DNA of 37,145 bases from a virus, in IMG/VR virus record IMGVR_UViG_3300028837_000116, positions 1 to 37,145 of that record; one strand, given 5' to 3'. Every line of letters begins with the position of its first letter. Within the stretch, counting starts at the first letter, position 1. Shown here in pieces: positions 1 through 37,145 of this stretch. A program made the position numbers and the translations under genes. The notes under the pieces were generated by a model. The model did not search any database. It was not told where the DNA came from and worked only from the letters and a program-made list of their open reading frames with translations.

Positions 1-144
1 TATGGATTTTCTAACTAAGGAGAGACCAGTACATGGCTAGAGGATATCCTCAAAAAGAGCAGATAGAAATACCGTTCGTTGGCGGCATTGATTCTAAGAC
101 TGCCTCCGAACGTATTATGCCTGGTAAACTCCAGAATCTACTCA
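1..144. repeat. Left copy of 144-bp terminal direct repeat
   Basis: Bases 1-144 are identical to 37002-37145. The repeat covers the end of the intergenic gap, the ribosome binding site and the first 37 codons of the tail nozzle gene. This is what a circular or circularly permuted genome gives when an assembler runs past its own start. A genuine short terminal repeat is possible but less likely, because the break lies inside a structural operon and not beside the terminase genes. Confidence 0.95.
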
Positions 145-3122
145 ACGGTTCTTTTGATAGAGTCGGCCAGATTAATAAACGTAATGGCCATACAGAAATG
201 GACTATGATCCTAAGTTCGGGAATAGTCGTAAAATTAATACTGCTCAGAATCTATTTGTCTATAAAGATCAATTACTCTTGCAAGGCAGACAGGCTCATG
301 AAGCTTATGGAACTACAGATCTAGACGATTACTATATCTATTCTCTGGACTCAAGCCAAACCACTCCAGTATGGGAACAAATTGGTTGCCTTAAACCATT
401 AACTATCGATACTGAAGTACATGGCAGAACAGATGTCAGGTGGAGAAATCCTGACGTAGATGAGACTAATGGATATCAGGGATATGTTTGGGCTACCGAT
501 AATCATACACTTTATGCCAATGTCCATGAGATTGCTACTGGTGCTAATGTTGTAGACCACTATCAGTTCTCTGAAAACTGTGATCAGCCCAAGATATTTG
601 GTATTGGTGATAACTTCTGGATCTATGGATCTGGCGGAACAGCTCCTACTTTCTTAAGACAATGGCATATTGATACGACCGATAGCCTGAATCCAAGTTC
701 TGCGACTATCATGGAAAATGATTTGCACGATGATGCTCTTTGGGATGCTTGCGCTACAACTCATGATAGTGAAGGCGCTTGTGTTGCAGTAGCTTACAAA
801 GAAGATCTTTTAGGTAATTTTATTTGGGTAAAATGGTTCAATAATGCCGGAGCTTTAGTGGACGATTATCTTATCACAGCTGAACCTACTAATGCTCTTA
901 CTGTATTTGAGGCTTATGACAAAGCTACAGATAAGGATTATCTTGTAGTTGCATATCAGAAACTATCCGATGGCAAGGTATATTATGCGGTTATAAATAC
1001 CGATGGTACTCTTTATTCGGGACCAACTGAACTCACAGATACTTCTGCTCTAACAGAACCAATCCTAAGAATCACAGGGACTCATGATACAGCCAGAACA
1101 AATGATTCTAGTCCCACGAGTTGCTATTGTATGTTCTATATAGAGGTACAGGATTTATCCGGTGGATTCATGCGTCACTTCACATATATTCTTAGGTCGC
1201 GGGGTACATTTGATGGTAATAATGTAGAAGATTGCACCACTATGTTGAACACCAATCTTGCCAGCAAAGCATTCACCTTCAACGATAAGCCTCATGTGTG
1301 GACTTGCTATGACACTTGGCTTCAGGCAACATACTTTCTAAAATCACATAATTATCCTGATTCTCATACCACAGGATGGGTTCCTACGACTGAAGCTAAA
1401 GTCCTATATGCTCGCGGACAAGGTCAAATTCCTGGTGATGGATTTGCTCCTAGTAAAGTAGTTAACCAGGGAAGCAATAAATATCTATTTGCTAGCCTAA
1501 GAAAAGACTTCCAGGCTGTTACCGCTCTCGTTGATATTGAGAAGAGTGTCATGGGTATCCAGACAGAGTTTCAAACTAAGGGTTTAGATTCTGAGATGAT
1601 GGGTCCATGTCTCCATACTTGCGGAGGATATGTAGGTCTGATGGACAATAGATTCCAAGATTTAGGCTTCATGCTGTTCCCCGAAAGACTTACTCATAAT
1701 TCAACTCAAGCTGGCGGTGGATTGACTAATGATATCTATTATTATAAAGCAGTCTACGAGTGGACAGACAGACAGGGTCAGAAATATCGTTCAGCTCCTA
1801 GCCCAGCAGTTGAAGCAGATCTAACAGCTACCGGAGCCAATAGAACTCCTGAAATTAGAGTTCCTTGTTTACAAGAAGGGGAATACTTTAGGCTTGGAGC
1901 TACTGGTCGCAGAATGGAGATTCATCTATATCGCACCCTGGCAGGTGAAGATGTTTTTCATAAAACAGGAAGTTATAGATATAATTACACAAGTTTACCC
2001 TATGTAGATATCACAGATGATTATTCTGATCTTGCTATTGAAGATAATCCACTTCTCTATACTGAAGGTGGCATAGTAGAGAATATATATCCGGGCGCAT
2101 CTCATATTATGACTGCCAGACAAGATAGAGTTTTCTTGGTTACCGATGACGATCCAGAGAATATCTGGTATAGCAAGGTTAAGACCGATAGGCTAGGATT
2201 AGCTTTCTCGGATTTCTTTACTAAAAGAGTTAGCACAGGCGGTCCAGTTACCGGATTAGCCGTGATGGACTATAACATTATAGTCTTCAAAGAGAATGAA
2301 ATTAGAGCATTCTCGGGTCCAGGACCAAATGAACTAGGCTATGACGGGACATTCAGTGAAGACAGATTGGTTACTACCGATGCTGGTTGTATTGACCATA
2401 GAAGTCTTGTCCATACAGACAGGGGTTTAATATTCAAATCTCACAAAGGTATTTATCTGCTCAATAGACAACTTCAGGTTCAGTATATCGGTGCCCCTGT
2501 AGAATTTTGGAACCAATATGATATTATTAAAACCGAACTAGTCCAGAATAGGAACCAAGTCCGCTTCCTGGTCCAAGTAGACGTTGGGACTGTCCATACT
2601 TTAGCATATGATTACCTAGTAGATCAGTGGAGCAATTATGTTCCCACTACCGCTCAGTCCATAATTGACAGTGTCATTTGGCAAGGAGAATATACCTATC
2701 TAGAGAACAATGCTGTTGTTAATACAGAAGATGATACTTTTCAAGATGGCAGCGAATATTACAATATGAAGCTTATCACTCCCTGGTTTAAGCTAACAGA
2801 TTTACAGGGATATCAGAGAGTTTATTGGGTACACATCTTTGGTGGATTTGAATCAGTACATGATCTTAGAGTAAAGATTTATTATGATTACGATCCGGCA
2901 GTTGCAGAAACTAAGACTCTTACTGCCAATGGAACCTTTGCGGCTGATTATCCGTATCAGTTCAGATTCAAACCAACTAAGCAGAAGTGTCAGGCTATCG
3001 CATTCGAGATTGAAGACATCAACCAGGCTGGCACCGGAGAGAGTCTTAAGATTGCCTCCATGGCGCTCACTATCGGTAGAAAGGGTCGGACTGTTCCACT
3101 CAAGGGAAGCAAGACCATATAA
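33..3122 (+). CDS. Tail nozzle / tail tubular protein B-like protein
   Basis: This 1029-residue virion protein is probably the nozzle at the tip of a short tail, through which DNA leaves. The N-terminus has the layout common in T7 gp12/P22 gp10-type nozzles: a GG-I-D motif near residue 18 followed by a segment listing the gene's lead strand and an RNG turn. Around residues 690-830 is a beta-propeller-like stretch with repeated motifs such as VFLVTDDDPENIWYS and IIVFKENEIRAFSG, followed by SHKGIYLL, which is characteristic of this family. It lies directly after the adaptor and tail genes of the closed circle and starts with an AAGGAGAG ribosome binding site. The length is greater than T7 gp12 (about 800 residues). 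The assignment is by motif and position, without a profile search. Confidence 0.72.
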   Translation: MARGYPQKEQIEIPFVGGIDSKTASERIMPGKLQNLLNGSFDRVGQINKRNGHTEMDYDPKFGNSRKINTAQNLFVYKDQLLLQGRQAHEAYGTTDLDDYYIYSLDSSQTTPVWEQIGCLKPLTIDTEVHGRTDVRWRNPDVDETNGYQGYVWATDNHTLYANVHEIATGANVVDHYQFSENCDQPKIFGIGDNFWIYGSGGTAPTFLRQWHIDTTDSLNPSSATIMENDLHDDALWDACATTHDSEGACVAVAYKEDLLGNFIWVKWFNNAGALVDDYLITAEPTNALTVFEAYDKATDKDYLVVAYQKLSDGKVYYAVINTDGTLYSGPTELTDTSALTEPILRITGTHDTARTNDSSPTSCYCMFYIEVQDLSGGFMRHFTYILRSRGTFDGNNVEDCTTMLNTNLASKAFTFNDKPHVWTCYDTWLQATYFLKSHNYPDSHTTGWVPTTEAKVLYARGQGQIPGDGFAPSKVVNQGSNKYLFASLRKDFQAVTALVDIEKSVMGIQTEFQTKGLDSEMMGPCLHTCGGYVGLMDNRFQDLGFMLFPERLTHNSTQAGGGLTNDIYYYKAVYEWTDRQGQKYRSAPSPAVEADLTATGANRTPEIRVPCLQEGEYFRLGATGRRMEIHLYRTLAGEDVFHKTGSYRYNYTSLPYVDITDDYSDLAIEDNPLLYTEGGIVENIYPGASHIMTARQDRVFLVTDDDPENIWYSKVKTDRLGLAFSDFFTKRVSTGGPVTGLAVMDYNIIVFKENEIRAFSGPGPNELGYDGTFSEDRLVTTDAGCIDHRSLVHTDRGLIFKSHKGIYLLNRQLQVQYIGAPVEFWNQYDIIKTELVQNRNQVRFLVQVDVGTVHTLAYDYLVDQWSNYVPTTAQSIIDSVIWQGEYTYLENNAVVNTEDDTFQDGSEYYNMKLITPWFKLTDLQGYQRVYWVHIFGGFESVHDLRVKIYYDYDPAVAETKTLTANGTFAADYPYQFRFKPTKQKCQAIAFEIEDINQAGTGESLKIASMALTIGRKGRTVPLKGSKTI

Positions 3123-3125
3123 TCC

Positions 3126-3620
3126 ATGAAAACCATTTCAGTAAAACAAGTATTAGAATCTACACCCTGCGAGGAATATACTCCAGAAGTTATATTGAAT
3201 CTAGCTGCTGGCAGAAAGACAGTCACACTAGACGAGATACTTGAACTCAATCTGCCGATACCTGATTTGCTATGGGTATTACTTAGAGAGCCTTTTCTAA
3301 GTGAAGAACAATTATACGACCTCGCACATGAATTTTATCTAAGCGTCGAAGACTTAGGGAATTCAGCGGCTCGTCAAACTTTACTAGCTTCTAAAGGCGA
3401 TTTCAATGAAGATCATTTCGCTGGATTTGATGACAATGTACGAAATAGATTTAACACTATGAGCGAAGGAACAAGAAGGGCAATGTATGCAGCTACCTGT
3501 GCTATTAGAGCTAAACTCAAGGTAGTTCGGGCTACTACAGCATTTGCGCTGGATCTAATACAAGATAGTTTTCGTTCGTCACAACTAAATCTCGTGATTA
3601 AGAAAATCAAGGAGAGATAA
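3126..3620 (+). CDS. Unknown helical protein between nozzle and ejection genes
   Basis: This 164-residue protein was not recognised. It is predicted to be mainly helical, with acidic N-terminal repeats and a basic C-terminus ending in KKIKER. There are no transmembrane segments, signal peptide or clear catalytic motif. It begins 4 nt after the nozzle stop and ends 2 nt before the next gene, so it is translated in the same late operon and is probably a virion component or assembly factor. I looked for lysozyme or amidase motifs, because no endolysin was found elsewhere, and saw none. Confidence 0.7.
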   Translation: MKTISVKQVLESTPCEEYTPEVILNLAAGRKTVTLDEILELNLPIPDLLWVLLREPFLSEEQLYDLAHEFYLSVEDLGNSAARQTLLASKGDFNEDHFAGFDDNVRNRFNTMSEGTRRAMYAATCAIRAKLKVVRATTAFALDLIQDSFRSSQLNLVIKKIKER

Positions 3621-3622
3621 AA

Positions 3623-4513
3623 ATGGGCAAGGAATTTTGGGTAGGACAACCACCTAGCAGGGCAAAATATGAAATGGATAAACTTCCGACTCTGCCGGGT
3701 ACGACTGCTTGGAAAGAAGAGCAGCGCGGACTAGCTGAACAGCTAAGAGCTAGAGCAGCTGGCGAAGTAGAGAGTGCCGCTGAGCTACAGATGCGAAGAG
3801 GCTTAGGAGCGGCTCAGCGTGGAGCCAGAGCCCAAGCAGCTTCAGCTACCGGCCTTGGCCCTGCACTACAGGCTCGTATGGCTGGTCAGGCACAGGAATC
3901 CATGGCAATGCAAACCGGTCAACAGGCAGGTATTCTAAGAGCACAGGAACAGGCTGCGGCTGAACAGGCTTATGCCGAAATGCTCGCTGGTGCCAGAGGA
4001 CAGGATGTTCAACAGCAACAGTTTGAACAGCAACTAGCACTACAGGAATATCTGGGTAGACACGGCATAGTAGCTGGTCAGCCAATGGTTGGAGGTCATC
4101 CTGGATTTGCAGGTTTTCTATCTCAAGCCGCTGGTACTGCAATGGCGCAGTTGTCTGACGAGAGAGAGAAGACTGATATTAAACCTCTTTCTGGTAAGCA
4201 ATTAGATAGCTTCATGGAAGCTCTAAAGGGCTATAATTATAAGTATAAGAAGTCTGCTGATAATATGGTCCCTGGCGATAAGAAGGATAAAAAGCAGGCT
4301 GGCGTAATGGCTCAGGCTTTAGCTAAGACTGACATTGGCAAGAGTGTTGTAAGGAAAATAGATGCTACAGAATTTGTACCCATGAAGCCAAAGAAGGGTA
4401 AAAAGAAAGAAAGGCTTATCATCGACAACAGTGCTCTATCTGCAGCCCTAGCCGCTAGTGTTGGAAGTCTACATCAGAAAGTCAAAGACCTAGAGAAAAA
4501 GAAGAAGGGTTAA
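3623..4513 (+). CDS. Ejection-type virion protein with S74-like C-terminal chaperone domain
   Basis: Residues 30-145 form an Ala/Gln/Arg-rich helical region (repeated AQ and QQ pairs, a GLGPAL motif) like phage internal or DNA-ejection proteins. From residue 178 the sequence SDEREKTDI fits the peptidase S74 / intramolecular chaperone motif S-D-x-R-x-K, with Ser178 and Lys183 as the expected self-cleavage pair. It is followed by a Tyr-rich YNYKYKK strand, a GVMAQAL motif at residues 227-233 and a C-terminal heptad-like helix rich in Leu and Lys, as S74 domains have. Known S74 domains drive trimerisation of tail spikes and are then cleaved off. Here the partner is a small helical protein instead. 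Cleavage is inferred and is not shown by the sequence. Confidence 0.68.
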   Translation: MGKEFWVGQPPSRAKYEMDKLPTLPGTTAWKEEQRGLAEQLRARAAGEVESAAELQMRRGLGAAQRGARAQAASATGLGPALQARMAGQAQESMAMQTGQQAGILRAQEQAAAEQAYAEMLAGARGQDVQQQQFEQQLALQEYLGRHGIVAGQPMVGGHPGFAGFLSQAAGTAMAQLSDEREKTDIKPLSGKQLDSFMEALKGYNYKYKKSADNMVPGDKKDKKQAGVMAQALAKTDIGKSVVRKIDATEFVPMKPKKGKKKERLIIDNSALSAALAASVGSLHQKVKDLEKKKKG

Positions 4514-4516
4514 ATC

Positions 4517-5251
4517 ATGGCAGATCCGGGCTTCTATGAAGAGCTAGAGAAACTCCGTAAGAAACGTGGCAAGGAACGTAAAGAATGGACTCCTGAGCAA
4601 TGGAAAAAGCTCAAGGAACAGATTGCGGAACTTGATAGGGAAGATGCCATCAAGTACATGGAAATGCTCAGGGAGAAGGAATTACGGGAAACTCTAGAAG
4701 AGCCAGAGAAAGTTCCTGGTGGACTTGAAGGCTGGAAAGCCCGTAGAGCCATGGGTCCTGATATTGTTGCAGAACCTGCTAAATGGGAAGATACTCTTGG
4801 TTTATATGGCGGTAGATTCCCAAAGGCAGATGTACTACAAGAGCGTTTAGCCAGAGAAGCTTGGAATGCTAGACTTCAGAAAGAAGCAGAAGATTACGCT
4901 GAAACTCAGATCGGACTTATAGGGAAGGACTTTACTCAACGGACAGAAGATTTATTTCGTAGAAGTGGCGAGATGTATCGGCCCATTAAAGTCCCCACAG
5001 AGGAACAGCTAGAAGAACGCGATTTGCAGCGAGAATTCGAATTGCTTCGAGAACAAGCTCCTGTTGAAAAAGCTATCAATCAGGTTCGTCTGCAGCGTAT
5101 ACAAGAACGCCTAAAGCAAGCTTTGCCCAGAGCTGCTGGCAACATTCCTCTAAGTGATATTGGAGGCCGCGTGAAAGAACTAGAACTAGAAGACGAACTG
5201 AAGATGCTACAAGAACAAGCAGCCCTTACTCCACCTGAGGAGGAAAGATAA
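4517..5251 (+). CDS. Charged coiled-coil protein, probable internal virion protein
   Basis: This 244-residue protein is very rich in Glu, Lys, Arg and Leu with long predicted helices, for example around residues 3-60 and 155-240. There are no membrane segments and no recognisable enzymatic motif. It starts 3 nt after the S74-like gene and its stop overlaps the next start in the TAATG arrangement, which implies coupled translation with the following large ejection-type protein. By position and composition it is probably packaged in the capsid or supports assembly of the ejection proteins. The specific function is unknown. Confidence 0.68.
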   Translation: MADPGFYEELEKLRKKRGKERKEWTPEQWKKLKEQIAELDREDAIKYMEMLREKELRETLEEPEKVPGGLEGWKARRAMGPDIVAEPAKWEDTLGLYGGRFPKADVLQERLAREAWNARLQKEAEDYAETQIGLIGKDFTQRTEDLFRRSGEMYRPIKVPTEEQLEERDLQREFELLREQAPVEKAINQVRLQRIQERLKQALPRAAGNIPLSDIGGRVKELELEDELKMLQEQAALTPPEEER

Positions 5252-7167
5252 TGCCTCTTAGTTACGATGAAATCATAGCTATGCCTTCGGGGCCTGATAA
5301 GAATCTCGCTCTAGCCGAATGGATGGACGCCCAATCACGAGGAGCAGGTGCTATCCTGGAGCCCACATCAATAGTGGAACCTCCTCTAGAAGTGACCCCA
5401 ATAGTTCCCACTCCAACAGCTGAATTTTTCAAATACGAAGACATTATACAGATGAAAGATCCAGAACAACAGAAAGCCGAAATGGCCAAACGTATTGCTA
5501 AGTCTAAGGGTTGGGATATGACTAGGGCAATGGAAGCTGCAGAAGAATGGCAAAAGAAATATATGAAGGTTGTAGCAGAGCCCAGCATTACCGGAGAGCC
5601 TAAGTATGTATCAAGAGGCGTTCCTCCTGAGAAGCGTGGACTGCGTAAACGTACTCCTGGCGAGGGTGGAATAGTACCCAAGGCTCCTCCTGCTCAAGCT
5701 GGTATGGAAAGAGCCGGTGTTGGCGGTAGAGTATCGGGTGTTAGAGATCCTGGAAAACTTACTCGATTAGGAACGCAATTGGAAGAGGAACGTATGGCAG
5801 CCGGTGAACGCGCAGCTCAGTATTTAGCTCCTTATGAAACTCTACAATCTGAATTTGCAAAACTAACTCCTGAGCAGAAAGAGATGCTCGGAGTAACGGA
5901 TATTAGTGCTGCTGCTCCAACTCCACAAGAGGAATATGCAGCCATAGCAGCTAAGCCCATTAAATCCGCAGCTGAGCTTGCAAGAATGCAAGAACTTGCT
6001 GTAGATATATCTGCCCAGACTGGCAAGGAAAAAGCCCAAGAAGAACTAGGTTATATGGAAGAAATGGAAGGGCAACTACGAGCAAAAGAATTAGAAGCTG
6101 AGAAAAAGCAGATGATTAGACAGGCAATGATGGAAGACGAAATGGGTAAACTTGAAGATGCCCAGAAGACATATGCCTCTGCTGAGATTGATCCCATGAA
6201 GCATTTCAAAGATCCTGGTAAGGCTGTCATGAGTTTTATTGGTCTAGCCCTTGGTGCATTAGGGCAATACTTCCAGAGTCAGCATGGTCGGCAGGCTATG
6301 CCTAATATGGCTATCCTCGCATTTAATAAAGCTATCGATCAGAACATAGATGCTCAGAAAGCCGAGATTGCCAAGCTAGGTAAAGCCGTTGATATGCGTT
6401 ATAATGCTGTAGCCATGATGCGGAATCTATTCAAAGATGAAGCTCTGGCAGACGATGCAGCCAAGCTTGCTCTTACTCAGATGCTAGGTAGACAAATAGA
6501 TATAACTGCAGCTAAGTATAAAGGTCGAGAAATTGAGGAACGAGCGATGCAGGCAAAGGCTCTGCTAGCACAACAGCATGAACAACTTATGTTTGATTTC
6601 CAGCTTAAGCTAGATACTCAGAATCTCAGGAAGATGGAGCTTGAGGAACGTGCAGCTGCTCATGCACAGACAATGAGATTGGGTTGGGCTCAGCTTATGG
6701 CATCAAGAGGAAAGAAGCCCAGAGAGATGACTGAGAAAACTGCTATCGAATTAGGTCTATGGGAAAAAGCACACGAAGGCGTACTGGCTCTCGGAGATGC
6801 TCATAGAGTACTTAAGGGTCAATCAGCCTATATGCCTGATGTTGTAATGCAATATTTCCCTGACTTCATTGCTGCTACTAATGCAACCAATTACGATAAG
6901 CTAGTTAGACCTCTTATTGCCGATATCATCCGATCATTCTCGGGTGCTCAGGTTACCGATAAAGAGCGTGAATGGTTCATGCAGATGCTGCCTAAAGCTA
7001 GCGATACTCTGGACACTGGCAGGAAAAACATTGAAGCCATGATAAACTTTATCCAGCGTAAACACTCCGGTATGTTGGGTGGTATGCAAAAAATAGGTAT
7101 TTCTACTGGAATGTTTCAGCCGATGAAAACTACGAAATGGTCTGGTAAAGGCGAGCCAACATACTAA
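5251..7167 (+). CDS. Large internal virion / DNA-ejection-type protein
   Basis: This 638-residue protein has a disordered Pro/Gly-rich N-terminal third and a long helical C-terminal two thirds. A short hydrophobic Gly/Leu segment sits at residues 325-342, followed by a helix with the recurring phage motif in which NKAIDQNIDAQKAE (about residues 363-376) leads into a long Gln/Ala-rich coiled coil. This arrangement recurs in large virion proteins of podoviruses encoded beside a second membrane-active ejection protein, as is the case here. It is likely carried in the capsid and injected. No lysozyme or transglycosylase motif is visible. It starts on an A shared with the previous stop. Confidence 0.66.
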   Translation: MPLSYDEIIAMPSGPDKNLALAEWMDAQSRGAGAILEPTSIVEPPLEVTPIVPTPTAEFFKYEDIIQMKDPEQQKAEMAKRIAKSKGWDMTRAMEAAEEWQKKYMKVVAEPSITGEPKYVSRGVPPEKRGLRKRTPGEGGIVPKAPPAQAGMERAGVGGRVSGVRDPGKLTRLGTQLEEERMAAGERAAQYLAPYETLQSEFAKLTPEQKEMLGVTDISAAAPTPQEEYAAIAAKPIKSAAELARMQELAVDISAQTGKEKAQEELGYMEEMEGQLRAKELEAEKKQMIRQAMMEDEMGKLEDAQKTYASAEIDPMKHFKDPGKAVMSFIGLALGALGQYFQSQHGRQAMPNMAILAFNKAIDQNIDAQKAEIAKLGKAVDMRYNAVAMMRNLFKDEALADDAAKLALTQMLGRQIDITAAKYKGREIEERAMQAKALLAQQHEQLMFDFQLKLDTQNLRKMELEERAAAHAQTMRLGWAQLMASRGKKPREMTEKTAIELGLWEKAHEGVLALGDAHRVLKGQSAYMPDVVMQYFPDFIAATNATNYDKLVRPLIADIIRSFSGAQVTDKEREWFMQMLPKASDTLDTGRKNIEAMINFIQRKHSGMLGGMQKIGISTGMFQPMKTTKWSGKGEPTY

Positions 7168-7187
7168 GCAAGGAAAGGTAAATCCAT

Positions 7188-9674
7188 ATGCCCAAGGTAA
7201 CTGGTGCCGGCGGAGTACAAGAATACACTCCTCAGGAAATCTATGACGCCGTAATGAGCGATCAGTGGTTTGACTATGCTTCAGACGAAAGCCCAAAGAT
7301 TAATATAGTCAGCCCTGCTGGTGAAACTGTGTCTGTAGATTTCAATCCTGAGAACATGAAGCAAGTATTCGATCTAGGCTGGGGTTTTGAATCTAGAGAG
7401 ATGGAACATCATGGCTGGGTTAAGCAGGAATACGGTGGCAAGTCAGGAGAACTTAGTGCAGCTCTGCTAGGCGCTGCAAGAGGCTTGACCTTTGGTGGTA
7501 GTGATTTGGCTCTAACAAAGGCTGGAATCTATACTCCTGAGGAACTCGACAATTGGAGAACTGCCAGTCCCAAAATTAGTCTTGCTAGTGAGATAACAGG
7601 TGCTGTGCTTCCCGTAGTTGTATCTGGTGGAGCAGCTGCTCCTGGAACTGGACGAGGGATACTCAAACAGATATTTTCTAAAGCTCCTACAGCTCAAACG
7701 GCTAAGATGGCTGCTCAGTTAGAAGCTAAATTGGCTAGTGCTCTTAAGACTACTGCCAGTCCCAGTCTAGTGAAGAGAGCTATTGCTAAGGGAATTTCCA
7801 AGGGAGTTCCTGTCGCATTAGAGGGTGGGGTCTATGGTGCTGGTATAGGTCTTAGTGAATCAGTTCTCAAAGATAAACCTCTACTCTCTGAAGAGACAGC
7901 TGCCTATATGGGGATGGGTGCTTTAATTGGCGGAATTATGGGGGTAGGGCTTCCAGCAGTTAAGGGGCTAGTCTTTGGTGAAAGGGCACCAGCAGTAGTT
8001 GGAGCTTATAAACCTTTCCCTGGTTTAACTGGTAAAACAAAAGATATATATGCTTCTCTCAGCGGATTAGTGTCCGGTAGGGATAGAAAAGTTATTAGAG
8101 AATTTTTAGAGAACAAAGAAGCTCGTCAAGCAGCAATAGATTGGCACAAAAATCTTCCTGATTTTGCTGAGACTATCGCAAAAAGCGGAGAAAGATTTGA
8201 TAGAAGTATTCTTGTGGCACAGGAAGAAGTTAGAGCCCTTCTTAGACCGCCAATAACTGCAGCAGAAGCAGCGGCAAAAAGTTTGAAGAAAGGGCAATTA
8301 GCTGTACCATCAGAAGAACTTTTAGAATTCTCAAAACGATTCACATCAGAGCAAACTAAGGCAGTAAAGCAACTTGTAAAACACGGACAAGAATATAATA
8401 AGATTCGTATAAGCAACAGAAAGCTTTATAGAGAAAAATTATTTGATACTGATTTTTTCGGAGAACAATTACGAGGTCCTAACCGAGTAAGTTTCTTAAA
8501 AAATATACAAAGAGAAGTTAAAGCTTCAGAAAAACTATATGAGTCTTTAACTAATCCTAAATTGCCTATATCCAAGAATAAAGTTCCCGTTATAAAATGG
8601 TGGGATCCTAAACTAAAGAAAACTATTGATATTGCGGACATTACAAAGGCACTAGATGATTCTTTACCTCTAGCTGAATCATCGGCACGACTTGAAATAA
8701 AACTCGCTGGTTTAGGAGAACCGGCTAAAGGAGCACTTTCAGAATTACTCCCTGGTGGACTCACAGGAGGTCTAGCTTATCTTCTCGGTGGTGGCTTTAA
8801 GGGTGCAATTGGTATTGGTGCTCTTACTCAAGCATTACGCAATCCTGCTTCAATTATTAAAGGATTTCATCGTATTACTAATATGGTTGATTGGATTATA
8901 GAACGCAAGATTACTCAAGCTCTAATGAAAACTAAGTATCGGGCACCTGTCGGTGCATCTATCGGAGTTAGGGCATATGAGGCTTGGCGTGAAGGCGAAA
9001 AGAAAAAGACAAGAAAAGATATTCTCCAAAACAAACAAGAAACCTTCCAGTATATTTCAAGCAAATTAAAGCCGCTTGCTGATCCTGAAGTCTTACAAGA
9101 AAGAATGAACGCTAATCTAGCAAATCTGCAAGAAGAATTTCCTGATATAGCTCAGGATCTGAACATGACAGTACAGAAAGCGGTATCTCATTTGCTGGCT
9201 ACCATGCCGAGTGCAATGAGTCTTAATACAGTAGATGCTTTACAAGGGAAACAGCCATATATCAGCGAAGTAGAATTAACAAAATTCTTTCGTAGAATCG
9301 TAGCCGTGGAAGATCCTCTCAGTGTATTAGAAGATCTTACACACGCGAGTATTTCTAGGGAAGCAGTTGAGACAGTCAGAGAAGTATATCCCCGGCTATA
9401 TGCTAAGATGGTTACAGATATTATGGATGCTGTAGCAGCGAGGAAAGAACCAATTTCTTATACTATGAAAGTCCAACTAACTTATTTACTCGGAATGCCA
9501 ATGGATTCAACTCTTACTCCAGAGTTTATTGCACAGGCTCAAATGAATCTCAGGCCTGAAGGACCTACTCAGGGGATGCCTCCGCCTGCGGGTCCTAGAG
9601 GAGCGAAAGTATCAAGAATGTCCGTCGCGAACCAAACCAAAGCCCAATCTATTGAGGCTAAACGGGCAGCGTAA
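7188..9674 (+). CDS. Large ejection-type protein with membrane-active segments
   Basis: This 828-residue protein has an N-terminal domain with a GAARGLTFGGSD motif near residue 92, which recurs in podovirus ejection proteins. Gly/Ala-rich hydrophobic segments follow at about residues 138-152, 237-262 and 518-550. The rest is helical and charged. The alternation of amphipathic helices and glycine-zipper-like hydrophobic segments suggests it inserts into the host envelope during DNA entry. It follows the 638-residue protein with a good ribosome binding site (AAGGAAAGG). The family assignment is from pattern memory and gene order, and no enzymatic domain was seen. Confidence 0.64.
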   Translation: MPKVTGAGGVQEYTPQEIYDAVMSDQWFDYASDESPKINIVSPAGETVSVDFNPENMKQVFDLGWGFESREMEHHGWVKQEYGGKSGELSAALLGAARGLTFGGSDLALTKAGIYTPEELDNWRTASPKISLASEITGAVLPVVVSGGAAAPGTGRGILKQIFSKAPTAQTAKMAAQLEAKLASALKTTASPSLVKRAIAKGISKGVPVALEGGVYGAGIGLSESVLKDKPLLSEETAAYMGMGALIGGIMGVGLPAVKGLVFGERAPAVVGAYKPFPGLTGKTKDIYASLSGLVSGRDRKVIREFLENKEARQAAIDWHKNLPDFAETIAKSGERFDRSILVAQEEVRALLRPPITAAEAAAKSLKKGQLAVPSEELLEFSKRFTSEQTKAVKQLVKHGQEYNKIRISNRKLYREKLFDTDFFGEQLRGPNRVSFLKNIQREVKASEKLYESLTNPKLPISKNKVPVIKWWDPKLKKTIDIADITKALDDSLPLAESSARLEIKLAGLGEPAKGALSELLPGGLTGGLAYLLGGGFKGAIGIGALTQALRNPASIIKGFHRITNMVDWIIERKITQALMKTKYRAPVGASIGVRAYEAWREGEKKKTRKDILQNKQETFQYISSKLKPLADPEVLQERMNANLANLQEEFPDIAQDLNMTVQKAVSHLLATMPSAMSLNTVDALQGKQPYISEVELTKFFRRIVAVEDPLSVLEDLTHASISREAVETVREVYPRLYAKMVTDIMDAVAARKEPISYTMKVQLTYLLGMPMDSTLTPEFIAQAQMNLRPEGPTQGMPPPAGPRGAKVSRMSVANQTKAQSIEAKRAA

Positions 9675-9690
9675 ATAGGAGGAAATTACA

Positions 9691-11853
9691 ATGGGCGGAG
9701 AAGTCCTAAAAGCACAATATACTCATCCAGTTAGCGGCGTAACCACAATGGTCCCGGTCAAATGTTCCACTGATGGTTCATTAGCCGTAACCGGTGGTGG
9801 CGGTGTTGCTACAGATGTTAAGCCTTGCAATGATGGTATTACTCAATTATCTATCTTGAGTGATGCTGCTGGCCAGATTTATATAGGCCATGATGGAGTA
9901 AACGAACAATTTATTCTTACAGATAACACTGGCAAGATAATCCTGAATGATGGCACGGGGATGAAGATCTGTGATGATCCTCTAGCCGGTGGACCATACT
10001 ATGCGTTGTCTGATGTAAACGGTCAACTCTATATGGCTCACGATGGAGCCAATCCCCAGCTTCTATTGTCAGATGCTAACGGAGTTCTTTATCTAGGTTG
10101 GGATGGTGCTGCGGCTACCAAACTAAAGACTGATGCTGCTGGTAAATTAGAAACAGTAGGTGGCGGGACTTCTATGGTTGGTGATGACATCGGTGCTGGT
10201 GGACCATACTACTTGCTTACAGATGTAGCTGGTCAACTATTAGCTGGTCATGACGGCGCTAACGCTACATATCTCAAGACTGACGCTGGCGGAGAACTGC
10301 AGATTGATGTAGTTGGACCGCTAGGTTCTCAGCTTGAAGCTGCTTCGGTATCTGTTGCTCCTCCTACGGATGCTAGATTCCAAGTTTCCAAGGATGTTAA
10401 TGCTAACGTAGAAGGTAATCCTATCTTCGTTAGAATCAGTGATTCTTTGAATTCGGTTGATGTTGTAGCTGCTGGCGCAGATAATGAAGCCAATGCTATC
10501 AAGGGTCTGGTAACTTATTCTCGACTCATGGGATTCGATGGTGCTACTTGGGACAGAGCAGGAATTACTGCTGGTGCCATGGATACTTATCTTACTGGTC
10601 CGCTGGGTTCGGCTATTGGAGCTAACTCAATCTCTACTGCTCCTGCCAGTGATGCCAGATATCAAGTCAGCAAAGATGCGGCTGTCAATGCCACGGGCAA
10701 TAGAATCTGGGTAACTTCAGATACGGATATGGTTGGCGGAGTTGCAGTAAACGTCAATGGCGGTAATAGAGATGCTGGAACCCAGACTGTTACGCTGGCT
10801 GATAACGATCTCGCAGTAATTGCTGTAGAGACTATCGAGAATGCTGTTCATCAAGACGATGCAATCTTTACTCCAGGTTCTGATGGTGTCATGGCAGCCG
10901 GATTCAGATTTGACGATGTAGCAACAGATCCAGTAGACGAGAACGATGTTGGTATCGCAAGGATGTCAGCCAACAGAAATCAATATATGACTATTCGCGA
11001 TGCAGCTGGTAACGAAAGAGGAGTTAATGTTAGTGCTGGCAATGCGATGGCGACAGATATAGCTGAGCAATCCCTCACTGCCGTAAAGGTCAGCGCAGAT
11101 GCAGCCGCCAATGCTGTAGGCAATCCTATTCATGTGGAACTTAGTGATGGTGCTGCTGGCTTCCTAGATAACACAGCCTCGCCCGGATATCTTAGACTAC
11201 AGGATGGAGATTCAACCGTACTAGCAGATATACTAGATGATTTTCCAACCAGTACATTAGCTGGAACAACCAATTCATTAGTAACCACTAGCTTGATGTT
11301 GGGTTATGATTATGTTGATTCGTTCAGACCATTAGCTGTTGGTACAGATGGACAGCTTGCAGTTGGTACTGATGGTAGCGATCCTACCGTATTGAAGACA
11401 GACGTAAATGGTCAGCTCTATGTACTACAGGGAGCATTACTTCCTGGTGAAGATTCAGGTAATGACTGGCGTAAGGTTAAGAAAGAAGAAGTAGCAATAG
11501 TAGCTCCAGCAAAGACTGGACCGACTACAGTAAGTGCCCCGACAACCATTCTAGCTGCTATAGAAATTCTCAACGATATCAATTGGACAGTAACTGTTGA
11601 AAATAGCGGTGGCGCTCCTCTCACAGCTTTGACTCTTCGAGTTTCCCCAGATAGTGCTACTTGGATAGCCCTTCCTGGTGCTGTCGCGGCTGGATATGGT
11701 GGTTTCCGTACTCAGGGTTGGAGTGACACTCTAGCTGCCGGTGCGATTTGTTATGCCGGTATCATGAGCAATAGTTTTAGATATCTCTACATTGAAGCAG
11801 ATTGCGACACTTCAACTACTGTAAATGTATGGTATACAGCTAACAAGGGCTAA
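9691..11853 (+). CDS. Repeat-rich tail appendage / fibre protein
   Basis: This 720-residue protein is rich in Gly, Asp, Ala and Val. At least four imperfect copies of a beta-turn module of the form D-x-x-G-Q-L-Y-x-G-H-D-G occur near residues 45, 107, 181 and 567. A second module (GPLGS followed about 15 residues later by DARFQVSKD) occurs twice, near residues 209 and 305, with a third weaker copy near 465. The last 110 residues form a separate beta-sandwich-like domain with a WTVTVENSGG strand. Such repeats are typical of elongated trimeric fibres. It lies between the ejection genes and the multi-domain adhesin-like protein, so a role in the tail appendage is likely. Confidence 0.66.
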   Translation: MGGEVLKAQYTHPVSGVTTMVPVKCSTDGSLAVTGGGGVATDVKPCNDGITQLSILSDAAGQIYIGHDGVNEQFILTDNTGKIILNDGTGMKICDDPLAGGPYYALSDVNGQLYMAHDGANPQLLLSDANGVLYLGWDGAAATKLKTDAAGKLETVGGGTSMVGDDIGAGGPYYLLTDVAGQLLAGHDGANATYLKTDAGGELQIDVVGPLGSQLEAASVSVAPPTDARFQVSKDVNANVEGNPIFVRISDSLNSVDVVAAGADNEANAIKGLVTYSRLMGFDGATWDRAGITAGAMDTYLTGPLGSAIGANSISTAPASDARYQVSKDAAVNATGNRIWVTSDTDMVGGVAVNVNGGNRDAGTQTVTLADNDLAVIAVETIENAVHQDDAIFTPGSDGVMAAGFRFDDVATDPVDENDVGIARMSANRNQYMTIRDAAGNERGVNVSAGNAMATDIAEQSLTAVKVSADAAANAVGNPIHVELSDGAAGFLDNTASPGYLRLQDGDSTVLADILDDFPTSTLAGTTNSLVTTSLMLGYDYVDSFRPLAVGTDGQLAVGTDGSDPTVLKTDVNGQLYVLQGALLPGEDSGNDWRKVKKEEVAIVAPAKTGPTTVSAPTTILAAIEILNDINWTVTVENSGGAPLTALTLRVSPDSATWIALPGAVAAGYGGFRTQGWSDTLAAGAICYAGIMSNSFRYLYIEADCDTSTTVNVWYTANKG

Positions 11854-11876
11854 TAGCTCTTTAGGAGCCATGTCAT

Positions 11877-14800
11877 ATGGTAAACTATAAAATCCTCGAT
11901 TGTCCTTTCGCGGGAATCAATCTAGATGCTCGGACTATGGTTAGGGAATCTACTCTCTGCGAGTATATCAGTAGAGTAGTTCCTTCAACCGGATATCTAA
12001 TTGACCAGTCTGGCGAGAATCTTGTTCCTTATAGCGAAGATTTTTCCAGCTGGACTCAATCGGGAACCTGTGCTGTAACCAGTGATGATGCATATGGACC
12101 ACCTCCAGATATTAGAAAGACAGCTGATAAGCTAGACAATACCGGAGATAGCAGCGGATATAGACGAAGTTATACTCCTGCTCTAGGAGTACTTCAAGGA
12201 AGAACATTTACCGCCAGTGTATATCTCAGAGCAGATATACCACATCTCTGCACTATCATTTTGATTGAAGATGGAATAGCCCAACTCGAAGTAAAAGATG
12301 TTAGTGTAACTAATACTTGGAAAAGATTTTCGGTAAATGGTACTTGCACCTCACTAGTGGGTGTTCAAACGGTTTCTCTAGTAGTTGTACCTGGTCGAAC
12401 TGGAGTAGCTTCTGGTGTATGTCATGCATATGGAGCTTTGATTGTAGAGAACACAGATAATGTTATCCCTAATGTTGGAATCTATCATCCAACTGACGCA
12501 GATATTATTTATAGAATGGATTTACAACCATCAAATGCTCCTACCCATATACCTAGTATAATCCAATCTTATCAAGGAAGTAGACTACAGTCTGCCAATT
12601 TAAATGGAGTCAATCAATACTTCTCTATGGCTCACGATGCGAGCATGAATATTTTTGATGGAGAACATACTATAACTATTCTATTCAGACTTGATTCTGA
12701 TACTAATTCTGTCCTGTTCGCTCATGGTTCTAGAACTGTTGATGGGGTAGTGGTTCGATATGATGCTCCCAATAATAGAATAAACGCTTACTACAGTAAG
12801 GCTGCAGCTGAAATAGGGCCAGGTACAGGTGTAAATTCGATACGGACTAATTCTTGGTATGTCTTACAGATGACAAGAAATATTTCTAGTCACCTTGATA
12901 TATATGCAAACGGACATCCTGGAGGAGGCGGTTCGAATATTGCTACCTATGGGATTGATGGAGCCAGAGCCTGGGTTGTTGGGGCCGATAGTGCAGGAGC
13001 TAATCCTTTCCCCGGAGAGATAGCTTATCTGCGGGTAGACAAAGAATATTTAACTATTCAGGAGCTAGTCGAGGAAAGAGAACACCTGCTAGGTATAGCT
13101 ACTGGTACAAGCAACAAAAATAAACCGCAACGTTACTGGTTTTATGATACACCCATTCCAGCTGATGAACCTAGTGGTCATCACACTTTGTCGGATGCTT
13201 CTATAACTCAGCTATCAGTGAATACTCCTACCACTCCCTTCGGGATCAATGTTCCTAGAGTTGGAGGTAAGGGTGGTGGAGTGATAGTTGAATATCCAGG
13301 AATCAATATGTATAGATATTCTTGGGATTTTACTCAATGGATTAAATATCTTTGTACCGTGAATCTAGATGCTACCATAACTAGCCCAGCACGAGATGGA
13401 TTAACGCATGTGATTGTTGAAGATAATGCCAATGGTCAACACGGTGTCAAACTTGATAACAATCTTGTTGTTGGTCAAGACTATGTACTTTCTGTATATG
13501 TTAAACCTGCGAATAGAAGCTGGATTTATCTCTATCTAAACGATGATGCTCCCGGTGATCATAGCTGTTATTTTGATATTGTTAACGGTATAGTCGGTAC
13601 CGCTGTTAGATCTGTTGGACATATAGAGGCTTTAGATAATGGTTGGTATAGATGTGTTATGACATTTACAGCGAGTGCTACTGCATTACGTAGTTGCAGA
13701 ATCTATACTGCGACTGGTGATGGTGGTGTTGTTTATCTAGGATTGAGCCAAGATTCAATATATATTTATGGAGCCCAATTCGAAATATCTGGTTCTAGTG
13801 GTACTGAATTATATGCCACAGAATATCATAGTTGTGATGGCACCCCTATAGCTCGTCAGCCAAATACGATGGTTCTTCCTCTAAGACCTATGGGAGAAAT
13901 CAATCCCCCTGGCAATCCTCTTATGGAAATCTATTTTGAGAAAGATGTAGGAGCTACTTATACTACCGAGACTGGCGCTTACATCATGACAGTCAGTGGA
14001 ACTCCAACTAGACTTCCTGACGACACATATCCGACTGGATGGAATAACAATATTGGTGATGGTGTGCGACGTGGATATATGTGGGACTTTGATGGAACCA
14101 ATGATTATCTCACTAGAGCAGACGATGGAACCTTCGACCCTGCTGGGAGTTTCAGTGTGCAGGCTATTGTACAAACAGATTCAATCTCAGGTGATGGCGT
14201 TATTATGTGCAAGGACAACACTACTACTGAACGAGGATGGCAACTTACTCGTACTGCTGGCGATGATATCTTCTTTAGAATATTCAATGCTGCAGGTGTT
14301 GGAACTTCCGTACAGAAAGGAAATATTACTACAAGCGAATATGTAGTAATTACTGCAACGTATGAGTATGTAGGTGCAGGTACTAGCAAGTTGAGACTAT
14401 ATGTAAATGCACTTGATACTGCTAGCTCAGATATTGCAGTTGGCCCTACCAAGAATGTAGGAGTCGGCCTTAGTATAGGAGCTGTAAGTACTGGAGCTTA
14501 CAAACATAATGGCAAGATTCATTACTTGAATTACGAAGACGGCACTGTATTGACTGAAGCCCAGCATGATGAATTCTATGAGACATTCATTGGAGATGAC
14601 ACGACAGAAACTCCACACAGTATCTATAGCCAACCCAGACGTTTGATTGATCCTCCTGTGATTGGGAATAGCGAATACTGGAAGAAACTTACGATGGAGT
14701 TTGAATGTAATCTTGAGTACAGCGGATCTGCCGAAGCTGGCGGAAGTAAATCAATGGTAGAAATTAGTAGTGCTCTTACTGGTAGTACGGCTAATAGATT

Positions 14801-15113
14801 TGCCGTGTATTATAGCGCAGGTAAAGTAGGAGCAGCGCTATGGGATAGTGTTGCTGGTCTTCGCTATATTTACACTGCTCTCGATCCTGTAGATTTTACA
14901 GATTGGCATAAGGTTAAATTTCACATTGATACGGGTGACATGAGCAACATGGACCTATGGATTGACGACAGTAATATTGGCAATGTATATACTAATCGTA
15001 CTGGTACTTGTGATTTCGATACAACGGAATGCTCAATCAGAATAGGTGACAACTTTCAAGATACGCTTACACTAAACGGAAGAGTTAGAAATCTAAAGGT
15101 CTGGCTCGAATAA
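11877..15113 (+). CDS. Multi-domain receptor-binding protein with LamG-like and carbohydrate-binding-like domains
   Basis: This 1078-residue protein is probably the host-recognition appendage. The domains I can trace are: a carbohydrate-binding-like beta sandwich at about residues 45-210 (starting NLVPYSEDFSSWTQSG); a LamG/concanavalin-like domain at 235-390; a second carbohydrate-binding-like domain at 475-645; a second LamG-like domain at 730-900 (starting MWDFDGTNDYL); and a third LamG-like domain at 930-1078. The two N-type sandwiches share the pattern in which TW or GW is followed by a strand and a Cys-rich segment. These folds bind sugars or act as trimer surfaces. No glycosidase motif was identified, so binding rather than cleavage is inferred. 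Confidence 0.7.
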   Translation: MVNYKILDCPFAGINLDARTMVRESTLCEYISRVVPSTGYLIDQSGENLVPYSEDFSSWTQSGTCAVTSDDAYGPPPDIRKTADKLDNTGDSSGYRRSYTPALGVLQGRTFTASVYLRADIPHLCTIILIEDGIAQLEVKDVSVTNTWKRFSVNGTCTSLVGVQTVSLVVVPGRTGVASGVCHAYGALIVENTDNVIPNVGIYHPTDADIIYRMDLQPSNAPTHIPSIIQSYQGSRLQSANLNGVNQYFSMAHDASMNIFDGEHTITILFRLDSDTNSVLFAHGSRTVDGVVVRYDAPNNRINAYYSKAAAEIGPGTGVNSIRTNSWYVLQMTRNISSHLDIYANGHPGGGGSNIATYGIDGARAWVVGADSAGANPFPGEIAYLRVDKEYLTIQELVEEREHLLGIATGTSNKNKPQRYWFYDTPIPADEPSGHHTLSDASITQLSVNTPTTPFGINVPRVGGKGGGVIVEYPGINMYRYSWDFTQWIKYLCTVNLDATITSPARDGLTHVIVEDNANGQHGVKLDNNLVVGQDYVLSVYVKPANRSWIYLYLNDDAPGDHSCYFDIVNGIVGTAVRSVGHIEALDNGWYRCVMTFTASATALRSCRIYTATGDGGVVYLGLSQDSIYIYGAQFEISGSSGTELYATEYHSCDGTPIARQPNTMVLPLRPMGEINPPGNPLMEIYFEKDVGATYTTETGAYIMTVSGTPTRLPDDTYPTGWNNNIGDGVRRGYMWDFDGTNDYLTRADDGTFDPAGSFSVQAIVQTDSISGDGVIMCKDNTTTERGWQLTRTAGDDIFFRIFNAAGVGTSVQKGNITTSEYVVITATYEYVGAGTSKLRLYVNALDTASSDIAVGPTKNVGVGLSIGAVSTGAYKHNGKIHYLNYEDGTVLTEAQHDEFYETFIGDDTTETPHSIYSQPRRLIDPPVIGNSEYWKKLTMEFECNLEYSGSAEAGGSKSMVEISSALTGSTANRFAVYYSAGKVGAALWDSVAGLRYIYTALDPVDFTDWHKVKFHIDTGDMSNMDLWIDDSNIGNVYTNRTGTCDFDTTECSIRIGDNFQDTLTLNGRVRNLKVWLE

Positions 15114-15136
15114 GCTCAATTATGGAGGAATAACAA

Positions 15137-15658
15137 ATGGTAAAACTATCTTCTAATTCTCGAATGAAAGCATTGGGCGTAGAATTGAAGAGCCCAGATC
15201 ATACTCTTAATCCTGGTGTCGGAGTAGATAACCAGGAGAACATTTTTACGGTCACGGGCTCAGTTCGTATCCATGCTCTATGGCTGCACGTCACTACAAT
15301 GACTGATACTACTGTGTTCGATAACGTGCAGTTCAAGATTGATTCAGCTGGTGGAAGCGATGACATTACAGCAGTGAACGCAGCTGGTGCTCAAGCTATT
15401 AGTAAAGGTTGTCTTCTTGCCAGGACCGATGTATCAGGTAATGCACTTACTGTTCTCAATCCTGGAACCAGTGCTATCATCGCAGATCCTATCGTCGGTG
15501 CAGCAGACCTATTGCCTTTCATTGCTCTAGAACAAACTGCTGGAGTCGCAAGCACTATCCTATTTGAATATGACGCAGATGCTGCAACTGATTTAGTTGT
15601 GTGTGCTCACTGTATCTGGTCGCCTCTGTCCGAAGACGGACAAGTAGTAGCCGTATAA
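15137..15658 (+). CDS. Small beta-rich virion protein
   Basis: This 173-residue protein consists mostly of alternating hydrophobic/polar strands with Gly/Asp turns, which suggests a beta sandwich such as a tail-tip or decoration protein. Family not identified. It follows the multi-domain appendage gene by 23 nt with a TGGAGGAAT ribosome binding site and precedes another small beta protein, so it is co-expressed with the appendage genes and probably decorates them or the tail. There are no membrane segments. Confidence 0.65.
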   Translation: MVKLSSNSRMKALGVELKSPDHTLNPGVGVDNQENIFTVTGSVRIHALWLHVTTMTDTTVFDNVQFKIDSAGGSDDITAVNAAGAQAISKGCLLARTDVSGNALTVLNPGTSAIIADPIVGAADLLPFIALEQTAGVASTILFEYDADAATDLVVCAHCIWSPLSEDGQVVAV

Positions 15659-15673
15659 CAAGGAGAGATTATA

Positions 15674-16066
15674 ATGAGTGCAATTACAAACCCAACTGAC
15701 ACTGATGTTCTGGCTGACGTAACTAACGGAACCGATGCCACTTATACTTATCAGTATCCGCGCATGGATTCATATTCCAAGACAGCTCTACAGATGGCCC
15801 TGAGCTGTACTGCGGGAACAGTTACTGCTACCATCGAAGGTAGTGTTGAAGCTGACAAGTCCGAAGACGATGCAACTTACGATGATATGACCAACGAAGT
15901 ATTCGGCGTGATGTCTTTAGTAGCTTCTGCTGGTTCAGCTGCTGATGTATGGATCGATGACCTCGGTGCATTAGGTTGTTGCAAGTATGTAAGAGTAAAG
16001 ATTGTCGCAGCTACCGGCGCAGACACTGGTGACTGGAAGCTATCGCTAAAGAAGAAAGTTCTCTAA
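15674..16066 (+). CDS. Small beta-rich virion protein
   Basis: This 130-residue acidic protein has a regular strand/turn pattern and ends in a basic tail (SLKKKVL). It is similar in size and character to its upstream neighbour but I see no convincing alignment between the two. The ribosome binding site is AAGGAGAG, 15 nt after the previous stop. It is probably a structural component of the tail or its appendages. Function inferred only from location and predicted fold. Confidence 0.65.
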   Translation: MSAITNPTDTDVLADVTNGTDATYTYQYPRMDSYSKTALQMALSCTAGTVTATIEGSVEADKSEDDATYDDMTNEVFGVMSLVASAGSAADVWIDDLGALGCCKYVRVKIVAATGADTGDWKLSLKKKVL

Positions 16067-16080
16067 GGGATAGATCTATT

Positions 16081-16350
16081 ATGGGAAAGCCAGGTGAATT
16101 AGTGAAAGCTATAGAGGTTAGCGAGAGACTAGCAAGACTTGAAGCCCTGCTGGAAGGTATCAAGGAACATCTTAATGACCAGAAGAAAGAAGACGAGAAG
16201 CTCGGAAATAAAATAGATAAGATTCTGGCCAACGATTCAGTGAAGCTTCAGCGCATTGCTAAGAATGAAACCAAACTCAAGAACATCAAAGCTACCCTGT
16301 GGATATTTGCAGTAGCACTAGCCGGAGCAGTAGTTAAGACTTTTGTGTAA
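16081..16350 (+). CDS. XhlA-like coiled-coil protein with one C-terminal membrane helix
   Basis: This 89-residue protein has a long heptad-like charged helix (about residues 10-68) followed by one hydrophobic segment (residues 71-88) reaching the C-terminus. This architecture is that of the XhlA/haemolysin-type membrane proteins that assist host lysis, and it also resembles some tail-anchored virion proteins. It is the last gene of the long structural run, where lysis genes often sit. It starts 15 nt after the preceding stop with a weak ribosome binding site (AGGGAT). A second holin-like protein is encoded at 19538. Confidence 0.6.
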   Translation: MGKPGELVKAIEVSERLARLEALLEGIKEHLNDQKKEDEKLGNKIDKILANDSVKLQRIAKNETKLKNIKATLWIFAVALAGAVVKTFV

Positions 16351-16573
16351 GTCATTGATATACTTTTCGAAAAAAGTTCTTTAGTAAATTCAACAAGATA
16401 AGTCATTTCTTGTAAGCTATTTTACCCAAAAGCATCTAACTCCTCGTAATTACAACAGAAGATTTATTGAAAAAAACTCAATAAAAACTCACTGGTCGGA
16501 ATAACACTCTACGAAAACATTAGATAATTTCCACCATATGTATATGGCTCGCTATGCAGAGATTTCAAAAGTG
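16351..16573. other. AT-rich noncoding control region between late and early genes
   Basis: I see no gene here. The region holds a 6-bp stem ACTTTT/AAAAGT (16362-16377) just after the last structural gene, which could be a weak terminator. An 8-bp AT-rich stem TTTATTGA/TCAATAAA with a 7-nt loop lies at 16463-16485, with no T tract after it. A 14-bp palindrome, listed separately, lies at 16534-16547. It ends at the promoter that serves the replication gene. Confidence 0.6.
16534..16547. promoter_or_regulatory. Operator-like palindrome CCATAT-GT-ATATGG
   Basis: Perfect 6-bp arms are separated by 2 bp. The site is centred about 48 bp upstream of the predicted transcription start, just upstream of the -35 position of the adjacent extended -10 promoter. 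Its 6-2-6 geometry matches that of the GGACAG-NN-CTGTCC sites in the next gene, although the sequence differs. A role as a regulator binding site is inferred. Confidence 0.4.
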
Positions 16574-16582
16574 TGCTATACT
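16574..16582 (+). promoter_or_regulatory. Extended -10 promoter for the replication gene
   Basis: TGC followed by TATACT gives an extended -10 element. No good -35 hexamer lies 16-18 bp upstream, as is common for extended -10 promoters. The predicted start is about 16589, immediately before an in-frame ATG at 16591 and 107 nt before the ATG I prefer for the initiator. Confidence 0.5.
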
Positions 16583-16602
16583 GATAATAGATGGAAAATA
16601 AA

Positions 16603-16688
16603 TCCGGGGAACAGATAGCGAAAAGAGATGGGTCTACTTGGCTAGCCTCCCCGGACTGGTTGGGTAGGCCCATTTTATTATTAGGAGG
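16603..16688 (+). ncRNA. Pseudoknot-forming 5' leader (possible cis-regulatory RNA)
   Basis: Two interleaved helices can form. Stem 1 pairs 16603-16610 with 16648-16655 (TCCGGGGA with TCCCCGGA, 8 perfect pairs). Stem 2 pairs 16628-16637 with 16664-16673 (10 pairs, one G-U). The order arm1, arm2, arm1', arm2' is that of an H-type pseudoknot. Stem 2 can alternatively extend by pairing 642-647 with 658-663, which competes geometrically with stem 1. It is followed by TTTTATTATT and then the AGGAGG site at 16683-16688. This suggests attenuation or translational control. It matches no riboswitch class I can recall. Confidence 0.45.
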
Positions 16689-16695
16689 AAGCGAA

Positions 16696-17295
16696 ATGAG
16701 CGAACAGGAAGCATACAAGCTAGAACATAGACCATTAGGTAGGTTCGGGCTGATATTCCGGCAGGAGATTGAAATGCTAGCAAAGGCCCGTAAAGATGGG
16801 ATAATTGGTTCTAGAGAGCAAGCAGTCTATATGGTTCTGGCAACTTATGCAGACAAAGAAGGAGTCTGCTGGCCTAGCGTAGTGACATTGGCTAAAGACC
16901 TTGGTTGCACTATCAAGACTGTAAGTAGGGCATTGACAGTTCTGTCCAATGCTGGAATCATTAGCCGTCAGCGGCGTTGGAATAACTCAAGTATTATCAA
17001 CCTGATGGAGAGAAAGGACAGTTCTGTCCCTACCCCTTCCGAGGACAGTTCTGTCCAAGAGCAGAGTAAAAGGACAGATCAGTCCCTAATGAAAGGACAG
17101 ATATGTCCACCTAACATACCAGTTAACAAACCAATTAAGAATATAGATCTTAAGAAGGCTAGCAAAGAAGAAAAATCTTCTACTGCTAGGAAGCCTAAGA
17201 AGGATTCTTTTGAAGGTTTACTTAGAGAACGTAACTGGGATGTTGACATAGAAGCTTATGAGAACCCTAAAGATAATGAACCTTTGCCTTTCTAA
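16696..17295 (+). CDS. Winged-helix replication initiator-like protein (origin inside gene)
   Basis: This 199-residue protein has an HTH_36-type winged helix at about residues 39-93 (QAVYMVLATYADKEG, then WPSVVTLAKDLG, recognition helix TIKTVSRAL, wing near RQRR), as found in phage and plasmid replication initiators. The rest is polar and disordered, with a basic patch KKASKEEKSSTARKPKK and an acidic/Trp C-terminal tail that could contact a host replication protein. I chose ATG 16696 because AGGAGG lies 7 nt upstream. An in-frame ATG at 16591 would add 35 residues. The gene carries palindromic repeats (iterons) and an AT-rich tract, as the lambda O gene does. No other replication protein is recognisable in the genome. 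Confidence 0.65.
   Translation: MSEQEAYKLEHRPLGRFGLIFRQEIEMLAKARKDGIIGSREQAVYMVLATYADKEGVCWPSVVTLAKDLGCTIKTVSRALTVLSNAGIISRQRRWNNSSIINLMERKDSSVPTPSEDSSVQEQSKRTDQSLMKGQICPPNIPVNKPIKNIDLKKASKEEKSSTARKPKKDSFEGLLRERNWDVDIEAYENPKDNEPLPF
16934..16947. repeat. Outlying iteron copy TGACAG-TT-CTGTCC
   Basis: This differs by one base from the GGACAG-TT-CTGTCC palindrome repeated 82 bp downstream. It lies within the DNA-binding domain coding region of the initiator gene, so coincidence with coding constraint is possible. Confidence 0.4.
17016..17108. repeat. Cluster of four palindromic iterons, predicted replication origin
   Basis: Four 14-bp sites with arms GGACAG and CTGTCC separated by 2 bp lie at 17016-17029 and 17043-17056 (both GGACAGTTCTGTCC), 17072-17085 (GGACAGATCAGTCC) and 17095-17108 (GGACAGATATGTCC). 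Start-to-start spacings are 27, 29 and 23 bp. The copies fall in all three reading frames of the host gene and encode different peptides (KDSSVP, EDSSVQ, RTDQSL, KGQICP). The conserved unit is therefore DNA and not protein. Iterons inside an initiator gene are the classic layout of lambdoid origins. Confidence 0.7.
17109..17165. other. AT-rich tract beside iterons, candidate DNA unwinding element
   Basis: Directly after the fourth iteron the sequence becomes rich in A and T (for example ACCAATTAAGAATATAGATC) and still codes for the disordered part of the initiator. In lambda-type origins an AT-rich segment next to the iterons melts first. Assignment by analogy. Confidence 0.4.
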
Positions 17296-17375
17296 TCAAG
17301 GCAGCCGGGGATATACTATCTCCCTTGCTAGCCCAAAGCCTGTCGTCTCAATTAAGCTTATTACTTCCCGCCGGC

Positions 17376-17404
17376 TTGACATTTCTGCTGACCTATAATA
17401 TACT
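17376..17404 (+). promoter_or_regulatory. Strong sigma70-like promoter of the early operon
   Basis: TTGACA (17376-17381) is followed after exactly 17 bp by TATACT (17399-17404). This is a perfect -35 and a near-consensus -10. Transcription would start near 17411 and run through the early small-gene operon from 17431. A short 7-bp stem (GGGGATA with TATCTCC) with a 3-nt loop lies upstream at 17307-17323. Confidence 0.75.
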
Positions 17405-17430
17405 AAAGTAAACCACATATAGGAGGAACC

Positions 17431-17619
17431 ATGAAAGTATACGCCGTAGTTGAGAATATGGGATATGACGGAGATTGTCTACTGGGTATATTCAGCACCA
17501 AGGAACGGGCAGATGAAGTAGCTACCAGGATTGCCAAGAAGCATTGCCATCCGAGAAATGGGTTCTACGATGTTACGGTAGAGGTTTATAAACTGGACGA
17601 GCTAGTGAACGAGGAATAA
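17431..17619 (+). CDS. Small early protein, first gene of the early operon
   Basis: This 62-residue protein contains the pattern GIFSTKERADEVA near residues 19-31, seen in small phage proteins whose beta-alpha unit follows an N-terminal MKVY(A/L)V strand. No function is known to me. It has a strong AGGAGG site 3-4 nt upstream of the ATG and is the first gene after the consensus promoter, so it should be abundant early in infection. The position suits a host-takeover or regulatory role, but that is inference. Confidence 0.65.
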   Translation: MKVYAVVENMGYDGDCLLGIFSTKERADEVATRIAKKHCHPRNGFYDVTVEVYKLDELVNEE

Positions 17620-17621
17620 AG

Positions 17622-17867
17622 ATGTCAGCTTCAATTCATTGGTCACCAATATCGACCAAACATAATCGTCTATCAACGAATACGCCGTCTAGATTCGTGA
17701 CTGCCATGGAGATGGTCTTTGGCGGATTTCCTATCCAGCTTGAGAACGATCACGAAACTACAACTGCATTACGTGGCATGCATGCTGGCAGCGACGATAT
17801 GATCTATGCTTGTCTTTTGGAAGCCCTGGAGAAGTTTGACAGAATCCGGGTCTGGGCGGAATATTAA
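17622..17867 (+). CDS. Small hypothetical early protein
   Basis: This 81-residue protein was not recognised. It has a polar N-terminus (SPISTKHNRLSTNTPSRF) and a helical C-terminal half ending RIRVWAEY. It starts 2 nt after the preceding stop and ends 2 nt before the sigma-like gene, so it is part of the early operon. There are no membrane segments or metal-binding motifs. Confidence 0.6.
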   Translation: MSASIHWSPISTKHNRLSTNTPSRFVTAMEMVFGGFPIQLENDHETTTALRGMHAGSDDMIYACLLEALEKFDRIRVWAEY

Positions 17868-17869
17868 GA

Positions 17870-18583
17870 ATGAAGAATAAATACCACGATATGTCCTCTG
17901 AAGAAGTTCAGAAGTATGCCATCAAAACTCTTGACTGTCTGTTCAAGAAGCATCAGCCACCGGGAGAATTTGATGACTACCTTAATGATGCATGGATTAA
18001 ACATCTGAAGTATAAAGACAAACCTGACTATAGTCTTTCAAACTCCATAAAATGGAGCTTCTTTAAAAGCTGGCTAAAGCATGAACAATATAGTCGGCTC
18101 AAGAGCAGAGCTTTCCACATGCTGGCAGATCTAGACTACATGGACCGATTGAACTCGGCAAGCTGCTTGAATCCCACTACAGAAGATTACAGTTTCACGG
18201 TTGAAGACATAAGCGGCCAAGTTCCAATCCATGGTCGTATATCGGCAGAGCATTTCGTAGGAGAATATACCCGTAAGAACACGATAGAGGTTGACATGCG
18301 CTACAGGGTAGCTTACAATAAACTCAAGGATTCACTAAAACCAGCATACCAAGAAATCTTAGAACTCTGGAAGATTGGTTTAGGCTCAAGAGATATAGCT
18401 GAATTATTTGGTTGTACCAGGAATAACATCTGGCAGAAGATGCAGGAGATCAAGATTCAGGCGCATGAATTATTCGGAGTCCCATTGCCAGAGAATCTAA
18501 AGAAATACTATGACAAGCGAGAGAAGAGTCTCAAGAGATTCAATACAAGAAGGAATAAAAGCGCAGTGAAGCAGGATGGATGA
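17870..18583 (+). CDS. Sigma-factor-like transcription regulator
   Basis: This 237-residue protein has two features of small sigma factors. A helical N-terminal segment (about residues 34-75, with DDYLNDAWIKHLKYK and then IKWSFFKSWLKHE) resembles region 2. A C-terminal helix-turn-helix (about 158-202: YQEILELWKIGLGSRDIAE, then LFGCTRNNIWQKMQEIK) resembles region 4. The tail is strongly basic. It lies in the early operon driven by a consensus promoter, so it could redirect host RNA polymerase to the late genes. It could equally be a simple HTH regulator, since region 2 is only weakly recognisable. Its last 8 nt overlap the next gene. Confidence 0.55.
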   Translation: MKNKYHDMSSEEVQKYAIKTLDCLFKKHQPPGEFDDYLNDAWIKHLKYKDKPDYSLSNSIKWSFFKSWLKHEQYSRLKSRAFHMLADLDYMDRLNSASCLNPTTEDYSFTVEDISGQVPIHGRISAEHFVGEYTRKNTIEVDMRYRVAYNKLKDSLKPAYQEILELWKIGLGSRDIAELFGCTRNNIWQKMQEIKIQAHELFGVPLPENLKKYYDKREKSLKRFNTRRNKSAVKQDG

Positions 18584-19241
18584 AATAACTAGAATGAAGA
18601 TTAGCGAACGACTATGGCAACTCGAAAATCACATAGACAATCCAGCGAAAGTAGGGAGGATTCTTTTGGATATTTATAAACTTCTTAACCCAGCCGACGC
18701 AGTTAAGATATGCCCCAAGTGTGAGGAAGAAAAAACCTTGGACAGCTTTTCCAAGAATCGTCGCACCAAAGATGGCAGGCAAGTCTATTGTAAGAAGTGT
18801 AAATCTACATACCAGAAAGTATATCGTAAGACTCCTGCTGGCAGAGAGACCCAACGTAGAAATAATCGCACCCCGTCATCGAAGGCTGCAAGGAAGAGAT
18901 ATATAAAGTCTGATAAGGGCAAGGAATCTGTCAAGCGTTATTACCAGTCAGATAAAGGCAAGCAGACAAGAAAAAGATATGACAAGAGACATCGCAATCG
19001 TGTACGGGCTCGTGAAGCAGTACGTCGAGCACTCAAAAGAGGAGATTTAGTCCGTCCAAATAAATGTCCTGAATGTAATAGAACTGATCTACCAATCGAG
19101 TCACATCATCCAAGTTACAAGAAGAAAGATTGGCTTAATATAGAATGGCAATGCAGCGAATGTCATGATAAGAAACATTGGCCCAAACAGGAGGAAGCGA
19201 ATGCCAAAGAGAAAAGCAAAAAGCGTAACCGTAGTAGATAA
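18576..19241 (+). CDS. HNH-type zinc protein, probable endonuclease
   Basis: This 221-residue protein has two zinc clusters. The first is CPKC (46-49) paired with CKKC (72-75) around a SFSKNRRTKDG segment, a zinc ribbon common in phage HNH proteins. The second is C164-x2-C167, a His pair at 177-178 in ESHHP, and C193-x2-C196-H197 with H201, the treble-clef/HNH layout of small phage endonucleases. Between them is a very basic region with a repeated SDKGK...KRY unit (residues 112-135) that probably binds DNA. It may act as a homing-type or replication-linked nuclease. It overlaps the sigma-like gene by 8 nt. Confidence 0.6.
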   Translation: MDEITRMKISERLWQLENHIDNPAKVGRILLDIYKLLNPADAVKICPKCEEEKTLDSFSKNRRTKDGRQVYCKKCKSTYQKVYRKTPAGRETQRRNNRTPSSKAARKRYIKSDKGKESVKRYYQSDKGKQTRKRYDKRHRNRVRAREAVRRALKRGDLVRPNKCPECNRTDLPIESHHPSYKKKDWLNIEWQCSECHDKKHWPKQEEANAKEKSKKRNRSR

Positions 19242-19545
19242 TACAGATGAGCCAGTTGTAGCTAACAACAAGCCCGAACTATTTAAAATAAAAACTTTAC
19301 CAGAACCAATATATGTTGGTACACTAGGAGTTCTTCTACATGAACTAATAAGCCGCCACGGCCCAATCAAGCTAGAGATTACCTATGCTACTGGAAGTCG
19401 CTTTAGTTATATCGTTGAGAAGGCTTTTGATGAGTATGTAATATGCAAAGGCCAAATTATTTTATCTCTACAGAATGCAGCCTACTTCCGTATACCGGAT
19501 AAAGAAGTTCTACAAACCCTACAGGAACTAACCTCAGATGAATAA
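19201..19545 (+). CDS. Hypothetical early protein
   Basis: This 114-residue protein was not recognised. After a basic N-terminus (PKRKAKS) comes a predicted mixed alpha/beta domain containing VLLHELISRHGPIKLE and a strand with ATGSRFSYIVEKAF. The open frame extends upstream to 19165, but I start at 19201 because AGGAGG lies 6 nt before it and the longer form would overlap the HNH gene by 77 nt instead of 41. The 3' end overlaps the holin-like gene by 8 nt. Confidence 0.6.
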   Translation: MPKRKAKSVTVVDNTDEPVVANNKPELFKIKTLPEPIYVGTLGVLLHELISRHGPIKLEITYATGSRFSYIVEKAFDEYVICKGQIILSLQNAAYFRIPDKEVLQTLQELTSDE

Positions 19546-19861
19546 ATGGAATTCCCGCAAATATAAACTTGCAGTTTGGTTGTGTGTTCTATTCACGGCC
19601 ATCTTTATTCTTCCATGGGTCACAACTCTGGTTCTTACTTTATGTGGTAGTCCAATAACTTTTCAGTTGCTTACTCCCGAGCTTTATGTTACACTTATGA
19701 CAATGCTATTCGCCAGTTATTTCGGAGCCAATGCAGCAGTCAAGTTTGCTACCAACGGGAATGGGAACGGGATCAAGAAAGGCGATAATCTAAGTGAAGC
19801 TCCAGGCACAGGTAGTGGAGGCCAACCTCCAGAACCTCCAGAGATTCCGGTGAACACATGA
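19538..19861 (+). CDS. Holin-like protein with two membrane helices
   Basis: This 107-residue protein has a short basic N-terminus, membrane segments at about residues 11-37 and 48-70, and a polar Gly/Pro-rich C-terminal tail. The second segment contains LFASYFGANAAVKFA, like the terminal helix of a family of small phage membrane proteins often annotated as holins. Together with the XhlA-like protein at 16081 it is the best lysis candidate. No endolysin lies next to it, which weakens the assignment. The stop shares bases with the next start (ATGA). Confidence 0.5.
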   Translation: MNKWNSRKYKLAVWLCVLFTAIFILPWVTTLVLTLCGSPITFQLLTPELYVTLMTMLFASYFGANAAVKFATNGNGNGIKKGDNLSEAPGTGSGGQPPEPPEIPVNT

Positions 19862-20028
19862 ACGGTCTAGGTTGCGAAGGTTGCAAGTGTTTCAAGAATA
19901 TAGATGACGACAAGAATATCTATCGCACAGGCTTCTGTAATTTAGACATGAGTGAGGTAGGCAAAAAACAGAGAATTTGTGAGGACTTTGAACTGAAGAA
20001 AGATAACGATGAGCAAGACAAACAATAA
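19858..20028 (+). CDS. Very small cysteine-rich protein
   Basis: This 56-residue protein has Cys at 6, 9, 11, 27 and 41 in the arrangement CEGCKCF...GFCN...ICEDFE. This resembles the N-terminal CxxC-x-x-F cluster of the larger protein at 22168 and probably binds one zinc. It begins in an ATGA overlap with the holin-like gene and ends within the next gene (20-nt overlap), which supports real translation despite its size. Function unknown. Confidence 0.6.
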   Translation: MNGLGCEGCKCFKNIDDDKNIYRTGFCNLDMSEVGKKQRICEDFELKKDNDEQDKQ

Positions 20029-20386
20029 ACTATCACCTGGTCCGTGGAAATGGTTAGCCGTGGGAGTCCATAATAAGACAGCCCCATATAATTACCGCAA
20101 TATTTACGTGGAAGATTTACCAAAAGTATTAGATAACTCCAGTCATTATCTTCTAATGGGATCAGAACATGATATTGAAGAAGCTTATTATGGCTGTGTT
20201 ATTGAGGATGGCAGTGCTTGTGGAGAATATTCTGGTATTGATCCTCGTAGTCCAGATGCTTTACTTCTAGCAAGTGCGCCGACTTTATTCAAAGCCTTAC
20301 TTTTCATTGCATCAAATCCCGATGATTTTAGTTATAAAACAGCGGCTGTAGAAGTCGCCCGCAAAGCAGTTAATTGGAAAGAATAA
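20009..20386 (+). CDS. Small phage protein of the SPGPWKW / LLASAP type
   Basis: This 125-residue protein has an N-terminal SPGPWKW motif and a C-terminal DALLLASAPTLFKALLFIA helix. The pairing is recurrent in small early proteins of many unrelated phages, where it is of unknown function. There are no metal ligands or membrane segments. The related helix pattern AKIMAAAPDMLYVLEG appears in the protein at 21358, so the two share a C-terminal module. It overlaps the previous gene by 20 nt. Confidence 0.65.
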   Translation: MSKTNNKLSPGPWKWLAVGVHNKTAPYNYRNIYVEDLPKVLDNSSHYLLMGSEHDIEEAYYGCVIEDGSACGEYSGIDPRSPDALLLASAPTLFKALLFIASNPDDFSYKTAAVEVARKAVNWKE

Positions 20387-20405
20387 CCAAAGCAAAGGAG
20401 AAACA

Positions 20406-20747
20406 ATGAGTGCAGTCAGATCAACGACTAAAGTAGCAGAGAATCTATCTGAAGTAACCATGCAGCATGACTTTATTCTATTACAGAAGGTAACAGTAGA
20501 CGATGGGGTGATGGTGGAACTTCCTGATGAGTTCAAAGAGTTCAGGCTTCGGGCAGTTGCAATAGGTCCTGGTTTGATGGCACAGGCAGAAGGCGGCGGA
20601 TTTGAAGTAGTCCCCATGTCCGTAAAGGTTGGAGACTTGGTACAGTTCGCAGGTTCAGCTATTGATATCAAGATTGGCGAAGAGACTTTTGGTGTTGTAC
20701 GTGACAATCAGGTACTTCTAACTGTAAGTTCAGCGACGGTGTGTTAA
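20406..20747 (+). CDS. GroES-like co-chaperonin
   Basis: This 113-residue protein fits the GroES/Cpn10 fold from residue 20: a first strand with HDFILLQKV, a short loop DDGVMVELPDE in the position of the GroES mobile loop (GVMV resembling the GIVL contact motif), then LRAVAIGPG, then VKVGDLVQFAG, and a final strand pair ending NQVLLTV. These match the GroES order of strands, the A-x-G-x-G turn and the KVGD motif. The family caps the GroEL chamber during folding, and phage versions (T4 gp31 type) adapt GroEL to capsid protein. It has an AAGGAG site and overlaps the next gene in a TAATG. Confidence 0.72.
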   Translation: MSAVRSTTKVAENLSEVTMQHDFILLQKVTVDDGVMVELPDEFKEFRLRAVAIGPGLMAQAEGGGFEVVPMSVKVGDLVQFAGSAIDIKIGEETFGVVRDNQVLLTVSSATVC

Positions 20748-20968
20748 TGTCCAAGAAAGAGCGAAACGTAGACAAGTCCCTTCTTGAATGTCCATACTGT
20801 CGATCCACTAACTTTATCACAGCAGTAGGTACTAAACCTTACTCACCAGAAGAAAGAGAAGTTGACTTCGATAGGACAATGTGGCACATGCAGTGTTTGT
20901 CTTGCAAGCAGGGATGGACTGAGATCTACAAGATCGAATCTGTAATTCTACTAAGCGAGGAGGTATAA
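20747..20968 (+). CDS. Small zinc-ribbon protein
   Basis: This 73-residue protein has C15-x2-C18 and C50-x2-C53 separated by a polar segment, so it probably folds as a single zinc ribbon. The start is taken as the ATG in the TAATG overlap with the GroES-like gene. A GTG two codons upstream in the same frame is an alternative. It could bind nucleic acid or a host protein. No closer family is recognisable. Confidence 0.62.
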   Translation: MSKKERNVDKSLLECPYCRSTNFITAVGTKPYSPEEREVDFDRTMWHMQCLSCKQGWTEIYKIESVILLSEEV

Positions 20969-20969
20969 A

Positions 20970-21365
20970 GTGCTATACGGAAAAATGATAAAGGAGTTAA
21001 GTCTGTTCACTTTCTATCGTACAGTTAATAACATAGACTATAGCGCCCACCAGGATACTCTTATGCTCATGGATATTTCCACTTATCACCAGCAACTCAA
21101 AGACCTATGGCAAATCCAGCCTGCTTCTCTGATGTTCACTGAGGACGAGATAGCAGCTATCCAAGCAAGTCAGGGTGTTAACAAGTTCTCAACAGTAGAT
21201 TTTCTATCCAGAGCAGGTGAACTAAGGAAGCGTGGCGAGGAGCTAATTGAGTTCTATCCCCGTCTCATCCCTGACGAATTTATCCGTAATCCTAAAGAGG
21301 AAGCTGCCGAGGATGCAGAACTAGAGAACAAGACACCACTGATTAGGGAACCAAAAGATGTATAA
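20970..21365 (+). CDS. Hypothetical early protein (GTG start)
   Basis: This 131-residue helical protein was not recognised. A very good ribosome binding site (GAGGAGGT, about 5 nt upstream) supports the GTG start, and there is no nearby in-frame ATG of similar quality. The middle contains predicted helices with FTEDEIAAIQASQG, and the C-terminal tail is acidic. It ends with an 8-nt overlap with the next gene, so translation is probably coupled. Confidence 0.6.
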   Translation: MLYGKMIKELSLFTFYRTVNNIDYSAHQDTLMLMDISTYHQQLKDLWQIQPASLMFTEDEIAAIQASQGVNKFSTVDFLSRAGELRKRGEELIEFYPRLIPDEFIRNPKEEAAEDAELENKTPLIREPKDV

Positions 21366-21657
21366 CTACTCCTGGCGAGAATACAACTGGATTGGCTTGC
21401 CCATGAGCAAGAAGTGTGGAGATTTTTATGAAGTTATAGATTTGAATATTGACCATCCCGCCGCACGTTATATTGAGAACGATCTAGACGCTAAGATTAT
21501 GGCAGCCGCGCCCGATATGTTGTACGTCCTTGAAGGAATCGAATGGGTTAAAGATCCAGAAGGCCCTAGGTTCTGTCCTTACTGTTATAACACCGAAGAC
21601 ACCGGACATATGAAGAACTGCAAACTAGCTGCAGCACTCAAGAAAGCTAAGGGATAA
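21358..21657 (+). CDS. Small zinc-finger protein, CxxC...HxxxC module
   Basis: This 99-residue protein has a conserved alanine-rich helix (AKIMAAAPDMLYVLEG, residues 45-60), then an EW pair (62-63) and a zinc-finger-like module C73-x2-C76-x7-H84-x3-C88, and finally the helix LAAALKKAK. The same EW plus CxxC/HxxxC module recurs in the genes at 21660, 22168 and 23214. The start overlaps the previous stop by 8 nt. A role in nucleic-acid or protein binding is likely, but the target is unknown. Confidence 0.65.
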   Translation: MYNYSWREYNWIGLPMSKKCGDFYEVIDLNIDHPAARYIENDLDAKIMAAAPDMLYVLEGIEWVKDPEGPRFCPYCYNTEDTGHMKNCKLAAALKKAKG

Positions 21658-21659
21658 TT

Positions 21660-21941
21660 ATGAAAGAAGATAAAGGCTGGGTAGAAATCACACATCTCGC
21701 CCAAGAACTTTTTAATGAATCCTTTCGTGTAGATAATCCCGATACACGTAGCCTTTTAATCCAAGCATCAGACAGGATTATAAAACTAGAGAGTCTCCAA
21801 TACCTCATGCTAGAAGCTCTTGAAGCTGCAGAATGGGGAAGCCATAGCTATAAACAATGTCCGGTATGTGGAGAGCTAGGTTCATTGCCACATCTTCCCG
21901 ATTGTCTCCTTGCTAATGCGATTAAGAAAGCTAAAGAATAA
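21660..21941 (+). CDS. Small zinc-finger protein, paralogous module
   Basis: This 93-residue protein shares its C-terminal half with the upstream gene: LEALEAAEW (51-59), then C67-x2-C70-x7-H78-x3-C82, then LANAIKKAKE. The N-terminal half differs (a helix with SLLIQASDRIIKLE). This suggests duplication and exchange of a C-terminal zinc module. It starts 2 nt after the preceding stop. Confidence 0.65.
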   Translation: MKEDKGWVEITHLAQELFNESFRVDNPDTRSLLIQASDRIIKLESLQYLMLEALEAAEWGSHSYKQCPVCGELGSLPHLPDCLLANAIKKAKE

Positions 21942-21943
21942 TT

Positions 21944-22168
21944 ATGGAACTTCCTAATCTTACAGTAACAAAGCCGCCCCAGATAATCACATGGAGATGC
22001 ATTGGAGATCCTACAGCACTATTCAAGATGTTCATGAATCCTCAGAACAAAGTAGAACTCTGGGACTGTCAGAATCCAAAAGATATAATCCTTGCCATAA
22101 GAGATGGCTATAGTATGTTCCCTGCCGGCCAGACATTTGTTATCTCTGATGTGGAGTGGAGAAGATAA
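21944..22168 (+). CDS. Small hypothetical early protein
   Basis: This 74-residue protein was not recognised. It is a mixed alpha/beta protein with Cys at 19 and 42 but no metal cluster. It sits between two zinc-module genes, 2 nt after one stop, and overlaps the next start in a TAATG. The ending EWRR is reminiscent of the EW motif of the neighbours but lacks the finger. Confidence 0.58.
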   Translation: MELPNLTVTKPPQIITWRCIGDPTALFKMFMNPQNKVELWDCQNPKDIILAIRDGYSMFPAGQTFVISDVEWRR

Positions 22169-22596
22169 TGGAACGACTAACTTGTGGGAATTGTGAGTTC
22201 TTTGAAGAGTGTGGACAGGTGGACTTATCAGAAGATCCATATTGTAGTGGATATACACAGTGTCCAGCTATGAGCGAAGTGAGAAGGTTGAGGGTGATCC
22301 CAACAGAGAAACAGATGGAAGGCTTCGAGTTCATGTGGGACAGCGCAGAGTACACAGGCCCAGCAAAGGAATATCCCATTGTCAAAGACTTACTTTCTAT
22401 AATCAATGTATTATTAGATAAGATCGATTTGCTTCAGGAAGATTTAGATCACCTTGAATGGTCTGGATGGTCACATGCTTGTAGTGGTGCTGATTGCTGC
22501 CCAGACTGTAGAGCAATGTATAAGTATCCTGGTGGCGGCGAACATTTTGAAGGTTGCACATACTATAAACAAAAGAATAAAGATGAAGTGTCCTAA
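22168..22596 (+). CDS. Two-cluster zinc protein
   Basis: This 142-residue protein has an N-terminal Cys cluster (C6, C9, C15, C26, C32) starting TCGNCEFF, related to the small protein at 19858. A helical middle (about 70-95) leads into the shared module: LEW (96-98), then C111-x2-C114 and H126-x3-C130. It is thus a fusion of two small zinc modules found separately elsewhere in this operon. I start at the ATG overlapping the previous stop (TAATG). A GTG four codons upstream is the alternative. Confidence 0.62.
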   Translation: MERLTCGNCEFFEECGQVDLSEDPYCSGYTQCPAMSEVRRLRVIPTEKQMEGFEFMWDSAEYTGPAKEYPIVKDLLSIINVLLDKIDLLQEDLDHLEWSGWSHACSGADCCPDCRAMYKYPGGGEHFEGCTYYKQKNKDEVS

Positions 22597-22705
22597 CTGC
22601 AGCACAGAACTAATCAAGAAGCCTAAGACCGGCGAAGGTATTAAGCATTGTCCCAACTGTGGTTATGGCTGGTTCATCCTCAATACTAGCAAGCCTAAGG
22701 AGTAA
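22583..22705 (+). CDS. Tiny zinc-ribbon protein
   Basis: This 40-residue protein starts MKCPNC and has a second CPNCG after about 20 residues, a minimal zinc ribbon. It overlaps the preceding gene by 14 nt in another frame. The open frame extends back to 22454, but that extension lies wholly inside the preceding zinc-protein gene and has no ribosome binding site, so the short form is more plausible. Confidence 0.5.
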   Translation: MKCPNCSTELIKKPKTGEGIKHCPNCGYGWFILNTSKPKE

Positions 22706-22708
22706 CTT

Positions 22709-23014
22709 ATGAATCCAGAAGATCTCAACCACACGTTACACTACATCTACTGTATTCCTCCGAAGATATTAACCAGTCTAGCAGACTTCGCTCTAGAAGA
22801 ATTCAAGAACTATGTTCCAGATATTATAGCCAAGCACTTCAACTTTGCTATAGATATACGACCCGCGCCCATTCCATACACAGATCACTGGCTTATAATC
22901 CCAGATGAAGATGGTTATGAGTATCGTATAGTCTTAGGCATCCGCGCATATCCAAACTATAACCCTGCCAGCCAAGATACTAAAGAACCCATCCAACTAG
23001 AATTTGACTTCTAA
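22709..23014 (+). CDS. Hypothetical early protein
   Basis: This 101-residue protein was not recognised. Its N-terminal half is helical and its C-terminal half contains strands with HWLIIPDEDGYEYRIVLGI. It ends in the acidic/aromatic tail IQLEFDF, which resembles the C-terminal peptides that phage and bacterial proteins use to dock on SSB or the sliding clamp. That is a pattern resemblance only. It starts 3 nt after the preceding stop. Confidence 0.58.
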   Translation: MNPEDLNHTLHYIYCIPPKILTSLADFALEEFKNYVPDIIAKHFNFAIDIRPAPIPYTDHWLIIPDEDGYEYRIVLGIRAYPNYNPASQDTKEPIQLEFDF

Positions 23015-23017
23015 CTC

Positions 23018-23221
23018 ATGACAGACGAATATGAAGCTAGATGGAGCTGGGTGTGGGAAACATATTGCGGACACCCTATGTTACGTTGCTGTATCTGTGA
23101 TAGATTCATAAAAGAGAAGACTTCTTGGTATATGACTTCATCGAATGAATGGATGTGTGAAACCTGTTACGATATTTGCGAACATATAGCAAAGAAGATT
23201 TTAGAGGAGACCAATGGCTGA
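23018..23221 (+). CDS. Small cysteine-rich, probable zinc-binding protein
   Basis: This 67-residue protein has Cys at 17, 24, 25, 27, 47, 50 and 54, forming two CxxC-type pairs (CCIC and CETC) and several Trp residues in the N-terminus. It could bind one or two zinc ions. It ends in TGA, which overlaps the next start by 8 nt, supporting coupled translation with the amber-interrupted gene that follows. Confidence 0.6.
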   Translation: MTDEYEARWSWVWETYCGHPMLRCCICDRFIKEKTSWYMTSSNEWMCETCYDICEHIAKKILEETNG

Positions 23222-23606
23222 CATACTACTAGACCAAGCTATTGAGATTATAGAACAGATCTAGTGGTCACACTGCGGACAGGAATGTGCTGCTTGTGGA
23301 GGCTCACCCAGCAATTATGGAGTGAACGGTGGACATGAGGACGATTGTCCTATCGTGTTATTCTTCGAGGAGTTAGGTCTACCAAAGTCTAGGCTATATC
23401 GCCCGGAAGAACCAGAAAGAGAATATACAGGACCGCCACTAACACTTGAGGAAGTCGATACTATTCTAAAGGCATACACAAAAAAGCTTAAGCTTCAATC
23501 AGCATCAGCAATTAGTTATAGGTATTCAAGCATATCCCAAGGAGTAATTAAGCACAGAACTATACCTTTTTCCCTCAGAAAGGAGTATATAATAGAGGAA
23601 TACTAG
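23214..23606 (+). pseudogene. Zinc-module gene interrupted by an in-frame amber codon
   Basis: From ATG 23214, placed by an 8-nt overlap with the preceding gene, the frame reads 16 codons, meets TAG at 23262-23264, and then stays open for 113 codons to a second TAG at 23604-23606. Directly after the first TAG comes WSHC, then C-x2-C and H-x3-C (residues 25, 28, 41, 45), the same module as in the genes at 21358, 21660 and 22168. In those, the W is preceded by E (IEW, AEW, LEW), so the amber replaces an expected GAG codon by one base change. It is either a broken gene, a sequencing or population variant, or a suppressed amber. A GTG at 23322 could restart translation only within the module. Confidence 0.6.
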
Positions 23607-23649
23607 CAGAAACTAACCAAAAACTTAGGAAGGAAGGATAGCATAGTTT

Positions 23650-23781
23650 ATGCCTGTTAAGTATAATAAGAAGGAGAAAGCCTGGTTCATGGGCTCTAAG
23701 AAGTTCAAGTCCAAGGCCTCAGCTCTCAAGGCATATCGCGCATATTTATATTATAAAGCTCATCCAGAAAAGAAGAATTAA
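23650..23781 (+). CDS. Very small basic protein
   Basis: This 43-residue protein is rich in Lys, Tyr and Ala (KKEKAWF, KKFKSKASALKAYRAYLYYK), with the aromatic pattern of small phage DNA-binding or Arc-like proteins with a W-F-x-G strand and one helix. An AGGAAGGAAGG stretch about 12 nt upstream can serve as ribosome binding site. It is the last gene before a terminator hairpin, consistent with the end of the early operon. Function unknown. Confidence 0.5.
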   Translation: MPVKYNKKEKAWFMGSKKFKSKASALKAYRAYLYYKAHPEKKN

Positions 23782-23791
23782 TCACTCGGAC

Positions 23792-23829
23792 ACCAGGGAT
23801 TCCATGTATGAGTCTCTGGTTTCATTTTG
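23792..23829 (+). terminator. Rho-independent terminator at end of early operon
   Basis: An 11-bp stem (23792-23802 with 23810-23820, two G-U pairs) with a 7-nt loop is followed by TTCATTTTGTT. It lies 10 nt after the last early gene. Confidence 0.65.
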
Positions 23830-23932
23830 TTCAACAAGATCGCGCGGTTATATTATCCCACTCTAATACTACAAAGACATAGACCCTAAATACCCTAGTA
23901 TAACAGTATAGAAATTGTATAAAGTATAGCGC

Positions 23933-23948
23933 AGTCCTAGGCTAGTTC
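23933..23948. repeat. Direct repeat copy 1, AGTCCTAGGCTAGTTC
   Basis: Matches 23983-23998 at 14 of 16 bases, with exactly 50 bp between starts (about five helical turns). Candidate binding site for small terminase or a regulator. Confidence 0.55.
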
Positions 23949-23982
23949 TGGAAATTCTAAAGAAAAGCTCAGGCAACAGCTT

Positions 23983-23998
23983 AGTCCTAGATTAGTTC
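23983..23998. repeat. Direct repeat copy 2, AGTCCTAGATTAGTTC
   Basis: Second copy of the 16-bp direct repeat, 57 bp before the first gene of the packaging region. Confidence 0.55.
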
Positions 23999-24054
23999 AA
24001 CCATCCCAGCCCTTCAACAGTTTTTTATTTAATCCCTAAGCGAAAGGAGAATTA

Positions 24055-24306
24055 ATGGAAGAATATAGCTACCAAGACGAATTAAATGGTTGGAAAACAT
24101 GTGCTTACCCCGGCTGTGAGATGCCAACAAGAGATAAAACTGGTTTTTGTTCTATTCACGACCTATTCCCAATCCCCGACGACGAAGTCTATATAATTAT
24201 TAGCAAAACTAGCGAAAGGAAGTCATTAACCTATGGCAAGTCCAGTCATCCTCACTCCAGAACAGGTATTGCTAGCATGTACGCTGGCAGAGAAAGGTTC
24301 CACTAA
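24055..24306 (+). CDS. Small zinc-knuckle protein overlapping small terminase
   Basis: This 83-residue protein has an N-terminal knuckle C16-x4-C21-x10-C32-x2-H35, the same pattern as the N-terminus of the protein at 27543. Its start has a strong ribosome binding site (GAAAGGAG). The last 74 nt overlap the small terminase gene in another frame, and the C-terminal 25 residues (rich in Ser, His, Arg) look like a by-product of that overlap. The N-terminal part is convincing, though the true 3' end could have shifted by mutation. Confidence 0.52.
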   Translation: MEEYSYQDELNGWKTCAYPGCEMPTRDKTGFCSIHDLFPIPDDEVYIIISKTSERKSLTYGKSSHPHSRTGIASMYAGRERFH

Positions 24307-24628
24307 AGCTGAGATAGCTGATAGACTCTCCATAGCCCGCTCCACCTTGTATTCCATCTTTGACCGTGATCCTGTCTTTAAAGCCCTCCTAGACCAGTCA
24401 TATGCTAAGCAGAAGATTACTATTAGAGAGGCTCTAATGGCTTTAGTAGACTCTGGGGATGTCAGAGCTGTCATTCATGCTAGTAAGTCTATCCTGGGCA
24501 ATACAGAGAAGCGTCAGGTGGATCATACCATTGCAGGCGGTCCTGATATGTCTGATGAAGCCCTAAAGGCTTATGCATTGAATATACTAGGCTTAACTGA
24601 AGACGATTTACCACAGGAAGAAGAATAA
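24233..24628 (+). CDS. terS: Terminase small subunit
   Basis: This 131-residue protein has an N-terminal helix-turn-helix (about residues 7-40: LTPEQVLLACTLAEKGSTK, then ADRLSIARSTLYSIF) followed by a helical oligomerisation region (DPVFKALLDQ, IREALMALVDSGDVRAVIHASKSILG) and an acidic C-terminal tail ending QEEE. This is the layout of small terminase subunits that recognise viral DNA and form a ring beside the large subunit. The noncoding repeats just upstream are plausible targets. It starts inside the preceding zinc-knuckle gene with a GAAAGGAAG site. Confidence 0.75.
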   Translation: MASPVILTPEQVLLACTLAEKGSTKAEIADRLSIARSTLYSIFDRDPVFKALLDQSYAKQKITIREALMALVDSGDVRAVIHASKSILGNTEKRQVDHTIAGGPDMSDEALKAYALNILGLTEDDLPQEEE

Positions 24629-24780
24629 ATATAGTTATGAAGCGATAGGAAGCCTCAGGAGCCCTTCAATTGACTCAAGGTAGGTCCAGGTATCTATTTC
24701 TCCTTCGACACCCCTTAGACAAGCTCTAAACGATTCTCAGGCCCACTCTAGAAGCTCCAAGCAACGCGAAAGGATGTAAA

Positions 24781-25221
24781 ATGGTTGATTACAGATTCTC
24801 AATGATGATCAGGGAAGGAAAAGAGTCAGATCATGCATTCATATACAATAGCTTCCTGAAATCTTATCGAGCAAGTCCCATAAATAAGCATATAGGAGAT
24901 AAAACCTTCTATTCCAAGGTCCATGACCAGATAGAAGATTACCTAGGGTCGCCGGATATTAAAGTCTTCATTGCTTGCCCTCCAGAAGACCAAAATACCA
25001 TCTATGGCTATATAGTAGGTACTCCAGAAGAGCTAATGTACGTATATGTCAAGCAAACAAGACGTAGATTGACTGTAGCGACTAAATTAGCTCAGAAACT
25101 CTTTGGGAAAGAACCTAAAGGCTCAATATCTTACTATTTTCCAACTCCTATCGGTCTTAAATGGATTAAAGCCTTAGAGAATGATGTATTCCCGGAAGTA
25201 AGATTTATTCAAGGATTGTAA
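24781..25221 (+). CDS. GNAT-fold acetyltransferase-like protein
   Basis: This 146-residue protein starts its domain with REGKESDHAFIYNSFLKSYR (about residues 11-30) and continues through VFIACPPEDQ, IYGYIVG, MYVYVKQTRRRLTVATKLAQ (about 86-105) and a C-terminal strand. This order and the YVK-x-x-x-R-R-x-x-x-A motif are those of GNAT-like proteins commonly encoded beside phage large terminases. The usual acetyl-CoA loop R/Q-x-x-G-x-G/A appears here as TRRRLTVAT without glycine, so activity is doubtful. It overlaps the terminase start by one base. The 152 bp before it hold no gene that I can see. Confidence 0.6.
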   Translation: MVDYRFSMMIREGKESDHAFIYNSFLKSYRASPINKHIGDKTFYSKVHDQIEDYLGSPDIKVFIACPPEDQNTIYGYIVGTPEELMYVYVKQTRRRLTVATKLAQKLFGKEPKGSISYYFPTPIGLKWIKALENDVFPEVRFIQGL

Positions 25222-26639
25222 TGGCTTTTACAGATAACCAGCGGGCAATATTGCGTGAATTCATACGCAGGAACAAGCCTAATCTGCTTGCTGGTCTATT
25301 TAAGCAACAAAATCTAGTAATTAGAGATCCTAAGACAAGAAAAGTAGTAGTAACAAGTAGAAGAGCAGGTAAGACTTGGGCTATCGTAAGGTATTTGACA
25401 GATACATGCCAGAATACTCCTAATGCATTATGTGTTTACGTCTGTGATACAAGAGATCATGCTAAGAAACTCGTATGGGATCAGATACTTAAGCTAAACA
25501 CTGATTTAGGTCTAGGAATAGTCCCCAATCATAGTGAGTTAACAGCTAAGTTCCCGAATGGTAGTAGATTATGGCTGGCAGGTGTTGCAGATGAACAAGC
25601 AAAGGAAAGACTAAGAGGTCATGCTTTCCATTTAGTCTGTATTGATGAGGCTCAGTCTATACCAGATAGGATCATTAAGCCGTTGATGAGAGAGATTATC
25701 GGGCCGGGCTTGAAAGATCATGGCGGCACCCTGTTGGTTACAGGCACACCTAATGCAGCTTGCCAGGGATTCTTTCATGACATTAGTGAAGACCCTAAGA
25801 TGACCTGGTCTGTGCATAAATGGACTGTGCTTGATAACAGAAAGTTTCCTATCTGGACAGGTAAGAAGGATTGGCAAGAGTTGGCAGAGGAAGCTTTAGA
25901 GGCTTGGCGCATTGAAGATGGGTTTGAGCCTGATGATCCAGAATTCCTAAGAGAATACAAAGGATTATGGGTAAGATCTGAAGATGATTACATATATAGG
26001 CTTCATGACGATAGGGTATTGATAGAAAAAGAAGATATTCCAGAGGATTTAGTCTATGTTTTAGGTATAGATATGGGATTTTATGATAATTCGGCCTATG
26101 TAATGCTTGGATATGATCAAACAGAGCAGATTGCTTACCATGTGGATGATTTTACGGCTTCAGGGCTTAGCTTAACGGATATTATTGATAAGGCTAATGA
26201 ATTTATTGAGAAATATAATCCTGAGAGGGTTGTAATAGACCCGGCGGCTGGTGGAATGCACCTGGTAGAGGAAATCAGGGCCAGATATGACCTAGGTTGT
26301 GATGCAGCCGATAAGAGCAAGAAGGCGGCATTCTATAAGCTACTACGGGCTGATTTCAGAAGGTCCAGAGCTAAGGTTATAAGGGGTTCAAAGCTCTATA
26401 GCCAGCTAAAATCACTGCGCTGGGACAAGAAATTCAAAAGAGAGCTGGAAGGAATAGAGTGTGACTTGGCCGATGCCTTCCTATATGCCTGGAGAGATTG
26501 CCTGCATTATTACTACTTGCCAGCAGAAATAGAAATGTCACTGGAAGATAAGATGTGGAAGGAAATAGAAGATAGATACAAGGCAAAGATGGAAGCTGAT
26601 CAACTCGTAGAAGGAGCTTTCGATGGAACGATATATTAA
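25221..26639 (+). CDS. terL: Terminase large subunit (packaging ATPase and nuclease)
   Basis: This 472-residue motor protein pumps DNA into the head and cuts it. The ATPase half shows an adapted Walker A (TSRRAGKT, 45-52), Walker B (LVCIDEAQ, 138-145) and coupling motif (VTGTPN, 173-178). The nuclease half shows the RNase H-like acidic residues: D284 in LGIDMGF, D340 in VVIDPAAGG, and D415/D418 in CDLADAF. Length and motif order are complete. It shares one base with the GNAT-like gene before it and is followed by an AAAGGAGAGGG site for the next gene. Confidence 0.93.
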   Translation: MAFTDNQRAILREFIRRNKPNLLAGLFKQQNLVIRDPKTRKVVVTSRRAGKTWAIVRYLTDTCQNTPNALCVYVCDTRDHAKKLVWDQILKLNTDLGLGIVPNHSELTAKFPNGSRLWLAGVADEQAKERLRGHAFHLVCIDEAQSIPDRIIKPLMREIIGPGLKDHGGTLLVTGTPNAACQGFFHDISEDPKMTWSVHKWTVLDNRKFPIWTGKKDWQELAEEALEAWRIEDGFEPDDPEFLREYKGLWVRSEDDYIYRLHDDRVLIEKEDIPEDLVYVLGIDMGFYDNSAYVMLGYDQTEQIAYHVDDFTASGLSLTDIIDKANEFIEKYNPERVVIDPAAGGMHLVEEIRARYDLGCDAADKSKKAAFYKLLRADFRRSRAKVIRGSKLYSQLKSLRWDKKFKRELEGIECDLADAFLYAWRDCLHYYYLPAEIEMSLEDKMWKEIEDRYKAKMEADQLVEGAFDGTIY

Positions 26640-26658
26640 CAAAGGAGAGGGATAAACC

Positions 26659-27078
26659 TTGAGTCATCAAGACTTTACTAGACTAGATATCGGTCTCTCA
26701 TATGGCCCTACCAGCGACACAGACACACGTATCACGCCGGTAATTGAGCCTTTCATGCTCAGGGATTCTCCGAGGGCAAGGATTGAGATTGTTTATCCAA
26801 AAGCAATCGAGGATTACCTTATCCGCTGCGAGATATTTCCCTCTATGAAGTATGTCTGCCTTAGGAATATGACTGCTCCGGGCGCTACTGCTACAGTCCA
26901 GATAGATTGGTATGATAGAATCAGCGGCGATCATGGTGTAACTTCCATAGATAACGGAGAATCGGTGGTCATCCCTAATCCTATGAAGTATGATCCGGTA
27001 ACAGATGAAGGCGGAATCACTCTAAGTTCAGACGAGACTATAGCCGTCTATGTCATTGAAGTGGGAGCGGAATCCTAA
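26659..27078 (+). CDS. Small beta-rich structural protein (TTG start)
   Basis: This 139-residue protein consists of regular beta strands with Asp/Gly turns (ATVQIDWYD, then ESVVIPNP, then ETIAVYVIEV), typical of capsid decoration or head-fibre domains. The start is TTG, with AAAGGAGAGGG 8 nt upstream and no in-frame ATG nearby. It shares strand order with the following gene (a W/Y-V-x-x-(R/K)-N strand in the middle), so the two may be distant duplicates. It lies between large terminase and portal. Function inferred. Confidence 0.6.
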   Translation: MSHQDFTRLDIGLSYGPTSDTDTRITPVIEPFMLRDSPRARIEIVYPKAIEDYLIRCEIFPSMKYVCLRNMTAPGATATVQIDWYDRISGDHGVTSIDNGESVVIPNPMKYDPVTDEGGITLSSDETIAVYVIEVGAES

Positions 27079-27533
27079 TGGCCAGCTTCGATACAACCAA
27101 TATAAATATTCTCCCGAAGTTCAATAACCTTGATAAGTCCATGAAGAAGCAGCAGCGTGGGGCTTTTGAGATTATAGATGTAGATGCAGAAGTAATTCTT
27201 CATGAGGAAGTTCCAGGAGACATTACAGTCTTTAGCTGCACTATTGAGCCGGATGTATTGAATCATCTTGACTGGGTTTATATCAAGAATGGTTCCGAGA
27301 ATATCATAACCCTGGTATGCAGATTCACCCTATGGGATGCGGATTGCCATATCAATATTGATCCTGATGGGTTCCTGCTACTCAAGGGAATCAGCTTGGA
27401 TAACTTTATTCCCTATATCACAGATGGCTCCACCACAATTTTCACATGGCCTGGAGATATCGTGGAAGATCTAGAGGAATTTATCGAGATTATGCCTGGG
27501 GAAACTACTTGGGCACCATATGTAGAAGTGTAA
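27078..27533 (+). CDS. Small beta-rich structural protein
   Basis: This 151-residue acidic protein has a strand pattern like that of the preceding gene (FSCTIEPDVLNHLDWVYIKN aligned loosely with the middle of its neighbour). It starts on the last base of the preceding stop codon region (TAATG) and is followed by an AAGGAGGAG site. It is likely a minor virion protein. No membrane or metal motifs. Family not identified. Confidence 0.6.
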   Translation: MASFDTTNINILPKFNNLDKSMKKQQRGAFEIIDVDAEVILHEEVPGDITVFSCTIEPDVLNHLDWVYIKNGSENIITLVCRFTLWDADCHINIDPDGFLLLKGISLDNFIPYITDGSTTIFTWPGDIVEDLEEFIEIMPGETTWAPYVEV

Positions 27534-27542
27534 GGAGGAGCT

Positions 27543-27995
27543 ATGGAATTCTGTAAAGTAACAGGATGTAATCGTACAGTTGAAAAAGAAGGCCTATGCT
27601 CCAAGCATTATGCTGCTCAGTGCCTTGGTGTAGATCTGGATATGCCCAAAGAAACTAAACCGGGAGACATTAGTGGCAAAGATATAGGTGGAACTAAGCC
27701 GGTAGCTGTAGAGAAATTCGTTCCAGTTCATGAATATGATACAAAGAACGCAGGACTTAAAGTAGAAGATCGTTTTGCTTTACTCAAAGAGCAGGGCAAG
27801 AAATGTGCTTGTTGTGGTCGTTCCATCAGTAAACTAATACAAGCCAAAATAGACTTTAATCCTCAAACTGGTATGGTAAGAGAACTTGTATGCAAGGGCT
27901 GTGAATATATTATGCGTGGTTCTGGAGCTGATGTAGAAAAATTAGAACAGGCATTGGCCTATGCCAAGCGACATCAACCGGAGGAGGAAAACTAA
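27543..27995 (+). CDS. Endonuclease VII-like zinc protein lacking catalytic residues
   Basis: This 150-residue protein has an N-terminal knuckle (C4, C9, C19, H22) as in the protein at 24055. The C-terminal half resembles the recombination endonuclease VII fold: FALLKEQGKKCACCGRSI, with zinc ligands C88/C91, followed by GMVRELVCKGC with C117/C120 and a final helix EQALAYAKRH. In active members the segment between reads like V-D-H-x-H-x-T-G-x-V-R-G-L-L-C-x-x-C-N. Here it is IDFNPQTGMVRELVCKGCE, so Asp104 stays but both His and the Asn are lost. It is probably an inactive, zinc-stabilised binding protein. Confidence 0.58.
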   Translation: MEFCKVTGCNRTVEKEGLCSKHYAAQCLGVDLDMPKETKPGDISGKDIGGTKPVAVEKFVPVHEYDTKNAGLKVEDRFALLKEQGKKCACCGRSISKLIQAKIDFNPQTGMVRELVCKGCEYIMRGSGADVEKLEQALAYAKRHQPEEEN

Positions 27996-28435
27996 TGCCT
28001 ACTCTCCAACGAGGTGGTTTAGCATACGACCCCGATATCGACGAAGTGACCTCTGTTTGCGTATATCTGCCCGTTAATCTAAGAACAGCTCCTTTGTTAT
28101 GGCTTAGAACTTTTTGGGCACGAAACGACGAGGGAGTAGCCCCCAAGGCTATTGGGGATATTCGGACCAGGATTAGGGTTTACTCCGTTGATGAGTTAAC
28201 AGATACAGTTGTATTAGAAGGCACATGGGACAATGATGTTACAATTTCTAGTGTTGCTCTTACATGGGAACAACATTACTATGATATCGACATAAGTTCT
28301 TGTTGCGATGCCGACACATCTCATCTAACTATCGAATATCAACGAACCGGTACTAATCCAGCAGATACCTTGGGTCATGAAGCTATGTTTGTCAATTCGT
28401 ATACATTGGTAACGCAGCAAGTGGAGGTTGAATAA
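27995..28435 (+). CDS. Tandem beta-sandwich structural protein 1
   Basis: This 146-residue protein is the first of three tandem paralogues. Shared landmarks with the next gene are (V)xVYLPVNLR near the N-terminus, an LRxxF strand, a GTWDND/QTWDDE turn, YDIDIS/FDISAA, and DTSHLTIEYQR/DTSHVIIGFIR, followed by MFVNSYTL/FFMNARTL. The fold is probably a jelly-roll or beta sandwich. Tandem copies between terminase and portal suggest decoration or minor capsid proteins. It overlaps the preceding stop in a TAATG. Confidence 0.65.
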   Translation: MPTLQRGGLAYDPDIDEVTSVCVYLPVNLRTAPLLWLRTFWARNDEGVAPKAIGDIRTRIRVYSVDELTDTVVLEGTWDNDVTISSVALTWEQHYYDIDISSCCDADTSHLTIEYQRTGTNPADTLGHEAMFVNSYTLVTQQVEVE

Positions 28436-28905
28436 TGGGAACCTTTATAGAGGCATTGCCCGGTAGAGCTGAATATGAAATCAATCAGGTTGATATGTCC
28501 CAAGACGGCTGGGGAATACAGATTGGTACGGGTGGAGATGGTTTCTTTCTAGTTACCCTATATGTACCTGTAGAATTACGCGGTGTGACTCCTCTAACCC
28601 TAAGGGCGATGTTTGGAACCATTGAAGCCGCTGGCTATACAGACTTTGATGTAATAGTTTACGGTATGGACGAGTTTGCTGAAATATATACCGGTGTGCA
28701 GACCTGGGACGATGAGCGTTGGACTTGGTCAGGCGGAGGAAGTGCTGTTGGAGGCGAGACGCTCTGGACGGCCTATAGAGATTTTGATATTAGTGCGGCA
28801 ATCACTCCTGATACTTCTCATGTTATTATAGGATTTATACGTCTAGATCCAATCGGCGGATTGACTGATGACGTTTTTTTCATGAACGCCCGGACTTTAG
28901 AGTAA
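28435..28905 (+). CDS. Tandem beta-sandwich structural protein 2
   Basis: This 156-residue second paralogue shares with its upstream neighbour the motifs VTLYVPVELR, WDDE, FDISAAI, DTSHVIIGF and FFMNARTL. It has an additional Gly/Trp-rich loop near residue 100. It starts on the final A of the previous stop codon. It probably has the same type of role as its neighbours, either forming hetero-oligomers or occupying different sites on the particle. Confidence 0.65.
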   Translation: MGTFIEALPGRAEYEINQVDMSQDGWGIQIGTGGDGFFLVTLYVPVELRGVTPLTLRAMFGTIEAAGYTDFDVIVYGMDEFAEIYTGVQTWDDERWTWSGGGSAVGGETLWTAYRDFDISAAITPDTSHVIIGFIRLDPIGGLTDDVFFMNARTLE

Positions 28906-28918
28906 AGGAGTAGTTACT

Positions 28919-29473
28919 ATGTCAAGCGGTTATATAAATAGAATACATTTTACTCCAAGTGGGGCAAATTGGAACGAGACAGATCCCAATGATTGCTATC
29001 TCAACGCCGGAGGGCTAGACTTCAAATTTATTGGCGAAGAATACCCGGAAGCCGACTACATAGGATGGGTTTCACCTACGGTTAATGCTATGGGGCAGGT
29101 TGTACTAAGAACTGTTTGGTGGAATACCGATGACATACCGGACCTTGGATTCGCTGATTATATATTAACGTTTGGTACATTTAGCGAAGAAAATCCTGAC
29201 CCAATAGGATCGGGTACTTGGGATTATATGCTAGTTACGGTAGATCTTAGTGTTATAACTGGAGACTTTCCGCAGGAAGTAATTGACATAGATGTAAGTC
29301 ATTTCTTCGGCGGCGACATTAGTCATGCAACTGTTGTCATGGAAAGGGTTCCTTTGGGAGGCCCAGGAGACGAAACAAATCGACTCTCACTCAGAAGCAT
29401 CCGTACTCTTACTCCTGCTGAAATAGCAGTAGCCCCAGACATTCTGCCTTGGGTGCCGATGCCTCCACTGTAA
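28919..29473 (+). CDS. Tandem beta-sandwich structural protein 3
   Basis: This 184-residue third member is more divergent: WVSPTVNAMG replaces the LPVNLR strand, but VLRTVWWNTDD, GTWDYML, DIDVSHFFGGDISHATVVMER and LSLRSIRTL keep the family order. It has a Pro-rich C-terminus (PWVPMPPL). The AAAGGAG site lies about 12 nt upstream. Together the three genes span 1.5 kb and appear to come from repeated duplication. Confidence 0.62.
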   Translation: MSSGYINRIHFTPSGANWNETDPNDCYLNAGGLDFKFIGEEYPEADYIGWVSPTVNAMGQVVLRTVWWNTDDIPDLGFADYILTFGTFSEENPDPIGSGTWDYMLVTVDLSVITGDFPQEVIDIDVSHFFGGDISHATVVMERVPLGGPGDETNRLSLRSIRTLTPAEIAVAPDILPWVPMPPL

Positions 29474-29494
29474 AGCGAATACATAGGAGCGAAT

Positions 29495-29701
29495 ATGAAA
29501 GATTTATCAGTAGCTAAGCTAAAAAAGCTAGTTGATATGTTACGAGAAAGAAAAGTAACACATTTCAAATATAAAGACATTGAGTTTAAGCTTTCTTATC
29601 CTACGGAATCTACACAGATATTAATCGAGGATGATACAAAAGAGCTTACCCCGGAAGAGCAGAAAAAACGAGACGAAGCATTACTCAACTGGTCAGCCTA
29701 A
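29495..29701 (+). CDS. Small charged protein upstream of portal
   Basis: This 68-residue protein has a helix (LSVAKLKKLVDMLRERKV), a short beta hairpin (VTHFKYKDIEFKLSY) and an acidic helical tail. Small proteins of this build (helix, then a T-H-F/Y-K-x-x-x-I-x-x-x-L strand) often occur just upstream of portal genes in podoviruses. Function unknown. It is preceded by a TAGGAGCG site and ends 21 nt before the portal start. Confidence 0.65.
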   Translation: MKDLSVAKLKKLVDMLRERKVTHFKYKDIEFKLSYPTESTQILIEDDTKELTPEEQKKRDEALLNWSA

Positions 29702-29722
29702 ACCATGGGAGCGGATTAAAGA

Positions 29723-31573
29723 ATGTATGACGAACAATGGTGGAGTCCAGAAACTAAAGACGAGGAACTGGCTCATTCTTTAGTCAGTCATTTTAAGAGC
29801 TTAGATGAAAATCAAAGCTACCGCCGGGAAGCCAATCTAAGGAATCTTAGATTGTATAGCAACCTAGCTGTGCTGGGGTTAAGTTCTACTGACTATATGC
29901 AAGAAGAGTTGCTCCCGCGTAATAGGCTAAAGATGAATGTAATTCAAAGTGCTATCGATACTGCTCAGGCTTTGATTGCTACCAATAGAACAAGAATTCA
30001 GTTCTATACTTTTGATGGCAATTATAAAGTACAGCAGAAGGCAAAAAACTTGACTTATTTCACTGATGGCCAATTCTATAAAGCAAACGTCTATTCAACA
30101 AGCCCAGAAGTCTTCAGAGATGGTGAGATTTTTGGTACTGGGTTCGCCAAGATTTTCGAACAAGATGGAGATATTGTTGTAGAAAGAGTCTTTCCAGACG
30201 AGATAATTATCGACGATATAGAAGGAAAGTATTCAAAACCCCGCTCTCTATATCAATATAAAGAAGTTGACAAGGGTATTCTTGCAGCTCAATATCCTGA
30301 ACTCAAGAGTGAAATATTTGACGCTGGTAAAATAAGAGGAACTGAATCATGGCTGATTCAACACTCGCAGCCAGTCGGAGTTCTAGAAGCTTGGTATCTT
30401 CCTTCAAGAAAAGATGCTAAAGATGGCAGGCATGTTATTTGTATTGATGGTTGCACGCTGCTAGACGAACCTTGGGAAGACGAAGAATTTCCCTTTGCGA
30501 TCTTTCGTTGGAATCCTCGTCCATTGGGATATTACGGCCAGGGCATCTGTGAGATTCTCAGAGATACTCAGGTTGAAATCAATTACATTCTTCAGAAGAT
30601 TCAGAGACACTTGAATCTAGCTTCAACCAAGATCTTTATGGAGAAAGGGACTAGCACCAATAAGGGTAATATGACCAATGAGGATATATCTGTAGTTGAA
30701 TATGCCAAGGGTGCTAAGCCTCCAATTCCTGTGGCTATTCAGGCAATTAGCCCAGAGTATTATCAGCAGCTAGAGAGATTATGGAATAAAGCATTTGAGC
30801 TGATTGGTATTAGTCAGATGGCGGCAATAAGCAGAAAAGAGCCTGGGATTACAGCCGGTGTCGCCTTGAGAGAAGTAAATGATATTCAGTCTCAGAGATT
30901 CCAGCATCAGAGTCAGGCTTGGGATAGATTCCATCTAGCAGTCGCCCGTCAAATGATTAAGCTTGCAAAGAGAATCGATGAGCGAGGAGAAGGTTCTTAC
31001 AAGATTCTATCTAAGGTCGGCAATAAGCTTCGAGAGATTTCTTGGGAAGAGGTAAACCTGGATGAGGATTCATACATCATGCAGGCATTCCCCACTAGCT
31101 TCCTACCTAAGACTCCTGCTGCTAGATTACAGTCGGTACAGGAATTAGTGACAGCTATTCCTCAGATGCAGGAACATGCACTTTCACTATTAGACTTCCC
31201 GGATCTAGAGAGTGTTACATCTCGCTTGAATGCACCACAGGATATTATGAAACATATTGTTTATATGATTCTAGAAAAAAATACATTTGTTCCCCCAGAG
31301 CCTTTCTTTGACCTGGATTATGGCGTTAGATTTATGCAGACCAGTTATATCCAAGCAAAGATGAATAAAGTTGAAGAGAACAAATTATCTCTGATGAGAG
31401 ATTGGATGGCTCAAGCAATTGATTTGGTGAGACCTCCAGAACCTCCAATGCCACTTCCGGGAGAAGTTCCACCCATTGAGGCGGCAGTACCACCTCCAGC
31501 ACCAATTGCTGGTGGAGCATTACCGGCAGGAATGCCAGTAGTTCCCCCAGGAGTACCTCTGGGGCAGACGTAA
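29723..31573 (+). CDS. Portal protein
   Basis: This 616-residue protein forms the ring at one capsid vertex through which DNA passes. It begins with the acidic/aromatic N-terminus common in podovirus portals and shows RREANLRNLRLYSN, then NRLKMNVIQSAIDTAQALIA (about residues 72-92), a wing region with GTGFAKIFEQDG, and the clip and stem helices with INYILQKIQRHLNLAS (about 286-301). The C-terminal 50 residues are Pro-rich, perhaps a flexible barrel tail. It is followed by scaffold and major capsid genes, the standard order. Confidence 0.85.
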   Translation: MYDEQWWSPETKDEELAHSLVSHFKSLDENQSYRREANLRNLRLYSNLAVLGLSSTDYMQEELLPRNRLKMNVIQSAIDTAQALIATNRTRIQFYTFDGNYKVQQKAKNLTYFTDGQFYKANVYSTSPEVFRDGEIFGTGFAKIFEQDGDIVVERVFPDEIIIDDIEGKYSKPRSLYQYKEVDKGILAAQYPELKSEIFDAGKIRGTESWLIQHSQPVGVLEAWYLPSRKDAKDGRHVICIDGCTLLDEPWEDEEFPFAIFRWNPRPLGYYGQGICEILRDTQVEINYILQKIQRHLNLASTKIFMEKGTSTNKGNMTNEDISVVEYAKGAKPPIPVAIQAISPEYYQQLERLWNKAFELIGISQMAAISRKEPGITAGVALREVNDIQSQRFQHQSQAWDRFHLAVARQMIKLAKRIDERGEGSYKILSKVGNKLREISWEEVNLDEDSYIMQAFPTSFLPKTPAARLQSVQELVTAIPQMQEHALSLLDFPDLESVTSRLNAPQDIMKHIVYMILEKNTFVPPEPFFDLDYGVRFMQTSYIQAKMNKVEENKLSLMRDWMAQAIDLVRPPEPPMPLPGEVPPIEAAVPPPAPIAGGALPAGMPVVPPGVPLGQT

Positions 31574-31630
31574 TATTAGCCACAAGCGAACTAACCTATT
31601 CCAAAGCGATTAGGAATATAGGAGGACAAA

Positions 31631-32635
31631 ATGAGTGAAGAGAACTATGATGCGGCAGAAGCGGAAGCTGCACGAATTGATGAAGCTATTCAGATGATTG
31701 AAGCAGAGAAAACTGCAGAAAATGTAGATGAAGCTAATGCAGATGAAACTCCCGATCCCGAACCTGACGATGAAACAACCGATGAGAAACCCGATCCTAA
31801 GCCAGACGATCAAGCAGATGAAGACGAATCAGCAGAGGATGAGTCAGACGGAAAAGACGAGGAAAAGAAAACTGCGAAGGAACTAGTTGAAAAGCTAGAG
31901 AAATCCTGGGCAATGGTTGACAAAAGAGAAGCTGATCTACGCCAGAGAGAACAGGAGCTAAAGACCCAGAACCAAGAAGTCAAAGAAGTGAATGAATTTA
32001 TCAAGCAGTTCAAAGCGAATCCGTATGATTATCTTGAGAAGATGGGCATCACATACGAGGACTGGACGGCAAAAATTCTAGGTTCTAAAGAAGACAATGC
32101 CTCGTCCCAAGTCGAGCGAACAAAGAAGGAGCTTCTAGAGCGAATAGAAGCTAATGAAAAGAAACAGTCATCCTTTGAGGAGCAAGCGAAAGCCGACGCG
32201 AACAAGGTTGCTCTTAATGCCTACTACGAGCAAATAGAAGAGGCAGCTCAGGCCGAAGAGTTTGAGCTAGTAAGAACGCAGAATGCAACGGCTGAGGCTC
32301 TGCAATATGCAGAGTTGTGGTATGCCGAGCACGGAGAGATTCTTGAACCTGCAAAGGCGGTAAAAGCGATTGAGGATTATCTCAGGGAAGAGCTTAAGAA
32401 TACGATGCAGACAACTTATGCTAAGAAGCTCTTGAACCCTGATGGTAGCGAAAAAGATAAGAAGAAGCCGCCTGTTAATGACAAGGATAAAAAGAAGACT
32501 CCTGCTGGTAAATCAACAGAGACATTAACCAACAAGTTAGGCACCTCAGTTAGTCAGAGGAAGAATGCTGAAGAGCATGTAACCGAAGAGGAACGCATCG
32601 AAGCGGCACTCAAGGTGTTTAACTCAATCGAATAA
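31631..32635 (+). CDS. Scaffolding protein
   Basis: This 334-residue protein has a very acidic N-terminal 80 residues (repeated DE, PDPEPDD), a long coiled coil (about 80-125) and further helices, then a basic Lys-rich stretch near 275-295 and a short C-terminal helix (ERIEAALKVFNSI). Acidic N-terminus plus basic C-terminal capsid-binding helix, placed between portal and major capsid protein, is the usual scaffold layout. It acts inside the procapsid and is expected to be lost during maturation. The AGGAGG site lies 6 nt upstream. Confidence 0.78.
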   Translation: MSEENYDAAEAEAARIDEAIQMIEAEKTAENVDEANADETPDPEPDDETTDEKPDPKPDDQADEDESAEDESDGKDEEKKTAKELVEKLEKSWAMVDKREADLRQREQELKTQNQEVKEVNEFIKQFKANPYDYLEKMGITYEDWTAKILGSKEDNASSQVERTKKELLERIEANEKKQSSFEEQAKADANKVALNAYYEQIEEAAQAEEFELVRTQNATAEALQYAELWYAEHGEILEPAKAVKAIEDYLREELKNTMQTTYAKKLLNPDGSEKDKKKPPVNDKDKKKTPAGKSTETLTNKLGTSVSQRKNAEEHVTEEERIEAALKVFNSIE

Positions 32636-32636
32636 T

Positions 32637-32696
32637 AGATAAATCTCCTTGCCTCTGGGGAAAGGATTTATCTTTCTAAGCGAGCTTAAGCTTGCT
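32637..32696 (+). promoter_or_regulatory. Two hairpins between scaffold and capsid genes
   Basis: Hairpin A pairs 32637-32645 with 32665-32673 (AGATAAATC with GATTTATCT, 9 perfect pairs, plus an inner CTT/AAG). Hairpin B pairs 32679-32685 with 32690-32696 (7 pairs, one G-U, TTAA loop). Neither has a clear T tract. They may set relative amounts of scaffold and capsid mRNA by pausing, partial termination or protection of the capsid transcript. Confidence 0.5.
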
Positions 32697-32721
32697 CTAA
32701 AAACAAGGAGTGTTTTGACTT

Positions 32722-33963
32722 ATGGCTAATATTACAATGACTAGTCTAGATCCTGTCCTTAAGACTCTGTACAAGGGTACTGGTGTTGAGGATGCTACTT
32801 ACCAGGATCACCCCTTTATGGCTATGGTAGCCAAGTTTGAAGGGTTCGTAGGGCGCAATATGCCTCTACCTATTAAGTACGCTAATGGCCAGGGCCGTAG
32901 TGCTGATTTCCCTACTGCCCAGTCTAATGCGGGTTCCCCTTCGTTCGAGGATTTCCTGCTTACCCGCGTAAGTGATTATGCGGTATGCGGTATCGACGGA
33001 GAGGCTATTCGAGCTTCTGCTAGTGACAAGGGTGCGTTCATTCGCGGTCTAAAGGCCAAGATGGACAGTGCTTTTGGCGCTTGTGCGGCTTCTCTGAGTG
33101 CTTCGCTATTCCTGGATGGCACTGGTGCAATCGGCCGTGGCGACGGTGCTTGGAACGTTGCTACTACTGATGCTGTTCTGGCAACGACTTCTGATGTAGT
33201 GCATTTCGAGGTTGGACAGCACGTCGTGCTTTCCGATGCGAAGACCAATGCAGTGCGTGCGGGCAGCGTAACTCTAGCGGGTATTGCTCGTGACACTGGT
33301 ACTCTGACTGCTTCTGCTGCTTGGACTGGCGGTATTGCTGCGGCTGTCAACACCGACTATATGTTTGTCGAGGGTGACGCTCACAATGCGGTTAGCTACA
33401 AGAAGATTTCTGGTCTAGATGCTTGGATTCCTGCTTCGGCTCCTGGTGCTACATTATTCTTCGGCGTGAATCGTTCTACTGATACTCGCCTTGGTGGACA
33501 GCGGCTCGACGCTTCTGGCTATGCGACCGTAGAGGAAGCTCTTATTGATGGCGCTAGCATCGTAGCGGCTGAGGGCGGAAGACCTGATGTTTGTCTGGTC
33601 AATCCCGTGAAGTTCCGTAAGCTCGTCAAGGAACTAGGCGCGAAGGTTCAGTATGATAAGCTGCAGGCCCAGAATGCTAAGGGTGCTATGGCTCATATCG
33701 GATTCCGTTCGGTAATCGTCGATGGTGACCGTGGTCCTGTGCAGGTAGTTTCTGATCGTGATTGTCCTGAAGCTACTGCCCATATGATTCAGCTGGATAC
33801 TTGGAAGCTTTGCTCCCTAGGTCCTGCTCCCGGTATTCTGATGGACGATGGCAACAGGATTCTTCGTCAGGCTGCTGCAGACGGTTATGAGGTTCGGGTT
33901 GGCTATTACGCGCAGCTCGGTTGTTCAAATCCGTCAGCGAACTGCAACATCACCCTACCCTAA
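32722..33963 (+). CDS. Major capsid protein (HK97-fold type)
   Basis: This 413-residue protein builds the head shell. The N-terminal helix region (residues 1-40, ending with HPFMAMVAKFEGFVGRNMPL), the mixed beta/alpha middle and a C-terminal half with VCLVNPVKFRKLVKELG (about 290-306) and a final strand are typical of podovirus capsid proteins. Codon use differs from its neighbours, with far more C/G-ending codons (GGC, CGT, GTC, CTG), as expected for the most highly expressed gene. It has an AAGGAG site, is preceded by two hairpins and followed by a strong hairpin. Confidence 0.85.
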   Translation: MANITMTSLDPVLKTLYKGTGVEDATYQDHPFMAMVAKFEGFVGRNMPLPIKYANGQGRSADFPTAQSNAGSPSFEDFLLTRVSDYAVCGIDGEAIRASASDKGAFIRGLKAKMDSAFGACAASLSASLFLDGTGAIGRGDGAWNVATTDAVLATTSDVVHFEVGQHVVLSDAKTNAVRAGSVTLAGIARDTGTLTASAAWTGGIAAAVNTDYMFVEGDAHNAVSYKKISGLDAWIPASAPGATLFFGVNRSTDTRLGGQRLDASGYATVEEALIDGASIVAAEGGRPDVCLVNPVKFRKLVKELGAKVQYDKLQAQNAKGAMAHIGFRSVIVDGDRGPVQVVSDRDCPEATAHMIQLDTWKLCSLGPAPGILMDDGNRILRQAAADGYEVRVGYYAQLGCSNPSANCNITLP

Positions 33964-33980
33964 AGGATTAATACGATAAA

Positions 33981-34007
33981 GGATGGGGTCTATAGTTGAC
34001 CCCATCC
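33981..34007 (+). terminator. Strong hairpin after the capsid gene
   Basis: A perfect 10-bp stem (GGATGGGGTC with GACCCCATCC) and 7-nt loop lie 17 nt after the capsid stop and are followed only by ATTTATCC. It is a terminator or, given the weak T tract, a partial terminator or RNA-protecting hairpin that lowers expression of downstream genes. Confidence 0.65.
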
Positions 34008-34033
34008 ATTTATCCATACAAGGAGGAACTTAA

Positions 34034-35044
34034 ATGGCTACTCTAAGAAGTAATGAAAAAAGTGTAAGTCCTTCCAGGATTGTTATTGCTGGTTCCTTTG
34101 GCATGGGTGTAGATGAAGTAGCGTCTGTTTTAGATCTAGGAGGAGTTTGTAGCGATATAGACTCTCTCATGACTGCTGATACGGCAGGTGTTGTCGGAGA
34201 TACTTATACAATTGAGATTATCAACGATGGCAATGCTAAGGCTAATATTGATACCAGTCTCCACACTACATTGGATTTCGTCATTGAAGCAGCTTCCGGC
34301 GGTACTGGTGGGAACGATTGGTCAGTATGCATGTTTGCTGGTGGAGGTACTGGAGTAGGCGGCGCAGTAAGACTTACCGAGGATACTGTTGATAAGATTG
34401 CTTACATTGACTTCGAAGATGGAGTCAGTGATATGGACGATCTTAAGGCAGCCCTCGATGGTGCTACTAATGTCGCATATCTATCTGGTACTCTCGGTGC
34501 TGGTAAGATTGATGCTACTGATGATGAATTTGCTCCCGAATTGCTTACCGGTGGAACTGCTCAGGAATATGCTAGCTCAAGTGGTACTGCAACAGAACTT
34601 CATTTTACTGCTGCTGCTACTACAGTTACACAAGCCGAGGCTGCGTTGAATGGTATTGCTGTTGATAAAATCATGACTGCTTCTGGCGGTACTGGTGCTA
34701 CAGTCATGCAGGTTGGCGATGTAATTGGTGCTACAGCTTTAGCTGGCGGAACAGATGCGGTGGCTCTTGGTTCAATCAAGGGTTATGGCTACAGTCCAGC
34801 TAAGACTTCAACTGGTGAATATACAATTACACTTGCAGAGCAGTATGCTGACATGGAATCTGCAGATGCAACTCTACAGTTGGCTACTGCTGCTGATAAA
34901 TTCCTGCAGGTAGGGACTTATGATTCAGCTAACCGTACATTGAAATTCTGGATCTGGGACAAGAGCGATGGAGCTTTAGCAGATGTAGCTATTAATGCTA
35001 ATAACCGCATCAACTTTTCCCTGACAATGAGTAATACTTCATAA
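34034..35044 (+). CDS. Decoration-type protein with large inserted domain
   Basis: This 336-residue protein aligns at both ends with the next gene's 121-residue product. Its N-terminus (residues 1-25, with IVIAGSFGM) matches that protein's VTIAGSFAV. Its C-terminus (about 247-336: IKGYGYSPAKTSTGEYTITL, ATLQLATAADKFLQVGTYD, LKFWIWDKSDGAL, NRINFSL) matches the rest. Between them lie about 215 residues rich in Gly, Ala, Thr and Asp, which contain two internal units ending LLTGGTA and ALAGGTDA, like repeat modules of tail and head fibres. It probably decorates the capsid, with the insert projecting outwards. Confidence 0.65.
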   Translation: MATLRSNEKSVSPSRIVIAGSFGMGVDEVASVLDLGGVCSDIDSLMTADTAGVVGDTYTIEIINDGNAKANIDTSLHTTLDFVIEAASGGTGGNDWSVCMFAGGGTGVGGAVRLTEDTVDKIAYIDFEDGVSDMDDLKAALDGATNVAYLSGTLGAGKIDATDDEFAPELLTGGTAQEYASSSGTATELHFTAAATTVTQAEAALNGIAVDKIMTASGGTGATVMQVGDVIGATALAGGTDAVALGSIKGYGYSPAKTSTGEYTITLAEQYADMESADATLQLATAADKFLQVGTYDSANRTLKFWIWDKSDGALADVAINANNRINFSLTMSNTS

Positions 35045-35059
35045 AGGAGGAAATATCCT

Positions 35060-35425
35060 ATGGCTTCGAGAACTACTTTCGATGTAAAGTCACATGAAGT
35101 TAGCTCGGTCACGATTGCGGGTAGCTTTGCGGTATCAACAGCTACGGTTGTTAGCGATATCACGGGTAAAGGTTATACAGCAGTAAAAACTACAACTGGT
35201 GTCGTAACTATTACTTTTGATGACGTTTGGCCCGATCTGCTAAGTGCCGTTGCTACTCTTCAGCTTGGAACAGCTTCCGATCAGTTTGCTCAGATTGGTG
35301 TTTATACTGCTTCTGCTAAGACCCTAGTAATTAATCTCTGGGATATTAGTGGTGCTGCTCTAGCTAACCCTGCGAATGCTGGCCGAATCAACTTTAGATG
35401 CACTTTTGACAATTCAACTGCGTAA
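35060..35425 (+). CDS. Decoration-type protein, short paralogue
   Basis: This 121-residue beta protein is the uninterrupted form of the fold seen in its upstream neighbour: VTIAGSFAV (17-25), ITGKGYTAVKTTTGVVTITF, ATLQLGTASDQFAQIGVYT, LVINLWDISGAAL and NRINFRC-type final strand (here GRINFRC). Its place directly after major capsid and its paralogue suggests a capsid decoration or minor head protein. The AAAGGAGG site lies about 10 nt upstream. Confidence 0.66.
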   Translation: MASRTTFDVKSHEVSSVTIAGSFAVSTATVVSDITGKGYTAVKTTTGVVTITFDDVWPDLLSAVATLQLGTASDQFAQIGVYTASAKTLVINLWDISGAALANPANAGRINFRCTFDNSTA

Positions 35426-35437
35426 TAAAAAACACAA

Positions 35438-35482
35438 GGGGCTTGGCCCTCAAAAGCCAAGCTCCACCACTAGGGAGTGGAG
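35438..35482 (+). promoter_or_regulatory. Overlapping hairpins at the adaptor gene ribosome binding site
   Basis: Hairpin 1 pairs 35438-35447 with 35456-35465 (10 pairs, one G-U). Hairpin 2 pairs CTCCAC 35462-35467 with GTGGAG 35477-35482. They share bases 35462-35465, so the full forms exclude each other. The ribosome binding sequence AGGGAG (35472-35477) lies in the loop of hairpin 2, so folding could tune adaptor translation. Hairpin 1 may also terminate part of the decoration transcript. Confidence 0.5.
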
Positions 35483-35485
35483 TTA

Positions 35486-36166
35486 ATGAACGATCTCAAG
35501 CTATCAGAGCTTAAAGCAATTATCCTCGATCAGGCCGATATGACAGATAGCGGCTTTATTACCGATATCAGATTAACCTATTGGATAAATGCTGAGTTAT
35601 CAGAGCTACATGATCTATTGATCGATAGCTTTGAGGATTACTTCCTTGCCAAGAAAATAATTACTCTGGCAGGAGATACAGAGAACTATGCACTCCCCGA
35701 CGACTTCTATAAAGCTATCAAGGTTTTCTATATGGATGGGACTAACAGATATAGACTGCGGCGTTTTATGATGGAAGAATTAGATCAATACAGCAATGAT
35801 TATTACTCTGCTTATGTTATGGCTCCTGAAGTAGATTTATGCTATCGAGTTGAAGGTAACGAGATTTATATTGCCCCGACTCCTAGCTTAGGTGGAAGGC
35901 TGGAATTATGGTATATTCCTCAGCTAGAGAGACTTGTAGATCCAAACGATACAGTACATTTCCAGATTCCTATTGGCTGGGAAGACTACGTTGTATGCGG
36001 TGTGGTTGCTAGATGTTTAGCTAAAGAAGAGTCTGATCCCACATTCTTCCTTATGAAGAAAGCGGAAATCAAAGCAAGAATTATTGAGATGGCTGCAACC
36101 AGGGATGAAGGCGGAGAGAATAGAGTAGTTGATGTATACAGGCGATTCGATGACATTGGCTACTAA
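35486..36166 (+). CDS. Head-tail adaptor protein
   Basis: This 226-residue protein belongs by pattern to podovirus adaptor proteins that sit beneath the portal. It has FITDIRLTYWINAELSELHD near the N-terminus, a central strand pair with GDTENYALPDDFYKAIKVFY, a beta segment with YRVEGNEIYIAPTP and LELWYIPQ, then GWEDYVVCGVVARCLAKEES, and a C-terminal helix with AATRDEGG before VVDVYRRFD. I start at ATG 35486, with AGGGAG 8 nt upstream. A GTG three codons earlier is the alternative. It lies between decoration and tail genes, the expected place. Confidence 0.75.
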   Translation: MNDLKLSELKAIILDQADMTDSGFITDIRLTYWINAELSELHDLLIDSFEDYFLAKKIITLAGDTENYALPDDFYKAIKVFYMDGTNRYRLRRFMMEELDQYSNDYYSAYVMAPEVDLCYRVEGNEIYIAPTPSLGGRLELWYIPQLERLVDPNDTVHFQIPIGWEDYVVCGVVARCLAKEESDPTFFLMKKAEIKARIIEMAATRDEGGENRVVDVYRRFDDIGY

Positions 36167-36175
36167 AAGGAACCT

Positions 36176-37015
36176 ATGGTAAATCCTTTTAATCCACATA
36201 CATCTGAAAATTATGATGTAAAAGCAGCCCAGGATCAGGTAGAAGAATTCACCCGTCCTTTGGTGGATAATCCTACGCTCAAAGGGGTTTATCTGGATTC
36301 TATCCAGTTAGAAGCTGGAGCTACAGTCAATGTAATCGAGCACAAATTGAACCGTAAAATTAGAGGTTGGTATATAGTCAGAGCCTATGACGTAGGTTTA
36401 CTTACACCAGCCGCTCCGAGTATTGTCACTGACAACATGTTGGTTCTTTATAGCATAAATTATCTTCTTAATCCAATGCCAGCTACTTATGCCTGGAGAG
36501 CTTTCTATTGGGATGGACAACGTATTGTAGGTAGTAGTTTTAGCCATACTCCCGGAGCAACTACAATTACAATCAATGATCCAGGTTATTATCATGCTGC
36601 TTCTACTCTTGGTTGGTATCGAGCAGCTCCTGCTGGTGGAGCTGGTGGATTCGGGGGTCAATTAAGTTTGCAAAGAAATGGCGGAGCTTGGGGTGTCCTG
36701 AACGAAACCTATGGACTGACTTATGGCGCTGGTGACTATGGTTCACAGATTGGAATAACAGGATTTTATCTTGCTCCAGGAGATGTGCCGGCTTTATTCA
36801 GGGTTAATTATACATCTCGTGTTAATCTGAAAAACCATGAATGTTATCCTGCTGGTTGTAACTTAGTCCTTCATACCGTTGGCAAGGTAAGTAGTAGTGG
36901 CGGTGGAAGTTTTGTTCCTATCATTCGAGAAGAGACCGAGGATAATGACGATCCGACTAAATATCTGCAGTTACTTACTGATGTTGATTGCGTTGTAGAT
37001 TTATGGATTTTCTAA
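36176..37015 (+). CDS. Tail/connector protein with inserted domain
   Basis: This 279-residue protein carries an N-terminal stretch (about residues 31-71) with NPTLKGVYLDSIQLEAGAT, VIEHKLNRKIRGWYIVRAYD, and a last strand VDCVVDLWIF. In the small phage virion family that I recall, those two parts are adjacent in proteins of roughly 110 residues. Here about 190 residues of beta-rich, Gly/Ala/Tyr-rich sequence intervene (about 72-262, including a GGAGGFGGQLSLQRNGGAWG segment). It sits between adaptor and nozzle genes and probably belongs to the tail. The 3' end is followed by the nozzle ribosome binding site. Confidence 0.58.
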   Translation: MVNPFNPHTSENYDVKAAQDQVEEFTRPLVDNPTLKGVYLDSIQLEAGATVNVIEHKLNRKIRGWYIVRAYDVGLLTPAAPSIVTDNMLVLYSINYLLNPMPATYAWRAFYWDGQRIVGSSFSHTPGATTITINDPGYYHAASTLGWYRAAPAGGAGGFGGQLSLQRNGGAWGVLNETYGLTYGAGDYGSQIGITGFYLAPGDVPALFRVNYTSRVNLKNHECYPAGCNLVLHTVGKVSSSGGGSFVPIIREETEDNDDPTKYLQLLTDVDCVVDLWIF

Positions 37016-37145
37016 CTAAGGAGAGACCAGTACATGGCTAGAGGATATCCTCAAAAAGAGCAGATAGAAATACCGTTCGTTGGCGGCATTGATTCTAAGA
37101 CTGCCTCCGAACGTATTATGCCTGGTAAACTCCAGAATCTACTCA
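37002..37145. repeat. Right copy of 144-bp terminal direct repeat
   Basis: Exact copy of 1-144. With it the genome closes on itself, so genes at 36176 and 33 are neighbours. Confidence 0.95.
37034..37145 (+). CDS. Tail nozzle protein, N-terminal fragment duplicated by the terminal repeat
   Basis: The first 37 codons of the nozzle gene (full copy at 33-3122) appear again here because of the end overlap. This is not a second gene. It shows that the nozzle gene follows the 279-residue tail protein gene by 18 nt in the circular genome. Confidence 0.9.
   Translation, partial: MARGYPQKEQIEIPFVGGIDSKTASERIMPGKLQNLL

Follow-up and report, generated by a model that had tools for sequence, protein, structure and literature searches.

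Iteron origins located within genes have been described for phage lambda, the Stx phages, SPP1 and pSK41-type rep genes, so this kind of origin is already known. In lambda, inverted-repeat iterons lie in the middle of the initiator gene O with an AT-rich region adjoining them (NC_001416 annotation; excerpts of PMC7466680), and the same excerpts describe in-gene origins for lambda and the Stx phages. In SPP1, the oriL repeats are located inside the initiator gene 38 and are accompanied by an AT-rich unwinding element (excerpts of PMC6316719). The rep gene of pSK41, whose product belongs to the RepA_N family and has a winged helix-turn-helix (HTH) N-terminal domain, contains four Rep boxes centrally, and the origin encodes the linker; pPR9, which replicates, has a Rep with an HTH_36 (pfam13730) N-terminal domain akin to a phage replication protein (excerpts of PMC5703833). 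Repeats inside the gene for gp18 of Salmonella phage L were proposed as its origin, and according to the authors of that study the proteins of lambda, P22 and L appear to bind differing iterons in their own genes (excerpts of PMC8022706). For RepA (RepA_N) of the V. cholerae satellite PLE, the origin sequence was reported to covary with the DNA-binding domain (excerpts of PMC8263062).

The origins of most uncultivated phages are unknown, and an in-gene box type would locate them directly in metagenomic phage genomes. In this work, we analyzed a virus record from IMG/VR over its full length of 37,145 bases (hereafter, the window), for which a first-pass annotation had proposed palindromic iterons inside an initiator gene as the probable replication origin. 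The features of the record that are discussed below are the following:

1..37145: the whole IMG/VR virus record, with a terminal direct repeat
16696..17295, plus strand: proposed replication initiator gene, 199 aa; winged HTH (HTH_36) at about residues 39-102, remainder of low confidence
16906..16944, plus strand: recognition-helix codons, C71-TIKTVSRALTV-L83; K74 and S77 align to two residues co-varying with box bases
16934..16947, no strand: outlying box TGACAGTTCTGTCC, one mismatch, inside the HTH-coding part
17016..17029, no strand: box 1, GGACAGTTCTGTCC, exact
17043..17056, no strand: box 2, GGACAGTTCTGTCC, exact
17072..17085, no strand: box 3, GGACAGATCAGTCC, one arm mismatch
17095..17108, no strand: box 4, GGACAGATATGTCC, one mismatch to the 6-2-6 palindrome, exact for the family core GGACA-N4-TGTCC
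17109..17148, no strand: AT-rich stretch directly 3' of the last box, proposed unwinding element

The record carries a perfect 144-bp direct repeat at both termini (1-144 and 37002-37145), leaving 37,001 unique bases, and thus probably represents the complete genome of a phage. The structural genes recognized in it include ones for the portal, the major head protein, terminase and tail proteins. The open frame of the boxed gene starts at 16591, and the start codon ATG 16696 was picked by the preceding AGGAGG. The product matches Pfam HTH_36 above the cut-off (E 2.3e-13), in line with the winged-helix protein named in the first-pass annotation, and its best PHROG matches are replication initiation families with PHROG_270 at the top (1.4e-18). 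In the structure model of this protein, the ten-residue mean pLDDT is at least 84 at residues 21-100 and at most 68 beyond. A fold search of the model against PDB placed CodY, MarR and similar winged-helix regulators best, with near-equal scores for many of them, so that the search does not discriminate, and the matches include 4pt7 ("initiator") and 5kbj ("Rep-DNA complex"). These two are presumably RepA_N plasmid proteins; RepA_N is absent from the Pfam matches of the window protein, so the resemblance is at the level of fold only. A single-protein search of viral contigs found no close relative of the gene. The terminase search led to one contig with a 100% identical terminase; the coordinates given for this contig place its end 1.85 kb upstream of the terminase, and if colinear it would stop short of the boxed gene.

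The layout of the locus, inverted-repeat iterons within an initiator gene beside an AT-rich tract, corresponds to that of lambda O, as had been pointed out previously. However, the lambda iterons are 18-19 bp long with TCCCTC-type arms (excerpts of PMC7466680), whereas the window boxes are of the form GGACA-N4-TGTCC. The accompanying claim that the initiator type is unlike lambda O holds at the level of Pfam, where lambda O is Phage_rep_O (PF04492), the window protein is HTH_36 with no match to Phage_rep_O, and a direct comparison of the two profiles gave a probability of 1.6%; both proteins nevertheless match PHROGs 678, 345 and 391 ("replication initiation O-like"). Gene P is adjacent in lambda, whereas no loader was recognized in the window. 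SPP1, which was set beside the window by description, differs in that its repeats are described as direct and that a loader (gp39) and a helicase (gp40) are encoded (excerpts of PMC6316719). The C-terminal domain of pSK41 Rep binds primase (excerpts of PMC5703833), whereas the window protein extends just 61 residues past the last box. PLE resembles the relatives of the window gene in the covariation of origin and DNA-binding domain and is unlike the window in its semi-palindromic iterons of about 30 bp, which lie in a noncoding region (excerpts of PMC8263062). Phage L was considered as a published member of the group and rejected: its repeats are 11 bp long, and it has no GGACA box, no repeated palindrome with 5-base arms and no HTH_36. 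In the open-access literature searched, we came across neither the GNCA-N4-TGNC box class nor the residue-base rule presented below, and a search for six exact box sequences was likewise without result.

When up to one mismatch is allowed among the 12 arm bases of GGACAG-NN-CTGTCC, exactly five sites are found in the window, all within one gene. The four main sites are located where the first-pass annotation had placed them and are 23-29 bp apart as it said, with the fifth variant 82 bp upstream at 16934 (start-to-start spacings of 82, 27, 29 and 23 bp for the five sites); only two of the four are perfect 6-2-6 palindromes, and the other two have one arm mismatch each. Counted from ATG 16696, the sites fall into codon phases 1, 2, 2, 1 and 0, so the reported use of all three phases is confirmed and the sites are not simply a protein repeat. 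The genome count suggested earlier, at up to two mismatches, adds a single further match at 23277, while at up to three mismatches the total is unremarkable (15 sites vs 9.9 on average in 100 shuffles, 7 of which attain 15). In 60 dinucleotide shuffles of the window, the mean number of sites at up to one mismatch is 0.05 and the maximum is 1. Three copies of one palindrome with 5-base arms within 200 bp, as present in the window, occur in 0 of 60 dinucleotide shuffles, and codon shuffles of the gene reach three copies in 0 of 200. Chance does not explain the window's boxes. The box at 16934 lies in the HTH codons, unlike the first boxes of most relatives, and may be fortuitous.

A protein-blind scan for two GGACA-N4-TGTCC boxes 22-52 bp apart retrieved at least 120 viral stretches, and the complete scan with the reversed control of the same composition, ACAGG-N4-CCTGT, retrieved 14. 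Among the 80 clusters examined, 73 are located in ORFs of at least 90 aa, and the 7 clusters with no ORF of that length were dropped. HTH_36 is matched by 47 of these 73 ORFs, and an iterated HTH profile, built from the same set and hence partly circular, by 51 but not by the other 22; none of the 25 ORFs overlying 15 control clusters matches the HTH profile. The same layout is present in many distantly related phages. In genome contigs, an HTH initiator over a cluster was found at 4 of 80 loci, among the matches listed. Boxed HTH genes of the same type were observed at four loci in the bacterial genomes of Rhizobium sp. L43, Proteobacteria bacterium RHODO1, Primorskyibacter aestuariivivens and Roseovarius halotolerans (L294, L307, L317 and L324, respectively), perhaps in prophages. 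The palindrome GGTCA-N4-TGACC, which was intended as a neutral control, was found in 111 stretches and rejected for this purpose, since it instead marks winged-helix ORFs (HTH_Crp_2 in 36 and HTH_36 in 20 of the 65 ORFs scanned); it was reused as data. The winged-helix ORFs marked by GGTCA-N4-TGACC arrays (L125-L204) constitute another large group; many are about 420 aa long, and their box spacings are mostly 22-24, 33-34 and 45 bp.

The comparison with relatives changes the definition of the element: the 6-2-6 palindrome named in the first-pass annotation is replaced by GGACA-N4-TGTCC (5-4-5) with a variable center, and by a wider core GNCA-N4-TGNC. The distance from the HTH profile start to the first box has a median of 83 residues over the 51 HTH loci (73 residues in the window, with the outlier excluded). 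Flank counts, for which 46 of the 51 loci were taken, gave 162 boxes at up to one mismatch in the gene and 0 within 300 bp upstream or downstream; together with the lack of any box near the start of the window gene, this leaves promoter binding unsupported as a route for the autoregulation considered previously. The spacing of boxes in the 51 loci has a period of 11.05 bp (R 0.64; 0.41 for the top of 300 null draws), and 76 of 89 spacings fall on peaks near 21-24, 31-34, 41-47, 52-57 and 63-68 bp, which were named post hoc. The 22-24 peak contributes much of this signal; when the analysis is restricted to spacings of at least 30 bp, R is 0.52 at a period of 11.6 bp (n=37). The window spacings of 27 and 29 bp sit off these peaks, 2 of the 89 family spacings being at 25-30 bp.

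Two or more codon phases are used by the boxes of 49 of the 73 cluster loci and of 33 of the 51 HTH loci. The phase counts are uneven (87, 40 and 13 of the 140 sites in the HTH loci), thus the reading of the protein constrains the boxes too. For the comparison of synonymous codons, boxes were defined in one partner only, since requiring them in both would be circular. Codons for the same residue are identical at 48 of 48 positions in box arms vs 1312 of 1730 elsewhere in 8 pairs of at least 80% identity, and at 371 of 568 vs 11543 of 26690 in 286 lower-identity pairs, which are non-independent. The proposed selection on DNA is supported both by the multiple phases and by the arm codons. Two close genes (L011 and L067) differ by one additional 21-bp box unit, and the number of boxes therefore seems to change by duplication of a frame-keeping unit.

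Relatives were also picked by protein. Removal of 5 seeds, which came from boxed loci, and of 6 near-duplicates reduced 44 loci to 33, among which some close pairs remain as the near-duplicate test was lax. At least two GNCA-N4-TGNC boxes are present in 19 of these 33 relatives (0 of 33 for the reversed control), with 76 sites vs 11 in the reversed control and 6.9 in codon shuffles; the core cluster is absent from 14 of the 33. If the strict GGACA core is required, two exact boxes are present in 2 of the 39 non-seed loci, and two boxes at one mismatch in 10 of the 39. The variants AGACA, CGTCA, TGACA and GGTCA substitute for GGACA throughout entire arrays. In three loci (L423, L424 and L433), the arrays consist of hybrid boxes GGTCA-N4-TGTCC that combine a GGTCA half-site with a GGACA half-site, perhaps as a sign of an intermediate specificity. 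Relatives in named phages were represented by 24 of 202 matching records chosen for diversity, some of them weak matches (tblastn E 1e-7 to 0.8). None of these 24 has two GGACA boxes, and 8 of 24 carry another palindrome twice, between approximately base 280 and base 380 of the gene. The next gene encodes a DnaB helicase, a primase/helicase or a DnaC- or P-type loader in 10 of the 19 annotated named-phage relatives, several of these relatives being weak matches themselves, and the DnaB-like helicase family is matched by 12 of 90 downstream ORFs in viral relatives. For HTH_36 phage initiators (PHROG 270 and similar), a neighboring helicase, loader or primase gene is a frequent feature but not a universal one.

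The AT-rich tract reported just downstream of the boxes is present: positions 17109..17148 contain 72.5% AT vs 57.3% in the gene, and rank 999 among the 37,105 forty-base segments of the record. In the relatives (51 loci), the AT content of the 40 bp past the last box exceeds that of the gene by 13.7 +- 1.5 percentage points, and the excess in any other bin is at most 3 points. The GC skew, which had been recommended as a check, is positive along the entire record with no switch; it gives no origin signal and is uninformative for the origin.

The bases of the half-sites were compared with the residues of the recognition helix in 95 clusters (50% identity) covering four box classes, with residues in window numbering. 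Where base 3 is A, 55 of 57 clusters have a basic residue 74; where it is T, 16 of 38 do. One of the residues I, V, M, L, Q and Y occupies position 77 in 5 of the 47 clusters whose base 1 is G, compared with 35 of the 48 whose base 1 is T. When the tested HTH columns are ranked, residue 74 comes first for base 3, and residue 77 does so for base 1. Path-disjoint pairs changed in the same direction in 13 cases, in the opposite direction in 0 and were undecided in 9 for residue 74 and base 3, with 17, 1 and 11, respectively, for residue 77 and base 1; eight control helix columns gave nothing significant in such pairs. The tree for the pairs was built without the two columns, and the pairs were drawn, closest first, from all branches of the best tree, which covers a short domain and is poorly resolved; supported branches alone leave 3 and 5 pairs, too few for a test.

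Two predictions for residue 74 were made before the scans for TGACA and TGTCA boxes, which retrieved at least 120 stretches each and 42 and 49 HTH ORFs over 81 and 80 clusters, respectively. As predicted, TGACA boxes go with a basic residue 74 (26 of 27 clusters). TGTCA boxes go with the predicted non-basic residue in 8 of 21 clusters (9 of 21 with other representatives), which agrees with the prediction only in part. The two classes differ significantly at residue 74 (p 0.006), although for T the rule holds only loosely. For residue 77, the rule emerged only afterwards and had not been predicted. Two nearly identical helices, RTVRR at L026 and RTVIR at L471, are associated with GGACA and TGACA boxes, respectively. 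The S77 of the window protein is unusual with GGACA boxes (2 of 30 clusters). As the half-site bases co-vary with two recognition-helix residues, the protein, like lambda O, probably binds the boxes in its own gene; for the recognition helix as the probable reader of the box bases, the covariation is evidence of an indirect but specific kind. We lean, with some reservation, towards a broader proposal, in which HTH_36-type phage initiators would form a large undescribed specificity family with GNCA-N4-TGNC as the common core of the in-gene origin boxes, and the variable bases would be set by two helix residues (basic residue 74, A at base 3; R or K at residue 77, G at base 1; Q or I at residue 77, T). 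The protein and its origin would then travel and diverge as one coding segment, and the origin would be predictable from the protein, or vice versa, across uncultivated phages. Such a readable protein-DNA rule would reveal how an origin can change its specificity while the protein stays intact, and the helix-box pairs would supply a natural test set for DNA recognition by winged-helix proteins.

With considerable confidence, we interpret the window locus as an origin of phage replication situated within the gene for its HTH_36 initiator, where the boxes would be bound, the AT-rich 3' side would melt and a helicase would be recruited. This sequence-based interpretation, which the first-pass annotation had also considered probable, is well supported, mostly by the box clusters, the AT-rich neighbor and the helix-box covariation of the relatives. 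In the proposed mechanism, the winged-helix protein would bind the GGACA-N4-TGTCC dyad boxes just past its own HTH-coding part, probably as dimers, and several occupied boxes would together give rise to a nucleoprotein complex. Melting of the AT-rich 40 bp alongside would follow, and a helicase would be recruited there; for the window phage, we infer dimeric binding, melting and helicase recruitment. Less easily reconciled with this interpretation are the window spacings of 27 and 29 bp, the unusual S77 and the tail of 61 aa past the last box, which is as short in just 4 of 51 relatives. The recruitment step is without a partner in view: no helicase, loader, primase or polymerase was recognized in a scan of 40 window proteins, of which many have no match at all, the family scans having left out at least 8 small ORFs (at 20741, 22454, 24055, 27078, 28435, 28919, 29495 and 35060), and the phage thus presumably uses those of the host.

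Alternatively, the boxes could be operators, with the HTH protein acting as a repressor or roadblock that shuts its own operon from inside the gene and having no replication role. The best fold matches to CodY, MarR and similar regulators, the operator-like type of the palindrome and the shortness of the protein would all agree with this explanation. We nevertheless consider it unlikely given the empty 300-bp upstream regions of the 46 related genes, the position of the AT-rich neighbor on the 3' side, the replication initiators among the best PHROG matches and the helicase, primase or loader next to 10 of the 19 annotated named relatives. It is far less probable that selection acts on the protein, with repeated linker peptides of the DxSV/DKxV type being important and the palindromes a by-product: DKxV repeats do occur in the consensus of the relatives and one codon phase is favored (87 of 140 sites), but boxes in several phases at 49 of 73 loci encode unrelated peptides, synonymous codons are preferentially retained in the arms, and the box bases covary with the helix.

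A role of the boxes as mRNA hairpins controlling translation or decay, for which self-complementary arms and a 4-nt loop would be suitable, appears just as improbable as selection on the protein, because hybrid boxes of the GGTCA-N4-TGTCC type set U against U within the stem, the spacing of about 11 bp and the AT-rich neighbor suit DNA, and the box bases track the residues of the recognition helix. Repeat arrays act in partition too in other elements, and some other function in phage DNA, such as packaging or partition, could be imagined for the boxes; we assign it the lowest probability of all, as the gene that contains the boxes is of the initiator type, about 7 kb separate them from the terminase genes, and no ParA/B-like match was found among the 40 window proteins scanned. 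Under the preferred interpretation as a replication origin, the window poses the question of how a short initiator recruits a helicase with no recognized loader beside it.

Elsewhere in the window, a protein encoded at 20406-20747 is weakly similar to the GroES / Cpn10 co-chaperonin, and two genes (18576-19241 and 27543-27995) are HNH / endonuclease VII-like. A 25-bp near-repeat (84%) is shared by 18768-18792 and 30419-30443, in two unrelated genes.
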